Origin: Actinomyces johnsonii
Lineage (GTDB): Bacteria; Actinomycetota; Actinomycetes; Actinomycetales; Actinomycetaceae
Direction: 5' to 3'
Assembly: GCF_006546835.1 (NCBI RefSeq)
Contig: NZ_VICB01000004.1
Location: forward strand, 62,001 to 126,000
DNA length: 64,000 nucleotides
The position numbers were made by a program, and so were the translations under genes. The notes beneath the pieces were generated by a model. The model was not told the DNA's origin and ran no database searches. It worked only from the letters and a program-made list of their open reading frames with translations. Positions 1 through 64,000 of the stretch are shown here, piece by piece; positions within the stretch are counted from its first letter, which is position 1, and the number at the start of each line of letters is the position of its first letter.

Positions 1-1214
1 CCGTTGATGGAGTAGGAGGCGTAGCAGGCGATCCAGGCCATGCGCACCTTGTCCCCGGAGATGGGGGCCATGTAGTCGATGGTGCCCTGCTCCAGGCCTC
101 GCTCGGCCATCTCCATGCGGAAGCGGCGGTCGATCTCGCGGACGATCTCGGTGATGCGCGGGAAGAGACGGTCGAAGATGGAGATCTCCCAGGTCTCCAG
201 GGCCTCGGCCAGTACCGTGTGGTTGGTGTAGGCAAAGGTCTTGGTGACCACCTCCCAGGCCTCCTCCCAGCCCAGGTGGTGCTCGTCCAGGAGGATGCGC
301 ATCAGCTCGGGGATGGCGAGCACCGGGTGGGTGTCGTTGAGCTGGATGGCGTTGTAGTCGGCGAAGCCGGTCAGGTCCTCACCATGGTGGCTGACGTAGT
401 TCTCAACGATCTGCTGCAGGGAGGCCGAGCAGAAGAAGTACTGCTGGCGCACCCGCAGGACCTTGCCCTCGTAGGTGGCGTCGTTGGGGTAGAGGACACG
501 GGAGATGTCCGAGGTGCGCTCGCGCTCGACGATGGCCTCGGTGAAGCGCTGGGAGTTGAAGGCGTCGTAGTCGAACTCCTCGAGCGGCTCGGCCTTCCAC
601 AGGCGCAGGGTCCCCACGTTCTTGGTGCCGTAGCCGGTGATGGGCATGTCGTAGGGGATGGCACGCACGGTCATGTCCTGGTAGTGGACCAGGCGCTGGG
701 CCTCCTCGTGGCGGATGACGAAGGGGTAGCCCTCCTCCATCCAGGGGTCGGGGTGCTCGGTCTGGAAGCCGTCCTCGAAGAGCTGCTTGAACAGCCCGTA
801 GCGGTAGAGGATGCCGAAACCGTTGACCGGCAGGTCCAGGGTGGCGCAGGAGTCCAGGAAGCAGGCGGCCAGGCGGCCCAGCCCGCCGTTGCCCAGGGCG
901 GCGTCGGGCTCCTGCTCCAGGACATCGGAGAGACTCACGCCGAAGGAGCCGACGGTCTCACGGGCCTCATCGATCATGCCCAGGTTGGACAGGTTGTTGA
1001 GCAGGGCGCGGCCCATGAGGAACTCCGCGGAGAAGTAGTGCTCCTGGCGTCCGGCGCTGTACTTCTGCTCAGTGGCGTACCAGTCGTCCGCGATGGTGTC
1101 GACGACGGCGGCGGACAGGCCCTGCCACACCTCCATGAGGGTGGCTGCGGTCTCGGGTCGACCGGATACGGCGCGCACCTGCGCGGGGGCGCTTGTGACC
1201 AGGTTCTGTGTCAT
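1..1214 (-). CDS. glgP: Glycogen/starch/maltodextrin phosphorylase (5' part; runs off the window)
   Basis: Releases glucose-1-phosphate from the non-reducing ends of alpha-1,4-glucan in the cytoplasm. About 404 N-terminal codons are present; the PLP lysine region lies outside the window. The translation shows family motifs YFSAEFLMGRALLNNL (near residue 62), GNGGLGRLAACFLDS (near 107) and IQLNDTHPVLAIPELMR. The ATG at 1214 is preceded by a GGGAAG ribosome binding site. It is transcribed leftwards, alone in what is visible, and is functionally linked to the glgE-treS-mak-glgB and glgX genes to the right as the degradative arm of the glucan cycle. Which of glycogen or maltodextrin is preferred cannot be told from this part. 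Confidence 0.96.
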   Translation of the reverse strand, partial: MTQNLVTSAPAQVRAVSGRPETAATLMEVWQGLSAAVVDTIADDWYATEQKYSAGRQEHYFSAEFLMGRALLNNLSNLGMIDEARETVGSFGVSLSDVLEQEPDAALGNGGLGRLAACFLDSCATLDLPVNGFGILYRYGLFKQLFEDGFQTEHPDPWMEEGYPFVIRHEEAQRLVHYQDMTVRAIPYDMPITGYGTKNVGTLRLWKAEPLEEFDYDAFNSQRFTEAIVERERTSDISRVLYPNDATYEGKVLRVRQQYFFCSASLQQIVENYVSHHGEDLTGFADYNAIQLNDTHPVLAIPELMRILLDEHHLGWEEAWEVVTKTFAYTNHTVLAEALETWEISIFDRLFPRITEIVREIDRRFRMEMAERGLEQGTIDYMAPISGDKVRMAWIACYASYSIN

Positions 1215-1603
1215 TCTTCTTCCCTTGTCAGGCTTCATGGTCGCCGACTGCGTCTACGTGCAGTGGGCTGGGCAACGTGCATCGCCTGGACTCGGGCCCG
1301 CCGGGCTGCCATGGGCCGCGCTGGGCTGCACAGGGCAGGGGAGGGCCACGCGCCTGTGCGAGACGCACCCAGACTACCGGCTCGGCCTGCGATACGCGTA
1401 GGACGAATGCCGCAGATCCGTCATGCGGGTTTCCGGGTGCAGGAGATGGTTGGTTGCAGGGCATGCGCTTCGTTACGCCGCGGGTTGGTCGGAGTGGGGC
1501 CACGCTGGTCAGTACTGGGGCCCTCGATGCATCGAGGGCCCCAGGCTGCTCTCATCGCACACCTCTTGAGGGGCGGATGAACTGTTGTGTGCCGTTTGTG
1601 GAT
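1215..1603. other. Intergenic region upstream of glgP
   Basis: No convincing gene. It should hold the glgP promoter. The only clear structure is the long palindrome at 1515-1544, listed separately. Reading frames here are short and biased like shadow frames. Confidence 0.6.
1515..1544. repeat. Perfect 30-bp palindrome
   Basis: The half-site CTGGGGCCCTCGATG is followed directly by its exact reverse complement, giving a 30-bp dyad with no spacer. It lies about 300 bp upstream of glgP and about 60 bp beyond the end of the small membrane gene that reads towards it. It could be a terminator hairpin for that unit (no T tract on either side) or an operator. Its uninterrupted symmetry is unusual for either. 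Confidence 0.7.
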
Positions 1604-1840
1604 TCAATCAGTGATCGCTGTGCTCGCGACGCGCTTGAGGAAAAATAAAGACAATCCCTGAAGCGTCATCGGAATGAGGAGCAGTGTCGGCATCCATAAT
1701 CCCTTCACGCCGTACAAGTTTATGCTGAATGGTACGCTGAGTACGGCGATCGTGGCGGTGGCACTGAAGCACAGAACTGATATCGCGAAAGCCAGCTGAG
1801 CATTCCGTCCGTGCGGCGAGGGAGATGTGCTCTGGGACAT
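1604..1840 (-). CDS. Small two-helix membrane protein coupled to the Cys-rich precursor
   Basis: A 78-residue reading frame whose ATG overlaps the stop codon of the preceding gene by one base (TAATG), which implies translational coupling. After a hydrophilic start (MSQSTSPSPHGRNAQ) there are two predicted membrane spans, roughly residues 16-39 and 48-70, joined by a short loop. The end is short and basic. I do not recognise a family. By position it is a candidate immunity or export-assisting protein for the putative bacteriocin precursor encoded just upstream. That is inference only. Base composition is lower in GC than the flanking glg genes, as for its partner. Confidence 0.6.
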   Translation of the reverse strand: MSQSTSPSPHGRNAQLAFAISVLCFSATATIAVLSVPFSINLYGVKGLWMPTLLLIPMTLQGLSLFFLKRVASTAITD

Positions 1841-2658
1841 TACAGGTACCCAAAGCATGTCACGGCGCCTGAGATTGCTCCTGCCCCAAGAGTTGCGATG
1901 CCGCCGATGCATGCGGCGCATATGGCTGCTCCGACGCCGGTTGCAGCGCCAGCGCATGAGCCCCCGCATAATGACGTGATCGCCCAGGCGGCACCTCCTC
2001 CGATTCCGAGGACGGTGCCCAGGCATGCGGCGACAGCTCCCGCGCCTACGGGCACAGCTTGGTCGGGGGCGGATTTTTGCTTCGCGATGGCGGCTCGAGT
2101 TTCGTCGAGTTGTTGCTGCAGGACATCGTCCCCGACGAATTCATGACCCGTGTCAGAATCCTTGACTAGTTCCCCGTCCGTGTATGATGTCATTTGGAAA
2201 TGATTTGCGGCATTGTGGGTGAGGTGGGTCTCGGAGTAAGTGGCTGGTGCGCCATCTGGGGACAAGACGATGGTTGTGTTGCTCGTCAAGCTCAATCCGT
2301 TTCCTTTGAGGGGGAAGGTTACGGCACTGTAAGTTTTTTCTTCTGTGGTGACACGAAGAACAGTTGCGTTGTCGGTATCCACTGCTTCTCGTGAGGTGTG
2401 GATGTTGGCGGTTCCAGAGTCAAGGGCCTGTTCGGCCTGCAACTTCGCTCTGCTGGCGACAGATGGATCTGTTTCGTTGCGAACAGTCGCAGTTTTTTTC
2501 CCCTGTTGTTCTGCGGCGCACCCAGTGGTGACTGTACTGGATCGTGCCTGCGAACTTGATGGGGGCGAGTCTGGCGGGGATGCAACAGCGGCGCCTGCGG
2601 TTGAAATGGATAGCGTGACGGTTGCGGCGAGTGTCACGAGGAGTCGTCCTGGTTTCAT
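1840..2658 (-). CDS. Secreted precursor with a Cys/Gly/Ala-rich hydrophobic C-terminus (putative halocin C8-like bacteriocin)
   Basis: About 272 residues. I chose the ATG at 2658 because AGGGAAGG sits 8 bases upstream; longer starts at 2679 and 2712 lack a good site. Residues 1-27 are a Sec-type signal peptide (MKPGRLL, hydrophobic core, AVAS). Residues about 30-200 are a soluble, Ser/Thr-rich region. The last 65-70 residues are strongly hydrophobic, rich in Gly and Ala, and carry six cysteines, including two CxxC-like pairs (CGGSC, CAAC). This plan - signal, roughly 180-residue N-domain, short Cys-rich hydrophobic C-domain - resembles the halocin C8 precursor, in which the N-part is an immunity protein. 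I cannot confirm homology. It is coupled to the two-helix protein that follows. GC content is low for the window, which suggests acquisition. Alternative: an unrelated cell-surface protein with a hydrophobic tail. Confidence 0.7.
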   Translation of the reverse strand: MKPGRLLVTLAATVTLSISTAGAAVASPPDSPPSSSQARSSTVTTGCAAEQQGKKTATVRNETDPSVASRAKLQAEQALDSGTANIHTSREAVDTDNATVLRVTTEEKTYSAVTFPLKGNGLSLTSNTTIVLSPDGAPATYSETHLTHNAANHFQMTSYTDGELVKDSDTGHEFVGDDVLQQQLDETRAAIAKQKSAPDQAVPVGAGAVAACLGTVLGIGGGAAWAITSLCGGSCAGAATGVGAAICAACIGGIATLGAGAISGAVTCFGYL

Positions 2659-3038
2659 GGGTCTTGCCTTCCCTGTCATCGTTGATTCTCGGCTGTTGTC
2701 CTTCCGCCCCAAGAGGAATCGATCGTAAGATACTCAGTGTGGGCGAATATTGTTCGATATGCGATGGGGTTGCTGCTGTGCCATGAGTCTTGATGCTGCT
2801 TCGTTGTTGCAGGGAGCCCCGATTGGTGCTGCTGCGCACGAAAATAAACTGGCGTCAGTCAGACTGAGGCCGTGCATGTCGAACATTTATTATTATACAT
2901 GAATGTAACGGAGTAAATCGGGATAATTCTCTGGACCTTCCCTGAGAATAAACTGATGTCATTATCTGGTTTTTAAGGAATTATCAAGCAAACTGCTGGC
3001 CCATCATATGGGGCGCTCCCGTTGCCACAGCTGGGAGG
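2659..3038. other. AT-rich intergenic region
   Basis: No gene found. This is among the most AT-rich stretches of the window, especially 2840-2990, and should hold the promoter of the Cys-rich precursor gene. I could not assign a confident -35/-10 pair. Confidence 0.5.
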
Positions 3039-3071
3039 GGGGCCGATGGCGCGCGAAGCGCCATCGGCCCC
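3039..3071 (-). terminator. Terminator hairpin downstream of glgB
   Basis: Arms 3039-3052 and 3058-3071 are perfect reverse complements (14 bp, GGGGCCGATGGCGC) around the loop GCGAA, about 60 bp past the glgB stop. There is no clear T tract, as is common in high-GC actinobacteria. Confidence 0.8.
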
Positions 3072-3128
3072 TGGCTCTAGGTCTGCGTGCAACCGCCGAT
3101 GCCCGGCGGGTGCAGGTCCAGTTGCGGC

Positions 3129-5363
3129 TCAGTCCCGGCTCGGGCGCAGGAAGACCGCGCCCATCGGGGGGACCCGCAGGCGCACCGAGGCCGGGCGCCC
3201 GTTCCAGGGCAGGTCCTCGGCCTCGACCCGGCCCAGGTTGCCCACACCGGAGCCGCCGTACTCCTCGGAGTCGGTGTTGAGGACCTCCTCCCAGTCCCCG
3301 GCGAAGGGCAGGCCCACCCGGTAGCCCTCATGCGGGGTGCCGGCGAAGTTGATGATGCAGACCATGAGGTCGGCCCGCCCGTCGGCGTCGGTCCCCTTAC
3401 GCAGGTAGGACAGGACATTGTGGTCGCCGTCGCCGGCCTCGATCCACTCGAATCCTCGGTGGGAGAAGTCCTCCGACCACAGGGCGGGCGAGTCGAGGTA
3501 GAGGCGGTTAAGGTCGCCGACCAGGGCGAGCAGGCCCTGGTGGCCCGGGTCGTCCAGGATCCACCAGTCCAGGGAGTTGTCCGCGTTCCACTCGGTCCCC
3601 TGACCGAACTCCTGGCCCATGAACAGCAGTTGCTTGCCGGGGTGGGACCACTGATAGGCGTACAGGGCGCGCAGACCCGCCAGCTCCTGCCAGGGGTCTC
3701 CGGGCATCTTGGACAGCAGGGAGCCCTTGCCGTGGACGACTTCGTCATGGCTCAGCGGCAGGATGAACTGCTCGGAGAAGGCGTAGACGAGGGAGAAGGT
3801 CAGCTCGCCGTGGTGATAGCGGCGGTTGACCGGGTCCTCGGCCAGATAGCGCAGGGTGTCGTTCATCCACCCCATGTTCCACTTCAGGCCGAAGCCCAGG
3901 CCGCCGTACTCGGTGGGGGCGGTCACGCCCGGCCAGGCCGTGGACTCCTCGGCGGCCATGATGATGCCGGGGTTCTTCCGGTAGGCGGTAGCAGTGGCCT
4001 CCTGCAGGAAGCTGATGGCCTCCAGGTGCTCGCGGCCGCCGAACTGGTTGGGGTGCCACTGGCCGTCCTGGCGCGAGTAGTCCAGGTAGAGCATGGAGGC
4101 CACGGCGTCGACGCGCAGACCATCGGCGTGGAACTCCTGGAGCCAGTACAGGGCGTTGGCGACCAGGAAGTTGCGCACCTCGTTGCGGCCGAAGTTGAAC
4201 ACGTAGGTGCCCCAGTCGGGGTGCTCACCGCGCTGCGGGTCGGGATCCTCGTAGAGCGCAGTGCCGTCGAAGCGGGCCAGGGCCCACTCGTCCTTGGGGA
4301 AGTGGGCGGGCACCCAGTCCAGGATGACGCCGATACCGGCCTGGTGGAGCTGGTCCACCAGGTAGCGGAAGTCATCCGGGGTGCCGAAGCGCGAGGTGGG
4401 CGCGTAGTAGCTGGTGACCTGGTAGCCCCAGGACCCGCCGAAGGGGTGCTCGGCCACCGGCAGGAACTCGACATGGGTGAAGCCGGCCTCCTTGACGTAG
4501 GGGACCAGCTCCTCGGCCAGGCCGCGGAAGCCCAGGCCCTGGCGCCACGAGCCGATGTGGACCTCGTAGATGCTCATCGGGCCGTTGTGGGGGTCGGTGG
4601 TGGCGCGCTTGGCCATCCAGTCCTGGTCCCCCCACTCGTGGAACTGGTCGGTGACCACCGAGGCGGTGGCCGGGGGGACCTCGGTGGCCCGGGCCATCGG
4701 GTCGGCCTTCTGGTGCCAGGATCCGTCGCCGAAGCAGATCTCGAACTTGTAGCGGGCGCCTACGCCGACGCCGGGGACGAAGAGCTCCCACACGCCGGAC
4801 GAGCCCAGGGAGCGCATGGCGGTGGCGGTGCCGTCCCAGTAGTTGAAGTCGCCGACGACGCGCACGGCGCGGGCGTTAGGGGCCCATACCGCGAAAGCGG
4901 TTCCCTCGACCTCGCCCATGGGGCCGTCGTAGCGCTTGATATGGGCGCCCAGAACCTCCCACAGCTCCTCGTGGCGGCCCTCGGAGATGAGGTAGGTGTC
5001 CATCTCGCCCAGAGTGGGCATGTAGCGGTAGGGGTCGTCGACGGTGGTGGTCTCGTCGCCGTAGGTGACCTCGATGCGGTAGTCGGGAACCTCCTGGCCC
5101 GGCAGGACCGCGACCCATACGCCGTCCTGCTCGTGGGTGGCCGGGTAGGTGCCCTCCTTGGTGACGACGACGACGTTGTCGGCCAGGTGGCGCACGGTGC
5201 GGACGGTCACTCCGTCCTCGCCCACGTGGGCGCCCAGGACCTCGTGCGGGTCGTGGTAGCGCGCGTAGGCGATGTCGGCCAGAACCCAGGGGTCCACGGG
5301 GACGGGGGCGAGGTCGGCCGGGGCTTGGGACCTGGGGTCGTTCTCAGGGGTGTTGGCACTCAT
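3129..5363 (-). CDS. glgB: 1,4-alpha-glucan branching enzyme
   Basis: 744 residues. Forms alpha-1,6 branches in the linear glucan made by GlgE. The N-terminal part is the usual CBM48/beta-sandwich region ([11 protein letters not shown], later [18 protein letters not shown]), followed by a GH13_9 barrel. The nucleophile is in [12 protein letters not shown], the acid Glu in [11 protein letters not shown] and the third carboxylate in [13 protein letters not shown]. The reading frame is open further upstream (to 6239), but that part is a shadow of mak. The ATG at 5363 has GGAAGAG 7 bases upstream and starts at the family position. It is the last gene of glgE-treS-mak-glgB and is followed by a 14-bp stem terminator. 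Confidence 0.97.
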
Positions 5364-6809
5364 ACAGCAACTCTTCCATGCGTCGGTGATTAGCGGGTGC
5401 TTTTGGACGTCGAACCGTTGGGAATGATGGGGATATAGAGATCGTTCTGTGCTCAGCCCTCCATGGGATCGTTCAGGACCGACGTGATACCCGCCACGGG
5501 GATGCTCAGCCAGTCGGGACGGTTGCGGGCCTCGTAGACGGCCTCGTACAGGGCCTTGTCGAGCTCCAGACAGGTCAGGACCGTCTGGTGCGAGTCCTCG
5601 GCCTGCTCCTGGTCGCCGGATGCCGCTGGCGACGGGGCGAGAGAGCCGGTCTCCTGGCGTCCCAGGCGGTAGCCCTCCTCGAAGGCGGAGCGCACGGCGG
5701 GGAGCCAATCGGGGTGGGGTGCCTTGCCCACGGCGGCGGCGTAGTCGAAGGAGCGCAGCATTCCGGCCACGTCCCGGGCCGGCAGGTCGGGATCGGAGCG
5801 CTGGGCCAGGGGACGCAGGGGCTCCCCCTCGAAGTCCAGGACGTACCAGCGCTGCTCGCCGTCGATCTCGTGGAGAACCTGTCCCAGGTGGTAATCGCCG
5901 TGGATGCGGGTGGCCGGTTCCAGGGCGTCCAGCGCCTCGAGCCGGGCCAGAGCCCGCTCCACCTTGAGCTCCAGGGCGGGGATGTGGCCGGAGAGCTCGG
6001 GCACCTCCTCCAGCGCCCACCGGGCGCGCTTGCGCAGCGCGGCGGCGAGCTCGGCTGGCGAGGGGGGCCTGCTCGCGCCCAGGGAGGCGGCCAGGTGGTG
6101 GTGCATCTGCGCCGTCGTGCGGCCCAGATCGCGGGCCAGGTCGACGGCGCGGGCCCGCACCGGCCCGTCGACGTCGTCGGTGGAGGCCAGGGAGCAGAAC
6201 AGCTCGAAGCCGTCGTCGGCCCGGGGCACGAAGCTGCATGCCACCGCCGAGTCGGTGGACTCCTCCAGGGCGGGCTGGCCGCAGCCGCCCATGCGCGTCC
6301 AGGTCAGGGTGGACCAGGCCACCGGCGTGGGCACCCGGTCCCAGCCGCTGCGGGCCAGGGCCACCGACAGCTCCACGTCGGGATTGCGCCCGTGCTCCAG
6401 GACCCGCAGGAGCTTGACGATGAGGTCACCGGTGGCGGCGTCCTGCTCCCCAAGAGCCTCGGCGGGGTCGGAAGGGGCCGGCAGGATGACGGAGGTGTTG
6501 GACTGCTCCCCGGTGGTCACCCGCAGCCTCGGCGCCCGCTGGGCGATGGCCAGGGCTCCGGCCTCGTCCAGGACGGTGCCCGCCTTCAGCGTGCTCAGGG
6601 CCCAGGCCCGCCAGAAGGCCGGGTGGTGGGCGCCGTCGACGAGCGCCACCTGCGTGGGTGACCCCTGAGAGCCGGTGGTCACCAGCAGGCCGTGGTTGCC
6701 GGGTGCCTCACCGGGGGTGGCGAAGGAGTCGAGCGCCTCGGCGGCCTCCAGGACCACCGGTACGTGCAGCAGCACGGCGCTCCGGGCGCGCCCACTGTGC
6801 CCGGTGTGC

Positions 6810-9112
<2,303 letters not shown>

Positions 9113-9116
<4 letters not shown>

Positions 9117-11248
9117 AGCGGCTCCACGGAGAAGACGTGGGCGACCTGTCCTGCGAAGGGGTCGAGGCGCACGTAGTTCTGCCCGGACCACTCGTAGGTA
9201 TCTCCGGTGAGCTCGTCAGTCACCCTGACCACTGGGTGCGAGGCGTCGATCCAGCCGGGCAGGCCCAGGGCTTCCAGGTTGAGGTAGACCTCGCCGGCCC
9301 GGGCCCCGTGCGGGTCGAGGTTGACCACTGTCAGGACGACGTCGTCCTTGCCCGTGGGGCTGTGGAAGGCGTCCACCCGCTTGGAGTAGGCGATGATCTG
9401 GTCATCGCTGGTGGGGTGGAAGTAGATGTCCCGCAGCTGGCGCAGGGCCGGGTGGGCGGCCCGGGCGGAGTTGAGGCGGGTGAGCAGGTCCTCGATGCCG
9501 TTGCGGCGCGCTGCGGCGAAGTCGCGCGGCTTGTACTCGTACTTCTCGTTGTCGATCTGCTCCTCGTAGCCCGGGCGGGGGGTGGACTCGGCCAGCTCGT
9601 AGCCGGAGTAGATGCCCCAGGTCGGTGAGAGTGTGGCCGCCAGAACGGCGCGCAGCTTGAAGGCGGGAACCTTCCCGTTGGTCATGAAGGGCGTGAGAAT
9701 GTCATGCGTGGTGGGCCAGAAGGCCGGGCGCAGCAGGTGCGCGGTCGCCTTGCTGAGCTCCATCGTGTAATCGATGAGCTCTTCCTTGGTGTTGCGCCAG
9801 GCGAAGTACGTGTAGGACTGGTGGAAGCCGATCATGCCCAGGGTGCGCATCATGGCCGGGCGGGTGAAGGCCTCGGCCAGGAACAGTACGTCCGGGGACT
9901 CGGTGTGGATCTCGGCGATGAGCCGCTGCCAGAAGGCCAGGGGCTTGGTGTGGGGGTTGTCCACCCGGAAGATCGTCACCCCGTGCTCGATCCAGGTGTG
10001 CACGACCTCCAGGATGGCCTGGTAGATGCCCTCGGGGTCATTGTCGAAGTTGAGCGGGTAGATGTCCTGGTACTTCTTGGGCGGGTTCTCCGCGTAGGCG
10101 ATGGAGCCGTCGGCCAGGACCGTGAACCACTCCGGGTGCTCGGTCACCCACGGGTGGTCCGGGGAGCACTGGAGCGCCAGGTCCAAGGCCACCTCCATGC
10201 CCAGCTCGCGTGAGCGGGCCACCAGGGCGTCGAAGTCCTCGAAGGTGCCCAGGTCGGGGTGGATGGCGTCGTGCCCGCCGTCGGGCGAGCCGATGCCGTA
10301 GGGGGAGCCGGGATCCCCGGGGCGGGCTGTCAGGGTGTTGTTACGGCCCTTGCGGTTGGTGGTTCCGATCGGGGAGATGGGCGTGAGATAGAGGACGTCG
10401 AAGCCCATGGCCGCGATGCGGTCCAGGCGCTCGGCAGCGGTGCGCAGCGTCCCCGAGTACCAGGTACCCTCCTCACTGACCCCCGAGCCCAGCGAGCGCG
10501 GGAAGATCTCGTACCAGGCGCCGGCCAGGGCGCGCTCGCGGTCCACCTGGAGGGGGTACTCGGCGGTGGGGGAGACGTGGTCGCGCAGCGGCAGGCGATC
10601 CAGGGTCGCCTTGACCGAGTCGGCCAGGCCGGCCGCCAGGCGGTCGCCCACAGGGTTGGAGGGGTCTCGCATGATCCACACCGCGTCGTTGAGGGCCTTG
10701 ATGCCCTCCTCGTCCCGTCCTTCGACGGCCACTGCCCGGTCCAGGACCCGGGCACCCTCCTCCAGCATGAGTTCGACGTCGATGCCGGCAGGGACCTTGA
10801 TGCCGGCGTCGTGGCTCCAGGTGGCGTACGGGTCCGACCAGCCCTCGACGCGGAAGCGCCAGTCCCCGGGGGCGTCGGGAGCCAAGGAAGCCTCGTAGCG
10901 ATCCAGTCCCGGGGCGATGTCGTGCATGCGGGCACTGGGGCCGTCGCTGCCGTCAGGGCGCACCAGGACCGCGGTGGCCCCGTAGCGGTCGTGCCCCTCG
11001 CGGAAGACGGTGGCGCGGATCGGAATGACCTCCCCGACGACGGCCTTGGCCGGCCAGCGCCCGTCCTCAACGACGGGGAAGACCTCGGTGACCGGGATCC
11101 GGCCAATCAACGAGTGCTGGGCCGGCTGCGGTCTGCTCGCCACGGCCGCCGTGGACACCGTCTCTGTCGCATCGGTCGGATCGGCAGCGGGCTTGGAGGG
11201 ACGGGTGGAATGCTTCTTGCCGGCCTCGGGCGTCGTGTTAGGAGTCAC
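9113..11248 (-). CDS. glgE: Alpha-1,4-glucan:maltose-1-phosphate maltosyltransferase
   Basis: Adds maltosyl units from maltose-1-phosphate to the non-reducing end of alpha-1,4-glucan; first gene of the glgE-treS-mak-glgB unit. The translation shows the GlgE N-terminal beta domain (RIPVTEVFPVVEDGRWPAKA), then a GH13_3 barrel with VTIFRVDNPHTKPLAFW (nucleophile Asp), VLFLAEAFTRPAMM (acid Glu) and SYTYFAWRNTKEEL. I chose the GTG at 11248 (VTPNTTPEAG). A longer frame to 11347 would run through the trpS terminator. No strong ribosome binding site marks either start, so the first 30 or so residues are uncertain. About 711 residues, somewhat longer than typical at the N-terminus. Confidence 0.94.
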
Positions 11249-11304
11249 AGGAACAAGACTACGGTGAGAAACGATTTGAGTCACATATTTGGCTGTGCCA
11301 CGGT

Positions 11305-11341
11305 GATCGGCCCGGTACGCGCGTCGCGAACCGGGCCGATC
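11305..11341 (-). terminator. Terminator hairpin downstream of trpS
   Basis: Arms 11305-11316 (GATCGGCCCGGT) and 11330-11341 are perfect reverse complements with a 13-base loop, 20 bp past the trpS stop. It separates trpS from the glgE transcription unit. Confidence 0.75.
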
Positions 11342-11361
11342 GGGCAATACGGGCCGGCGTC

Positions 11362-12474
11362 TCAGTAGTTCATGTGCATGGCGGTGCGGACGTCGTCGAG
11401 CGTCTTCTCGGCGACCTCGTTAGCCCGGGCGTTGCCCTGTCCCAGGACCTCCAGGAGGTAGTCCTCGTTGGCGGCCAGCTCGGCGCGACGGGCCCGGATG
11501 GGGGCGAAGAACTCGTTGACGGCCTCCGTGACGACCTTCTTGAGCGCGCCCGCGCCGCCGTCGCCGATGCGCTCGGCGATCTCCTCGGGCGCCCCCGCCC
11601 CGCACAGGGAGGCCAGCATCAGCAGGTTAGAGACCTCCGGGCGTCCGGCCGGGTCGTAGGTGATGACGCGCTCGGAGTCCGTCTTGGCCTTCTTGAGGAG
11701 CTTGGCGGTCTCATCGGCACTCATGCCCAGCTCAATCGTGTTGCGCCGGGATTTGCTCATCTTCTCCCCGTCCAGCCCCAGCAGCATCGGTGCCTGGCTG
11801 AGCAGCGCCTCGGGGCGGCGGAAGACCGGGTGGTCCTTGACGGCCCGTCCGTAGCGCTTGTCGAAGCGCTGGGCGATGAGACGGGCCTGCTCCAGGTGGG
11901 GGAGCTGGTCCTTGCCCACCGGCACGAGGTTCGCCTGGCAGAAGAGGATGTCGGTGGCCTGGTGGACGGGATAGGTGAGTAGTAGGCCGCTCATGGCACG
12001 TCCGCCCGTGGCCTCCAGCTCGGACTTGACCGTGGGGTTGCGATGGAGCTCTGACTCGGTGACCAGGGACAGGAACGGCAGCATCAGCTGGTTCTGGGCC
12101 GGGACCGCCGAGTGGGCGAAGATCGTCGAGCGCTGCGGGTCCACGCCCACGGCCAGGGCATCGGTGACCAGGGACAGGACGCGCTCGCGAATGGGGCCGA
12201 CGGCGTCGCGGTCGGTGATGACCTGGTAATCGGCCACGAGGATCCAGGTGTCCACGCCCGCGTCCTGGATCGTCTTCCAGGAGTGCATGGTGCCGAAGTA
12301 GTGGCCCAGGTGCATGTTCCCGGTGGGGCGCACCCCGGTGAACATCCGGTAGCGGCCGGGGTTGACGGCGATATCGGCCTCGATCTCGGCGGAGCGTGCG
12401 ATCGAGCGGGCCAGGGAGGCGTCATTGGTGGCGTTGGCCAGGGCCTCCTCGGCCGCGGTGGGGGTCTGAGTCAT
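11362..12474 (-). CDS. trpS: Tryptophan--tRNA ligase
   Basis: Class I aminoacyl-tRNA synthetase that charges tRNA-Trp. Rossmann-fold signature GNMHLGHYFG (HIGH motif) near residue 57 and GEKMSKSRRNTIEL (KMSKS) near 235. About 370 residues; an N-terminal extension of roughly 40 residues precedes YRMFTGVRPTG. Start taken at ATG 12474; a GTG two codons upstream is possible. The gene stands alone with its own terminator. Confidence 0.97.
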   Translation of the reverse strand: MTQTPTAAEEALANATNDASLARSIARSAEIEADIAVNPGRYRMFTGVRPTGNMHLGHYFGTMHSWKTIQDAGVDTWILVADYQVITDRDAVGPIRERVLSLVTDALAVGVDPQRSTIFAHSAVPAQNQLMLPFLSLVTESELHRNPTVKSELEATGGRAMSGLLLTYPVHQATDILFCQANLVPVGKDQLPHLEQARLIAQRFDKRYGRAVKDHPVFRRPEALLSQAPMLLGLDGEKMSKSRRNTIELGMSADETAKLLKKAKTDSERVITYDPAGRPEVSNLLMLASLCGAGAPEEIAERIGDGGAGALKKVVTEAVNEFFAPIRARRAELAANEDYLLEVLGQGNARANEVAEKTLDDVRTAMHMNY

Positions 12475-12669
12475 GGCCACATCCTAGGGGGTACGGTCTC
12501 GGCGCCGCCGCGATGGCGGTCGGCTTGGGGCGGTGGGCCCTGACGTCCTGAAGTCGCGTGGAGTCGCAGATAACTATGAACTATGAAGAAGGGCCGGGTT
12601 GCGGGCCGCCATGAGTGCTGATACCGGCCCAAATGGGTACTTGGCGGAGCTATTATAAGGTGTTGCCTG

Positions 12670-13277
12670 TTGTCGAAACTTGCTAAGTATTTCCATGTAC
12701 TTGCAATAGGTGTGCGTGGACATGGGGGCGGCAGTTGGACGCCCGGCCATGACGCCTGGGGCATGGTCAGCATTAACGTGGCTGAGTTCGTCGAGGCGGT
12801 CGTTGGTTGGCCTATTGTCATTTCTGTAAATTCATCTGGCGGTATTATCACCTTGCGGTGCGCATCCCGAGTGAACAAGTGGGTAAAAGCAGACAATTGA
12901 GCCAAGCTGAAACATGTCATCCGGGGCAGCCAGTCGCTTTAGATCAATGGTACATGCCGCAACTATTGAAGCTATTGTTCAACTCATTGAAGATGTATGA
13001 TCCGGATTTCGGCTGCGCATTTGTAGATGAGCGAATGTATAGCGACTTCGACCACTCTGCGGCACTGTCGGCCATGCGTTGCCCTATGTTGGTGCTACAT
13101 GCCAACTGGAAACGGCTGCCAAGTTACGGTTTGGTTGGTGCTATGGATGATGACGACGAAAAACGGCTCCAACAATTATTGCCTTAGGCTCGGTGCCGGA
13201 GAGTGCGTGCTAATCATGTAATTGAGGTCTTCAGGCCGCGAGCCGTCATTCGGGAAATCGTGAATTTTGCGAAGTAA
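12670..13277 (+). pseudogene. Decayed alpha/beta-hydrolase gene
   Basis: Frame one (12670-12900) reads FHVLAIGVRGHGGGSW and then VISVNSSGGIITLRC, the region that carries the nucleophile elbow in this fold. It stops at 12900. A second frame, open through 12807-13187, supplies the C-terminal half (ALSAMRCPMLVLHANW), and after a TAG at 13185 it continues in frame as VRANHVIEVFRPRAVIREI to a stop at 13277, a typical hydrolase ending with the catalytic His. So one gene is broken by at least a frameshift and a nonsense codon, and its start is not evident. It is AT-richer than its neighbours, which suggests a foreign origin before decay. Confidence 0.75.
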
Positions 13278-13562
13278 GACTCATCCTCATTGCCAGTGTT
13301 GAGCAGAACTGCATTCTGCAGGCCGTGCCGGGCGGGTAGGGCGGATCCGCACCGTTGCGCACGGAGAAGGCCGATTTCGCGCCCCGGATGATGATGCACG
13401 GGATTGCTCCGTTAGCCAGAGCGAAGCACCAGCACAATGATCCAGGAGGACTCCGAACGTACCGGCAGTCAGAGGCTCGCGTTCGTAGGGTAGACGTCGC
13501 GTTCGTGCCCTATACCCTACGAACTCGAGAGCTACCCTACGAACGCGGTGGCCTAGCCATAC
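13278..13562. other. Non-coding stretch with inverted-repeat cluster
   Basis: No gene supported. It contains the repeat cluster at 13478-13547 and separates two gene remnants. The stretch 12475-13895 as a whole looks like an insertion and decay hot spot between trpS and glgX. Confidence 0.5.
13478..13547. repeat. Cluster of inverted repeats (16-bp perfect arms plus internal copies)
   Basis: Arm 13478-13493 (CGCGTTCGTAGGGTAG) is the exact reverse complement of 13532-13547. The 12-bp core GTTCGTAGGGTA occurs again in inverted form at 13513-13524, and a partial direct copy starts at 13501. The arms could be ends of a small mobile element or an operator-like cluster. Confidence 0.7.
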
Positions 13563-13836
13563 CTAGTTGTGTGAAGCCAGGGAGGTGATGGTCGCGGTGA
13601 AGGGCTGAGCACGATAGTTCATCCCGCTGTCGGTGACGACTCGCACGAGCTCGGTGATGCCGTGGGCGGCCAGGAAGGCCCGGGCACGGCAGAAGAAGCC
13701 GATCGTGGTAGAGGCCTTCTCATCCATCGAGGGCCTCGGCGTAGGCCAGGCGGGAGAAGCCGTCGATGGCGGTGTGCAGGTAGGTGCAGCCGGCCCTGGC
13801 GCTCCTGTCCCGCCTGGAGGCCTTCGACTCACCCAT
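13563..13836 (-). pseudogene. IS481-family transposase remnant
   Basis: Two overlapping frames resemble the integrase core of IS481-type transposases: one reads TYLHTAIDGFSRLAYAEALD, the other EKAST, then ARAFLAAHGITELVRVVTDSG and NYRAQPF. One frameshift at the DG/DEK junction separates them. The helix-turn-helix N-terminus and the catalytic end are absent, and I found no flanking terminal repeats that clearly belong to it. Confidence 0.65.
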
Positions 13837-13895
13837 CCTGACAGCCCAAACCCCGCTGCCCCCACCCACGACTACAACCTCATGACTCACAACAC

Positions 13896-16298
13896 CTAGC
13901 GCTTGCCGACCGTACCAACCTGTTCGGTCTGGCTGCCCGTCTTGAGGGTCTCCAACAACTCACCGGAGAAGTAGACCCGTAGGGACAGAGCCTCGAGCAT
14001 CGTCGTGTCCCCGGGGCGGTCCTGGTGGCAGTCCGTGGGGCCCTCGGAATGCTGAGCACCGCTGCCGGCGCTCGCGGCCCCGCCGGATTTCTCAGTCTTC
14101 GGCGAGGCGCCTGCCCCCGAGTCCCCCGCGCGGCGGCTGACGCGACGCGTCTGGGAGAAGGGTGCCGTGTGGGGCTGGGGGACCGCCCAGGTCGAGTCCC
14201 AGGCCAGGTGCCAGTCGGTGCCGCGCCCCCCGGGCAGGACGACGTCGACCTGGTCCAGGGCGCCGTTGATGACCACGAGCATGTCGTCGTCGTTCCAGGG
14301 GCGCCCCGAGCGCAGCATCTGGACGACGCGCGTGTGCGGATCGTGCCAGGACTCCCCGTCCATTGGGGCGGCGTCGCCCCGGTACCAGGCCAGGTCCGGG
14401 ATCGCGTCGCCCTCGAGGACCTGACCGGTCGCGAAGCGCGAGGGACGCACCACCGGATGGGTCTGGCGCAGGTGGATGAGGAATCGGGTCGTGGCGACCA
14501 GGTCGCGCTGCCAGACCTCGAGGTTCCAGTCGACCCAGGAGAACACCGAGTCCTGGCAGTAGCAGTTGTTGTTGCCCTGCTGGGTACGGCCCATCTCGTC
14601 GCCGCCCAGCAGCATGGGCGTCCCGGCGCTCAGAAGCATGGTGGCCAGCAGGTTGCGCATGGAGCGGCGCCGCAGCACCTCGATCGGCCCGCCGTTGATG
14701 CCCTCGACGACGTCGCCCTCGAAACCGTGGTTCCAGGAGCGGTTGTTGGAGGTGCCGTCCCGGTTGTCCTCCTTGTTGGCCAGGTTGTGCTTGTGGTCGT
14801 AGACCACCAGGTCGCGCAGGGTGAAGCCGTCGTGGGCCGCCACGAAGTTGACCGACCCCAGGGGGCCGCGCCCGCCGGGGAACTCCCCGTGGCTGAACAG
14901 GTCCGCGCTGCCCGACAGGCGCGTGGCCAGGTCGCGCAGGTCCGATCCCAGGCGCCCCTTGGAGATCTCCGAGGCGTCGTGCAGCCAGAAGGAGCGGGTG
15001 GTGTCGCGGAAGTGGTCGTTCCAGTCCTGGAAGGGTTCCGGGAACTGGCCGGTGCGCCAGCCGCCGGGGCCCACGTCCCATGGCTCGCTGATGAGCTTGA
15101 CGGTGTTGAGCACCGGGTCCGTGGCGATCGCCGTGAGTAGAGGGTGGCGCGGCGAGAACTCCGCGGCGTGGCGGCCCAGCGTGGTGGCCAGGTCGAAGCG
15201 GAAGCCGTCCACGCCGACCTCGGTGACCCAGTAGCGCAGCGAGTCCAGAACCATCCGGATCGCCCCGGTGGCCCGGAAGTCCACCGTGTTGCCCGTGCCG
15301 GTGACGTCCATGTACTGCGCCGGCAGGTAGGGGGCGTGCAGGTAGTAGTCCAGGTTGTCCAGGCCGCGCAGGCTCAAGGCGGGGCCGTCGACCCCGCCCT
15401 CGCAGGTGTGGTTGTAGACGACGTCGAGTACGACTTCCAGGCCCGCCTCGTGGAGCATGGAGATCATGCCGCGCACCTCGTCCAGGACAGCCTGCGGGCC
15501 GGCCGCGCGCGCCGCGGCCGTGGCGTAGGAGGGCTCCGGCGCGAAGTAGCTCAGCGTGGAGTAGCCCCAGTAGTTGGTCAGGCCCCGCTTGGTCAGGAAT
15601 GGCTCGGTCACCGAGGCGTGGATGGGCAGCAGCTCGATCGTGGTGACCCCCAGGCTCTTGAGGTGCTCGACCGTCACCGAGTGGGCCAGGCCCGCGTAGG
15701 TGCCGCGCAGCTCCTCGGGCACGCCGGGCAGCTTGTAGGTCAGGCCCTTGACATGGGCCTCGTAGATGATGGTGCGCTCGCGGGGCACGCGCGGGCCCGG
15801 AACGACCGGGAAGGTGTTGCCGGTGACGACGCCGACGGCGGTGCGGCCGGCCGAGTCCAGGTGAGAGGGACGCCATGGCTCGGCCGCGGGGACCAGGTCG
15901 TCGGTGACCTCGTGGGCGTAGACGGCCGGTCCCAGATCGACCTGGCCGTCCAATGCGCGGGCGTAGGGATCCAGCAACAGCTTGCGGGGGTTGTAGAGCA
16001 GACCCTCATGCGGGTTCCAGGGCCCGTGGGCGCGGTATCCGTAGCGCTGACCGGGGCAGATGCCGGGCACGTGGGCGCTCCAGATGCCGCGCAGGGGGCC
16101 GTGCATCCCGATCCGGGTCTCCTCCGCGATCGTGCCGTCGGTTCCCATGGTCAGGAGGCACAGGTCCATGGCTGTGGCGTGCGGGGCGTGGACCGCGAAG
16201 TCCGCGCCGTCGCCGCTGAGAGTGACGCCCAGGCCGTGGTCGGGAGCTGATGGCAGCTCGGCGCGCGGTGCTGGAGCGGGCTCTGGCGTCGAAGGCAT
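13896..16298 (-). CDS. glgX: Glycogen debranching enzyme (isoamylase type)
   Basis: Hydrolyses alpha-1,6 branches left by GlgP. CBM48-type N-domain (VTLSGDGADFAVHAPHA), then a GH13_11 barrel: VDGFRFDLATTLGRHA (nucleophile), KLISEPWDVGPGGW (acid Glu), NFVAAHDGFTLRDLVVYDHK (third acid), followed by NKEDNRDGTSNNRSWN. About 800 residues, longer than the usual 650-720; the excess is a low-complexity Ser/Gly/Ala insert near residues 700-760 just before the last beta strand. Start taken at ATG 16298 with AGGAC upstream; a GTG at 16334 is possible. It is divergent from etfB. Confidence 0.95.
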   Translation of the reverse strand: MPSTPEPAPAPRAELPSAPDHGLGVTLSGDGADFAVHAPHATAMDLCLLTMGTDGTIAEETRIGMHGPLRGIWSAHVPGICPGQRYGYRAHGPWNPHEGLLYNPRKLLLDPYARALDGQVDLGPAVYAHEVTDDLVPAAEPWRPSHLDSAGRTAVGVVTGNTFPVVPGPRVPRERTIIYEAHVKGLTYKLPGVPEELRGTYAGLAHSVTVEHLKSLGVTTIELLPIHASVTEPFLTKRGLTNYWGYSTLSYFAPEPSYATAAARAAGPQAVLDEVRGMISMLHEAGLEVVLDVVYNHTCEGGVDGPALSLRGLDNLDYYLHAPYLPAQYMDVTGTGNTVDFRATGAIRMVLDSLRYWVTEVGVDGFRFDLATTLGRHAAEFSPRHPLLTAIATDPVLNTVKLISEPWDVGPGGWRTGQFPEPFQDWNDHFRDTTRSFWLHDASEISKGRLGSDLRDLATRLSGSADLFSHGEFPGGRGPLGSVNFVAAHDGFTLRDLVVYDHKHNLANKEDNRDGTSNNRSWNHGFEGDVVEGINGGPIEVLRRRSMRNLLATMLLSAGTPMLLGGDEMGRTQQGNNNCYCQDSVFSWVDWNLEVWQRDLVATTRFLIHLRQTHPVVRPSRFATGQVLEGDAIPDLAWYRGDAAPMDGESWHDPHTRVVQMLRSGRPWNDDDMLVVINGALDQVDVVLPGGRGTDWHLAWDSTWAVPQPHTAPFSQTRRVSRRAGDSGAGASPKTEKSGGAASAGSGAQHSEGPTDCHQDRPGDTTMLEALSLRVYFSGELLETLKTGSQTEQVGTVGKR

Positions 16299-16512
16299 AG
16301 GTACATTGTCCTGGCGGCCGCTGATTGCGACCACTTGAGGGGCAGTGAGGTCTCACTCGTGCGAGTGCGCCGCGTCGCGTTTACCAGTCGTACAGACATC
16401 GCATCGTCACCATGCGGACGCGACCGGGACGGCACGATCAATACTCTGACGCCGTGTCAGGGTGACTCAGCGCTCAGTGGCGAGATGCCGCTGTTATGGC
16501 AACCTTGAGCAC

Positions 16513-17271
16513 ATGAGAATCGTGGTCTGCATCAAACACGTTCCCGACGTGCAGTCCGAGCGGCGCCTTCAGGACGGCCGGCTCGTGCGAGGCGAGGAGG
16601 ACGTTCTCAACGAGCTCGATGAGAACGCCGTCGAGGCCGCCGTCTGTCTGGCCGAGGAGACCGACGGTGAGGTCATCGCCCTGACCATGGGACCCGAGGA
16701 CTCCGAGGACGGGGTGCGCCGCGCCCTCCAGATGGGCGCCGACTCCGGGATCGTCGTCGCCGACGACGCCCTGGCCGGCGCCGACGTCGTCACCACTGCC
16801 CGGGTCCTGGCCGCCGCCATTGAGCGCATCGGCGAGGTGGACCTGATCGTCACCGGCATGGCCTCTCTGGACTCCCTAACCTCGATGCTGCCGGGCGCGC
16901 TGGCGGCCGCCCTGCACCTGCCGGCCCTGACGCTGGCCAACCGGTTCGAGGTCGACGGCGGGACCGTGACCGCCACCCGCACCGTGGGAACCGTCCGCGA
17001 GGTCGTCAGCGCCCCGCTGCCCGCCGTCGTCAGCGTCACCGATCAGGCCAACGAGCCCCGCTACCCCAACTTCGCCGCCATGCGCGCCGCGAAGAAGAAG
17101 CCCATCGACTTCTGGGACGCTTCCGAGCTCGGCCTTGAGGTCGCCGACCCGGCCGTAAAAGTCGTCGATGACGAGGCCCGGCCCGCACGCGAGTCCGGAA
17201 TTATCCGCACCGACGCCGGCGAGGCGGGCCGCGAGCTCGCCGCCTGGCTCGTGGAGAACAAGCTCGTCTGA
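16513..17271 (+). CDS. etfB: Electron transfer flavoprotein beta subunit
   Basis: 252 residues. The AMP-binding subunit of the ETF heterodimer, carrying electrons between flavin dehydrogenases and a membrane acceptor. It begins MRIVVCIKHVPD, the normal ETF-beta start, so I used the ATG at 16513 and not the longer frame from 16462. Motifs: NELDENAVEAAV, ALTMGPEDSEDGVRRALQMGAD and, at the end of the ETF core, NEPRYPNFAAMRAAKKKPI. It is followed 100 bp later by etfA. No acyl-CoA dehydrogenase or FixC/FixX partner is visible here. Confidence 0.96.
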   Translation: MRIVVCIKHVPDVQSERRLQDGRLVRGEEDVLNELDENAVEAAVCLAEETDGEVIALTMGPEDSEDGVRRALQMGADSGIVVADDALAGADVVTTARVLAAAIERIGEVDLIVTGMASLDSLTSMLPGALAAALHLPALTLANRFEVDGGTVTATRTVGTVREVVSAPLPAVVSVTDQANEPRYPNFAAMRAAKKKPIDFWDASELGLEVADPAVKVVDDEARPARESGIIRTDAGEAGRELAAWLVENKLV

Positions 17272-17371
17272 CGGTGAGCCGCAGCGCCAGCCCGTGCCCC
17301 TCAGCAGGGGTACCGGAGCCCGCCGCGTTGTCCCACCCGCCTCATACCACCCGCGAAAGAAGCTGATTCCC

Positions 17372-18370
17372 ATGCTCGATGCCCCCATCCTCGTGCTCGT
17401 CGACCTCGAGACCACCGAGACGGAGCCCGCCCCCACCGGCCCCAGCCTGGAGCTGCTCACCGCCGCTCGGGGCCTGACCAGCGGCGACGTCGTCGCCCTG
17501 ACCCTCCGGCCCCTGGACGATGCGGCCTCCGCGGTCCTGGCCGGCGCCGGAGCCACCCGCCTGCTGACCGCCGACCTGGGCGAGTCCGCCCACCTGCCCG
17601 CCACCGCTGCCGATGCCGTCGTAGCGGCCGTGAGCACCGTGGCGCCCGCCGCGGTCCTGGTCGTCTCCGACTACCGCGGCAAGGAGCTCGCCGGGCGGGC
17701 CGCCGTCCTGCTTGACTCGGCCTGCGTCTCCGACGTCACCGCCCTAGAGACCGCCAGTAGTGCGGATGGCTCCGTGCTGCGGGCCTCCAAGCTGGTCCTG
17801 TCCGGCTCCTGGTCCACCACCGTCTCCGTGGGCTCGGGCGCCGGCGCCCCGATCGTCGCCGTGCGCCCCGGGATCGCCGAGGTCGCCGCGGCTGAAGGCA
17901 CGGCACTGGCCGCCGAGCCCCTCGATGTGCCCGTCAGCGCCGAGGCCGCCGCCGTGCGCCTCGTCTCGCGCGAGGCTACCTCCGTCGCCTCCGGCCCCGC
18001 CCTGACCGAGGCCCGCACCGTCGTCGTTGGCGGTCGCGGCGTGGACGGCGACTTCGACCTGGTCCGCTCCCTGGCCGAGCCGCTCGACGCCGCCGTCGGC
18101 GCCACTCGTGTGGCCTGCGACGAAGGCTGGATCGAGCGCAGCGCCCAGATCGGCCAGACCGGCGAGACGATCTCCCCGCGCCTGTACATCGGGCTCGGCG
18201 TCTCCGGCGCCGTCCACCACACCAGCGGCATCCAGGGGGCCGGGACGGTGGTGGCGATCTGCGACGACTCCGAGGCCCCCATCTTCGAGATGGCCGACTT
18301 CGGCGTCGTCGGCGATGTCACCGAGGTCGTGCCCCAGCTCGTCGAGGAGCTCGCCAAGCTGCGCGGCTGA
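17372..18370 (+). CDS. etfA: Electron transfer flavoprotein alpha subunit
   Basis: 332 residues, start ATG 17372. An N-terminal ETF domain precedes the C-terminal FAD domain: GRGVDGDFDL, then GQTGETISPRLYIGLGVSG, then GAGTVVAICDDSEAPIFEMAD. The partner of etfB; together they form the FAD-containing heterodimer. A frame open to 17168 upstream overlaps etfB and is not used. Confidence 0.96.
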   Translation: MLDAPILVLVDLETTETEPAPTGPSLELLTAARGLTSGDVVALTLRPLDDAASAVLAGAGATRLLTADLGESAHLPATAADAVVAAVSTVAPAAVLVVSDYRGKELAGRAAVLLDSACVSDVTALETASSADGSVLRASKLVLSGSWSTTVSVGSGAGAPIVAVRPGIAEVAAAEGTALAAEPLDVPVSAEAAAVRLVSREATSVASGPALTEARTVVVGGRGVDGDFDLVRSLAEPLDAAVGATRVACDEGWIERSAQIGQTGETISPRLYIGLGVSGAVHHTSGIQGAGTVVAICDDSEAPIFEMADFGVVGDVTEVVPQLVEELAKLRG

Positions 18371-18418
18371 GCCGCCAGTGGGGGCGCCGCGCAGCACCGA
18401 CCGCTCTGGGAGAGGACG

Positions 18419-19543
18419 ATGACCGCAGGATCGACGAGCCGCCCAGAGCCCGCAGAGGGAAGAGCGCTGCGTCCTGCAGCCGAGGAGCGGTGGGCCGATG
18501 AGCTGGCTGCTCTGGCTGCAGCAGATGCTAAGTCCGGCGCGGAGATCCCCCGGGGATGGCGCCTGTCACCCCGCTCCGTGCGCACCTTCATCGTCGGGGA
18601 CGAGGACCTCGGCATCACCCGGAAGTTCTACGGCGACGATCCCCTGATCGACCGGGCGATCGTCACCCTGCTGGGCCGTCAGGGACTCATGCTCGTCGGA
18701 GAGCCGGGGACCGCGAAGTCCATGCTCTCAGAGCTGCTCGCAGCCGCGATCTGTGGGACCTCGACCCTGACGATCCAGGGCTCGGCGGGCACCACCGAGG
18801 ACCACGTCCGCTACTCGTGGAACTACGCGCTCCTCATCGCCGAGGGCCCCTCGCGCAGAGCCCTGGTGCCCTCACCGGTCTACCAGGCCATGGAGCAGGG
18901 CGCCGTCGTGCGCTTCGAGGAGATCACCCGCTGCCCGCCCGAGATCCAGGACACGCTCGTCTCGGTGCTCTCCGAGAAGCAGCTCATGGTCCCAGAGCTG
19001 GAAGACGGCTTCCGCGTCAGCGCGGCTCAGGGATTCAACATCATCGCCACTGCCAACCTGCGCGACCGCGGTGTCCACGAGATGTCCTCCGCGCTCAAGC
19101 GGCGCTTCAACTTCGAGACGGTGAGGCCCATCGCCGACCGCGCCTTCGAGGCCGAGCTCATCGCCAGCGCCCTAGATACCGAGCTCGGTGAGCAGCGCGT
19201 GCCGATGAACCCGAAGGTGCTCGACGTCCTGGTGACTGTCTTCGCCGACCTGCGCACCGGGACCACCGCCACCGGGACCCCGGTCAAACGTCCCGAGACC
19301 GTCATGTCCACCGCCGAGGCCGTCAACGTCGGCGTGGCCGCCTCGTTGAGCGCGCGCTACCTGGGTGACGGCGCGGTGCGGGCCTCCGATATCGCCCGCC
19401 AGCTGGTGGGGGTGGCCCTCAAGGGCCAGGACGAGGACGCCAAGCGCATGCGGTTCTACATCGACTCGGTGGTGCGCGAGCGCGCCGCCTCCAGCACCGA
19501 TTGGAAGGACTTCCTGACCGCCTCTCAAGGACTGTGGGAGTGA
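18419..19543 (+). CDS. MoxR-type AAA+ ATPase (YehL-like)
   Basis: 374 residues. Walker A LVGEPGTAKSM (near residue 98), Walker B-like VVRFEEITR, sensor region FNIIATANLRDRG and arginine-finger region SSALKRRFNFE. MoxR ATPases usually remodel partners that carry VWA domains, and such a partner is encoded two genes on. First gene of a run with four-base stop/start overlaps (next start GTG 19540). The cluster order ATPase, DUF5682, VWA, SWIM, DUF4132 matches E. coli yehL, yehM, yehP, yehQ and yehI. The biological role of that set is unknown. Confidence 0.9.
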   Translation: MTAGSTSRPEPAEGRALRPAAEERWADELAALAAADAKSGAEIPRGWRLSPRSVRTFIVGDEDLGITRKFYGDDPLIDRAIVTLLGRQGLMLVGEPGTAKSMLSELLAAAICGTSTLTIQGSAGTTEDHVRYSWNYALLIAEGPSRRALVPSPVYQAMEQGAVVRFEEITRCPPEIQDTLVSVLSEKQLMVPELEDGFRVSAAQGFNIIATANLRDRGVHEMSSALKRRFNFETVRPIADRAFEAELIASALDTELGEQRVPMNPKVLDVLVTVFADLRTGTTATGTPVKRPETVMSTAEAVNVGVAASLSARYLGDGAVRASDIARQLVGVALKGQDEDAKRMRFYIDSVVRERAASSTDWKDFLTASQGLWE

Positions 19544-22077
19544 GCGCGCCGACGACACAGGTCCCCACCCGGCTCCAGCGCGCCCTGGACTCCCAGCAGC
19601 GCTGGGGCCGGGCAGGCGTCCACCTCGTCCCGATCCGGCACCACTCGCCGGCCTGCTCGCTGGCCCTGTCGGCGCTCCTGGAGGAGGTACGTCCCGCCAC
19701 GGTCCTCATCGAGGGGCCGGTCGAGTACGCCGCCCTCCTGCCCGCCCTCCAGGACCCGGCGACCGTCCCTCCGGTGGCGATGCTCTCCCTGGGGGAGCGC
19801 ACCGCCTCCTACTATCCGCTGGCCGAGTTCTCTCCGGAGTGGGTCGCTCTGCGGTGGGCGGGTGAGCACGGGGCCGAGGCCGTCTTCATCGACCGCAGCG
19901 CCTGTCTTCGAGATGATGACGATCCCTGCGACGATGCCCGCGGCGCTGTCGCCCGCACGCTCCAGGCCGAGCGGTACCTCGCCCGATCTCGCAGCCTGGA
20001 CGCCCTCGCCCGGAGCCTGGGCTGCCGGGACCATGACGAGGTCTGGGAGCACCTCTTCGAGGACCGCGCCACCGCCGAAATCCGCAGTTGGCGGGGCTTC
20101 TTCTCCGACATGCTGGCCTGGTCCGGGCTGGCCCGCCTCGACACTGAGCGCGAGGTCCTCGACGCCGACGGTACCCACGCCCGCGAGGCCGTCATGACAG
20201 CGGCTCTGCGAAACCACCTGCCCGGTACCACCGAGGCGATCAAAACCTCCAGGGACGCCACCACGGCGCCGATCGTCATCGTCACCGGAGGATTCCACAC
20301 CTTGGCGCTGCTCGACTGCCTCGATGGGACAGAGCACGCCGCCTGGCTACCCGAACCGCAGCCCCAGCCCGGCGGGCCGGCCTGGCTCATTCGCTACGAC
20401 TTCGCCCGCCTCGACGCTCTGCGCGGCTACGGCGCCGGCATGCCCTCACCGGGACTGTGGCAGCGCGCCTGGCGGGCCCGCACCGGTTCCAACCCGCCGC
20501 CCGATCGCAGCAGCGGCTCGAACACGGCCGTGCGGCAGGCTGCGCAGACCGCCCCCGAATCGGTGAGAGCCGCCCGAGACTTCGCCACCACCGTGCTCCT
20601 CGACATCGCCACCGCTCTGCGCGAGCTCGGCGAACCACTGGGGACCGCCCAGGTGCTGGACGCCGTTGAGCAGGCCCTGGGATTAGCCGCCCTGCGCGGG
20701 CGCGCCTGGCCCGGCCGCTGCGACCTCATCGACGCCCTCACCAGCTGCCTGGTCAAGGACGACTCCGGCATATCCGGCAACCTGGGGGCAGCCGTCGCCT
20801 CCGTCCTGGCCCCCTCCGACGTCGGACAGATCCCCGAGGGCACCGCCATTCCACCACTGGTCTCCCAGGTGCGCGACCAGCTGCGCGCCGCGCGCATCAT
20901 CACCGATGACGCCGTCGAGCACCGCGTCAGCCTCGACACCAGCCGCAGACCGCGCCACCGCGAGCGCCGTGAGCTGCTCGCCCGCCTGCGTTTCGTCGGC
21001 TCCGGCTTCGCCCACCAGATCTCGGGGGCCGACCTCGTCGCCGGCACCGGCATGGGCCAGTTCTTCGAGGAATGGGTCTACGCCTGGACCCCCGTCGTGG
21101 AGGCCGCACTCGTGCGCGCGGCCCAGGAGGCCCCCGATCTCGACGTCCTCGTGCGAACCCGACTGGCCGAACGACTCACCGGTGAGCTCGATGCCGACAC
21201 CTTGGCCACCCTGGTCAGTGAGCTAGCGGTCATGGGGCTCGACACCGAGGCCGGCGAAGTCTGCGACCGCCTGGAGGACCGTCTCGGTCGGCTCAGCGAC
21301 CTGAGTGAGCTCGTCGAGGCCCTGCACCGGTTGACGGGGCTGATCGAGTTCACCTCTCGTCTGCGCCTGGACCACGCCGTGCCCCGAATTCGTGCCATGG
21401 TGCGTCGAGGCGTCGCCATGATCGCCCGTCTCGTCCCGGACCTGGCAGGTCTGGAGGATCAGGAGGCCGAGGCGGCCGTCGACGCCCTCATCTCGGTGCG
21501 TGATCTCCTTGTCCGGCTGACGGCTTGGGACCACCGCGGCGGCGGTGACGATGGCGGCAAGGGGCCGCACGCCGGCCTCGGCGCGGTGATGCGTGAGATC
21601 GAGGCCCTTCGCCTCAGCCGTGACGCCGCCGCGGTGCTGGTCGGCTGCGCCACCGGTGTCGCAGCATCCGCCGGGGCGCTGACCGGGCAGGAGACGAGGA
21701 GCGCCGTCGTCGCCCATCTCGCGGTGGGGGCGGATCCGACGCGGGCGGCGGACTTCATCGTGGGACTGGTGCGCACCTCTCCGGATGTGCTCCTGCACTG
21801 CCCGGACACCGTCGAGGCCGTCACCGCTGCTCTCACGGCGCTGGACGACCAGGCCTTCGTCGCCGTCCTGCCGGACCTGCGTCGCGCCTTCACGACGCTT
21901 CGCCCCATCGAGACCCACCGCCTGGCCGGCACGGTGGCCGGGCTCGTGGGAACCAGCGCCGCCAACCTCGACGTCGTCTGGAGCGTCGACCCCGCTCAGG
22001 CCGCCCTGGGGGCCCAGGTCGAACGGGATCTGGTCGCCTCGCTGGTGCGCGACGGACTGGGGCAGTGGGCGCGATGA
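19540..22077 (+). CDS. DUF5682 family protein (YehM-like)
   Basis: 845 residues from the GTG at 19540, which overlaps the ATPase stop (GTGA) and has AAGGA upstream. The N-terminal region is characteristic of DUF5682: VHLVPIRHHSPACS, then TVLIEGPVEYAALLPAL, and VTGGFHTLALL near residue 260. The rest is helical without recognised motifs. There is no signal peptide, so it is probably cytoplasmic. Enzymatic function is unknown; by context it works with the MoxR ATPase and VWA protein. Confidence 0.85.
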   Translation: MSAPTTQVPTRLQRALDSQQRWGRAGVHLVPIRHHSPACSLALSALLEEVRPATVLIEGPVEYAALLPALQDPATVPPVAMLSLGERTASYYPLAEFSPEWVALRWAGEHGAEAVFIDRSACLRDDDDPCDDARGAVARTLQAERYLARSRSLDALARSLGCRDHDEVWEHLFEDRATAEIRSWRGFFSDMLAWSGLARLDTEREVLDADGTHAREAVMTAALRNHLPGTTEAIKTSRDATTAPIVIVTGGFHTLALLDCLDGTEHAAWLPEPQPQPGGPAWLIRYDFARLDALRGYGAGMPSPGLWQRAWRARTGSNPPPDRSSGSNTAVRQAAQTAPESVRAARDFATTVLLDIATALRELGEPLGTAQVLDAVEQALGLAALRGRAWPGRCDLIDALTSCLVKDDSGISGNLGAAVASVLAPSDVGQIPEGTAIPPLVSQVRDQLRAARIITDDAVEHRVSLDTSRRPRHRERRELLARLRFVGSGFAHQISGADLVAGTGMGQFFEEWVYAWTPVVEAALVRAAQEAPDLDVLVRTRLAERLTGELDADTLATLVSELAVMGLDTEAGEVCDRLEDRLGRLSDLSELVEALHRLTGLIEFTSRLRLDHAVPRIRAMVRRGVAMIARLVPDLAGLEDQEAEAAVDALISVRDLLVRLTAWDHRGGGDDGGKGPHAGLGAVMREIEALRLSRDAAAVLVGCATGVAASAGALTGQETRSAVVAHLAVGADPTRAADFIVGLVRTSPDVLLHCPDTVEAVTAALTALDDQAFVAVLPDLRRAFTTLRPIETHRLAGTVAGLVGTSAANLDVVWSVDPAQAALGAQVERDLVASLVRDGLGQWAR

Positions 22078-23261
22078 CGAACAGTGCGCCGTCGAACCGT
22101 CCCGGCTCCTGGACGGGCACGGACCGGGAGCTGGCGGCGCGCCGCTGGCGCATGGTCCTGGGGCGCTACGCCGAGCCGGCTCTGCCGCGCAGCCAGCAGG
22201 ACGCTGAGCTTGATGAGGCGCTGGGCTACGTCTACGACCGCGAGTACACCGGCCGCGGACACCGCCTGGGTCGTGGCGGTGGAGGCAGTGACGATCGGGC
22301 GCGCGGCGGACCAGGCCCCTCGGTTCTGCGGGCGGTCGACTGGCTCGACGGTGCCCGCCGGCTCTTCCCCGCCTCCACCCTGGAGCGTCTGGAGAGCGAT
22401 GCCCTGACCCGCTACGGGCTCACTGAACTGCTCGCGGACCCGGCCGCCGTCGACTCCATCGACACCAGTGCCGAGTTGGGAGCCGCCCTGCTGCGTATCA
22501 AGGGAAGGATCCCGCCCCGGCTCTCCGACGGGCTGCGGGCCCTTATTTCCCGGGTTGTCGCCGACATCATGGAACGGCTGCGCCGCCCCGTGACAACCGC
22601 CCTGAGCGGCTCCCGGCGGCGCAGTAGCGCCAGTCCCCATGCCTTAGCGCGCAATTTCGATTGGCGTCGCACCATCACCGCCAACCTGGGCAACGTGGAC
22701 CCCGAGACCGGCCGCATGATTGTTGAGGACGTGCGCTTCATGGCGCGCCACAGGAGACGTCACCTGACCTGGGACGTCATCATCCTGGTGGACCAGTCCG
22801 CCTCCATGGCCTCCTGCCTGCTTCAGAGCGCGGTAATGGCCTCGATCCTCGCGGGCCTTCCCGGTCTGTCCGTGCGTCTGGCCGTCTTCGACACCACCGT
22901 CGTCGACCTCAGCCACCTGGTTGACGATCCCGTCGAGGTCCTCATGACCAGTCAGCTGGGAGGCGGAACAGACATCGCCAACGCCGTCGGATACGCCGCC
23001 GAAGCGGTTACCAGCCCCAGCCGCACCATCGTGACGGTCATCAGCGACTTCCAGGAGGGCGGATCGGTGTCCACCCTCGTGAAACGAGTGCATGACCTGG
23101 TCGCGCAGGGCATCACCGTGCTGGGGCTGGCATCTCTGGGCGACGAGGGCCGCGTCTGGTACGACCACGACGTCGCCGAACGGCTCTCCGAGGTCGGAAT
23201 GAGGATCGCCGCCATGACCCCGGACCGCTTCGCCACCTGGCTGGCGGAGGCGACCGCATGA
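22074..23261 (+). CDS. VWA domain protein (YehP-like)
   Basis: 395 residues; the ATG at 22074 overlaps the previous stop (ATGA). The C-terminal half is a von Willebrand A domain with an intact MIDAS: VIILVDQSASMASC (DxSxS), the Thr region VFDTTVVD and the Asp in LGGGTDIANAVGYA. No signal peptide or membrane span is seen, so it is a cytoplasmic VWA, the usual client or adaptor of MoxR ATPases. The N-terminal half is helical and unassigned. Confidence 0.88.
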   Translation: MTNSAPSNRPGSWTGTDRELAARRWRMVLGRYAEPALPRSQQDAELDEALGYVYDREYTGRGHRLGRGGGGSDDRARGGPGPSVLRAVDWLDGARRLFPASTLERLESDALTRYGLTELLADPAAVDSIDTSAELGAALLRIKGRIPPRLSDGLRALISRVVADIMERLRRPVTTALSGSRRRSSASPHALARNFDWRRTITANLGNVDPETGRMIVEDVRFMARHRRRHLTWDVIILVDQSASMASCLLQSAVMASILAGLPGLSVRLAVFDTTVVDLSHLVDDPVEVLMTSQLGGGTDIANAVGYAAEAVTSPSRTIVTVISDFQEGGSVSTLVKRVHDLVAQGITVLGLASLGDEGRVWYDHDVAERLSEVGMRIAAMTPDRFATWLAEATA

Positions 23262-25423
23262 ACGTGCGGCGCGGCCCCGCTCGGCTCTCCTCCGACGGCC
23301 CCAGTTCCCCGGAGCGGCCCGAGCCCGCTGGACAATCCCCCTATGCGGCCTTCGCGGTCTACGGTGCGCTCGACGACGTCGCCCTGGCTGCCCTGGGCAA
23401 CCGGGGCCTGCTGCGTCGCGGGCGCGCCGAGCTGGCGGCCGGACGCGTCGAGTCCGAAAGAGGCCCCGCAGACGACGGCGCAGCCCCGCATCCAGCGCCG
23501 GAGACGCTCACCATCCGGGTCGGCCGGCCGCCGATCCCGGTCACCCTGACGGCCGCCGGACCCCAGGACGCGCGCTGTCCCTGCCCCGTGGCCGGCATCT
23601 GCCTGCACGTCCTGGCCGCCTGCCTGTGGATGCGAGAGGCCGTCAACCGCGGCGGGACCGTCGAGGACAGCGGCGCCACCGAGGTGACCACGGGACCCAC
23701 CCCGTCTCAGGTGCGGCCCAGGCCGCCCGAGGCGCCTGCCCATGAGAGCGGAAGCGACCCGGTCCTGGAGGAGGTGCTCGCCTGGGAGCCCGCCTGCGTC
23801 GAGAAGTCTCTGGGCGCAGAGGCCCGGCGGCGCGTGCAGGCGTCCCTGGCCGGCCTCGACCCGGCCCGACTCGCCACCGGCACCGAGGTGACCAGTGCGC
23901 CCGGGCGCCTGAGCATCACCTGGCCGGGCGCACCCGAGGTCGTCGTGATCGCTGGGCTGGGACCACGGGGCATGATCGTCTCAGGGCGCCACTCGCCGAC
24001 GGCCAACGCGGCCTGGCGCCTCCAGTCCGTCATACGGCTCTTCGCCCGGGCGGGCCGCCCTTGGCCGTGGCCGGATGAGACGACTACCCTCAGCGACCGC
24101 CAGCGCGGTGCCCTCTCGAAGGTCGCAACCGTCATCGAGACCATCGTCTCCGCAGGGATCTCACACGCCGGCCCCCGCAGCGCCGCCGACCTCGAGCGCC
24201 TCGCCCAGGTCAGCCGCCTGGAGGGGCTGCCCCGGCTATCCCGGCTGCTGACCTCCGCCGCCGGGAGGCTCCGAGCGCTTGCCGAGCACGACGACGCCGT
24301 CGACGAGGCCACCGTCCTCAGCGCCCTGGCCGCCGCCTGGTCCCTGACCCAGGCGCTCACAGCCGTCACCGACCCACCCGGCCCCGCTCTCATCGGGCCG
24401 GCCGACACCGAGACGGCCGAGACCGGCCTGCTGCTACCACTGAGCGCCACCTGGTGGACGACCCCCTCGGGAAGCCGAGGACTGACCATCAGGCTCTGGG
24501 ATCTGGACAACGGCCGACCGGAGGCGGTCACCACCGGACGAGCCGCCGGGGTCGATGCGGCCTTCCGCTACTCCGAGGACGCGATCCTCCTGTGGGGCGC
24601 CTCGGTGAAGAACATCCTGTCTGGACCCTTGCGCCTGACGGGCGCCGCGCGCCGGCCCGACGGCGCGCTGGCCCCCTCCAGCCGCACTGCCGTCACCCGC
24701 CGCAGCGGAGAGGCCGGTTACGACGACGTCGACCTGGAAGCCGTGGCCGAACGTCTTCAACAGGTCGGCTCCGGGCCGGAAGCCGCCCGCTTCGAAGCCC
24801 CCGTGGCCCGGGTCCGTCTGATCATGGTCGCCAAGGACGGCCTGGGACCGATCGACATCGACGAGGTCCACCAGCGCTACCTGTGGCCGGTGACCAGCAC
24901 CGATGGGCACAGGCGTCTGCTGACCATGGAGGTCGGCGGTCGGGAGATGCAGATGGTCTCCGACGTGCTGTCCCGCGAGCTTCAGGTGCACGCCATCACC
25001 GTCGAGGGCGACCGCCCGGCTGGTGTCTTCGTGCGCGAGCACGGCCGGATCTGCCTTCTGGCGACAACCTTCCCCCCTTCACGCAGCGCCTCCAACCGGG
25101 AGTACCGTCGGCTGCGCCGACGCACGGAGCAGATGCACAGCCGGATGCGCACCCAAGCACCGGAAAAGAACAGGACGGACCAGACGCCGATGCGGGTGCT
25201 GGCCCAGGACGTGCACGAGGCGCTCACTGCGCTCGCGGCCTCCGGGACGACACGTCCCACAGGCATGGTGGCGCACGTGCTGCGCACGCGCGCTCGCATG
25301 GCCGATGACCTCCAACTCACCACCCTGGCGGCCGCGCTCGCCGAGGTGGACAACCGGCCGAGCCCCGGTGCCGTACTGCGGGCCTGCGCCGTCGTCGACC
25401 GGCTCGACGCCTTGACGCGCTGA
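23258..25423 (+). CDS. SWIM zinc-finger protein (YehQ-like)
   Basis: 721 residues; start ATG 23258 overlaps the VWA stop (ATGA). A SWIM motif lies near residues 107-117: CPCPVAGICLHVLAACLW (CxC, then CxH). The remainder is a long region without motifs I recognise, apart from Arg-rich helices near the end (REYRRLRRRTEQM). SWIM fingers bind nucleic acid or protein. In this cluster the protein is probably a substrate or nucleic-acid recognition part of the MoxR-VWA machine. That is inference. Confidence 0.8.
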   Translation: MNVRRGPARLSSDGPSSPERPEPAGQSPYAAFAVYGALDDVALAALGNRGLLRRGRAELAAGRVESERGPADDGAAPHPAPETLTIRVGRPPIPVTLTAAGPQDARCPCPVAGICLHVLAACLWMREAVNRGGTVEDSGATEVTTGPTPSQVRPRPPEAPAHESGSDPVLEEVLAWEPACVEKSLGAEARRRVQASLAGLDPARLATGTEVTSAPGRLSITWPGAPEVVVIAGLGPRGMIVSGRHSPTANAAWRLQSVIRLFARAGRPWPWPDETTTLSDRQRGALSKVATVIETIVSAGISHAGPRSAADLERLAQVSRLEGLPRLSRLLTSAAGRLRALAEHDDAVDEATVLSALAAAWSLTQALTAVTDPPGPALIGPADTETAETGLLLPLSATWWTTPSGSRGLTIRLWDLDNGRPEAVTTGRAAGVDAAFRYSEDAILLWGASVKNILSGPLRLTGAARRPDGALAPSSRTAVTRRSGEAGYDDVDLEAVAERLQQVGSGPEAARFEAPVARVRLIMVAKDGLGPIDIDEVHQRYLWPVTSTDGHRRLLTMEVGGREMQMVSDVLSRELQVHAITVEGDRPAGVFVREHGRICLLATTFPPSRSASNREYRRLRRRTEQMHSRMRTQAPEKNRTDQTPMRVLAQDVHEALTALAASGTTRPTGMVAHVLRTRARMADDLQLTTLAAALAEVDNRPSPGAVLRACAVVDRLDALTR

Positions 25424-25640
25424 TACCACTGAGCGCGCTGATATCACCAGTCCCACTGGTGCCGCTCGCCGGAGCCGGGGGAGTGCTCCCCCGGGTATCG
25501 GGGCTGACGGGGAGCACGCGGCTCGCTAACCTCCGAGTGTCTCCGTGAATCGGTGCGGAGGGGGACGACGAGCGAGATCACCTCGCAGGAACCGTCTCGG
25601 CGCGATGCCGAATAGCAGAGAAGAACCAGGGGGCACAACA

Positions 25641-28600
25641 ATGTTCGCACTCGCATCCTCGGCACGCAGGCTTGTCTCCCGGGCCCTGGAACCGCTGAAG
25701 AATGCGGGGCAGGACATGCACCGGCGCGCGGTCGACTACGTCATTTCCGGCGAAGACCCGCAGATCCTGGACGCCATCGGCTCCTGCCCGGCCGGTTCCG
25801 GGACCAGCCCGGCGAGCACGCAGGTCACCTCCTGGAGCTCGGTGCTTCAGGACCTCAGGCAGGAGGACGAGGCCCCGGCGACCTCCGGGACTGGACGGCG
25901 AGACAGCTTGTACAGCAGCAATGCCCTGACCACCGAGCAGTGGGGGCGACTTGGACGCCTACTGGAGGCGATCGATCAAGCCGGCTCGCAGAAGGAGAGT
26001 CCGGCGCTCACCATGTTCCCGGCCTGGTTATCCCAGTTGACCGCAGACATGCTCAGCTGCTCCGCCATCGCACGCGAGCACGACCCGAGGGCGCGCCCAG
26101 TCCTGGACGAGCCGTTGTCGAGCGCCTCGGTGATGGCCGCCATGCGGCCCGGATGGGACATCTCGCGCCTCATGGCCCTCCTCGATGACGGCGGCCTCGG
26201 CCCCGAGGACCTTCCCGCCGCGATCTTCCTCCTCGCCTTCGCCGAGAGCGGGGGAGCCAGGCGCGACTGGTTCACCTCCCACCGTCTCCTGCCTGTGGCC
26301 CTGCCCGGAGTACTGGACTATCTCACCGAGCACGCCCGTGAGCTGCCCACGGAGCTGATAGACCAGCTGAGCCTTGAAGAACGAGCCCGGGTGCTGGCCT
26401 GCACCAGGGCCGATGCGCCGTGGGCACTCGCCGGAGCCCACCTGGTCGGCGCACTCGCCGTCGGCTCATCCAAGAGGCTGCGCAAGGAGGCTATCGACAT
26501 CCTGAAGGGCCTGGAAGCATCAACGTGCCGTCAGGTACTGGCACCGGCACTGGCCACGGCGCGGCCGTCCCACGCCGCAGAGCTGGAGGACTTCCTGTTG
26601 ACCGTCGAGGGCGGAGAGGAACTGCTCGCTCAGGCGGCCGGCTCCAACAAGCGGCTGGGCGACATGATGGCCCGCAGGCAGGCCAACCGGGCGATCCTCG
26701 ATACCGACGCCACTGGCGGGAGTACCGGTGAGGGCGATGGTGACTCCCAGGACGAGGAGACGATCGAGCTCGCGCCCCTGCCCGTGATCGACCCGAATGC
26801 GGCCGTTGCCGAGCCCGCTGAGCTGCGCCGAGTCGTCGAGCAGGTCATACGGCGCTCGGACTCCTGGGGCGCCAGGGCTGACCGGGCCTCGCAGTCCGCG
26901 CTTGAGAAACTGGTGGCGGTGGCCGAGGGAAGGAAGCGGAAGCTTCCGATCTTCATGCGCCACCGGTTCGGGGATATGTGGTGGATCATCGACTGCGCCC
27001 CGCACCTGAGTCCCGCCCATGTTCTGCGCCTTATCCGCGCCCACGCTCTTAAGCCCTACTTCCTCGCTGTGCGCTACTGCGTGGAGTGCGATATCGACCC
27101 GCGAGTGCTCCTGCGCCTGATCGACAACCTCGGCCTGAGCGACCACGAAGTCGATGAGGCCATCGAGGAAATGTCCGCCGCCATTGTCTCCGGAACGCCT
27201 CCGTGGCTGGCGTGGCCATGGTGCGCCGAACATCCCGAGCTGCTGCGCGAGGCCCTCGACAACCCGGCTCGCATCACCGATGCCTTGAAGATCCTGGCCC
27301 AGTTCCCCCGCATCCCGGCCGAGCTCAGGATCCCTGTCGGCGCGATCGCCCTCGGGTCCTCGAAGGTCAACCGGCCCCTGGCGCAACAGGCTCTGCGCAC
27401 CTACCCGCGGGCGCACGAGCTAGCCGAACAGTCCCTGACATCGAAGTCCCAGGAGGTGCGGTCCTGGGCGGCGGACTGGATCCGCTCCCTGGCTGATCCC
27501 GCCTCCATCGAACCCCTGCGGACCGCGCTACTCAAGGAGAAGAAACCCGTACCCCGAGCGGCGCTCCTGGCGGCGCTGCGCGACTGCGGCGCCGACATGG
27601 ACGAGTTCCTCTCCCCGTCGGTCCTGAGTGCCGAGGCCGCCGAGGGCCTCAAGGCCAAGAGAGCCCCGTCGCTGCGATGGTTCCACATGGGCTCCCTGCC
27701 GGCAGTGCGCTGGAGGGACGGCTCCGACGTCGAGCCGCAGATCATCCAGTGGTGGGTCACGATCGCCGAGAAGCTGAAGAACCCCGACGGCAGGGGGCCG
27801 ATCGACTTCTACCTCTCCCTGCTGGAGCCGGGCGACGCCGCCGTCCTAGCCGCCCACGTCACCCGTGCCTGGGCGGCCCAGGACACCCGTCACCCCGCGG
27901 TGGAGGACAGCCGGGAACACGCGGACAAGGTGGGGCGGCAGGAGCACGACAGGGCGCAGGCCTGGCTGCGACGGTGCCGGCAGAGCGCCGCTCAGGCGCG
28001 CTTCCTCAAGGAGGCCGAGGAGGAGGCGGCAGTGCCGCTGGAGGCGCGGATCGCCGCCGCCTTCGCACGCCACCAGCGCGAGTACCTGGGATCGGCCGTG
28101 GCCAGCAAGGGCCTGCTCGCCTTCTCGGTGCGTATGGACGGCGGGGAGCTGGCGGCCTTCGTGCGCGCCTTCATGCGGGACAACCCCGGTCGGCGCGCCC
28201 AGTTCGACGCGCTGATCCACTGCCTGTACGCCCACTCCAGCAACGAGGCGCTGCATGTGCTTCTGAGCATCGCGCGGCGGCACAAGATGCGGGGCATTCA
28301 GGCCACCGCAGGCGACCTCGCCAGGGCGGTTGCCGAGGAGCGCGGATGGAGCGATGACGAGCTCGCCGACCGGACCGTACCGACGGCAGGATTCGACGAC
28401 GACGGCCTCCTGCACCTGTCCTACGGGATCCGGGAGTTGACCGGGCGCCTGACCCCTGAGCTCAAGATCGCGCTGTCCGACGCCGACGGAAAGACCTACG
28501 CCTCCCTGCCCGCCGCCCGGGTGGGTGAGGACGAGGAGCTCGTCAAGGCCGCCAAGAAGCAGCTGACGGCCGCCCGCAAGGAGGCCAAGGCTGTCCTGAC

Positions 28601-29315
28601 CCTCCAGAAGGGGCGCCTGTACGAGGCCATGTGCGCGGGACGGACCTGGAAAGGGGCCCAGTGGCGCGAGTCGCTGGCGGCCCACCCTCTCATGAGGCAG
28701 CTTTGCACCCGCCTCATCTGGGCGGTGATCCGTGCCGACAACGTCGCGTCCGCAACATTCCGGCTCACCGAGGACGGCGCCCTCATCGGCGTCGATGACT
28801 CCACGATCGATCTTCCCGACGACGCCGACGTCGCGCTCGCCCACGGAACCATGCTCAGCCAGAGTCAGTGCAGCGCCTGGCGCGAGCACCTGGCCGACTA
28901 CGAGGTGACGCCCCTGTTCGATCAGTTGACGGCCACCGCCCCCGAGATCGAGCCCGGGCAGAAGGCCTTCACCGACCTGGAGGGGCATCTCACGGACACT
29001 TTCGCGTTCCGTACGACGGCGACCAAACGCGGCTACGAGCGCGGCGCCCCGGTGGACGGCAGCTGGTTCGACGACTACGTCAAGGAGTTCACTTCGGCCG
29101 GGCTGAGCGCCACCATCCGGTTCACCGGCTCCAACCTGCCCGAGGACAAGATCACCTGCGCCACCCGAGACCTCACCTTCAGGAGCGGGTACCGGACGCT
29201 CTCACTGTCCTCGGTGCCCCCGGTACTGCTGGCCGAGTGCTACGCGGACTACGCGGCCCTCGCCGCGCTGGGGGCATTCGACCCGAACTGGGAGAACAAA
29301 ACCAGGTTGATCTGA
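25641..29315 (+). CDS. DUF4132 domain protein (YehI/MolR-like)
   Basis: 1224 residues. I chose the ATG at 25641 because AGGGGGC sits 6 bases upstream; the frame is open to 25545. Long helical, HEAT-like stretches (for example RPLAQQALRTYPRAHELAEQ near residue 580) lead to the C-terminal DUF4132 domain with LQKGRLYEAMCAGRTWKGAQ, RLIWAVI and GYERGAPVDGSWFDDY. It lies 217 bp after the SWIM gene, so it may have its own promoter. A 15-bp stem terminator follows. Function unknown; E. coli YehI is the closest named relative by domain. Confidence 0.85.
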   Translation: MFALASSARRLVSRALEPLKNAGQDMHRRAVDYVISGEDPQILDAIGSCPAGSGTSPASTQVTSWSSVLQDLRQEDEAPATSGTGRRDSLYSSNALTTEQWGRLGRLLEAIDQAGSQKESPALTMFPAWLSQLTADMLSCSAIAREHDPRARPVLDEPLSSASVMAAMRPGWDISRLMALLDDGGLGPEDLPAAIFLLAFAESGGARRDWFTSHRLLPVALPGVLDYLTEHARELPTELIDQLSLEERARVLACTRADAPWALAGAHLVGALAVGSSKRLRKEAIDILKGLEASTCRQVLAPALATARPSHAAELEDFLLTVEGGEELLAQAAGSNKRLGDMMARRQANRAILDTDATGGSTGEGDGDSQDEETIELAPLPVIDPNAAVAEPAELRRVVEQVIRRSDSWGARADRASQSALEKLVAVAEGRKRKLPIFMRHRFGDMWWIIDCAPHLSPAHVLRLIRAHALKPYFLAVRYCVECDIDPRVLLRLIDNLGLSDHEVDEAIEEMSAAIVSGTPPWLAWPWCAEHPELLREALDNPARITDALKILAQFPRIPAELRIPVGAIALGSSKVNRPLAQQALRTYPRAHELAEQSLTSKSQEVRSWAADWIRSLADPASIEPLRTALLKEKKPVPRAALLAALRDCGADMDEFLSPSVLSAEAAEGLKAKRAPSLRWFHMGSLPAVRWRDGSDVEPQIIQWWVTIAEKLKNPDGRGPIDFYLSLLEPGDAAVLAAHVTRAWAAQDTRHPAVEDSREHADKVGRQEHDRAQAWLRRCRQSAAQARFLKEAEEEAAVPLEARIAAAFARHQREYLGSAVASKGLLAFSVRMDGGELAAFVRAFMRDNPGRRAQFDALIHCLYAHSSNEALHVLLSIARRHKMRGIQATAGDLARAVAEERGWSDDELADRTVPTAGFDDDGLLHLSYGIRELTGRLTPELKIALSDADGKTYASLPAARVGEDEELVKAAKKQLTAARKEAKAVLTLQKGRLYEAMCAGRTWKGAQWRESLAAHPLMRQLCTRLIWAVIRADNVASATFRLTEDGALIGVDDSTIDLPDDADVALAHGTMLSQSQCSAWREHLADYEVTPLFDQLTATAPEIEPGQKAFTDLEGHLTDTFAFRTTATKRGYERGAPVDGSWFDDYVKEFTSAGLSATIRFTGSNLPEDKITCATRDLTFRSGYRTLSLSSVPPVLLAECYADYAALAALGAFDPNWENKTRLI

Positions 29316-29334
29316 TCGTGTTCGAGGGCATGGT

Positions 29335-29370
29335 TCGGGGCGGGAAGGAACCAGGTCCTTCCCGCCCCGA
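29335..29370 (+). terminator. Terminator of the DUF4132 cluster
   Basis: A 15-bp perfect stem (TCGGGGCGGGAAGGA, 29335-29349, with 29356-29370) and six-base loop, 20 bp past the DUF4132 stop. Confidence 0.8.
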
Positions 29371-29499
29371 GTGCTATGGGCGCTCGGCCGCTTCCCAGCC
29401 GTCCCCGAGGTCCTGGAGCCGGCCTCACGATTCTCGACGACGTCTCGCGCCCGCCCGCCGCCCGCAAGAGTGAGGACAGCCGAGGACAACTGAGGACAG

Positions 29500-29690
29500 C
29501 GAGCTGGGCCAGGCGCCGTCCGACTCCGACCCGCAAGGAGGCGGCCGCTGTCCTCAAGGTCCGGAGCGGGCGTCTGTACGAGGCCATATGCATGGGGCGC
29601 GCCTGGCCGGCTCCGCTGCGGCGAGTGCTGTTCGCCAGCCACCGCTGGCCGGGTTTCCGGTGGCTCGCATGGCCTAGATGGCCCACCGCC
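29500..29690 (+). pseudogene. Remnant of a second DUF4132 gene
   Basis: The frame reads TRKEAAAVLKVRSGRLYEAI, then MGRAWPAPLRRVLFASH and FRWLAWPRW. This lines up with ARKEAKAVLTLQKGRLYEAM, AGRTWKGAQWRESLAAH and RLIWAV inside the intact DUF4132 protein (DNA near 28570-28720). Only this internal piece survives. It lies beyond the cluster terminator and has no plausible start of its own. The rest of 29371-29758 shows no gene. Confidence 0.65.
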
Positions 29691-29758
29691 GGGATGAGGG
29701 AGCGCGAAACGGTGAGCCCGCTGCCGTTCGGCTTGACGGTACCTCCCCTCTGTGTCAT

Positions 29759-29778
29759 TGTATTAGTGCAGTAATACA
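29759..29778. promoter_or_regulatory. Palindromic operator upstream of the GntR gene
   Basis: TGTATTA (29759-29765) and TAATACA (29772-29778) are perfect inverted half-sites around a 6-bp centre, 67 bp before the GntR start codon. A possible -35 box (TTGACG) lies at 29733-29738, so the dyad would cover the -10 region. Position and symmetry fit an autoregulatory site of a YtrA-type GntR repressor. Confidence 0.6.
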
Positions 29779-29845
29779 GACGGTCTGACGAGGTCGCCTG
29801 TGCTGCGCTCATGAGCAGTACCCGTACCCGACCACTAGGAGAGCC

Positions 29846-30220
29846 ATGGATCTCGACGACTCCCGTCCGATCTGGGTTCAGCTGGCCGACGTCTTCCGCC
29901 GCCGGATCGTCTCCGGCCAGTGGCCCCCGGGCACCAAGGTTCCCAGCGTGCGCGAGCTCGCCGCAGACACCGGTGTCAACCCCAACACCGTCCAGCGGGC
30001 GCTGGGCGCGCTGGACCGCGAGGGGCTCACCGCGGCAGAACGGACTGCCGGGCGCTTCGTCACCACCAGGAAAAGCGTCATCAACTCCGTTCGCCGGAAC
30101 CTGGCCTCCGGGGCCACGGACGCCTACATCGACACCCTCACCGCCATCGGCATGGACCTGGACCAGACCACGGCGCTCCTCACCGAGCGCTGGTGGGCCC
30201 CGGACCGCCAGGACCGTTAG
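29846..30220 (+). CDS. GntR family regulator, YtrA type
   Basis: 124 residues; ATG 29846 with AGGAG upstream. N-terminal winged helix of the GntR family (WVQLADVFRRRIVSGQWPPG, KVPSVRELAADTGVNPNTVQ, RALGALDREGL), then a short C-terminal helix pair only, as in the YtrA subfamily. It is cotranscribed with the ABC ATPase (ATG 17 bp downstream) and permease. It probably represses this operon through the dyad at 29759-29778 and is released by an envelope or antibiotic stress signal, as in related operons. The inducer is unknown. Confidence 0.9.
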   Translation: MDLDDSRPIWVQLADVFRRRIVSGQWPPGTKVPSVRELAADTGVNPNTVQRALGALDREGLTAAERTAGRFVTTRKSVINSVRRNLASGATDAYIDTLTAIGMDLDQTTALLTERWWAPDRQDR

Positions 30221-30237
30221 ACAACAGGAGATGCGTC

Positions 30238-30984
30238 ATGAGCGCACAGACCCTCAGCACAACCACCACTATCCCCTCCCTCGACGGCGCCGCACCGCTG
30301 GTCGTCGTCGAGAACCTCACCAAGACCTTCCGGGGCCTGCCCGCGCTGGACGGGCTGAGTCTCGAGCTGCCTCCCGGGCGGATCATCGGCCTCATGGGCT
30401 CCAACGGCTCGGGCAAGACCACACTGCTCAAGATCCTGGCCGGAGTCCTGGCTGACTACGACGGCCGGGTCCGTATCGCCGGACACGATCCCGGTCCCGA
30501 GTCCAAGGCGCTCGTCTCCTTCCTCCCCGATGCGAGCTTCCTGGCCCCCGGTCTGACCGCCCCGGCCGCCATCGCCCAGTACCGGCGATTCTTCTCCGAC
30601 TTCGACGCGGACAAGGCCGCCGAGCTCGTGCGCTTCTTCAACCTGCCGACTCACCGCACCCTCAAGGAGATGAGCAAGGGCATGGGGGAGAAGCTGCGCA
30701 TCAGCCTGGCCATGTCGCGCCGGGTCCGCGTCTATCTCCTCGATGAGCCGATCTCCGGAGTCGATCCCGCCGCCCGCGACGTCATCCTCGACGGCATCCT
30801 GCGCGACTTCAACCCCGAGGCGCTCATGCTGATCTCCACCCACCTCATTGCCGACGTCGAGCCCATCATCGACTCCGCCGTCTTCCTCAAGGACGGCCGC
30901 CTGCTGATGGCCGGTGACGCCGACGACCTGCGCCAGGACCACGGTATGAGCCTGGACGCCCTGTTCAGGAAGGAGTACCACTGA
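30238..30984 (+). CDS. ABC transporter ATP-binding protein
   Basis: 248 residues; ATG 30238 with AGGAG 7 bases upstream. Walker A GSNGSGKTTLLK, signature-like MSKGMGEKLRISLAM (LSGGQ replaced by MSKGM) and Walker B VYLLDEPISGVDPAA. The modified signature and short C-terminus are typical of YtrB-like and other ABC-2 exporter ATPases controlled by GntR/YtrA regulators. The stop overlaps the permease start (TGATG). Substrate unknown. Confidence 0.9.
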   Translation: MSAQTLSTTTTIPSLDGAAPLVVVENLTKTFRGLPALDGLSLELPPGRIIGLMGSNGSGKTTLLKILAGVLADYDGRVRIAGHDPGPESKALVSFLPDASFLAPGLTAPAAIAQYRRFFSDFDADKAAELVRFFNLPTHRTLKEMSKGMGEKLRISLAMSRRVRVYLLDEPISGVDPAARDVILDGILRDFNPEALMLISTHLIADVEPIIDSAVFLKDGRLLMAGDADDLRQDHGMSLDALFRKEYH

Positions 30985-31799
30985 TGTTCACCACACTGCT
31001 CATGGAAGAGGCCCGTACCCAGGCTCGGCGCAATGCCGGAGTCGTGGGGATCGTGGCGGTCATCGCCGTCGGCTCCATGCTTCTGAGCCTGCTCGAGCTT
31101 CCCGTGCTCTCCTCGATGCTGCTTGTTGCCGCGTTCGTGGCGCTCGTGGCCATGCCCGCCGTCGTGAGCGTCCAGATCGGTATCGAGTACTGGGCCTCCA
31201 TGTACGGCGCCCGCGGCTATCTCACCATGAGCCTGCCGGTGAGGGGACGCACCTTGTTCGCCGCCAAGACGCTGTACGCCATCATTGCGGTGCTGGCGTC
31301 GGTCGCGGTGGCGACGCTCCTGATGGTCGGCTGGTTCGCTGCCTACGCGCACCTGCTCGGTATCACGCTGGGAGAGTTTTTCGAACCGGTGCGTCAGCTG
31401 ATCAGCATGGTGGGAACCGACATGCTCGTCTTCTACGGGCTGACCATGGTGGAGGGCGTCGTCGCGACGATCATCGAGGTCGCCGCGGTGATAAGCATCG
31501 GGGCGCAGGGGCGCTGGAACCGGTTCGGTTTCGGGGCGCCCGCAGCCGGCCTGGTCATCCTCTACACGGTCAACCAGCTCGTGGCCCTGGTCGCCACGAT
31601 GCTGCTGCCGCTGTCGCTCGATGTGACCAGCGGGCGGATCGTCACACGCATGATGCTCCCGCAGTTCATTGAGGCTATCCGCACGAACCAGGAACCGCAG
31701 CTGGTGGGAATCGGTTCCCCAGTGGCGGCGCTGATTCTGGTCGCGATCCTGGTCTGGTGGGCGGTGCGAGCGATCGAGCGGCACACCTGCCTGCGCTGA
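30984..31799 (+). CDS. ABC transporter permease
   Basis: 271 residues with about six hydrophobic spans (starting near residues 19, 37, 95, 150, 180 and 240). It begins MFTTLLMEEARTQARRNAG, a cytoplasmic amphipathic start common to ABC-2 permeases. Translationally coupled to the ATPase by TGATG. It forms the membrane part of the GntR-controlled transporter; direction and substrate are not evident. Confidence 0.85.
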   Translation: MFTTLLMEEARTQARRNAGVVGIVAVIAVGSMLLSLLELPVLSSMLLVAAFVALVAMPAVVSVQIGIEYWASMYGARGYLTMSLPVRGRTLFAAKTLYAIIAVLASVAVATLLMVGWFAAYAHLLGITLGEFFEPVRQLISMVGTDMLVFYGLTMVEGVVATIIEVAAVISIGAQGRWNRFGFGAPAAGLVILYTVNQLVALVATMLLPLSLDVTSGRIVTRMMLPQFIEAIRTNQEPQLVGIGSPVAALILVAILVWWAVRAIERHTCLR

Positions 31800-31844
31800 T
31801 CGCTGCCCAATGAGCCCGGTGCGCGTGTGCCCGGGTCGCGGTGA

Positions 31845-32153
31845 CTACTCCGTGGCCCCGGGCACTGCCGCGTCGCCGGTTTTGGGTGCGGCCGCGTCGA
31901 AGGCGGCCGCGACGACGTCGGCATAGTCGGCCGGGTTCACCAGGGCGATTCCCTGGGCGCGGTCGGCTAGGAGGAGCAGGCTGTCCCCCGGGGCCAGGTT
32001 GAAGATCTCCCGGACCTCCTTGGGGATGACGATCTGCGACTTGGGGCCGAGCTTGACGGTGGCGATGTAGCGCCCCGGATTCTGGGCAGGGAGATCGGAC
32101 GGGGCGCCGGGCTGCTTGTCCGACGGAGAGTCGGCGGGCGTGTCGGCTGGCAT
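31845..32153 (-). CDS. AbrB/SpoVT-type DNA-binding protein
   Basis: 102 residues. A Pro/Asp-rich N-terminal tail of about 28 residues precedes a swapped-hairpin AbrB domain: ATVKLGPKSQIVIPKEVREI, then LAPGDSLLLLADRAQGIALV. The C-terminal helix is Ala-rich. Such domains act as transition-state regulators or as antitoxins; no toxin gene adjoins, so a stand-alone regulator is more likely. It is convergent with the ABC permease (45 bp apart) and lies downstream of mnmA on the same strand. Confidence 0.85.
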   Translation of the reverse strand: MPADTPADSPSDKQPGAPSDLPAQNPGRYIATVKLGPKSQIVIPKEVREIFNLAPGDSLLLLADRAQGIALVNPADYADVVAAAFDAAAPKTGDAAVPGATE

Positions 32154-32261
32154 AGTGGGAGGTCCCTTTCCTGCTGGTGCTGTTGGGCTCCGGGATTCCC
32201 CTTAACCCTAGCTCTTCCGCGCGATGACGGCGCGGTGGGAGCCCAAGGGGCGGGCGGGCCG

Positions 32262-33449
32262 TCAGGCGACGGCCCGGCCGGAGGCCCGTGCGGAGGTGAC
32301 GGTGGCCTGGGCGAGGACCTGATCGCCGTCGGCGCCGCCGTAGACGACCAGGCTCTGACCGGCGGCGACGCCGCGCAGGGGGGTGTTCAGCTCGGCGTTC
32401 AGGAGGCCCGAGGCCTCATCGATGCGGACCTTTGCCGGAACCGGGCGGCCGTGGGCGCGCACCTGGACGCTGGCCTCCTGCCAGCCGACGGCGGGGGAGT
32501 CGTTGGGGGCGGATGCGGCGTTGATGGGCGGGTCGGTGAGCGGCTCGGGCTCGGCCAGCAGGACGAGCCCGTCGCCGTCGACCGTGGTACGGCTGAGCAG
32601 CTCCTCCGGGCCGACGACCACCTCGTTGGTGGCCGGGCGGGTTTCGATGACGTAGCGGGGGCGGCCGTCGTCGGCCGGGCGGGACAGGCCCAGGCCCTTG
32701 CGCTGGCCGACGGTGAAGCCGAAGTAGCCCTGGTGGGTGCCCAGGACCTCGCCGTCGGGCGAGACCATGGCGCCCTCGTGGGCGCCGAGCGAGCGGGTCA
32801 GGAAGCCTCTCGTGTCGCCGTCGGCCACGAAGCAGATGTCGTAGGAGTCCGGCTTGGAGGCCACCGGTAGACCGCGGGCCTCGGCCTCGGCGCGCACCTG
32901 TGCCTTGGAGGGCGCGTCGCCCAGCGGGAAGAGGGCGCGGGCCAGGCCCTCGCGGCCGGAGACCGCCAGCACATAGGACTGGTCCTTGGCGGCGTCGACG
33001 GCGCGGCGCAGGATCAGGCCGGAAGTGTCGCCGGGGCGGCCGGAGGCGGCGCCGCCGCTTAAGCGCGCGTAGTGGCCGGTGGCGACGGCGTCGAAGCCCA
33101 GGGCCAGGGCGCGCTCCAGGAGGGCGTCGAACTTGACGCGCTCGTTGCAACGCACGCAGGGGTTGGGGGTGCGCCCGGCGCGGTACTCGTCGAGGAAGTC
33201 GGCCACGACGCGCTCTTCGAACTCCTCGGACAGGTCCCACACGTAGAAGGGGATACCCAGGATCTGGGCGGCCCAGCGGGCGTCGGCGGAGTCCTCGATG
33301 GAGCAGCAGCCGCGCGATCCCGTACGGGTCTGGGCCCGGTTACGGGTCAGGGCCATGTGGACCCCAACGACCTCATGCCCGGCGTCGACGGCGCGCGCGG
33401 CCGCGACGGCGGAGTCGACTCCGCCGGACAGGGCGGCCAGGACGCGCAC
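32262..33449 (-). CDS. mnmA: tRNA-specific 2-thiouridylase
   Basis: Thiolates U34 of tRNA-Glu, tRNA-Gln and tRNA-Lys with sulfur relayed from a cysteine desulfurase. The PP-loop [14 protein letters not shown] lies near residue 8. The catalytic cysteines are in [13 protein letters not shown] and [11 protein letters not shown], and the C-terminal beta barrel is present ([13 protein letters not shown]). I chose the GTG at 33449 ([13 protein letters not shown]) because AAGGAG lies 6 bases upstream; the frame starts 5 codons earlier at another GTG that lacks this spacing. 395 residues. Its usual partner, cysteine desulfurase, is 15 kb away at 48025-49263, and a scar of mnmA lies near that gene. 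Confidence 0.96.
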
Positions 33450-33670
33450 GAGGGTCTCCTTCACAGCTACGGCTACGGCCGTGGCAGGCTACCGCAGGTC
33501 GACGGCGATGGGGGAACCGGGAGGAACCGGGAGAACACAGACAGCGTTGTGGTGACCGGCATAGGGTGATGGGGGGAAGGGGGTGATGACTGACGAGTAC
33601 GCCGTCGATCCCCGCAGCTCCGCCCGGATGCTGCACGATCAGCGCTGAGATGACGAGGGACTGCCACTGG
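33381..33670. repeat. Left copy of a direct repeat flanking the island (mnmA 5' end plus upstream DNA)
   Basis: Covers the first 23 or so mnmA codons and about 220 bp upstream. It is homologous, in the same orientation, to 47235-47527. Over the first 83 bases (33381-33463 against 47235-47317) I count six mismatches and no gaps; further on there are indels, and then similarity returns at a shared short frame (MTDEYAVDPRS here, 33586-33648). The stretch 33450-33724 contains no other gene. Confidence 0.8.
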
Positions 33671-33724
33671 TTCGGTCGTCCGTGTCAATCGCATTCAAGT
33701 TTGTTTCTTCAAGAAGGAGACGCA

Positions 33725-33841
33725 GTGTTTAATTTATGGTTCGTTCTTTCGATAGCTGTCTTGGTCCTGCTGCCGCTGCTGATCATTCTGATTGTGGTGG
33801 GCGGCCGGAGGCGGTCGATGAAGAAGCGGGAGCGCCGGTAG
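33725..33841 (+). CDS. 38-residue single-span membrane protein
   Basis: Starts at GTG 33725, with AAGGAG 5 bases upstream, which is stronger than for any longer start. One hydrophobic helix of about 22 residues (WFVLSIAVLVLLPLLIILIV) is followed by a very basic cytoplasmic tail (GGRRRSMKKRERR). No family recognised. It stands alone between mnmA, transcribed away from it, and a convergent DUF418 gene. Small proteins of this shape can be regulators of membrane complexes or leaderless peptides; nothing here decides. Confidence 0.6.
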   Translation: MFNLWFVLSIAVLVLLPLLIILIVVGGRRRSMKKRERR

Positions 33842-33888
33842 CCCCCTAGAACCTGAGGACTGCCGGTCGAGCTCACGCATTCGGAGAG

Positions 33889-34920
33889 CTACGCTATCCC
33901 GGCCGTCGTCGGCACGTAGCTGACCGGATCGAGTCGTTTCGATTGCTGGCGCTGCAACGGCACCCACCGCCACCAGGTGACGCACCGCCACGCCCACTCC
34001 AGGGGGCCGTAGGCGAACCGGGAGAGCCAAAGACGGCAGAACACCCATTGGAGGGGCAGAACCGCGGCAGCGACGATGAGACCGGGGATGACGTCGTCGG
34101 TGGAGCGCGAATCGAGCAGCACTCCCGCCGGCACCATGACGAAGGAAGCGGTGACGTAGCAGGTCAGCGCCATGCGGCCCAGGGGCTCGAATACCGCGCT
34201 CAGGGCCCGCCGCACCGGGGTGCGCCAGAGCAGCGCCAGAAGGCAGACATAGAGACAGGCCATGAGTCCTCCGGCGACTCCGCCCGCCGTGAAGAACCTG
34301 GGATCACCGCCCTCGGCGGCCTGCCAGGGGATCGCGGCCGCGCTGGCGGCTGCGAATACGAGCGTCGCCGCCCCGATCCGACGGTCGGCGTGCTCGAGCC
34401 GCGCCGGAAGGCCGTAGGCCTGGGCCGCCGATCCCAGAAGGAACAGCCCGGGCAGCGATAGTGCCCCTCCTCCTGAGAATGCGTAGGCGCCGACCGTCGC
34501 CAGCAGACCGAGTACCAGACGCACGGAGCGCGGGACCTTGAGGGCGAATGGCAGGAGGATGGCTCCCGCAACCGCGTAGTCGCGCAGGATCTCACCGGGA
34601 TAGAGGATCGAGTGGAGTAGCCCGATCACCAGGAGCGCGGCCAGGCGGCGCAGCAGGATCTTCCAGGCGGGGGCGCCCCGGCGGATCGCGGAATCGATGA
34701 CGAACCCCATGCTCATTCCGAACATGAAGGAGAAGATCGGTACGAAGCGGGTCGCCACCAGGAAGTTCAGGACGTTCTCCGCCAACGGGACGGCTTGGAA
34801 GGGCCGGACCGGGACGTCATACCCCAGGTACATGAGATCGGCGGCGTTGACGAGGAGAATGCCTGCGACGGCGAAGCCGCGCAAGGAGTCGAGGAAATGG
34901 AACCGGTTGCTGGTACTCAT
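33889..34920 (-). CDS. DUF418-family membrane protein
   Basis: 343 residues. Opens with FLDSLRGFAVAGILLVNAAD, the DUF418/acyltransferase-3-like start, and has roughly nine or ten membrane spans. The C-terminal DUF418 region shows RMALTCYVTASFV and FAYGPLEWAWRCVTWW. Members of this family are multi-pass inner-membrane proteins of unknown biochemical role, possibly envelope modification. ATG 34920. It is in the same direction as the two-component genes and lies about 115 bp after the response regulator, so it may belong to that transcription unit. Confidence 0.88.
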   Translation of the reverse strand: MSTSNRFHFLDSLRGFAVAGILLVNAADLMYLGYDVPVRPFQAVPLAENVLNFLVATRFVPIFSFMFGMSMGFVIDSAIRRGAPAWKILLRRLAALLVIGLLHSILYPGEILRDYAVAGAILLPFALKVPRSVRLVLGLLATVGAYAFSGGGALSLPGLFLLGSAAQAYGLPARLEHADRRIGAATLVFAAASAAAIPWQAAEGGDPRFFTAGGVAGGLMACLYVCLLALLWRTPVRRALSAVFEPLGRMALTCYVTASFVMVPAGVLLDSRSTDDVIPGLIVAAAVLPLQWVFCRLWLSRFAYGPLEWAWRCVTWWRWVPLQRQQSKRLDPVSYVPTTAGIA

Positions 34921-35035
34921 GGAGCCGACCGTAGAGCCCGACGACGGTCATCGTGACCGGTGGGGGCCAGTTTCCACCCGGGGTTGCAAGGTGTCGGGGC
35001 GATTTCCAACTCGGGGACGCGCAACCGGTGCCGGG

Positions 35036-35737
35036 TTACCCACCCACGCGCACGAGTCCGCTCTCGTAGGCCAGCACAATGAGCTGGGCCCGGTCACGCA
35101 GCTCCAGCTTGTGCAGGATCCGGTTGAGGTGGGACTTGATCGTCGACTCGGCCAGGACCAGGTGCTGGGCGATTTCGGCGTTGCTCATGGCGCGTCCGAC
35201 CAGCGTGACGATCTCCTTCTCCCGATCGGATAGAGCACCGATGGAGTCTTTGTGCACGGTGCCGGCGCCGTGCTCCCAGGGGCCGGCTGGGCCGGCGGTG
35301 GAACCGGCGGGGGTGAACCACCGCTTCAGCAGCCGGCGCGTGGCCGACGGCGCCACCACCGAGTCTCCTCGGGCCACGGCGCGGATACCGGCCAGGAGCT
35401 CGGGCGCCGTCGAGTCCTTGAGCAGGAAGCCCGAGGCCCCGGCCCGCATCGCCGCCACGAGGTAGTCGTCCAGGTCGAAGGTGGTCAGGATGAGCACCTT
35501 CAGGTCGGGGTGGCTGCCCAGAACCGTGTGGGTGGCGGAGATGCCGTCCAAGGTGGGCATCCTGATATCCATGAGGACGATGTCGGGCTGAGTGGCCTTG
35601 ACCATGGGAAGAACACCGACGCCGTCGGAGGCCTGGCCGACCACGCACATGTCCTTCTGGGCATCGAGAATCATGCGGAAGCCGGAACGGACCAGGTCCT
35701 GATCGTCCACCAGCGCAATGCGCAGAGTTCGGGTCAT
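35036..35737 (-). CDS. NarL/LuxR-type response regulator
   Basis: 233 residues. Receiver domain: ALVDDQDLVRSGF acidic pocket, phospho-acceptor Asp in DIVLMDIRMPTLDG, Thr in LILTTFDLDDYL, Lys in GFLLKDSTAPE. C-terminal LuxR helix-turn-helix: LSDREKEIVTLVGRAMSNAE and STIKSHLNRILHKLEL. The ATG at 35737 overlaps the kinase stop (ATGA). Pairs with the kinase upstream. Possible targets are its own operon, DUF418 or the divergent cas operon; none is shown by sequence. Confidence 0.95.
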   Translation of the reverse strand: MTRTLRIALVDDQDLVRSGFRMILDAQKDMCVVGQASDGVGVLPMVKATQPDIVLMDIRMPTLDGISATHTVLGSHPDLKVLILTTFDLDDYLVAAMRAGASGFLLKDSTAPELLAGIRAVARGDSVVAPSATRRLLKRWFTPAGSTAGPAGPWEHGAGTVHKDSIGALSDREKEIVTLVGRAMSNAEIAQHLVLAESTIKSHLNRILHKLELRDRAQLIVLAYESGLVRVGG

Positions 35738-37116
35738 ATCGGTTTTCCTCCTGGGTTCACGACTGTCGACTGAGGGGCCTCGGAGGGAATGCGGGCGCGC
35801 ACGATGAATCCTCCCCCGGGGCCCGGGCCCGCCTCCAGGGAGCCGCCGACCGCCGCCAGGCGTTGGCGCAGGTTCACCAGTCCCTGGCCCCCGCCGGTAT
35901 CCGCGGGCTTCTGCTGGGACGACGGGAGGCGGCCGCCGGCCCTCGGGGCAGGCGCCCCGGTGCCGGGAGCGCTGGGCTGATCGGCGACGGTCAGAACGAC
36001 CTCCTTGTGAGCCTCGTCGTCACGGTACTCCAGCCTCACCTCGACCGCGGCCGCCTCGGCGTGCTTGAGCACGTTGGTCAGAGACTCCTGCGTCGTTCGG
36101 TACAGGGCGAGCTCCGCCTGCGCGCTGAGCGGACTGCGGCCTCCTGTCTGCTCGCCCTCACTGATCAGCCGGTCGTCCACTGACAGGGTGACCGGCAGCC
36201 CGGTCGCACGGACGTCGTCGACGATCCTGGGTAGATCGGCGATCCTCGGGACCGGACGCAGCGGCGTCTCGGTGACAGGGGAGGCGGGCCGGGCATCGTC
36301 GGGCTCAGCGGGTTCTGCGGCGCTCCGGTGCTCTTCCGATTGCGGGGGAGAGGCCAGAGTGCGGGTCAGGCTGCGGGTGTCGGCCAGGGCCGAGTGCGCG
36401 GTCGCCCGGATCTGCCCGAGCGCCTGAGCCGCCTGCTCCAGTCGCTCGTCGGCGGGGAGGTCGATGTCCTCGGAGCCGGCCGCCAGGTAGTGGCCCGCCT
36501 CGGCCTGCACGGCGATCAGCGCCAGGGCGTGTCCGACGACGTCGTGAACCTCCCTGGCAATCTCGTTGCGCAGCGCGGCGTCGTGCGCAGCCCGGCGCTG
36601 CTCCTCCGCCGTCAGGCGGCTGGCCCGCAGCTGGCGGCGCTGCGTCACGAATCTTCCCAGGCCCCAGGCGATGGCGGCGCTGCACAGCTGTGCGAAGGCG
36701 GCCTGCGCCATGTCCTGGGCCCAGAGGGAGGGCGGGACGATTCCCAGCTCATCCCGGTTCCAGTCCCACGCCCCCAGCGTTGAGCCGACGACGACGGCTA
36801 TGGCCCACATCGGCGTGAACCCCCGTTCGCCCCACCGGCCTACCGCGTACAGGGACACGACGATCGTCAGATCCGCGGGCAGCGGGGCATCGGTGACGCC
36901 GAGCTGGAGTGCGCACAGCACAAGATGGACGCCGAGGACGGCGTCGGGCTGCTCTCGGCGCCACCGCAGCACGATGACTGCCAGCGCGGCGCCAGCCGTG
37001 ATGCCCCAGGAGCCGTCAGAGACCTGCCATGTGCCCACGATCGCGAAGAGCGTGAGAACGCCGGCGCCCACGGCTCGCACGCAGCGGGTCACGATGCGTC
37101 TGATCTGCTTGGGCAT
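35734..37116 (-). CDS. Sensor histidine kinase (HisKA_3 type)
   Basis: About 460 residues from ATG 37116 (MPKQIRRIVTRCVRAVGAG). The frame is open to 37272, but that extension would overlap the csb1 start. Five or six N-terminal membrane spans (DesK-like, no large outer loop), then dimerisation helix with the phospho-His in EIAREVHDVVGHALALI, and a HATPase_c domain with LTNVLKHAEAAAVEV and GGGQGLVNLRQRLAAVGG. It is coupled to the response regulator. The signal is unknown; membrane-embedded sensing is likely. Its promoter region (37117-37262) is shared with the divergent cas operon. Confidence 0.93.
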   Translation of the reverse strand: MPKQIRRIVTRCVRAVGAGVLTLFAIVGTWQVSDGSWGITAGAALAVIVLRWRREQPDAVLGVHLVLCALQLGVTDAPLPADLTIVVSLYAVGRWGERGFTPMWAIAVVVGSTLGAWDWNRDELGIVPPSLWAQDMAQAAFAQLCSAAIAWGLGRFVTQRRQLRASRLTAEEQRRAAHDAALRNEIAREVHDVVGHALALIAVQAEAGHYLAAGSEDIDLPADERLEQAAQALGQIRATAHSALADTRSLTRTLASPPQSEEHRSAAEPAEPDDARPASPVTETPLRPVPRIADLPRIVDDVRATGLPVTLSVDDRLISEGEQTGGRSPLSAQAELALYRTTQESLTNVLKHAEAAAVEVRLEYRDDEAHKEVVLTVADQPSAPGTGAPAPRAGGRLPSSQQKPADTGGGQGLVNLRQRLAAVGGSLEAGPGPGGGFIVRARIPSEAPQSTVVNPGGKPI

Positions 37117-37262
37117 GCCCTCACTATGGCAGAGAGTTTCGGGCGATAACAGCGTTTCGCCGCCGGAGTCAACCCGCAATATCGTCGCGTCACATGTGTC
37201 GTAGGTCAGGTGTAGATATGAGGATGTAAGCCGATCGGCCAACTCAATGAGGAGTGATTCGT

Positions 37263-38462
37263 ATGTCAACAATCAGTCTTCCGCACCTGCTCGATGCCTG
37301 CCGCCCGGGCGGCGCCAGCGTCCTGACCTCGGTCACCCCCTTGGAGCCCGCTGCGGGCCCCCATGCTTCGGTGGCTCCGGCGAAGTTCCTCGAGGGAAAA
37401 GGGAGAACCGCCAAGCCGGTATTCGCCTATGAACGGCGCTTCTGGGATGGGGAGGCCGTCACCGCCGTCCTCATCGACTCCAAACAGTCCCAGAGCAACC
37501 GGCTCGAGGCCGCCGTGTCAGCGGCCATCGCGGACCAGGATCCCGTGCTGGCCCGCACCCCGCGCATTGAGCTGCGCTTTGAGGACGGCCAGGTATACAG
37601 CGACATCGACCTCCCCCACCGGGCCTTCGACGGGCAGATCCGAGCAGGCACCATCAACGGAGAGCCCGCAACCGCGGCCCAGGAGTACCGGGAGCTGCGG
37701 AACGCCACCGTGGCCGATGCGCGCCCGCTGCTGGAGCGCAGCCCCATCACGCTCCTACTTGGCGGCTGGGACGCCAGCCGTAAGACCCATGCAGGTCGTT
37801 ATCGCAGCCTCCTCGTCGGCGAGATCATCGGCATCCTCTCCGATCAGGGCAGAGATCCGGAGGTGAACCAGTCCAAGCGCGGAGGTGCGCGAATTGATCC
37901 ATTAGGGGCGAGAATCCAGCTCGATCAGGCAGAGCGCGAAGCTATCGCGGACGTCCAGAAGTCCGAGTTGTCGGACAAGGCCTACACGAACTCCTATGGA
38001 AAAGACGGAAAGTCGTCGTCCCTGGGGCTCGGCGGCATTCCGCCGTCGCTAGAGCAGCTCGGTGGTGTCACCTGCCGGGCCATCATCCGCTCCCATGTGC
38101 TCAGCTTCGCCGCGCTTCGCGCCCTGCGCTTCGACAGCCCGACGCCGGAGGGAAACGTCGCCTGCCGAGCGCTGTTGGCCGCGCTCGCCCTCAACGGCCT
38201 GGCCCGTTCCGACGCCGAGCTCCTCCTACGGGCCAACTGCGACCTGGTGGAGGCCGGCCCCGCAGTCGTCACCCTGGACAAGCGCTACGGGCAGAAGGAG
38301 AACTTCGAGCCGTTGAGCATCGAGCAGGCGCAGGAACTGCTGAGCGCCGCCATCGATAACGCCGTACAGGCGGCGAACTTGACCTGGGACGGCTCGATCC
38401 TCGTCGTCGAGGGGAACCCGACGATTCTTGCCGCTGCCGCCGACGACGCGCAGGACGACTGA
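37263..38462 (+). CDS. csb1: Type I-G Cas7 (Csb1)
   Basis: 399 residues; ATG 37263 with GAGGAG upstream. The backbone subunit that coats crRNA in the surveillance complex. Csb1/GSU0053 hallmarks: VLIDSKQSQSNRLEAAV near residue 75 and LLLGGWDASRKTHAGRYRS near residue 160. First gene of the operon; its stop overlaps csb2 (TGATG). The promoter should lie in the 146 bp shared with the histidine kinase. Confidence 0.92.
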   Translation: MSTISLPHLLDACRPGGASVLTSVTPLEPAAGPHASVAPAKFLEGKGRTAKPVFAYERRFWDGEAVTAVLIDSKQSQSNRLEAAVSAAIADQDPVLARTPRIELRFEDGQVYSDIDLPHRAFDGQIRAGTINGEPATAAQEYRELRNATVADARPLLERSPITLLLGGWDASRKTHAGRYRSLLVGEIIGILSDQGRDPEVNQSKRGGARIDPLGARIQLDQAEREAIADVQKSELSDKAYTNSYGKDGKSSSLGLGGIPPSLEQLGGVTCRAIIRSHVLSFAALRALRFDSPTPEGNVACRALLAALALNGLARSDAELLLRANCDLVEAGPAVVTLDKRYGQKENFEPLSIEQAQELLSAAIDNAVQAANLTWDGSILVVEGNPTILAAAADDAQDD

Positions 38463-40012
38463 TGGCCCCCGTCAGCATCACTGCGTACTTTCCCCTCGGC
38501 GTTTACCACGGACACGCACCGGACGGCAGTCCCGAACCGATCCCCTCACCGGCTCGGTTGTTCGCCGCCCTGGTGAGTGTTGCTCACACCGGGACCACGG
38601 CGAAACCTGATGGCCAGGCGGCTCCCGATATGGATGAGGTGCTGACCTGGTTGGAAGAGCACCCTCCCAACGGCCTGCATATCCCGAGCATGATCCGAGT
38701 CCAGTCAGACAACAGGATCATCTACCGGAAAACCGGCACGATCGAGAAGGCTCGCCCCAAGACCGCCGCCAAGGCGATCTCCGACGGTTACGCGGCCAAT
38801 GGGGCGATCGGCTGGCTCTGGGATGACATGCCAGACGATGTCCGTCACGCTCTCGCTCGACTGTGCGAGGACGTGCCGTGCCTGGGGGAGATGGACAGTC
38901 CCGTGGTCATGAGTACCGAACCAGTCGAGGCGAACTGGCGACTCGACCCTGCCGCAACCGCTTTCACACCGGGAGGTCTGCGCCTACGGGTAGCCGCACC
39001 AGGAAGAACCGGTGTGCTCCGCGAGCTGTATTCCCAGTCCCGGCCTCTCAAACCTTCGAGTGCATCCGCAGACGCGTTCCACTCCACGGGAGATTCCGTC
39101 AGAACATTCCCGACCTCCGAGGAGTGCCTGCGGACGGTTAGGTACGAGGCTGTGAAACCTGTTAACAACGATGAGTCGCCTTGGGGCGATGTCCTGGTCT
39201 TCTCCGCCGCTGATGGGACCGAGCGAGCTTTCTCTGCGGAACGCCGATTGGGTTGGTGCGTCGCCTTCCACAAGGCACTCATTAAACGCATTGGTGAGGG
39301 AGCTCCTCCAGTCGTCACTGGGCACTACCAACGGGATCTGGCGGCTCCCGCCAACCACCTGGCCATCCAGTACGTTCCCGCCTCCGTTCTTGCCCAGTCG
39401 ACGCTCAAAGCGGCATCCGGTGCTCCAGGCGCCTTCCTTGTCATGCTGCCCTCCGACATCGGCGATGACGACCGGGCCGTCATCTGGAGAGCCTTGATCG
39501 GAATGACCCAGGTGCGCTCCCGTTGGGCCGAGGCCCGTCTGCACCGGCTGGGGGAGGTCGTCGATGCGAGGACGTTCTGGCGCCCACCCGCTGATGGGAC
39601 CCGACGCTTGTGGTCCCCGACGCCGGTGGCGGTGCCGGAGGTGACCCGCCAGCGAGGGAAGTGGACCTTCGAGGATGCGATCCTCCTGTCCCTGGGATTC
39701 GTGTGGCGCGATCACCTCGAAGCCGTGCCCAAAGGCACCCAGGGCTACCGCTCGTTGGCCGCCCAGGTACGTGAGCATGGGGCTGGAGCGATGTGGTACC
39801 ACCGCATCACGAGGAACCCGAGCTCCTACGCCCATAAGATGCAGCGTGGCATGACCGCCCAGCCCTACACCGCACTCCTCAGCGCCGGGGACCTCCTGGC
39901 GGACACTGAACTGGCCGCCGTAGGGCAGAGCCGGCACCTGGGTGGGGGCCTGCTGGTACCGGCAGACCTGCCTGCCGAGCTGGCGCAGAGCGTAGTCGGG
40001 AGGTGGCCGTGA
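38462..40012 (+). CDS. csb2: Type I-G Cas5-Cas6 fusion (Csb2)
   Basis: 516 residues. The N-terminal Cas5-like RAMP part starts VSITAYFPLGVYHGH, and SPARLFAALVSVAH follows. The C-terminal Cas6-like part ends with the glycine-rich loop VGQSRHLGGGLLVP. In I-G systems this one protein both caps the crRNA 5' end and processes the precursor. His residues in KGTQGYRSL to MWYHRITRN may take part in cleavage, but I cannot assign the site. Coupled to csb1 and cas3 by overlapping codons. Confidence 0.9.
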   Translation: MAPVSITAYFPLGVYHGHAPDGSPEPIPSPARLFAALVSVAHTGTTAKPDGQAAPDMDEVLTWLEEHPPNGLHIPSMIRVQSDNRIIYRKTGTIEKARPKTAAKAISDGYAANGAIGWLWDDMPDDVRHALARLCEDVPCLGEMDSPVVMSTEPVEANWRLDPAATAFTPGGLRLRVAAPGRTGVLRELYSQSRPLKPSSASADAFHSTGDSVRTFPTSEECLRTVRYEAVKPVNNDESPWGDVLVFSAADGTERAFSAERRLGWCVAFHKALIKRIGEGAPPVVTGHYQRDLAAPANHLAIQYVPASVLAQSTLKAASGAPGAFLVMLPSDIGDDDRAVIWRALIGMTQVRSRWAEARLHRLGEVVDARTFWRPPADGTRRLWSPTPVAVPEVTRQRGKWTFEDAILLSLGFVWRDHLEAVPKGTQGYRSLAAQVREHGAGAMWYHRITRNPSSYAHKMQRGMTAQPYTALLSAGDLLADTELAAVGQSRHLGGGLLVPADLPAELAQSVVGRWP

Positions 40013-42696
40013 TCGCCATCGAGGACTTCGGAGACTTCTTCGAAGCGGTTCACGGTGCCGGGAGGCGGCCCTTCGCCTGGCAGGAGGATCTGCTGAGGCG
40101 CCTGGTTGACACCGGGACCTGGCCCGAGCAGATCATCGCGCCGACCGGCGCCGGCAAGTCATCGGTCGTGGAGATACACGTCTTCGCCGTGGCACTGTTC
40201 GCGGTCGGCGCCGCGCAGAGCCTGCCCCGAAGGCTGGCCGTGGTGGTCAACCGCAGGGCGCTGACCGACTCCCATGCCGTACACGCAGAGAGGATTCGGC
40301 GCCTTCTGGACGAGGCCCCCGTGGACGACTCGGTCCTCGGGCGGGTCCGGGACGCCCTGGTCGGACTGCGTGCGCCCGACGCCGATGACAGGACCCCGCT
40401 GGTCACCGCCACGATGCGGGGAGCGGCGGCCACCGACCGAGCTTGGCTCAACGCCCCGGAGGCCTGCGCGGTGCTGTGCATGACACCGGCGATGTGGGCG
40501 TCGAGCCTGCTGTTCCGCTCCTACGGGGCCTCCCGGCTTGCACGCCCCAGGCTGGCGGGGATGCTGGCGCTCGATGCCGCCGTGGTGGTCGATGAGGCGC
40601 ACCTGAGCCGCCAGATCCTCGTGACTGCCCGGAGGGTGGGGCAGCTGTGCGCCCGGAGCGCGCAGCAGCTGGGAGTCACGGCGCTCCAGACCGTGGAGAT
40701 GACGGCAACGCCCTCAGGCGATGCGACGGACGTCGTCGGCGTCACCCGGGACACCCTGGCAACCGACCCACGGTTGGCCTCCCGCATGCGGGCCGCGAAA
40801 TCCGCTCGTTATATGGAGACGGCCGTGTGGCCCGCCAATAAGAGGATGACCAGGGCCTATCGCGAGGAGATCATTTCGCAGGTGCATGCGGCTGTTGAGG
40901 ACGCTCGCGAGCTCGTCCCCGACGGCCCCCGGACGGTGGGCTGCGTTCTCAACCGCGTGGATAGCGCGGTTCAGGTTGCGCGGGCTCTCCACCAGGAGGG
41001 GCTGAACTGCCGACTGTGGGTGGGGCGCATGCGCCCCTGGGATCTGAAACGTTCGAGACAGGACGAACCGGGGCTCTTCGATACGGCGGGAGCGCGGGGC
41101 GTCGACGTCCTCGTGGCGACCCAGACCATCGAGGTCGGGGTCGATCTGGACCTGGTCCACATGGTGACTGAACTCGCCTCCGGCAGTGCCCTGGCTCAGC
41201 GCGCCGGCCGCGTTAACCGACTGGGGCTGCGCGAGCGAGCGTGGTTCACCGTCGTCGGCCCTCCGGGGGAGGCCCCGTTGGGAAAGGACGTACTCCCGTA
41301 CCGGAAGGATGACCTACTCGCCGGTCGCACATGGATTCTGGGCCGTGCCGACGACGGCGACCTGTCTCCTCTGACGATCGGTGAGAAGCCCAAGGCACCG
41401 CCCGCGGAGTCTGCTCGCCGCCTGCTGTACCAGAGGCCTGAACCCTGGGATGCGGTCCTGTGGTCGAAGACGTCCATGAAGCTCGTCATCGAACCGGAGC
41501 TCGACCTGTGGATCCGCGACGACCTTGACCCTGAGGCCGGAACGGTGGGTCTCGTCCTGCGGGATCTGAAGGACCTGCCCGATGCGACGGCGTGCGAGAC
41601 CCTGGTGACCGAGGTACCTCCGCAGGACCTTGAGGTCTATCCCATGACCATGGCCACCGCTCAGAAGACGGTTCAACGCCTGGGGGAGGATACGGACTTC
41701 TCGTTGGAGCGGTCGGTGCTGTGGCGAGACGGGGCGATCCTGCCCCAGTGGCAGGCGACTGTCTTCGAGGATGAGGATGGGGGGAAGAGCGCATCTCGTG
41801 TGCTTCGCCCCGGCGACCTCCTCATCCTGGACGCCTCCGCGCCGCTTCTGACCTCCGGCGTTGTCACAGACGATGGTGAGGAACTGGGGATGCCGGTGCC
41901 CTGCGAGGAGCTCGACGGGGTGGCTGGCGTCGTCACCGACCCCGATGAATTGCGTGGGCTGGCTGCTCTGGAATCGGATGAGCTGTGTGATCTGTTCCCG
42001 GGGGAGACAGTGGTGTGGCCTCCGGGCCGGGATGAGGTGGACGGGCCCACATGGATGGTTCGGCGTAGCAGCGTGACGCCGGATGACGAGTCCGACGACC
42101 GTTCCGCCTGGTCCGTCAGTCGCCGGGTACTCCTCGCGGATCACAACGCTGCGGTCGCCGCCCGCGCGGGGGCGCTGGCCGATGGCATCGGCATCGAGCC
42201 GAAGCCTGCAGCGGCCCTGAGCGAGGCCGGTGCCTGGCACGACGTCGGCAAGAACGATGCCCGTTTCCAGCGGCTTCTGTGGCGAGGCGATCCTGCTGGC
42301 AGGGAGGCGCTTGCCAAGAGCGGGGGCCGCAGCACGCCGCTGGGGGCCGTGCGGCGGGCCCGGGCGGATGCCGGGCTGCCAACGGGATGGCGCCATGAGC
42401 TGGCCTCCGCAGCCGCCTACTGGGAGCAGGCAGAGTCCGACGGCGTTGGGCAGGAGTTCCGGGATTTGGTCACGAGGCTGGTGGGTACCAGTCATGGTCA
42501 CGGCAGGCCCTTGTTCGACCACGACCCGGTCACTGCGGGCCCTGACCATGCCGATGCTTTGGAGGAGCTGGTGGGCGAAGGTGAGTGGGAGTCGCTGATC
42601 GCCCGCACTGACAGGCAGTGGGGCCCTTGGGGGACCGCCTACCTCGAGGCACTGCTGCGCGCCGCTGACTGCACAATCTCCATGGAAGGGAAGTGA
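40009..42696 (+). CDS. cas3: Cas3 helicase-nuclease with C-terminal HD domain
   Basis: 895 residues from GTG 40009, overlapping the csb2 stop (GTGA) with GGGAGG upstream. The helicase part comes first: IIAPTGAGKSSVVE (Walker A), AAVVVDEAHLSRQ (DEAH), VEMTATPSG (motif III), ATQTIEVGVDLDLVHM and ALAQRAGRVNRLG (motifs V-VI). The HD nuclease follows at the C-terminus: ADHNAAVAARAG, then SEAGAWHDVGKNDARFQ. Helicase-then-HD order is diagnostic for type I-G; in most other type I systems HD is N-terminal. It unwinds and degrades the displaced strand. Confidence 0.95.
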   Translation: MIAIEDFGDFFEAVHGAGRRPFAWQEDLLRRLVDTGTWPEQIIAPTGAGKSSVVEIHVFAVALFAVGAAQSLPRRLAVVVNRRALTDSHAVHAERIRRLLDEAPVDDSVLGRVRDALVGLRAPDADDRTPLVTATMRGAAATDRAWLNAPEACAVLCMTPAMWASSLLFRSYGASRLARPRLAGMLALDAAVVVDEAHLSRQILVTARRVGQLCARSAQQLGVTALQTVEMTATPSGDATDVVGVTRDTLATDPRLASRMRAAKSARYMETAVWPANKRMTRAYREEIISQVHAAVEDARELVPDGPRTVGCVLNRVDSAVQVARALHQEGLNCRLWVGRMRPWDLKRSRQDEPGLFDTAGARGVDVLVATQTIEVGVDLDLVHMVTELASGSALAQRAGRVNRLGLRERAWFTVVGPPGEAPLGKDVLPYRKDDLLAGRTWILGRADDGDLSPLTIGEKPKAPPAESARRLLYQRPEPWDAVLWSKTSMKLVIEPELDLWIRDDLDPEAGTVGLVLRDLKDLPDATACETLVTEVPPQDLEVYPMTMATAQKTVQRLGEDTDFSLERSVLWRDGAILPQWQATVFEDEDGGKSASRVLRPGDLLILDASAPLLTSGVVTDDGEELGMPVPCEELDGVAGVVTDPDELRGLAALESDELCDLFPGETVVWPPGRDEVDGPTWMVRRSSVTPDDESDDRSAWSVSRRVLLADHNAAVAARAGALADGIGIEPKPAAALSEAGAWHDVGKNDARFQRLLWRGDPAGREALAKSGGRSTPLGAVRRARADAGLPTGWRHELASAAAYWEQAESDGVGQEFRDLVTRLVGTSHGHGRPLFDHDPVTAGPDHADALEELVGEGEWESLIARTDRQWGPWGTAYLEALLRAADCTISMEGK

Positions 42697-43712
42697 TGGG
42701 GATGATTCTTGGCGGAGAGATCACCAGTGCGCTGACAACCTTCGCGGGGCTCGGGCTCGCGCTCATCCTGGAAGGTGACGGAGCCGAGCAGGTCCGGCTC
42801 GGCTGGACCGACGCCGTCGAGCCCCGGATGGTTGTCACCGCCGACGGCTACGACGATGAGGCTGTTGCGACTGCCGTATATCAGCATGCTCTTTCTCTTG
42901 CCGACTCAGAAAGTTGGCCGCAGATTAATCTAGATCGTAAGCCATGGGTGAACAACAAGGGAAAAATGACGAGTGCCGCTATGAGTCCGTGTATTGCTCC
43001 TCCGAATCGGGAAGAGGAATGGGAGTATCTTGACGACTTGCGTAATAAGATTATCGATCGTTGCTTGTTCGGGAATGAAAGTGGGGTAAATCTCGAACTG
43101 ATTGGAGCTCTTGGTAGGCCGGCGTACTGGTGTGATAAGAAGGGAAACTCAAGCCCCGATCTGGGGGCGAGTCGTTATGATATGGAGGTTCGCAGAAGTG
43201 GTAGGAATCTCGTTCATGAGAAGATTGCGCCTCTGGCGTGCTTTATAGCTGAGCGTAGTGTGGAGGAGATTTCTGCGGGGCTTTGTGGCGTGCGTATTAA
43301 TAGGAGAAAGGTTGGAGGAAAAGGGAGGCCGCGGGACTCTGCTGGCCTGACCCCGCCTGGGTGTGTGGACTCTTCTTTAGTGTGGGCTGCTTTGTGGGGT
43401 ATATCTTCGTTTCCTGTGGTGCATCGCGTCAATCGATGCTCGGTATCTGCGGGTGCTATCCCGTCCGGTGAGCGCGAGCCTCTAAATGTTGTTGTTCCAG
43501 CCGTTGTCGGCGGGTACTCTCTGCATCGATGGAGGGCGCTGATTGTTTCCAGTCAACTAGCCTGCTGGCAGGATCGTGAGGAGAGCTCTTTGGGGTGGCT
43601 GCGTCGGCATGGAGTGAGGGCGGTCATTGTGTTTAATGTGAATGTTATTCGTCTTCGTGCCCCATCGCCAGACGAGTTTTATCTAGGTGCGGGTGATGTG
43701 TGTCCAATTTAA
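42696..43712 (+). CDS. csb3: Csb3-like / Cas8-position protein of the type I-G operon (mosaic, possibly truncated)
   Basis: 338 residues, coupled to cas3 by TGATG. Begins MGMILGGEITSALTTFAGLG. By position between cas3 and cas4-1, and by its length, I take it as the Csb3/GSU0052-type or Cas3-extension subunit that stands in for Cas8; there is no Csx17. Identity rests on context. The first 55 or so codons are GC-rich like the neighbours; from about 42860 to 43730 GC drops sharply and codons such as ATA, AGA and TTA appear. The frame ends at TAA 43710-43712, but the same frame continues for 48 codons to a TGA that overlaps the cas4-1 start, so the stop may be a nonsense mutation. PAM recognition would be its expected job. 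Confidence 0.7.
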   Translation: MGMILGGEITSALTTFAGLGLALILEGDGAEQVRLGWTDAVEPRMVVTADGYDDEAVATAVYQHALSLADSESWPQINLDRKPWVNNKGKMTSAAMSPCIAPPNREEEWEYLDDLRNKIIDRCLFGNESGVNLELIGALGRPAYWCDKKGNSSPDLGASRYDMEVRRSGRNLVHEKIAPLACFIAERSVEEISAGLCGVRINRRKVGGKGRPRDSAGLTPPGCVDSSLVWAALWGISSFPVVHRVNRCSVSAGAIPSGEREPLNVVVPAVVGGYSLHRWRALIVSSQLACWQDREESSLGWLRRHGVRAVIVFNVNVIRLRAPSPDEFYLGAGDVCPI

Positions 43713-45762
<2,050 letters not shown>

Positions 45763-45938
45763 CGCGAGCGCTCCGGTGCTCGGAGAACCTCGGGCAGCGC
45801 TCGCAACGATAAAACGTTGGAACGGCAGGGATTAGGTGGACTGAGCTGAAGACAGATACGGCTTAGTCCAAGCCCTCGCACGGAGCGCTCGCGAAGTGGC
45901 CTCAGATGGGCTTGGTGGCAGGCTATACTAAGCGGACC
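45763..45938 (+). promoter_or_regulatory. CRISPR leader with inverted repeats
   Basis: The 176 bp between cas2 and the first repeat. Arms 45763-45775 (CGCGAGCGCTCCG) and 45881-45893 are exact reverse complements. The 9-bp core GCGAGCGCT occurs inverted again at 45796-45804, so the first two copies can form a hairpin right after cas2 (possible operon terminator). The leader assignment rests on adjacency to cas2 and on the degenerate repeat being at the far end. GGCTATACTAAG at 45921-45932, just before repeat 1, could be a -10 region. Confidence 0.65.
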
Positions 45939-47117
45939 GTTGCAGTTCCTTCGGGAGCTGCACTTCATTGAGGCTTTCCTTAGTTCCACGGCCGAGTCCC
46001 CGAGGGCGGGTTGCAGTTCCTTCGGGAGCTGCACTTCATTGAGGCTTGTGACAGGTGATCCTCATGTTTCCCTCTCTCTCAGGGGTTGCAGTTCCTTCGG
46101 GAGCTGCACTTCATTGAGGCCAGGCCGGGATCAGCGACTTCGCGTTGGAGTAGATGTTGCAGTTCCTTCGGGAGCTGCACTTCATTGAGGCCCTTCGTCG
46201 TCACCAGCCACAGCACGCCAGCCTCGTTGCAGTTCCTTCGGGAGCTGCACTTCATTGAGGCTCGGCATTACCTTCAAGCCGCGTCTGGGGCGTATCGTTG
46301 CAGTTCCTTCGGGAGCTGCACTTCATTGAGGCATGGTGGTGTTGTTGCGATGATGGTAATCCCAGAGTTGCAGTTCCTTCGGGAGCTGCACTTCATTGAG
46401 GCTCGGCAAATGCAACCTGTGAGACAATCACCGAGAGTTGCAGTTCCTTCGGGAACTGCACTTCATTGAGGCTCAGAGCGTCTGCTGATGCGCCATTCTG
46501 GGACGTGTTGCAGTTCCTTCGGGAACTGCACTTCATTGAGGCAACGCCGTCAAGTCGCGGCTGGGAACGAAGACATAGTTGCAGTTCCTTCGGGAACTGC
46601 ACTTCATTGAGACGGTTGGTTCCGTGTGGTGATCTGGTAGGTGGCCGTGTTGCAGTTCCTTCGGGAGCTGCACTTCATTGAGGCCCTTCGTCGTCACCAG
46701 CCACAGCACGCCAGCCTCGTTGCAGTTCCTTCGGGAGCTGCACTTCATTGAGGCTCCTGCCGCTTCTTGTCCACAACGATAACTCGCCGGTTGCAGTTCC
46801 TTCGGGAGCTGCACTTCATTGAGGCGAGAGGGGTAGGAGCCCGGCGGCAGGCGCCAGGCCCACCCGTTGCAGTTCCTTCGGGAGCTGCACTTCATTGAGG
46901 CTGCTCAAAGGAGTGCCGCCAGGCCTGGATAACCGAGTTGCAGTTCCTTCGGGAGCTGCACTTCATTGAGGCGGGGTCGACCTCCTGGACCTGTGGCGCG
47001 GCACGCTGGTTGCAGTTCCTTCGGGAGCTGCACTTCATTGAGGCACCGGCGACAACCAGATGGTCTCCGCCGACAGCGAGGGTTGCAGTTCCTTCGGGAG
47101 CTGCACTTCATTGAGAC
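45939..47117 (+). CRISPR. CRISPR array, 17 repeats of 36 nt and 16 spacers
   Basis: Repeats start at 45939, 46010, 46085, 46156, 46226, 46297, 46367, 46437, 46507, 46578, 46649, 46719, 46790, 46866, 46937, 47009 and 47082. Each is 36 nt, beginning GTTGCAG and ending CATTGAGGC. It contains a hairpin with 8-nt arms GCAGTTCC and GGAGCTGC around the loop TTCG. Spacers are 34-40 nt, mostly 34-35. Repeats 8, 9 and 10 have A instead of G in the right arm (GGAACTGC). Repeats 10 and 17 end GAGAC instead of GAGGC. Spacers 4 (46192-46225) and 11 (46685-46718) are identical. Repeat 17 is the leader-distal end. Confidence 0.98.
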
Positions 47118-47161
47118 AGGCGGGAATTGAGATGTCTATTTCGGCTTTCGATTCCCGCCTG
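47117..47161. terminator. Inverted repeat at the end of the array
   Basis: Arms 47117-47127 (CAGGCGGGAAT) and 47151-47161 are perfect reverse complements with a 23-base loop. It starts in the last base of the last repeat. It could terminate the pre-crRNA on the plus strand, or the scar gene on the minus strand. Confidence 0.5.
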
Positions 47162-47303
47162 CCGCCTCATGTGTCACCCGACAGGTGCGCCCGGCCCCCT
47201 CCAGGGCACTGGGCAAGGCGGTGAACAACCGGTCGGCGTCGACGGCGCTCGCGGCCGCGACGGCGGAGTCGACTCCGCCAGACAGGGAGGCCAAGACGTG
47301 CAC
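47136..47303 (-). pseudogene. In-frame chimera: MnmA N-terminus fused to a cysteine desulfurase C-terminus
   Basis: A 55-codon open frame from GTG 47303 to TAG 47136. Residues 1-23 are the MnmA start ([17 protein letters not shown], against [17 protein letters not shown] in the real gene), and the AAGGAG site upstream is preserved. From residue 24 it matches the end of cysteine desulfurase: RLFTALPSALEG and later THEAAGG, against RLLSALPAALEG and THKTAGE in the gene at 48025. It has lost the catalytic parts of both enzymes. It could still be translated, but it is best read as a rearrangement scar. Confidence 0.8.
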
Positions 47304-47527
47304 GAGGATCTCCTTCAGGCAGACGGGTGACCGTCACTACGACTGTGGCAGGCAACCGCAGGGCGACCGCGACGGGGCAACCGGAAGAATCCAGGGGACC
47401 TTGCTGTGATCGGCACAGGACGGCGCTGAGGAAGGAACTGTCATGATCGACGAGTACGCCATTGACGCCCGCAGCTTCTCCCAGACCCGGCACGATCAGC
47501 GTCGAGATGATGAAGGACTACCACCGG
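47235..47527. repeat. Right copy of the direct repeat flanking the island
   Basis: Homologous to 33381-33670 in the same orientation, with the left edge at the chimera junction. It comprises the mnmA 5' end and its upstream DNA. Divergence is low in the coding part and higher with indels upstream, so the two copies have evolved separately for some time or came from different strains. Confidence 0.8.
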
Positions 47528-47535
47528 ATTCTTAA
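47443..47535 (+). other. Short open frame conserved in both repeat copies
   Basis: 30 codons from ATG 47443 (MIDEYAIDARSFSQTRHDQR, then RDDEGLPPDS) with GGAAGGA 8 bases upstream. The left copy has MTDEYAVDPRS at 33586-33648, ending early at TGA. Similar amino acids are kept, yet the upstream DNA has diverged. It may be the 5' remnant of a gene once divergent from mnmA, or a tiny gene. The remainder of 47304-47623 shows nothing else. Confidence 0.3.
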
Positions 47536-47623
47536 ACGGGGGACCGCCGATGCGAGGCGGCCGTCCTTCGCCGGCGGGGACTGCAAACGCGTTCCCAACG
47601 TGGTGGGAGCACGTGAAACGGGC

Positions 47624-47989
47624 TCATTGAGCGGCGAACTCGTGGCCTGCGCGAATGAGGTCCCTGAGCCAGCCGCTCTCCGCTGCCTCCATCGTCTTGA
47701 CGACGACGTGGTGATTCCACCTGTTCGTGCTGACCTGGTCGACGCGGTGGAAGTGCGGATCCTCCATGGAGCGGTTGAGCCTCACGTTCAGGAACAGGGT
47801 GCCGTCGGTCGTCTTCTCATAGGCCCAGACCCATAGGAACTTCCGGTTGACGGAGAAGCTCACCTGGGCCGTCAGGTGCTTCGTGACGGCGCCAAGCGAC
47901 ATGACATAGGACTCGATTGCGGTGTACATGGCGGCCGATGCCGGCTTGCCGCTGAAGTCGCCGATCATCTTGTTCGAGGCGGTTGGCAT
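47624..47989 (-). CDS. DUF5655 domain protein
   Basis: 121 residues from ATG 47989, with GAGGAG 7 bases upstream; a longer frame to 48064 would run over the end of the desulfurase gene. Matches the DUF5655 pattern: FSGKPASAAMYTAIESYVM, then VTKHLTAQVSFSVNRKFLW and NRWNHHVVVKTMEAAE. Soluble, no catalytic motif known. Sits immediately downstream of the cysteine desulfurase on the same strand (36 bp), occupying the place where mnmA would be expected. Confidence 0.8.
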   Translation of the reverse strand: MPTASNKMIGDFSGKPASAAMYTAIESYVMSLGAVTKHLTAQVSFSVNRKFLWVWAYEKTTDGTLFLNVRLNRSMEDPHFHRVDQVSTNRWNHHVVVKTMEAAESGWLRDLIRAGHEFAAQ

Positions 47990-48024
47990 GCGATTCTCCT
48001 CGGCACTTGTTGACTTGGATACGG

Positions 48025-49263
48025 TTAAAAGTGTTCCCCTGCCGTCTTGTGTGTTGCCTTCCAAGCGCGCCTGGCCCCCTCTAGGGCGGCGGGCAGAGCG
48101 GAGAGCAGGCGCTCGACGTCGTCGGGACTCGTCTCCCGGCCCAGGGAGCAGCGCAGCGTGGAGCGGGCCGGTCCCTCCTCGAAGCCCATCGCCAGCATCA
48201 CATGGCTTGGCTGAGCGACCCCGGCGTGACAGGCTGATCCCGCCGATGCATCAATACCCGCCATATCCAGAGCCATGAGCAGCGCCTCGGCCTGCGCATC
48301 CTCGAACCACAGGTGGGCGGTCGAGGGCAGGTGAGCAACCCCCGCAGGGAGCGTGACATGCACACCATCCAGGGCAGCGACCGCCCGCAGGAGCCTGTCC
48401 CGCAGCGCTCCCAGGCGCGCGGCCTCAGCCTCGCGCTCGCCCACCGCCAGCTCCACGGCCAGTGCCAGGGCCCGGGCCCCCACGACATCCTGCGTGCCCG
48501 AGCGGATGCCCCGTTCCTGGCCGCCCCCGCCCGTCACCGGCCTCAGCTCCAGATCGCGGCGAACCACCAGGGCCCCCACCCCTACCGGCGCGCCCAGTTT
48601 GTGGCCGCTCAGGCTCATGACATCCAGCCCCCACCCGTGGAAGTCCACGGCCGTCTTACCCAGGGCCGCCACGACGTCGGAGTGCACCGGCACGTATCCG
48701 GGCCGCCCGGGGCGCTCGACCCCCGTGGCGCGGCGCACCTCGCCGACCACCGCAGCCATGTCCTGGACCACCCCGGTCTCATTATTGGCCGCCATGACCG
48801 ACACCAGGCTCACCGGCGCAGCAGAATCCTGATCCGAGGGTGCGAGCGCAGCGGCCACAGACCCGAGGACCACTCGACCGGCGCCGTCGACCTCCAGCAC
48901 GCTCACATCCGCACCCAGCTGCTCGGCGGCGGTGCGCGCGGATTCCAGCACCGCTGGATGCTCGATGGGGGAGACCACCAATCGCCCGCCGGGCACGGCG
49001 CGCGCCCGGCCGGCGATCACCAGCGCGCTGGCCTCAGTGCCGCCGGAGGTCAGGACCACCTCATGGGCGTTGACCCCGAGGGCCTGGGCGATCCTGGCGC
49101 GTGCCTGGGCCAGTAGACCCGCGACCCGCCGGCCTGAGGCGTGCTGGGAGCTGGGATTGGCCCACCCGCCCAGCCCCTCGGCCAGATCCTGTGCCATCTG
49201 CTCGGCCACCTGGGGGCGGATAGGGCTGGAGGCGGCGTGATCGAGGTAGGCGCGCGCGGGCAT
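48025..49263 (-). CDS. Cysteine desulfurase
   Basis: 412 residues; ATG 49263 with GGAGG nearby. PLP enzyme that moves sulfur from cysteine to a protein persulfide, in actinobacteria commonly the donor for MnmA. Motifs: MPARAYLDHAASSPIRPQV start, VVLTSGGTEASALVI, MAANNETGVVQDM, PLP-lysine in MSLSGHKLGAPVGVG, and the active Cys in SAGSACHAGVAQPSHVM (short-loop NifS/class II-like spacing not certain). Its C-terminus (RLLSALPAALEG) recurs in the chimeric scar at 47136-47303. It is probably separated from mnmA by the island. Confidence 0.94.
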   Translation of the reverse strand: MPARAYLDHAASSPIRPQVAEQMAQDLAEGLGGWANPSSQHASGRRVAGLLAQARARIAQALGVNAHEVVLTSGGTEASALVIAGRARAVPGGRLVVSPIEHPAVLESARTAAEQLGADVSVLEVDGAGRVVLGSVAAALAPSDQDSAAPVSLVSVMAANNETGVVQDMAAVVGEVRRATGVERPGRPGYVPVHSDVVAALGKTAVDFHGWGLDVMSLSGHKLGAPVGVGALVVRRDLELRPVTGGGGQERGIRSGTQDVVGARALALAVELAVGEREAEAARLGALRDRLLRAVAALDGVHVTLPAGVAHLPSTAHLWFEDAQAEALLMALDMAGIDASAGSACHAGVAQPSHVMLAMGFEEGPARSTLRCSLGRETSPDDVERLLSALPAALEGARRAWKATHKTAGEHF

Positions 49264-49419
49264 GCCTCCACCCTAGTTGCACATCTTCGGATCGGGGCCA
49301 ACGGGATCATACGGACAACTCGGGGATGGCCGGCCAGAACCCACCTGGAGATGCGCTGCGGGGCAGGGGCGGGCCATTAGGGTGGACGGGCTGGAGTAGG
49401 GCGCCGAGCGCGGGGAGGC
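49264..49419. other. Upstream region of cysteine desulfurase
   Basis: Holds the desulfurase promoter on the minus strand. I see no intact gene; plus-strand codon bias towards the right end merges with the remnant that follows. Confidence 0.4.
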
Positions 49420-49579
49420 GGACCTGCACAATCCTGACCAGAAGGTGGCCTCCTTCGTCCTTCCGGGCATCTCCCGGCCAGAGGGATTCATCGCCGCCCG
49501 CGAGGCGGGTGCCCTCATCATGCTCGGGGCGGGCGAGAGCCGGTCCTTCACTGTGACCACGGGACTTAAGGAGAACTGA
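49420..49579 (+). pseudogene. C-terminal remnant, possibly of an aldose 1-epimerase-like gene
   Basis: The frame ending TGA 49577-49579 reads ASFVLPGISRPEGF, then AREAGALIMLGAGESRSFTV and TTGLKEN. The GAGESRSF ending resembles the closing beta strand of galactose-mutarotase-like sugar epimerases. There is no start or core domain in the 160 bp upstream. Its stop is one base from the ribokinase start, and AAGGAG inside it serves as that gene's ribosome binding site, so it was probably the upstream gene of the same sugar operon. Confidence 0.45.
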
Positions 49580-49580
49580 C

Positions 49581-50549
49581 ATGGCAGCCGATCGCACCAA
49601 CCTCACAGGCGCCGCGAGCAGTGCCGACGGGGACGGCAAGGACATCGCCGTCATCGGGTCCAGCAATATGGATCTCATCACCTACATCACCCGCATGCCT
49701 GGCGAGGGCGAGACCGTGGAGGCGCCCGACTTCGCCATGGGCTTCGGCGGCAAGGGCGCCAACCAGGCGGTCAGCGCCTCCAGACTGGGCTCACGGGTGC
49801 TCATGCTCACCCGGGTCGGCAATGACCTCTTCGCCGAGAGCACCATCGAGAACTACCGGCGCAACGGCATCGATACCACCCATGTCCTGTCCACCGAGGC
49901 CGCCAGCGGGGTGGCGCCGATCTTCGTCGATGAGGAGTCGCGCAACTCCATCCTCATCGTCAAGGGGGCCAACGCCCTGCTCAGTCCGCAGGATGTGCGT
50001 CGGGCTGAGGCCCGGATCGCCGCCTGCCGGCTCATCGTCCTGCAGCTCGAGATCCCCCTGGAGACGGTCTATGAGGCGGTGGCCCTGGGCAAGCGCCACT
50101 CCATCCCCGTGCTGCTCAACCCGGCCCCGGCCCAGCCCGACCTGGAGCTGGAGAAGGTGCGCGACTGCCAGTACATCGTGCCCAATGAGAGCGAGCTGTC
50201 CCTGCTGACCGGCATGCCCGTGGACAGCCTCGACGACGTGCACAATGCCGCGGCGGTCCTGCTGGAGGTGGGCATCGCCAATGTCATCGTCACTCTGGGC
50301 TCGCGCGGCGCCCTCTGGATGACCCGCACTGAGGACCGGCTCATCCCCGGCGTGGCGGTCGAGGCGCGCGACACCACCGGCGCGGGGGATGCCTTCATCG
50401 GCTGCTTCAGCCACTTCCTGGTTTCCACCGGCGATACGGCCGCCTCCCTGGAGATGGCCAACCGCTACTCGGCAGACTCGGTGACCAAGCGGGGCACCCA
50501 GTCCTCCTACGCCTCCAAAGAGGAGTTCGAGGAGATCCTGCGGGGGTAG
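49581..50549 (+). CDS. rbsK: Ribokinase (PfkB family)
   Basis: 322 residues. PfkB signature 1 in FGGKGANQAVSASRLGSRV and signature 2 in DTTGAGDAFIGCFSHFL with the catalytic Asp; AVIGSSNMDLITYITRMP at the start is typical of RbsK. Converts ribose to ribose-5-phosphate with ATP. A 20-residue N-terminal extension precedes the fold. No ribose transporter or RbsD adjoins, so another sugar or nucleoside-derived substrate is possible. Confidence 0.88.
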   Translation: MAADRTNLTGAASSADGDGKDIAVIGSSNMDLITYITRMPGEGETVEAPDFAMGFGGKGANQAVSASRLGSRVLMLTRVGNDLFAESTIENYRRNGIDTTHVLSTEAASGVAPIFVDEESRNSILIVKGANALLSPQDVRRAEARIAACRLIVLQLEIPLETVYEAVALGKRHSIPVLLNPAPAQPDLELEKVRDCQYIVPNESELSLLTGMPVDSLDDVHNAAAVLLEVGIANVIVTLGSRGALWMTRTEDRLIPGVAVEARDTTGAGDAFIGCFSHFLVSTGDTAASLEMANRYSADSVTKRGTQSSYASKEEFEEILRG

Positions 50550-50704
50550 GCCCTCCACGATGCTCCCCGCATGAAGGGCCAGCGCAGGACATCTGCACCC
50601 GCCCGCAGCGCGACCGGGCCCACTGCTGGGAGTCGATGCTCTTCCCCTATTCCGTATAGGTGTGCCTATGTGCGCTCCTCTTCTCCGGGTGGGAGAGTGA
50701 GGCC

Positions 50705-51820
50705 ATGCGCATCGACCAGCTCGCCCTGTCCCGCTCCGCCACCGACCGCGACGCCGAACGGCGCAGCGAGCCCGGGCTGCTGGAGCGCCTCGCGGCCGAC
50801 CCCGAGACCCGGCTGCTGCTGGTCGACGCCCGCGGCCGCGTCGCCCTGACCGGCCCCGCCATCCACCCCGACCTGCCCGATGACGGCCTCACCCCACCCA
50901 GCCTGATCGGCGGACCCGGCGCCACCGCCTGGGAGGGCCCCGGTACCCGCAGCGGCTGGGGCCTGCCCGACCTGCGCGCCGGCTACCTCGGTGCCTCAGC
51001 ACCCACCTGCTGCCCTGACCTGACCGCCCTCTACATGGGCCGCGAGCTCTCCGACGACGGCGCCCCCGCCGGCCCCAGCTGGATCGCCGTCGTCGTGCCC
51101 CCGGCCCTGGAAGTCCCCGACGCCCCCGAACCGCCCGCCACCGGCTCCGACGCCGAGGGCACCGCCGTCGACCACCCGGACCTGCGCCGCTTGCTGGAGC
51201 GCTACCCGCTGTCCGCCCTGCGGGCCATGGGCGCCCAGATGACCGCCCGCGACGCCGGCCTGGCCACCACCGCCACCGCCCTGGCCGCCTGGCATGCCCG
51301 CTCCGCCTACTGCCCGGTCTGCGGCGGGCGCACCGAGGTCACCGAGGCCGGCTGGGCCCGCAGGTGCACCGACTGCGCCACCGTCCACTTCCCGCGCACC
51401 GACCCGGCCGTCATCATGACGGTCGTCGACGAGTCCGACCGCCTCCTCCTCGTGCGCGGCGCCGCCTGGGCGCCCCGGCGCTTCTCGGTGGTGGCCGGCT
51501 TCGTCGAGGCCGGAGAGTCCGTCGAGGCGGCCGTGGCCCGCGAGGTGCGGGAGGAGACCGGGCTGTGTGTGGCCGAGGTCGAGTACATCGCCTCCCAGCC
51601 CTGGCCCTTCCCCCGCTCCCTCATGCTCGGCTGCCGGGCGCGACTGGCCCTGGGCGAAGACCGGCCCCGCCCCGACGGCCAAGAGGTCGTCGAGGCCCGC
51701 CTCGTCTCCCGCGACGAGCTCACCGCGGGTGTCGACGACGGCAGCATCCTCCTGCCCGGCCCCACCTCCATCGCCCGCCTCCTCATCGAGGACTGGTACG
51801 GCGGCCCCATCGTCGGTTGA
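50705..51820 (+). CDS. nudC: NAD(+) diphosphatase / deNADding Nudix hydrolase
   Basis: 371 residues from ATG 50705. Zinc ribbon with Cys at about 203, 206, 221 and 224 (YCPVCGG, RRCTDCATVHFPR). The Nudix box follows at about 265-287 (GFVEAGESVEAAVAREVREE). The NudC-specific motif SQPWPFPRSLM near 300 distinguishes NADH/NAD-RNA hydrolases from other Nudix enzymes. Cleaves NAD(H) to NMN(H) and AMP, and in studied relatives removes NAD caps from RNA. Confidence 0.94.
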   Translation: MRIDQLALSRSATDRDAERRSEPGLLERLAADPETRLLLVDARGRVALTGPAIHPDLPDDGLTPPSLIGGPGATAWEGPGTRSGWGLPDLRAGYLGASAPTCCPDLTALYMGRELSDDGAPAGPSWIAVVVPPALEVPDAPEPPATGSDAEGTAVDHPDLRRLLERYPLSALRAMGAQMTARDAGLATTATALAAWHARSAYCPVCGGRTEVTEAGWARRCTDCATVHFPRTDPAVIMTVVDESDRLLLVRGAAWAPRRFSVVAGFVEAGESVEAAVAREVREETGLCVAEVEYIASQPWPFPRSLMLGCRARLALGEDRPRPDGQEVVEARLVSRDELTAGVDDGSILLPGPTSIARLLIEDWYGGPIVG

Positions 51821-51878
51821 CGTCGGCCGAATAGCGATTGTTGATGCTTGGGGGCGTGGTGAGCGGGAGTAGAAAGGG

Positions 51879-52322
51879 ATGGCCGTACCGATGAGGGCGA
51901 GGAGATGGGTCTTGCTGGCCGGTGCCGTCTTGCTGGCCGGTGCCGCGGGGGCGGTGGCGGTGTTGGTCTTTTGGTTGTGGGGGTGGTTTACGGTGGAGCC
52001 GGCTGTGTTGCGTGATGGGGAGACTCGGACTTCGGCGTCGGGGCGGTACACCTCGGAGTTTTTCGCGGAGGAGATCGACGGGAAGCGCAATGTGTACCCG
52101 GTGATCAAGAATGCGGCGGGTGAGGTGGTGTGGGCAGACGATCGGCGTTATCTCATGAGTGCGCATTCGGTGGGGGTGGTGTGGCAGGAGGACGCCGACG
52201 TGTTGTGGCTGCTGTCCAAAGATATTGGTTCGTCGTGCGTGGTGGAGAAGGATGGGGTGTGGGTCAAGGATTGGAACTGGAGCGCACTACCTTCCGATAT
52301 CGAGAAGATCGAGAAGGGCTAA
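51879..52322 (+). CDS. Membrane-anchored protein of unknown function
   Basis: 147 residues. An N-terminal signal anchor (RRWVLLAGAVLLAGAAGAVA, extended by a Trp-rich stretch) is followed by an exported domain of about 110 residues rich in Trp, Asp and Val (GEVVWADDRRYLM, VVWQEDADVLWLLSKDIG). Start may be ATG 51879 or 51891. No family recognised; codon use is less biased than in nudC or uvrD2, hinting at recent arrival. The 189 bp that follow it, to uvrD2, contain a short dyad CCCTTAAGGG and no gene. Confidence 0.65.
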   Translation: MAVPMRARRWVLLAGAVLLAGAAGAVAVLVFWLWGWFTVEPAVLRDGETRTSASGRYTSEFFAEEIDGKRNVYPVIKNAAGEVVWADDRRYLMSAHSVGVVWQEDADVLWLLSKDIGSSCVVEKDGVWVKDWNWSALPSDIEKIEKG

Positions 52323-52511
52323 TAATGAAAGAGGACTTATTCACAGGATGAGATAGGTGGTTGCTGGCCTGGGTAAACGCAGATGACTGGTATGTTCGTG
52401 AATAACCCTTAAGGGGTTGAACCAGTTGAATCCACCCGGCATCGGTCGGTTTCCATCGCGTCGGCTCACTGCCACTGATTCTCGTCACCGACCCGTGGCA
52501 GGCTGGTCCCG

Positions 52512-54665
52512 ATGAGCCCGACCGCCCCCCGCCCCGCCCCGACCGGCATGCCAGCGCCCCGGCCGGCCCACTCCGACGTCCCCCGCAATGCCCATCCCGG
52601 CGCCCGCCCGGACGCAGCCCGCCTCCTGGAGGCCCTCGACCCCGACCAGTGCGAGGTCGCCGAACACCTCGAAGGACCCCTGTGCGTTCTGGCCGGAGCC
52701 GGCACCGGCAAGACCCGGGCCATCACCTACCGCATCGCCCACGGCGTGGCCACCGGCGCCTACCAGGCCACCCAGGTCCTGGCCGTCACCTTCACCGCCC
52801 GCGCTGCCGGCGAAATGCGCTCGCGCCTTGCCGACCTCGGCGTCCCCGGGGTCCAGGCCCGCACCTTCCACGCCGCCGCCCTGCGCCAGCTCACCTACTT
52901 CTGGCCCACCGCCATCGGCGGGCGCCGCCCCGACATCCAGGCCCACAAGGCGCCCCTGGTCGGCGCCGCCGCCCGGCGCTTGAGCCTGCCCACCGACCGG
53001 GCCACCGTGCGGGATCTGGCCGCCGAGGTCGAGTGGGCCAAGGTCACCATGACCCTGCCCGAGGACTACGCCCAGGCCGCCATCGCCGCCGGCCGTACCG
53101 ACGTGGCCGGGCAGGAGGCCGCCACGGTCGCCCAGGTCCTGGCCCTCTACGAGGAGGCCAAGAGCGAGCGCGGCGTCATCGACTTCGAGGACGTGCTCCT
53201 GCTGACCATCGGCATACTCCTGGATCGCGAGGACATCGCCTCCCAGGTGCGCGGCCAGTACAAGCACTTCGTCGTCGACGAGTACCAGGACGTCTCCCCG
53301 CTCCAGCAGCGCCTGCTGGACCTGTGGTTGGGCAGGCGCCGCCAGCTGTGCGTCGTCGGCGATGTCTCCCAGACCATCTACTCCTTCACCGGGGCCACCC
53401 CCGCGTTCCTGACCGGCTTCACCACCCGCTACGAGGACGCCCGCACCGTGCGCCTGAGCCGCGACTACCGCTCCACCCCGCAGGTCGTCTCCCTGGCCAA
53501 CCAGGTCCTCGCGCGCTCGCGGCGCGGGGGAGACGGCCCGCGCCTTCCCGCCGGCGCCGTCGAACTGGTCGCCCAGCGGCCCAGCGGCCCCGCCGTGCGC
53601 TTCAAGACCTACGACGACGACCTCGCCGAGGCCGAGGGCGCCGTCGCCCAGGTGCGCCGCCTGCAGGCCGCCGGGGTCCCCCTGAGCGAGATCGCGATCC
53701 TGTACCGCACCAACTCCCAGTCCGAGGCCTTCGAGCAGGCCCTGGCCGGAGCCCAGATCGGCTATCTCGTGCGCGGCGGCGAGCGCTTCTTCGAGCGCGA
53801 GGAGGTCAAGCGCGCCATGGCCGTCATCCTGGGGGCCGCCCGCACCGAGAAGGCCACCCTGACCGGAGACCTCGGCCAGGATGCGCGCACCGTCCTGTCT
53901 CGCGAGGGCTGGAGCGAGGAGCCGCCCGCCCCCCGCGGAGCCGTGCGCGAGCGCTGGGACGCCCTCAACGCCCTGGTGGCCCTGGCCGACGAGATGGCCC
54001 AGACCCGAGGCGCCGACCTCGACGCCTTCCACACCGAGCTGCGCGAGCGCGCCGATGCCCAGAACGCCCCCACCGTCGAGGGCGTCACCCTGTCCTCGCT
54101 GCACGCCGCCAAGGGCCTGGAGTGGGACGCCGTCATCCTCGTGGGCGCCTGTGAGGGCCTGCTGCCGATCTCCCTGGCCGAGGGGCACACCGCCATCGAG
54201 GAGGAACGGCGCCTGCTCTACGTGGGCGTCACCCGTGCGCGCGAGCACCTCATCATCTCCTACGCCCGGGCCCGCAACGCCGGAGGCCGCACCTCCCGAA
54301 AGGCCTCCCGCTTCCTGGACGGCCTGTGGCCCACCGCCCACGGATCCCGAGACGCCTCCCGGCGGCAGAGCCGCCAGTCCGCCAGGGAGCGTTCCCGGCA
54401 GTCCGCCGCCGACTTCGAGGCCAACAACGACCCGCGCACCATCGCCCTGTTCGAGGAACTGCGGGCCTGGCGCTCCCAGATCGCCAAGGAGCGCTCCAGA
54501 CCCGCCTACACGGTCTTCGCCGACGCCACCCTGCGGGACATCGCCGTCGTCAAGCCCACCAGCCTGCCCCAGCTCTCCCTCATCCACGGCGTGGGCGCCA
54601 ACAAGCTCCAAGAGTACGGCGGCCAGGTACTCGCCCTCCTGCGGGACTTCGAGGCCGGCGGCTGA
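52512..54665 (+). CDS. uvrD2: ATP-dependent DNA helicase UvrD2
   Basis: 717 residues. Superfamily 1A 3'-5' helicase: VLAGAGTGKTRAITYRI (Walker A), AVTFTARAAGEMRSRL, FVVDEYQDVSPLQQRLL (Walker B), VGDVSQTIYSFTGA, LSRDYRSTPQVV, SSLHAAKGLEWDAVIL and YVGVTRARE. The C-terminal HRDC domain (AVVKPTSLPQLSLIHGVG) marks the actinobacterial UvrD2 type. Acts in DNA repair or replication. Convergent with the next gene (40 bp). In mycobacteria uvrD2 also sits beside the genes that follow here. Confidence 0.94.
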   Translation: MSPTAPRPAPTGMPAPRPAHSDVPRNAHPGARPDAARLLEALDPDQCEVAEHLEGPLCVLAGAGTGKTRAITYRIAHGVATGAYQATQVLAVTFTARAAGEMRSRLADLGVPGVQARTFHAAALRQLTYFWPTAIGGRRPDIQAHKAPLVGAAARRLSLPTDRATVRDLAAEVEWAKVTMTLPEDYAQAAIAAGRTDVAGQEAATVAQVLALYEEAKSERGVIDFEDVLLLTIGILLDREDIASQVRGQYKHFVVDEYQDVSPLQQRLLDLWLGRRRQLCVVGDVSQTIYSFTGATPAFLTGFTTRYEDARTVRLSRDYRSTPQVVSLANQVLARSRRGGDGPRLPAGAVELVAQRPSGPAVRFKTYDDDLAEAEGAVAQVRRLQAAGVPLSEIAILYRTNSQSEAFEQALAGAQIGYLVRGGERFFEREEVKRAMAVILGAARTEKATLTGDLGQDARTVLSREGWSEEPPAPRGAVRERWDALNALVALADEMAQTRGADLDAFHTELRERADAQNAPTVEGVTLSSLHAAKGLEWDAVILVGACEGLLPISLAEGHTAIEEERRLLYVGVTRAREHLIISYARARNAGGRTSRKASRFLDGLWPTAHGSRDASRRQSRQSARERSRQSAADFEANNDPRTIALFEELRAWRSQIAKERSRPAYTVFADATLRDIAVVKPTSLPQLSLIHGVGANKLQEYGGQVLALLRDFEAGG

Positions 54666-54705
54666 ACAGCGCAGGCCCTCGCCGGCGACGGCGCTCGGGC
54701 ATCGC

Positions 54706-55686
54706 TCACAGCTGCGAGCACAGGCACTCGGGATGGCGCTGCCAGGCCCGGCGCCGCCCCAGGGGATCCCGGCCGTCGACCTCGACCGAGTGCGTGGCCC
54801 ACCAGAGGGCGGAGCCTCCGGTCGGATCGCCGGTCCCGCTGCAACCGCCCGCAGCATCCTCGACAGGAGGCGCCTGACCCAGGAGCGTGTCGACGACGGC
54901 CCGAGCCGCCAGCGCCGCCGACTCGTGCAGGACCAGGCGCTCGACGTCGGGCATCGGAAGGGTGCGCATCTGCGTGGCCAGTGCCGGCCAGCACGGATCG
55001 GCGTCCCGCTCCCACAATTCCAGGCAGGTCGAGCACGGGCCGCCGCTACCCAGGACCGGGCCGACGCGAACCCCTGCCTCACCGACGACGACCGGCAGAT
55101 GGATGATGCCCTCCTGGGCGAGCCTGCGGGCCAGCAGTGGCTCCACCACATGCGCATCCACCGTCACCATGACATCGGGTCGAGTGCGCAGTGGAGCCCG
55201 CGTCCTTAGGGCGGGGAAGCGCGCCGACAGAAGCGGCTCCAGACCGCCGTCCTTGGGGGCTCGCGTGGACAGGATCGTGCCCACCCCGGCCTCCGCCAGC
55301 CACAGGGCGGCCTCCTGCGCCAGGGCGCTGACGCCGTGAAGCGCCAGGACCGCCTGGGACAAGGCCGCTCCACGGCGCTTGGCATCGGCGCCCAGCCGGT
55401 CCCAGTAGACGCCGTCGGCCCCGCCGAGCTCGCTGGTCGCCGAGGAGACCAGGGCGCCCTGCCTCTCCAGCTCCTCCACGATCTGGCGCGCCCGCGTCAT
55501 GGGCACCCGGCTGCGCCTGGCGGCCCGGTAGACGCCACTGGACTCCAGGGAGCGGGCGAACTCGTCCAGCAGCCGCTGCTCGGCCGGGCTCAGATCGCCG
55601 ACAATGGTGCGCCGCGCGGGGCTCGTGCCGATCTGGCTGACTCCCTGCTGGCGCCACAGGATGGCGCACCCGCCTCGAATACGCAT
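54706..55686 (-). CDS. ThiF/TOMM-cyclodehydratase-like protein
   Basis: 326 residues; ATG 55686 with GAGGAGG 4 bases upstream. N-terminal winged-helix-like region (RARQIVEELERQGAL), then an E1-like fold without a clear ATP motif. Diagnostic zinc-binding stretch: VGPVLGSGGPCSTCLELWER, followed by ADPCWPALATQM, and a second Cys pair at the end (HPECLCSQL). This CxxC...CxC layout is shared with TOMM precursor-binding cyclodehydratase relatives found in the actinobacterial uvrD2 neighbourhood (Rv3196-like). No precursor peptide or YcaO gene is nearby, so a housekeeping role is more likely than toxin synthesis. Confidence 0.75.
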   Translation of the reverse strand: MRIRGGCAILWRQQGVSQIGTSPARRTIVGDLSPAEQRLLDEFARSLESSGVYRAARRSRVPMTRARQIVEELERQGALVSSATSELGGADGVYWDRLGADAKRRGAALSQAVLALHGVSALAQEAALWLAEAGVGTILSTRAPKDGGLEPLLSARFPALRTRAPLRTRPDVMVTVDAHVVEPLLARRLAQEGIIHLPVVVGEAGVRVGPVLGSGGPCSTCLELWERDADPCWPALATQMRTLPMPDVERLVLHESAALAARAVVDTLLGQAPPVEDAAGGCSGTGDPTGGSALWWATHSVEVDGRDPLGRRRAWQRHPECLCSQL

Positions 55687-55834
55687 CGTGCCTCCTCAAG
55701 CCTCCCGGCGTCCTCGCCAGGACGCGGGAACCCTCGGTCCCGACTACCGCGTCGAGACCCGATCCGAGAATGGCACGAGCCGGTTTGAGGCGGCCAGAGG
55801 TGACCACGGGCCTGTGGATAACTCTGCCGGGCGC

Positions 55835-57082
55835 TCAGCGGGCGGAGCAGGTGGTCAGGCCGGAGGTGTTGCCCGAGGCGATCGCCTCGGTAGCGGTGAC
55901 CGCCTCATGCAGGGTGCTCACGGCGAAGACCTGCATCCCCTCGGGCTCATGGTCCTTGACCTCGTCGCAGTTGCTCGCTGGCGCCAGGAAGAACTTCGAG
56001 CCGGAGTTGCGGGCTCCCGCCATCTTCTGCTGGATACCGCCGATGGGGCCGACCTGCCCATCCATATCGATCGTCCCAGTCCCTGCGATGTCCTTGCCAC
56101 CGGTCAGGGAACCGGGGGTGATCTCGTCGACGACCCCCAGGGCGAACATCATTCCGGCACTGGGCCCGCCGACGTCGGACAGGCCGAAGGTGGCTTCCAC
56201 CGGGCTGTCCACCGAGATCTTGAGGTTCAGCCCCAGCAGCGAGCCGGTGGTCCCCTCCTGTGGGGCGATCGTGGTGAGCGCGGCGGAGACCTGCTGCTCG
56301 CCGCGGCGCACGCCGAGTGAGACCCTCGTCCCCTCGGGGATGGTGGTCATCAGCTCGCGAAGCTGGGAGAAGGAGGTGATGGCGGTCGTCTCGCCGCCCT
56401 CGGGCGTGATGGACTCCAGGACGTCGTCGGCCTGGACCTCGGTGGAGGTCTGCTGCTCGGTCACTTCGGTGACGGTCAGGCGCATGGACGTGGCCAGGCC
56501 GGTCTCGATGAGCGCGGCGATGACGGCCGAGTCCTGCGAGGCGGTCATCTGGGCCTTGCCGGTCTCCTCGACCTGCTCGGCGCTCTGGTCCCGGGGGCAG
56601 ACCTCGTTGCGGTCCACGATCCGCTTGTCCGATGAGAACCATGCGGCGATGAGGTCCGCGGTCGTCACCGGGTATCCGGGGCAGCCCGACACGGAGACGG
56701 TCGTCATCCGTAGGGCGCCTTCGGTCGGATAGGTCTCAGTGCCCGTGACCTTCAGCACGTCCTGGTCCGACGACGAGCCGTTGTCCAGCACGTTCCAGGT
56801 GGGGCCGGGGGCCTCGATGACCACGTTAAGCGGCACCATGAAAACGGCGACGACCAGGGCGACAACCAGGACGAACGCCCCTGCGGCCACGGCGCGCCGC
56901 AGCCTGCGCCGGTGCCAGTCCGGCTCGGGAAGGTCTTCGTCGAGCTCCTGCGGCAGGTCGACCCGGTCGATCCTGTCCTCGTCATTCTCCCGGGGCGGCT
57001 GGGGAAGGTCGGAACCGGTCGAGTCGGCCGCGTCGGCGGCGCTGTGCTGGTCTGGGTGCGTCACGCGCTCATCATGCGACAT
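55835..57082 (-). CDS. PDZ and Lon-like (S16) membrane protease, YlbL family
   Basis: 415 residues. Acidic cytoplasmic N-terminus, one membrane span (about residues 68-85), extracytoplasmic PDZ-like region (ITPEGGETTAITSFSQL near 225-240) and an S16 protease domain with Ser308 in VGGPSAGMMFAL and Lys353 in GGIQQKMAGA, a Ser-Lys dyad. Corresponds to Rv3194c in the mycobacterial neighbourhood. It likely processes or degrades envelope proteins. Divergent from the DUF2342 gene, with a 214-bp shared promoter region. Confidence 0.93.
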   Translation of the reverse strand: MSHDERVTHPDQHSAADAADSTGSDLPQPPRENDEDRIDRVDLPQELDEDLPEPDWHRRRLRRAVAAGAFVLVVALVVAVFMVPLNVVIEAPGPTWNVLDNGSSSDQDVLKVTGTETYPTEGALRMTTVSVSGCPGYPVTTADLIAAWFSSDKRIVDRNEVCPRDQSAEQVEETGKAQMTASQDSAVIAALIETGLATSMRLTVTEVTEQQTSTEVQADDVLESITPEGGETTAITSFSQLRELMTTIPEGTRVSLGVRRGEQQVSAALTTIAPQEGTTGSLLGLNLKISVDSPVEATFGLSDVGGPSAGMMFALGVVDEITPGSLTGGKDIAGTGTIDMDGQVGPIGGIQQKMAGARNSGSKFFLAPASNCDEVKDHEPEGMQVFAVSTLHEAVTATEAIASGNTSGLTTCSAR

Positions 57083-57296
57083 CTTCCATGGGAAGACAGA
57101 CGATTATCGATACGAACTTGGCACGAAGTCGACACGATGACAACACGGCAGGGCGGGAGCGCGGATCGGAGAAGCATCTGGCACGCCGTCGGCGAACGGA
57201 GCATGGCCCCTATACAGGAATGGGTGCGACCATAAGGCCGTTAGTGACGATGTCCAGATAATGTTGTTCCAGCACCACCCGGCGAGAGGAAAGCCC

Positions 57297-58841
57297 GTGA
57301 GCGAGGACGCCTTCGACGAGCTCGAGAAGATGCTCGCATCACTTTTCGGCGAGCAGATGGCATCCGACGCCGTCGGGGCTCTGCGTTCATCCGGGGTGGA
57401 TCCAAGCGCTATCGCCCAGATGCCGGGCGTGGGGGACATCTCCCAGCTCAGCCCCGGCCAGCTGCTGGCCATGCGTGCCCAGTTCCAGCAGATGTTCTCC
57501 GCCTCCACCACCGAGCCGGTCAACTGGCAGATGGGTCAGGAACTGGCCCTCCGTCAGGCGCGCGGCGACGGCGACCCCACGGTGACCGCCACGGTCGCCG
57601 ACTCCACGCGCCAGGCCCTGCAGGTGGCCGACCTGTGGCTCGACACCGCCACCGAGCTCATGCCCGCCCCCGGGCAGCGGGAGGCCTGGAGTCGCAGCAC
57701 CTGGGTCGAGCGCACCCTGCCGGTGTGGAAGGACGTGTGCGCCCCCGTGGCCGAGGCCGTTACCGCCGCCCTGGCCCGCACCCTGGAGAAGCAGATCCGT
57801 GAGATGCCCGCCGAGATGGAGCAGGCCGCCCAGCAGATGGGGGCGCTCGGATCCATCATGCGGACCATGGCGGGCACGGCCTTCGGACTCCAGATCGGCC
57901 AGGCCATCGGAGAGCTGGCCAAGGAGGCCCTGGGGGCGACGGACACCGGCCTGCCGCTGACCCGCGAACCGGGCACCGCGCTGATTCCCGCCAACGTGTC
58001 CGCCTTCGCCGAGGGCCTGGAGGTCGATGAGGACGAGGCCCGCATGTTCCTGGCGGTGCGCGAGGCTGCCACCGCCCGTCTCTACGCCCATGTGCCGTGG
58101 CTGCGCGGGCAGGTGCTCCAGGCTGTGGCCGCCTACGCCCGGGAGATCCGCATCGACACCGAGACCCTGGAGTCGGCGGTGGCCCAGGTGGATCCCAACG
58201 ACCCCGACGCACTGCGCGAGGCTCTCGAGAGTGGACTGTTCGCACCCCAGGAGACACAGGCCCAGCGGGAGGCCCTTGAGAACCTGGAGACGCTGCTGGC
58301 CCTCGTCGAGGGCTGGGTCGAGGTGGTCACCGCCCGTGCCGCCTCACCCCATCTGCCCCACCTCATGGCGCTGGCCGAGATGATGCGCCGGCGCCGGGCC
58401 CAGGGCGGGGCCGCCGAACAGGTCTTCGCCCGCCTCATCGGGCTGACCTTCCGCCCCCGCCGGGCCCGGGAGGCCGCCGAGCTGTGGTCGCACCTGGGCG
58501 CCCAGGCCGGCGACGTCGAGCGCGATGCCTTCTGGAACCACCCCGACGTCATGCCCACCGCTTCCGAGCTCGCCAACCCCAGGGACTTTCTCACCATGCG
58601 GCGCATGGCCCAGGATATCGACGCCGAGATCGACGCCGACCTGGCCTCCCTCCTGGACGGCACCCTCGGGTACGCCGAGGGCGCCAAGGAGGCGGACGAG
58701 AACAGCCCCGAGGGGCTCGGGGACCGGATCTCCCCGTCTGCCACCGAGACCTCGCAGGAGCTGAACGATTCGGCAGCCTCTGACGGCGCCGACGACGACC
58801 GGCCCGAGGGTGCGGACTCGGACCACCCGGAAACGGACTGA
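57297..58841 (+). CDS. DUF2342 (zinc-dependent metalloprotease-like) protein
   Basis: 514 residues from GTG 57297 with GAGAGGAAA upstream. The C-terminal family block is clear: MMRRRRAQGGAAEQVFARL, then GLTFRPRRAREAAELW and AFWNHPDVMPTASELANP. The family is called metalloprotease, yet the position that could hold HExxH reads LVEGWVEVV, so I see no zinc site and doubt catalytic activity. Corresponds to Rv3195 by neighbourhood. An acidic tail ends the protein. Convergent with the PPA1309 gene. Confidence 0.88.
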   Translation: MSEDAFDELEKMLASLFGEQMASDAVGALRSSGVDPSAIAQMPGVGDISQLSPGQLLAMRAQFQQMFSASTTEPVNWQMGQELALRQARGDGDPTVTATVADSTRQALQVADLWLDTATELMPAPGQREAWSRSTWVERTLPVWKDVCAPVAEAVTAALARTLEKQIREMPAEMEQAAQQMGALGSIMRTMAGTAFGLQIGQAIGELAKEALGATDTGLPLTREPGTALIPANVSAFAEGLEVDEDEARMFLAVREAATARLYAHVPWLRGQVLQAVAAYAREIRIDTETLESAVAQVDPNDPDALREALESGLFAPQETQAQREALENLETLLALVEGWVEVVTARAASPHLPHLMALAEMMRRRRAQGGAAEQVFARLIGLTFRPRRAREAAELWSHLGAQAGDVERDAFWNHPDVMPTASELANPRDFLTMRRMAQDIDAEIDADLASLLDGTLGYAEGAKEADENSPEGLGDRISPSATETSQELNDSAASDGADDDRPEGADSDHPETD

Positions 58842-58894
58842 GAGCGGGAAGGGTCGCGCGACGGCCTCGGCGCCCGCCCTCCCGAGGTCGGGGC

Positions 58895-59554
58895 CTACAG
58901 GAAAGTCGTCGCCAGCGCTTCGACCAGCCCCGGTACCAGCTGCTCGCCCTGGTAGACGGAGGCGTCGTCGTCATGGGCGCGTGAGCGCAGCGCGCACCAG
59001 GACTCGCCGCTGCGCAGGACCCCCACCACCATGCGGATGTCCTCACGGTCGGGGCGCGCCTGGAGGAAGGCGAGGCGCTCGGCGGCGTCGGCGATGGCGT
59101 CGGCCTCCTCCTGCGCCGCAGGGGGTAGAACCAGACGCTCGACGCTGATGGCCGCTCCGTGGACGGATTCGGGCCAGGCCAACTGGGCCAGCAGATGCTC
59201 CAGGTCCGCGGCGGCCGGCAGGCCCTCCTGCTCCACAACCGTGAGCAGCTCGAGGTCGGTGCGCGCTTCCTCCACGGCGGAGGCGTCCAGGAACTCTGCC
59301 AGGTCCGGGTCGGTCCGAAGGGCCTCGGCGGTGCGCGCCAGGGCGAAGACGCGCACCGGCTGGTCCCAGCCGAAGGCCGCCACGTGGACCTCGGTCTCCG
59401 CCACCGCACGGGCGAGGGCCCGACTCCGGGGAGAGGCGGACCGAACCCCATTGGCCGCAGAGGTCCCGGGAGCCGAAGCGGGGGAGGGCTCGGAAACGGC
59501 TCGACGCGACACGGAATCGGGGTCGGGCGGCGGGGTGGGCGTATCGTCAGTCAC
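58895..59554 (-). CDS. PPA1309 family protein
   Basis: 219 residues from GTG 59554. A disordered Pro/Ser-rich N-terminus of about 45 residues precedes a soluble domain: RALARAVAETEVHVAAFGWD, FALARTAEAL, then SWCALRSRAHDD and a VPGLVEALATTFL end, typical of this actinobacterial family next to UPF0182 genes. Function unknown. Divergent from the UPF0182 gene (234 bp between the starts). Confidence 0.85.
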   Translation of the reverse strand: MTDDTPTPPPDPDSVSRRAVSEPSPASAPGTSAANGVRSASPRSRALARAVAETEVHVAAFGWDQPVRVFALARTAEALRTDPDLAEFLDASAVEEARTDLELLTVVEQEGLPAAADLEHLLAQLAWPESVHGAAISVERLVLPPAAQEEADAIADAAERLAFLQARPDREDIRMVVGVLRSGESWCALRSRAHDDDASVYQGEQLVPGLVEALATTFL

Positions 59555-59788
59555 GGGGCCATCGTCTCACCGGCGCCTCTGACGGATCGAATGACACGGC
59601 CCCGTGTGCACGGCTTTCGCGCTGCGGCCGGCCGGAAGTCGGCTTCTCGCCTTCTCGCCCCGAAGAAGGTTTATGGACGCGTCGATGGTGTGTGGGACGA
59701 TGGCCCGAGCGGCCCTTCCGGCCGATGGCGCCGCGCTGGACCATGCGCGGGGCAGCGTAACAACGTACGTCAGACAGGGAGCAGGATC

Positions 59789-62700
59789 GTGAGTACCACG
59801 CCCGATGACGAGTCCCGGGACTCTTCCTCCGACGAGTCCTCGAGCACGTCTTCCGGCTCGTCCCGGCAGAAGAAATCCTCCAGTGACAGGACAGGGCTGT
59901 TCGGCTTGGGGCGCTTCGGTAGAGGCGGGATCCGCCCTCCGCGCGCACCGCGCAGCAGGACCGCGCGGCGTCGTCCCGGGCCCCTGGCGCTGACCATCTC
60001 GATCATCGCCGCGATCGCCGTCATCATCGGCATCATGTCGCAGGTGTGGACCGAGGTCCTCTGGTACAGCCAGATCGGCTACGCCCGCGTGTTGTGGACG
60101 CAGTGGATTGCTCTCATTGTCCTGTTCCTGGTGGGGTTCGCCGTCATGTTCGGAGCCGTCTTCGTCTCGATGACGGCGGCCTACCGGGCCCGGGAGATCG
60201 GGGTGCCCGACGACGAGGCCACCCGTAACCTGGAGGCTTACCGCACGGTCATCGAGCCCCTGCGACGGCGCCTGACTTGGGCGGTGCCCGCTGTGCTGGC
60301 TCTGTTCGGCTCGGCCTGGGAGCTGGCCCCCAGCTGGCGCGAGGTTCTCCTGGCCTTCAATGCGCAGTCCTTCGGCGTCAAGGATCCCCAGTTCGGTATC
60401 GACGTCTCCTTCTACATCTTCATTCTGCCCGCCGTGCTGATACTCCTCTCCTTCCTGTCGGGCGTCGTCCTGTTCTCCGGGGTGGCCTCCGTCGTCGTCC
60501 ACTACCTGTACGGCGGCATCTCCGTGGTGCGCAGGCCCCACTTCACCAAGGCGGCCCGCATCCACCTGGCCGTCTTCCTGGCGCTGTACGCTGTCATCCG
60601 GGCGGTGGGCTACTGGCTGGGGCGCTACAGCGCCCTGTACGCCTCCAACTCCAAGTTCGACGGCGCCAACTACACCGACGTCAACGCGGTCATCCCCGCC
60701 AACGCCATCCTCGCGGCAATCGCCTTGGCAGTGGCGATCCTCTTCATCGCCTCGGTGCGCTCCAGCTCCTGGCGCCTGCCGATCATCGGTGTGGTCGTCA
60801 TGATCGTCTCCTCGCTGGTGGTGGGCACCGCCTACCCGCTGGTGATCCAGAACTTCGTCGTCGACCCCAACGCCCAGCGCCAGGAGGCGGAGTACATCCA
60901 GCGCAACATCAACGCCACCAAGGCCGCCTACGGCCTGGAGAATGTGGAGACCACCAACTACGACGCCACGACGACGGCGACGGCCGGACAGCTGGAGAAG
61001 GACGCGGAATCCACCGCCTCGATCCGTCTGCTCGACCCGGGCCTGGTCTCACCGACCTTCCAGCAGCTCCAGCAGAACAAGCAGTACTACTCGTTTGCGA
61101 ACCGCCTCAACGTGGACCGCTACAAGTTGGACTCCACCAGTCGGGACACGGTCATCGCCGTGCGGGAGCTGAACCTGTCCGGCCTCGGTGAGGGGCAGCA
61201 GACCTGGGTCAACGAGCACACGGTGTACACCCACGGCTACGGCGTGGTGAACGCCTACGGCAACACGGTGGCCTCCGGCGGCTATCCCTCCTTCTGGGAA
61301 GGCGGTATCCCGTCCAAGGGGGACCTGGGCGAGTACGAGCCCCGGATCTACTTCGGTCAGTCCTTGCCGTCGTACTCCATCGTCGGCGGCAAGGATAACG
61401 GCTCGCCGCGCGAGCTGGACTACCCCGATGACGAGTCCAAGACCGGCCAGGTCAACACCACCTTCTCCGGCAACGGCGGGCCGAGCGTATCGAACCCGCT
61501 CAACCGGCTGCTCTACGCCGCCAAGTTCCAGGAGGCCAACATCCTCTTCTCCCAGGAGGTGCGCGAGGGCTCCCAGATCCTCTACGACCGGAACCCGGCC
61601 ACGCGCGTCTCCAAGGTGGCCCCCTGGCTGACCTTGGACAACAGCCCCTACCCGGCCGTCGTCGACCATGACGACAACCCGGCCACGCCCAAGCGGGTGA
61701 TGTGGATCCTCGACGGCTACACCACCACGAACAACTATCCCTACTCCCAGCACGAGTCGCTGGCCAAGGCCTCGGCCACCGCCAACGGCCAGGGCGGACT
61801 GCTCGGGGCGCCGGAGGAGTCCAACTACGTGCGCAACTCCGTCAAGGCCGTCGTCGACGCCTACGACGGATCGGTCAAGCTCTACCAGTGGGACGACAAG
61901 GACCCGATCCTCAAGGCCTGGGAGAAGGTCTTCCCCGGCTCGGTCACGCCCATGAGTCAGATGAGCGCCGACCTCATCGCGCACATGCGCTACCCGGAGG
62001 ACCTGTTCAACGTCCAGCGCACGATGATGGCGAGCTATCACGTCAACGATGCCGCGGAGTTCTACTCCGGTGGTGACTTCTGGAAGATCCCAGATGACCC
62101 GACCACGACCAACCAGGACCAGCAGGCCCCCTACTACCTGACCCTCAAGATGCCGGGCCAGGATCAGGCGACCTTCTCCCTGTCCAGCGTCTACATCATC
62201 GGCGGAAACACTAACCGCAACGTGCTCACCGGCTTCCTCGCGGTGGACTCCGAGACGTCTCCCGGAACCGGGAAGAAGGGCGAGCGCAGTCCCAGCTACG
62301 GCAAACTGAGACTCCTGGAGCTGCCGAGGTCATCGAACGTCTCCGGGCCGGGCCAGGTCCAGAATATCTTCGACTCCAACCCGACGGCCTCCACGACCCT
62401 GAACCTGCTCTCCCAGCAGGGCTCCCAGGTCATCAAGGGCAACCTGCTGACGCTGCCCGTGGGAGGCGGCCTGCTCTACGTCCAGCCGGTCTACGTCCAG
62501 TCCTCATCCGGTACGCAATACCCGCTACTGCGCAAGGTGCTGGTCTCCTTCGGAGACAACGTCGGCTTCGCGGATACCCTCTCCGAGGCGCTCGACCAGG
62601 TCTTCGGCGGCAATTCCGGGGCGACGACGGGGGAGCAGGCCGTTAACGGGGATGCCGGCGCCGCCAATGACACCAATGAGTCCACCGATGGCAACAATCC

Positions 62701-62971
62701 GACGGCGGGCGGGGGAGCGGCCTCGCCGGCCCCCAGCGCCGAGACCACGGCCTCCGCAAGCGCACCGGCGTCCCAGTCCGCGGACCCGTCGGCTTCTGGA
62801 GCCTCGGATCCGAAGGCGGAACTCAGTCAGGCCCTGTCGGACGCCCAGGCCGCGATGACCGATTCGGACAACGCCAGGAGCAAGGGCGACTGGGCCGCCT
62901 ACGGTGAGGCGCAGAAGCGCCTCAGTGACGCCGTTAACCGGGCCGCCGCCGCACAGCAGAAGATGGGCTGA
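59789..62971 (+). CDS. UPF0182 family large membrane protein
   Basis: 1060 residues. I chose GTG 59789 (VSTTPDDESRD, with a purine-rich GGGAGCAGGA site); the frame is open 630 bases further back through the PPA1309 shadow. Ser-rich cytoplasmic start, then about seven membrane spans within residues 70-350, a large outer domain (ESNYVRNSVKAVVDAYDGSV, AHMRYPEDLF, YYLTLKMPG) and a Ser/Ala/Pro-rich tail of about 120 residues ending in a helical repeat. The family (Rv3193c-like) has no established function. Followed by a hairpin terminator. Confidence 0.93.
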   Translation: MSTTPDDESRDSSSDESSSTSSGSSRQKKSSSDRTGLFGLGRFGRGGIRPPRAPRSRTARRRPGPLALTISIIAAIAVIIGIMSQVWTEVLWYSQIGYARVLWTQWIALIVLFLVGFAVMFGAVFVSMTAAYRAREIGVPDDEATRNLEAYRTVIEPLRRRLTWAVPAVLALFGSAWELAPSWREVLLAFNAQSFGVKDPQFGIDVSFYIFILPAVLILLSFLSGVVLFSGVASVVVHYLYGGISVVRRPHFTKAARIHLAVFLALYAVIRAVGYWLGRYSALYASNSKFDGANYTDVNAVIPANAILAAIALAVAILFIASVRSSSWRLPIIGVVVMIVSSLVVGTAYPLVIQNFVVDPNAQRQEAEYIQRNINATKAAYGLENVETTNYDATTTATAGQLEKDAESTASIRLLDPGLVSPTFQQLQQNKQYYSFANRLNVDRYKLDSTSRDTVIAVRELNLSGLGEGQQTWVNEHTVYTHGYGVVNAYGNTVASGGYPSFWEGGIPSKGDLGEYEPRIYFGQSLPSYSIVGGKDNGSPRELDYPDDESKTGQVNTTFSGNGGPSVSNPLNRLLYAAKFQEANILFSQEVREGSQILYDRNPATRVSKVAPWLTLDNSPYPAVVDHDDNPATPKRVMWILDGYTTTNNYPYSQHESLAKASATANGQGGLLGAPEESNYVRNSVKAVVDAYDGSVKLYQWDDKDPILKAWEKVFPGSVTPMSQMSADLIAHMRYPEDLFNVQRTMMASYHVNDAAEFYSGGDFWKIPDDPTTTNQDQQAPYYLTLKMPGQDQATFSLSSVYIIGGNTNRNVLTGFLAVDSETSPGTGKKGERSPSYGKLRLLELPRSSNVSGPGQVQNIFDSNPTASTTLNLLSQQGSQVIKGNLLTLPVGGGLLYVQPVYVQSSSGTQYPLLRKVLVSFGDNVGFADTLSEALDQVFGGNSGATTGEQAVNGDAGAANDTNESTDGNNPTAGGGAASPAPSAETTASASAPASQSADPSASGASDPKAELSQALSDAQAAMTDSDNARSKGDWAAYGEAQKRLSDAVNRAAAAQQKMG

Positions 62972-62989
62972 GCGCACTGCCTGCGACAT

Positions 62990-63042
62990 GAGGACGTGCC
63001 CTGCCACCCGCCTCACCGGGCGGTGAGCAAGGGCACGTCCTC
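62990..63042 (+). terminator. Terminator of the UPF0182 gene
   Basis: Outer arms 62990-63002 (GAGGACGTGCCCT) and 63030-63042 are exact reverse complements, with an inner short stem in the loop (CACCCGCC with GGCGGTG). Confidence 0.75.
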
Positions 63043-63089
63043 GCTATTTGCCCTGAGGGCGCGACGGAGCCTAAGGTTGGTCTCGCCAA

Positions 63090-63166
63090 CGCGGGGTGGA
63101 GCAGTTCGGTAGCTCGCCGGGCTCATAACCCGGAGGTCGCAGGTTCGAATCCTGTCCCCGCTACCA
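63090..63166 (+). tRNA. Initiator tRNA-Met (anticodon CAT)
   Basis: 77 nt including an encoded CCA. Acceptor stem GCGGGG pairs with CCCCGC, while position 1 (C) faces T72 and is unpaired, an initiator hallmark. The anticodon loop CTCATAA sits on a stem with three consecutive G-C pairs (GGG/CCC), the second hallmark. T-arm GGTTCGAATCC is canonical. Confidence 0.97.
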
Positions 63167-63170
63167 CTCC

Positions 63171-63206
63171 AGAGGAGCCCGGTCCTTCCCAGGACCGGGC
63201 TCCTCT
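63171..63206 (+). terminator. Strong terminator downstream of tRNA-Met
   Basis: A 16-bp perfect stem (AGAGGAGCCCGGTCCT, 63171-63186, with 63191-63206) around the loop TCCC, 5 bp after the tRNA, followed by a T-rich stretch. Confidence 0.9.
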
Positions 63207-63283
63207 GCTCTGTCTGTGCGGAGGATTGTCGGTTGGGGTTGTGGGTTGTCTGCGCGCTCGGCGGATCTGTGCGAAACTCAAGT

Positions 63284-64000
63284 ATGGCGAAGAAGCACCC
63301 CACCATGGACCGTTCCCTGTACGAGGCCGAGCTGCTGAGGCTGCAGGCGGAGCTGGTCGAGATGCAGGAGTGGGTCAGGGCCACTGGAGCCCGCGTCGTC
63401 GTCATCTTCGAGGGGCGTGATGCGGCCGGCAAGGGCGGAGCGATCAAGCGCATCACCGAGTACCTCAACCCGCGCATCGCTCGTGTGGTCGCGCTGCCTG
63501 TGCCCACCGAGCGCGAGCGCACCCAGTGGTACTTCCAGCGCTACATCGCGCACCTGCCCGCTGCTGGTGAGATCTGCCTGTTCGACCGCTCCTGGTACAA
63601 CCGCGGCGGCGTCGAGCACGTTATGGGCTACTGCACCCCGGAGGAGCACCGGCGCTTCCTCCAGCAGTGCCCGGTCTTCGAGAGGATGCTCGTCGACGAC
63701 GGCATCCTGCTGCGCAAGTACTGGTTCTCCGTGCCCCAGAAGGAGCAGTACAAGCGCTTCAAATCGAGGATGACCGACCCCATGCGCCGATGGAAGCTCT
63801 CGCCCACGGACCTGGAGGCTCTGCCCCGCTGGGAGGACTACTCGCGCGCCAAGGACGAGATGTTCGTCCACACCGACATCGACTCCGCCCGCTGGCACGT
63901 CGTGGAGTCCGCGGACAAGCGTAAGGCGCGCATCAATATGATCCACCACCTGCTGGAGTCCATCCCCTACCAGCACGTGGAACGCCCAGAGATGAAGTTC
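63284..64000 (+). CDS. ppk2: Polyphosphate kinase 2 (3' end beyond the window)
   Basis: The first 239 residues are present. Walker A VIFEGRDAAGKGGAIKRI near residue 46, Walker B/lid region LFDRSWYNRGGVEHVMG, then LLRKYWFSVPQKEQYKRF and WKLSPTDLEAL. This is a single-domain PPK2 that uses polyphosphate to phosphorylate nucleoside diphosphates (class I pattern) or the reverse. Start ATG 63284 (MAKKHPTMDRSLYEAEL); a start at 63305 is possible. No clear ribosome binding site. Confidence 0.95.
   Translation, partial: MAKKHPTMDRSLYEAELLRLQAELVEMQEWVRATGARVVVIFEGRDAAGKGGAIKRITEYLNPRIARVVALPVPTERERTQWYFQRYIAHLPAAGEICLFDRSWYNRGGVEHVMGYCTPEEHRRFLQQCPVFERMLVDDGILLRKYWFSVPQKEQYKRFKSRMTDPMRRWKLSPTDLEALPRWEDYSRAKDEMFVHTDIDSARWHVVESADKRKARINMIHHLLESIPYQHVERPEMKF

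Follow-up and report, generated by a model that had tools for sequence, protein, structure and literature searches.

The window, a stretch of 64,000 nucleotides from Actinomyces johnsonii, carries a CRISPR-Cas block between two core genes: an intact mnmA (32262-33464, minus strand; Pfam tRNA_Me_trans), which forms the right flank, and a gene for a cysteine desulfurase, des (48025-49263, minus strand; recognized by SspA/DndA desulfurase models), which forms the left. Upstream of mnmA lies a fic remnant (33586-33670, plus strand) in which bases 1-60 are joined to 275-306, followed by a putative small frame of 38 codons whose translation includes a hydrophobic stretch (33725-33841, plus strand); the sequence at 33671-33870 has no match in the other Actinomyces des-mnmA stretches compared. 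A 24-base remnant of a DUF5655 gene, X146 (33865-33888, minus strand), matches at 100% the X146 fragment of the relative G021, where it also adjoins DUF418. Next come the DUF418 gene itself (33889-34920, minus strand; Pfam PF04235; 98% DNA identity to G021), a LuxR-type response regulator (35036-35737, minus strand; Pfam Response_reg and GerE) and a sensor histidine kinase (35734-37272, minus strand; Pfam HisKA_3; 96% DNA identity to G021 and to a further relative, G001).

The cas genes are all encoded on the plus strand: cas7g (csb1; 37254-38462; Pfam PF09617, PADLOC Cas7g), cas5/6g (csb2; 38462-40012; PADLOC Cas56g, E 2e-185), cas3g (40003-42696; PADLOC Cas3g, E 4e-255), cas8g (42693-43712; PADLOC Cas8g), a type I-G cas4-cas1 fusion (43856-45463; PADLOC Cas1g; Pfam Cas_Cas1 and Cas_Cas4) and a type I-G cas2 (45463-45762; PADLOC Cas2g, Pfam PF09827). 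A probable leader (45763-45938, plus strand), 77% identical to the corresponding interval of G021, precedes an array of 17 repeats of 36 nt with 16 spacers (45939-47117, plus strand), of which spacers 4 and 11 are identical. All components of the type I-G set, from cas7g/csb1, cas5-6g/csb2, cas3g and cas8g to the cas4-cas1 fusion, cas2 and array, are thus found in one locus, and the block consists of a complete type I-G (formerly I-U) CRISPR-Cas system together with a two-component system and DUF418. Beyond its first ~65 codons the cas8g allele is strongly divergent from those of relatives (48-51% protein identity to G021 and G001, with DNA alignable over 197 bp only). Allowing up to 9 mismatches, no spacer has a counterpart in the rest of the window, and allowing up to 6, none has one in the eight stretches of other I-G loci scanned; a search of the array against phages gave only a weak 30-base match (E 0.03), found in two records of Streptomyces phage Success.

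At its outer edge the block ends with ~45 bp and a copy of the des 3' end (47158-47234, minus strand; last ~25 codons), the same order of des end, ~45 bp and array that is found in G021, G001 and a third relative, G035. Where this des end gives way to the array lies a hairpin (47120-47165; fold z -3.3), possibly a terminator, with counterparts in these three genomes (z -3.8 to -6.6).

Directly beyond this second des end, the start of mnmA recurs. Positions 33380-33463 and 47234-47317, comprising the first bases of mnmA, are direct copies with 6 differences in 84 nt, which confirms the direct repeat with six differences described in the initial annotation; the likeness extends upstream, to 33670 and 47527, respectively (an 88-nt piece at 78%, and also by gapped alignment). 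The second start, hereafter the scar, retains the first ~27 mnmA codons (47235-47317, minus strand) and lies 13.85 kb from the intact one. A MnmA search of the window's genome returned the intact gene and one further short match (residues 1-39, E 1.5e-5), and no other genome among 49 Actinomyces had a separate second N-terminus, the extra matches in G004, G014, G028 and G034 being pieces of one split gene. The repeat is therefore more than a chance resemblance. A GCG codon common to the scar and the intact mnmA is absent from all 12 aligned relatives.

The mnmA and des pieces meet at a seam (47222-47236) where 10 of 12 bases agree in register and the longest exact run is 5, and they form an open, in-frame fusion of 55 codons, mnmA(1-27)::des(C-term) (47136-47303, minus strand). 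The seam recurs in other public contigs: it is present in database proteins P0001-P0003, with 84-85% identity for P0002 (from jgi) and P0003 (from ena), and in an altered form in P0004 and P0006. Like the window, P0001-P0003 keep the fusion frame open; it is frameshifted past the seam in P0006 and internally cut in P0004. Neither the des 3' end in the scar nor the in-frame fusion had been mentioned in the initial annotation, and the same applies to the fic remnants with a common deletion described below.

On the des side of the scar lie a second fic remnant (47443-47625, plus strand), which matches the DNA of the intact fic of G022 (protein Pfam PF02661) with bases 1-62 joined to 275-401, and a DUF5655 gene (X146; 47624-48064, minus strand; Pfam PF18899) with 92% DNA identity to G040 and G017, whose loci consist of des-X146-mnmA only. 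The 5' two thirds of des are mosaic: in 150-bp windows, ~49175-48500 shows an identity of 0.85-0.95 to G003 versus 0.67-0.86 to others, and below ~48450 the resemblance to G003 is not above that to other relatives. Import of the whole left side from a G003-like source was considered and rejected, as the likeness is limited to this part of des and the DUF5655 gene is not G003-like.

Comparison of 12 close relatives at the des-mnmA interval identified five empty sites (G003, G017, G019, G020 and G040), four alleles with the two-component system and DUF418, and three CRISPR alleles. The empty sites bear out the earlier proposal that the two core genes are normally neighbours and that the block is a variable insertion. 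The same proposal had taken the two mnmA copies as marks of the block's entry, and this is not supported: G021 and G001, each on one contig, carry the CRISPR/two-component/DUF418 block at the equivalent place without a second mnmA start, and G035, in so far as its fragmented contigs allow a comparison, has their arrangement too. With no mnmA scar in the CRISPR alleles of G021 and G001, where the array begins directly behind des, the scar does not mark where the block came in; rather, it is the junction within a tandem in which an empty copy of the locus is followed by a filled one. The suggestion that the locus was 'duplicated and then rebuilt' came close to this picture of tandem empty and filled copies.

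The fic remnants upstream of both mnmA copies share the same internal deletion (bases ~61-274), flanked by near-identical nine-base repeats; fic is intact in G001, G021 and G022, and six relatives have other gaps. Because this deletion and the GCG codon are absent from the relatives aligned, the two copies appear to be of one lineage, which points to an unequal join of two alleles or to a duplication, as far as sequence comparison can tell; the common deletion could also have arisen twice. The copies are not recent twins, given that their upstream spacers differ by ~22%. The scar side is closest to empty-allele genomes (84% to G017) and the block side is 96-98% identical to G021, and with the copies' spacers so far apart and their sides resembling different genomes, later recombination must be assumed.

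We consider it likely that the window holds a tandem of an empty and a filled locus, joined illegitimately at an imperfect 12-base microhomology within a hypervariable des-mnmA site. The empty copy comprises des, DUF5655, a fic remnant and mnmA codons 1-27; the filled copy runs from the last ~25 des codons through the hairpin, array, type I-G cas genes, two-component system, DUF418, DUF5655 trace and fic remnant to the intact mnmA. Retention of the 24-base DUF5655 trace and the fic remnant in the filled copy indicates that both copies have one gene order. The seam would then represent the illegitimate join at the microhomology, and the mnmA 5' copy would be a leftover that serves no purpose itself. 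Whereas both copies, the seam and its recurrence elsewhere are observed, the route to this arrangement is inferred, and two can be envisaged. Empty and filled alleles of one lineage may have been joined unequally in a single step, a route to which we assign slightly less than an even chance; or the stretch from the des end to the mnmA start may have been tandemly duplicated, with the block later entering or leaving one copy, which is a serious possibility although we would not bet on it.

The open reading frame across the seam raises the question of whether the chimeric 55 codons could be a selected small gene or regulatory leader. The frame is open in the window and three database proteins, but the frameshift in P0006, the internal cut in P0004 and residue-changing substitutions in its mnmA part make such a role very doubtful. 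An artefact, in which the assembly joined two strains, might be suspected of a draft genome in 42 contigs with two adjoining locus copies. However, an exact run of 5 bases is too short for assemblers to join on, contamination is 0.27%, the genome has one des and one full mnmA, and the independent seam proteins P0002 and P0003 contradict a chimaera, which is scarcely credible. Insertion of the block as an element at mnmA with target duplication would account for direct copies on both sides and for empty sites in relatives; yet G021 and G001, which have the equivalent block but no duplicated mnmA piece, contradict entry at mnmA for the block as such, the scar comes after DUF5655 and fic and contains a des 3' end as well, and no integrase or transposase was found among the nine block proteins scanned. 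We regard this explanation as highly improbable.

A further alternative is that an allele from another species entered by homology-facilitated illegitimate recombination, one end pairing normally and the other being joined by microhomology; a role for this process has been proposed in Vibrio T6SS immunity arrays (PMC3240628, PMC5361080). As in the products these papers describe, there is microhomology at one end, and the join has left remnants of the displaced allele; the microhomology at the seam falls in the reported size range, mostly 3-10 bp (PMC3240628). The two sides of the window locus also resemble different relatives, and in one genome pair, the window and G021, the kinase, regulator and DUF418 are 96-98% identical, whereas mnmA reaches 90.6% and a UvrD-like gene 94%. 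On the other hand, the same paper reports inserts averaging about 1 kb and rare joins, whereas the filled copy is ~14 kb. Unlike in the published cases, no homologous partner end was located at this locus; the fic deletion and codon common to both copies, absent from aligned relatives, would not come from two foreign parents and point to a partner of the same lineage. The shared deletion thus moved our preference from a foreign-allele join, now unlikely, to a same-lineage join or duplication.

The tandem locus sits in an interval that in Actinomyces is a hypervariable swap site, its contents differing between species. Outside the genus des and mnmA lie close together, with a gap of ≤200 bp in 85 of the 91 same-contig pairs listed, the wider gaps being those of G089 and of five genomes in group g26 (G103, with a partial des match and 429 bp between matches, is excluded from this count). 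In Actinomyces the gap ranges from 30 to 19,329 bp and exceeds 1 kb in 29 of 41 loci in one piece. This one core pair encloses many contents: little or nothing, DUF5655/fic, two-component genes with DUF418, type I-G (6 of 49 genomes), an unrelated type I-E (7 of 49), sugar-uptake genes and others, forming 29 cargo clusters of at least two members, plus singletons, over all loci compared. The other side of des is also variable (1.4-11 kb to the UvrD-like gene), so des-mnmA need not be special.

Mosaic flanks and a block devoid of recognized recombinases suggest that exchange probably proceeds by homologous recombination in the flanking genes. Identity changes along mnmA of G022 and G040; sliding identity gave no clear switch point in the window's mnmA, the comparison including no parental strain. 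In a Cas8e tree of 27 rows (excluding distant matches in G003 and G014 and the second match of G048), the site label needs 6 changes, 3 of them forced, much as random labelling would: shuffling gave a mean of 6.3, and 261 of 500 shuffles needed as few. Repeated type I-E entry is consequently not proven, and the tree is compatible with several entries or with one entry and losses.

Hotspots between core genes are an already known kind. Integrase-free examples have been studied within species (Oliveira et al. 2017, PMC5635113); to judge from excerpts of that study, they share with des-mnmA the variable cargo between conserved genes and signs of flank recombination, and the block in the window likewise yielded no mobility gene, but des-mnmA is seen across species of one genus and with a preserved seam. 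The core defence hotspots of Pseudomonas aeruginosa, as excerpted from PMC10250203, likewise place immune systems between fixed core genes; the core pair is a different one, and des-mnmA cargo includes clearly non-defence genes, its recognized defence cargo being CRISPR-Cas of two subtypes in a defence-library scan that covered a minority of the other cargo. Repeated transfer of cas loci in Escherichia (PMC2886076, in excerpt) resembles our case in the repeated arrival of CRISPR-Cas at one place and in the proposed flank recombination; there it occurs beside an existing CRISPR array, whereas here I-G and I-E lie between two core genes in opposite orientations. In the open-licence literature we found no paper joining Actinomyces, CRISPR and trmU, and none of those joining mnmA, CRISPR and hotspot concerns the des-mnmA site by title or abstract opening; excerpts of PMC10696680, on two Actinomyces genomes, held no mention of mnmA or trmU.

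We tentatively propose, though with less than even confidence, that Actinomyces uses the des-mnmA interval as a preferred landing place for adaptive immune systems, at which whole CRISPR-Cas systems of different subtypes would be swapped, spacers included, by flank recombination, such that immune memory may cross species without a mobile element and seams record imperfect swaps. The readable molecular seam in the window illustrates how an entire CRISPR-Cas locus can be gained and lost between a pair of housekeeping genes although no integrase is apparent, and des-mnmA is a definite site that is occupied by one or the other of two CRISPR subtypes in a genus to which common oral species belong. 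Transposases are present in some relatives' alleles.

The interval between the cysteine desulfurase gene (des) and mnmA is a hotspot flanked by core genes that hosts CRISPR-Cas, ordinary in kind and unusually legible in its detail. Across 41 unbroken Actinomyces loci, the des and mnmA matches are separated by 30–19,329 bp (median 1,964), with 11 gaps of at most 500 bp, 29 above 1 kb and 18 above 3 kb. This count omits G028 (82% complete), G033 (the two genes 107 kb apart) and six genomes with des and mnmA on different contigs (G005, G006, G009, G013, G018 and G035). Outside the genus but within the family, 85 of the 91 listed same-contig pairs lie within 200 bp; the listed exceptions are G089 (747 bp) and five genomes of the related genus group g26 (1.3–18 kb), and G103, with a partial des match and 429 bp between matches, was omitted. 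Four large g26 gaps (10–18 kb; loci L175–L178) carry one common gene set, partly response-regulator-like, and neither Cas8e nor Cas3g gave a match in g26 at E 1e-30. Other cargo comprises PTS and alpha-amylase genes (G010, and G041 by similarity), an M26-peptidase-like protein of 1810 residues (G047, L048:2021–7453), DUF6301 repeats (G026), DUF6318 (G011) and DDE_3 transposases (G032 and G045). The opposite side of des (window 49264–52511) varies too, with ~1.4 kb (G019) to 11 kb (G017) up to a UvrD-like gene.

Type I-G systems occupy the site in 6 of 49 genomes, between des and mnmA in G000, G001, G015, G021 and G042 and adjoining des in G035; genus-wide, the Cas4-Cas1/Cas3g type occurs in 11 genomes, plus a 79-residue cas1 piece in G003. 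Type I-E occupies it in 7 of 49, within the gap in G008, G016, G029 and G031 and adjoining des in G006 and G009 (mnmA on another contig) and G033 (mnmA far off). These assignments rest on a gene-by-gene scan of the set in G031, which also has a long array, on Cas3 scans in G006, G009 and G033, and on similarity in G008, G016 and G029. The I-E set of G013 is outside the count; it has the same orientation and lies ~8 kb upstream of mnmA. The I-G array faces des, as does the I-E cas3. The close Cas8e type is found in 27 genomes and any Cas8e match in 29; were the 38 systems spread evenly over an assumed ~2,500 gene intervals, the expectation at this site would be far below one, and shared descent puts the effective number at the site much below 13. 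On the Cas8e tree the label 'at des' changes six times, at least three of these forced by strong branches. Shuffled labels gave 6.3 changes (261 of 500 as low as observed), so several I-E entries, or fewer with losses, are both compatible. A type I-E Cas8e also lies elsewhere on the G000 contig that carries I-G (contig 4, 243851–245476; L143, L174), placing genes of two CRISPR subtypes in one genome.

We compared the window with its 12 nearest relatives. An allele lacking the block, as anticipated by the initial annotation, is present as des-DUF5655-mnmA in G003, G017, G019, G020 and G040. Histidine kinase, response regulator and DUF418 genes without CRISPR are found in G022, G030, G039 and G045, and the same genes with CRISPR I-G in G021 and G001, the latter with an incomplete cas4-cas1 and no cas2 match; G035, on a broken contig, has cas2 and a partial cas4-cas1 adjoining des. 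About 45 bp, with a hairpin, separate the end of des from the array start in G021, G001 and G035, and the window scar shows this des-hairpin-array order at ~75% identity.

The direct copies of the mnmA 5' end were confirmed as 84 bases (33380–33463 and 47234–47317) with six differing positions; upstream, homology extends at lower identity to 33670 and 47527. A MnmA search of 49 Actinomyces genomes returned a separate second N-terminal match in the window's genome only. Immediately inside the scar, 47158–47234 is a copy of the des 3' end, and on the minus strand mnmA codons 1–27 are fused in frame to the des C-terminus as an open 55-codon chimaera. At the seam mnmA and des match at 10 of 12 bases, with no exact run above five. 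Queried with the 55 residues, databases returned six proteins with E values of at most 0.01: P0001–P0003 cover the full chimaera at 84–95% identity with identical fused residues, P0004 has an internal loss yet keeps the seam-flanking residues, P0006 shifts frame beyond the seam and P0005 matches the des side only. P0001 has no source label, as for the window's own record, though its sequence differs; the independent entries P0002 (jgi) and P0003 (ena) carry the same fusion, and an artefact was therefore rejected as the seam's origin. The scar is not the insertion mark it had been taken for, but the seam of a tandem locus, one empty copy followed by one filled; G021 and G001 lack a second mnmA start.

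Remnants of fic stand upstream of both window mnmA copies, and bases ~61–274 are absent from both. The gene is intact and ungapped in G001, G021 and G022 (L023:10205–10948 in G022, divergent and just upstream of mnmA, with near-identical starts in the other two), has other gaps in G017, G019, G020, G030, G039 and G040, and gave no match in a DNA search of G003, G035 and G045; it is reduced to pieces in several relatives as well as in both window copies. With a 24-base DUF5655 trace adjoining DUF418, the remnant in the filled copy gives the order of the empty copy: des end, DUF5655, fic, mnmA. The shared fic deletion, together with one codon common to both mnmA copies and absent in all 12 aligned relatives, points to a common lineage for the mnmA side of both. 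The deletion is flanked by near-identical nine-base repeats, so it could have originated a second time, and the ~22% difference between the upstream spacers indicates that the copies have long been apart. The tandem order may have come from an unequal join of two alleles or, alternatively, from duplication.

Window DUF5655 is 92% identical to that of G040 and G017. Against G021, kinase, regulator and DUF418 reach 96.1, 97.6 and 98.1%, mnmA 90.6% and the nearby UvrD-like gene 94% (for which G003 has 86% and the other 11 relatives 91–94%); the closer match of the three block genes lends mild support to a recent exchange of the block. The remaining block genes form the type I-G set Cas7g, Cas5/6g, Cas3g, Cas8g, Cas4-Cas1 and Cas2 (37254–45762), and none of the nine block proteins is an integrase or transposase. 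Part of cas5/6 is 96–99% identical to G021, the other alignable cas windows 80–89%. The cas8g protein (42693–43712) shows 48–51% identity to G021 and G001 versus 75–95% for adjacent Cas proteins, departing from the relatives' allele beyond ~65 codons; database copies at 98% identity (P0007 and P0008) indicate a circulating allele. Judged by sequence, its divergence is a putative modular swap of one subunit. This allele, the patchy cas identity and the mosaic window des point to repeated recombination at the locus.

The array that follows the cas set has 17 repeats and 16 spacers. Repeats 10 (46578–46613) and 17, the last (47082–47117), have a common altered end, GAGAC, and spacer 4 recurs unchanged as spacer 11, so the array looks like two fused arrays or a partial duplication.
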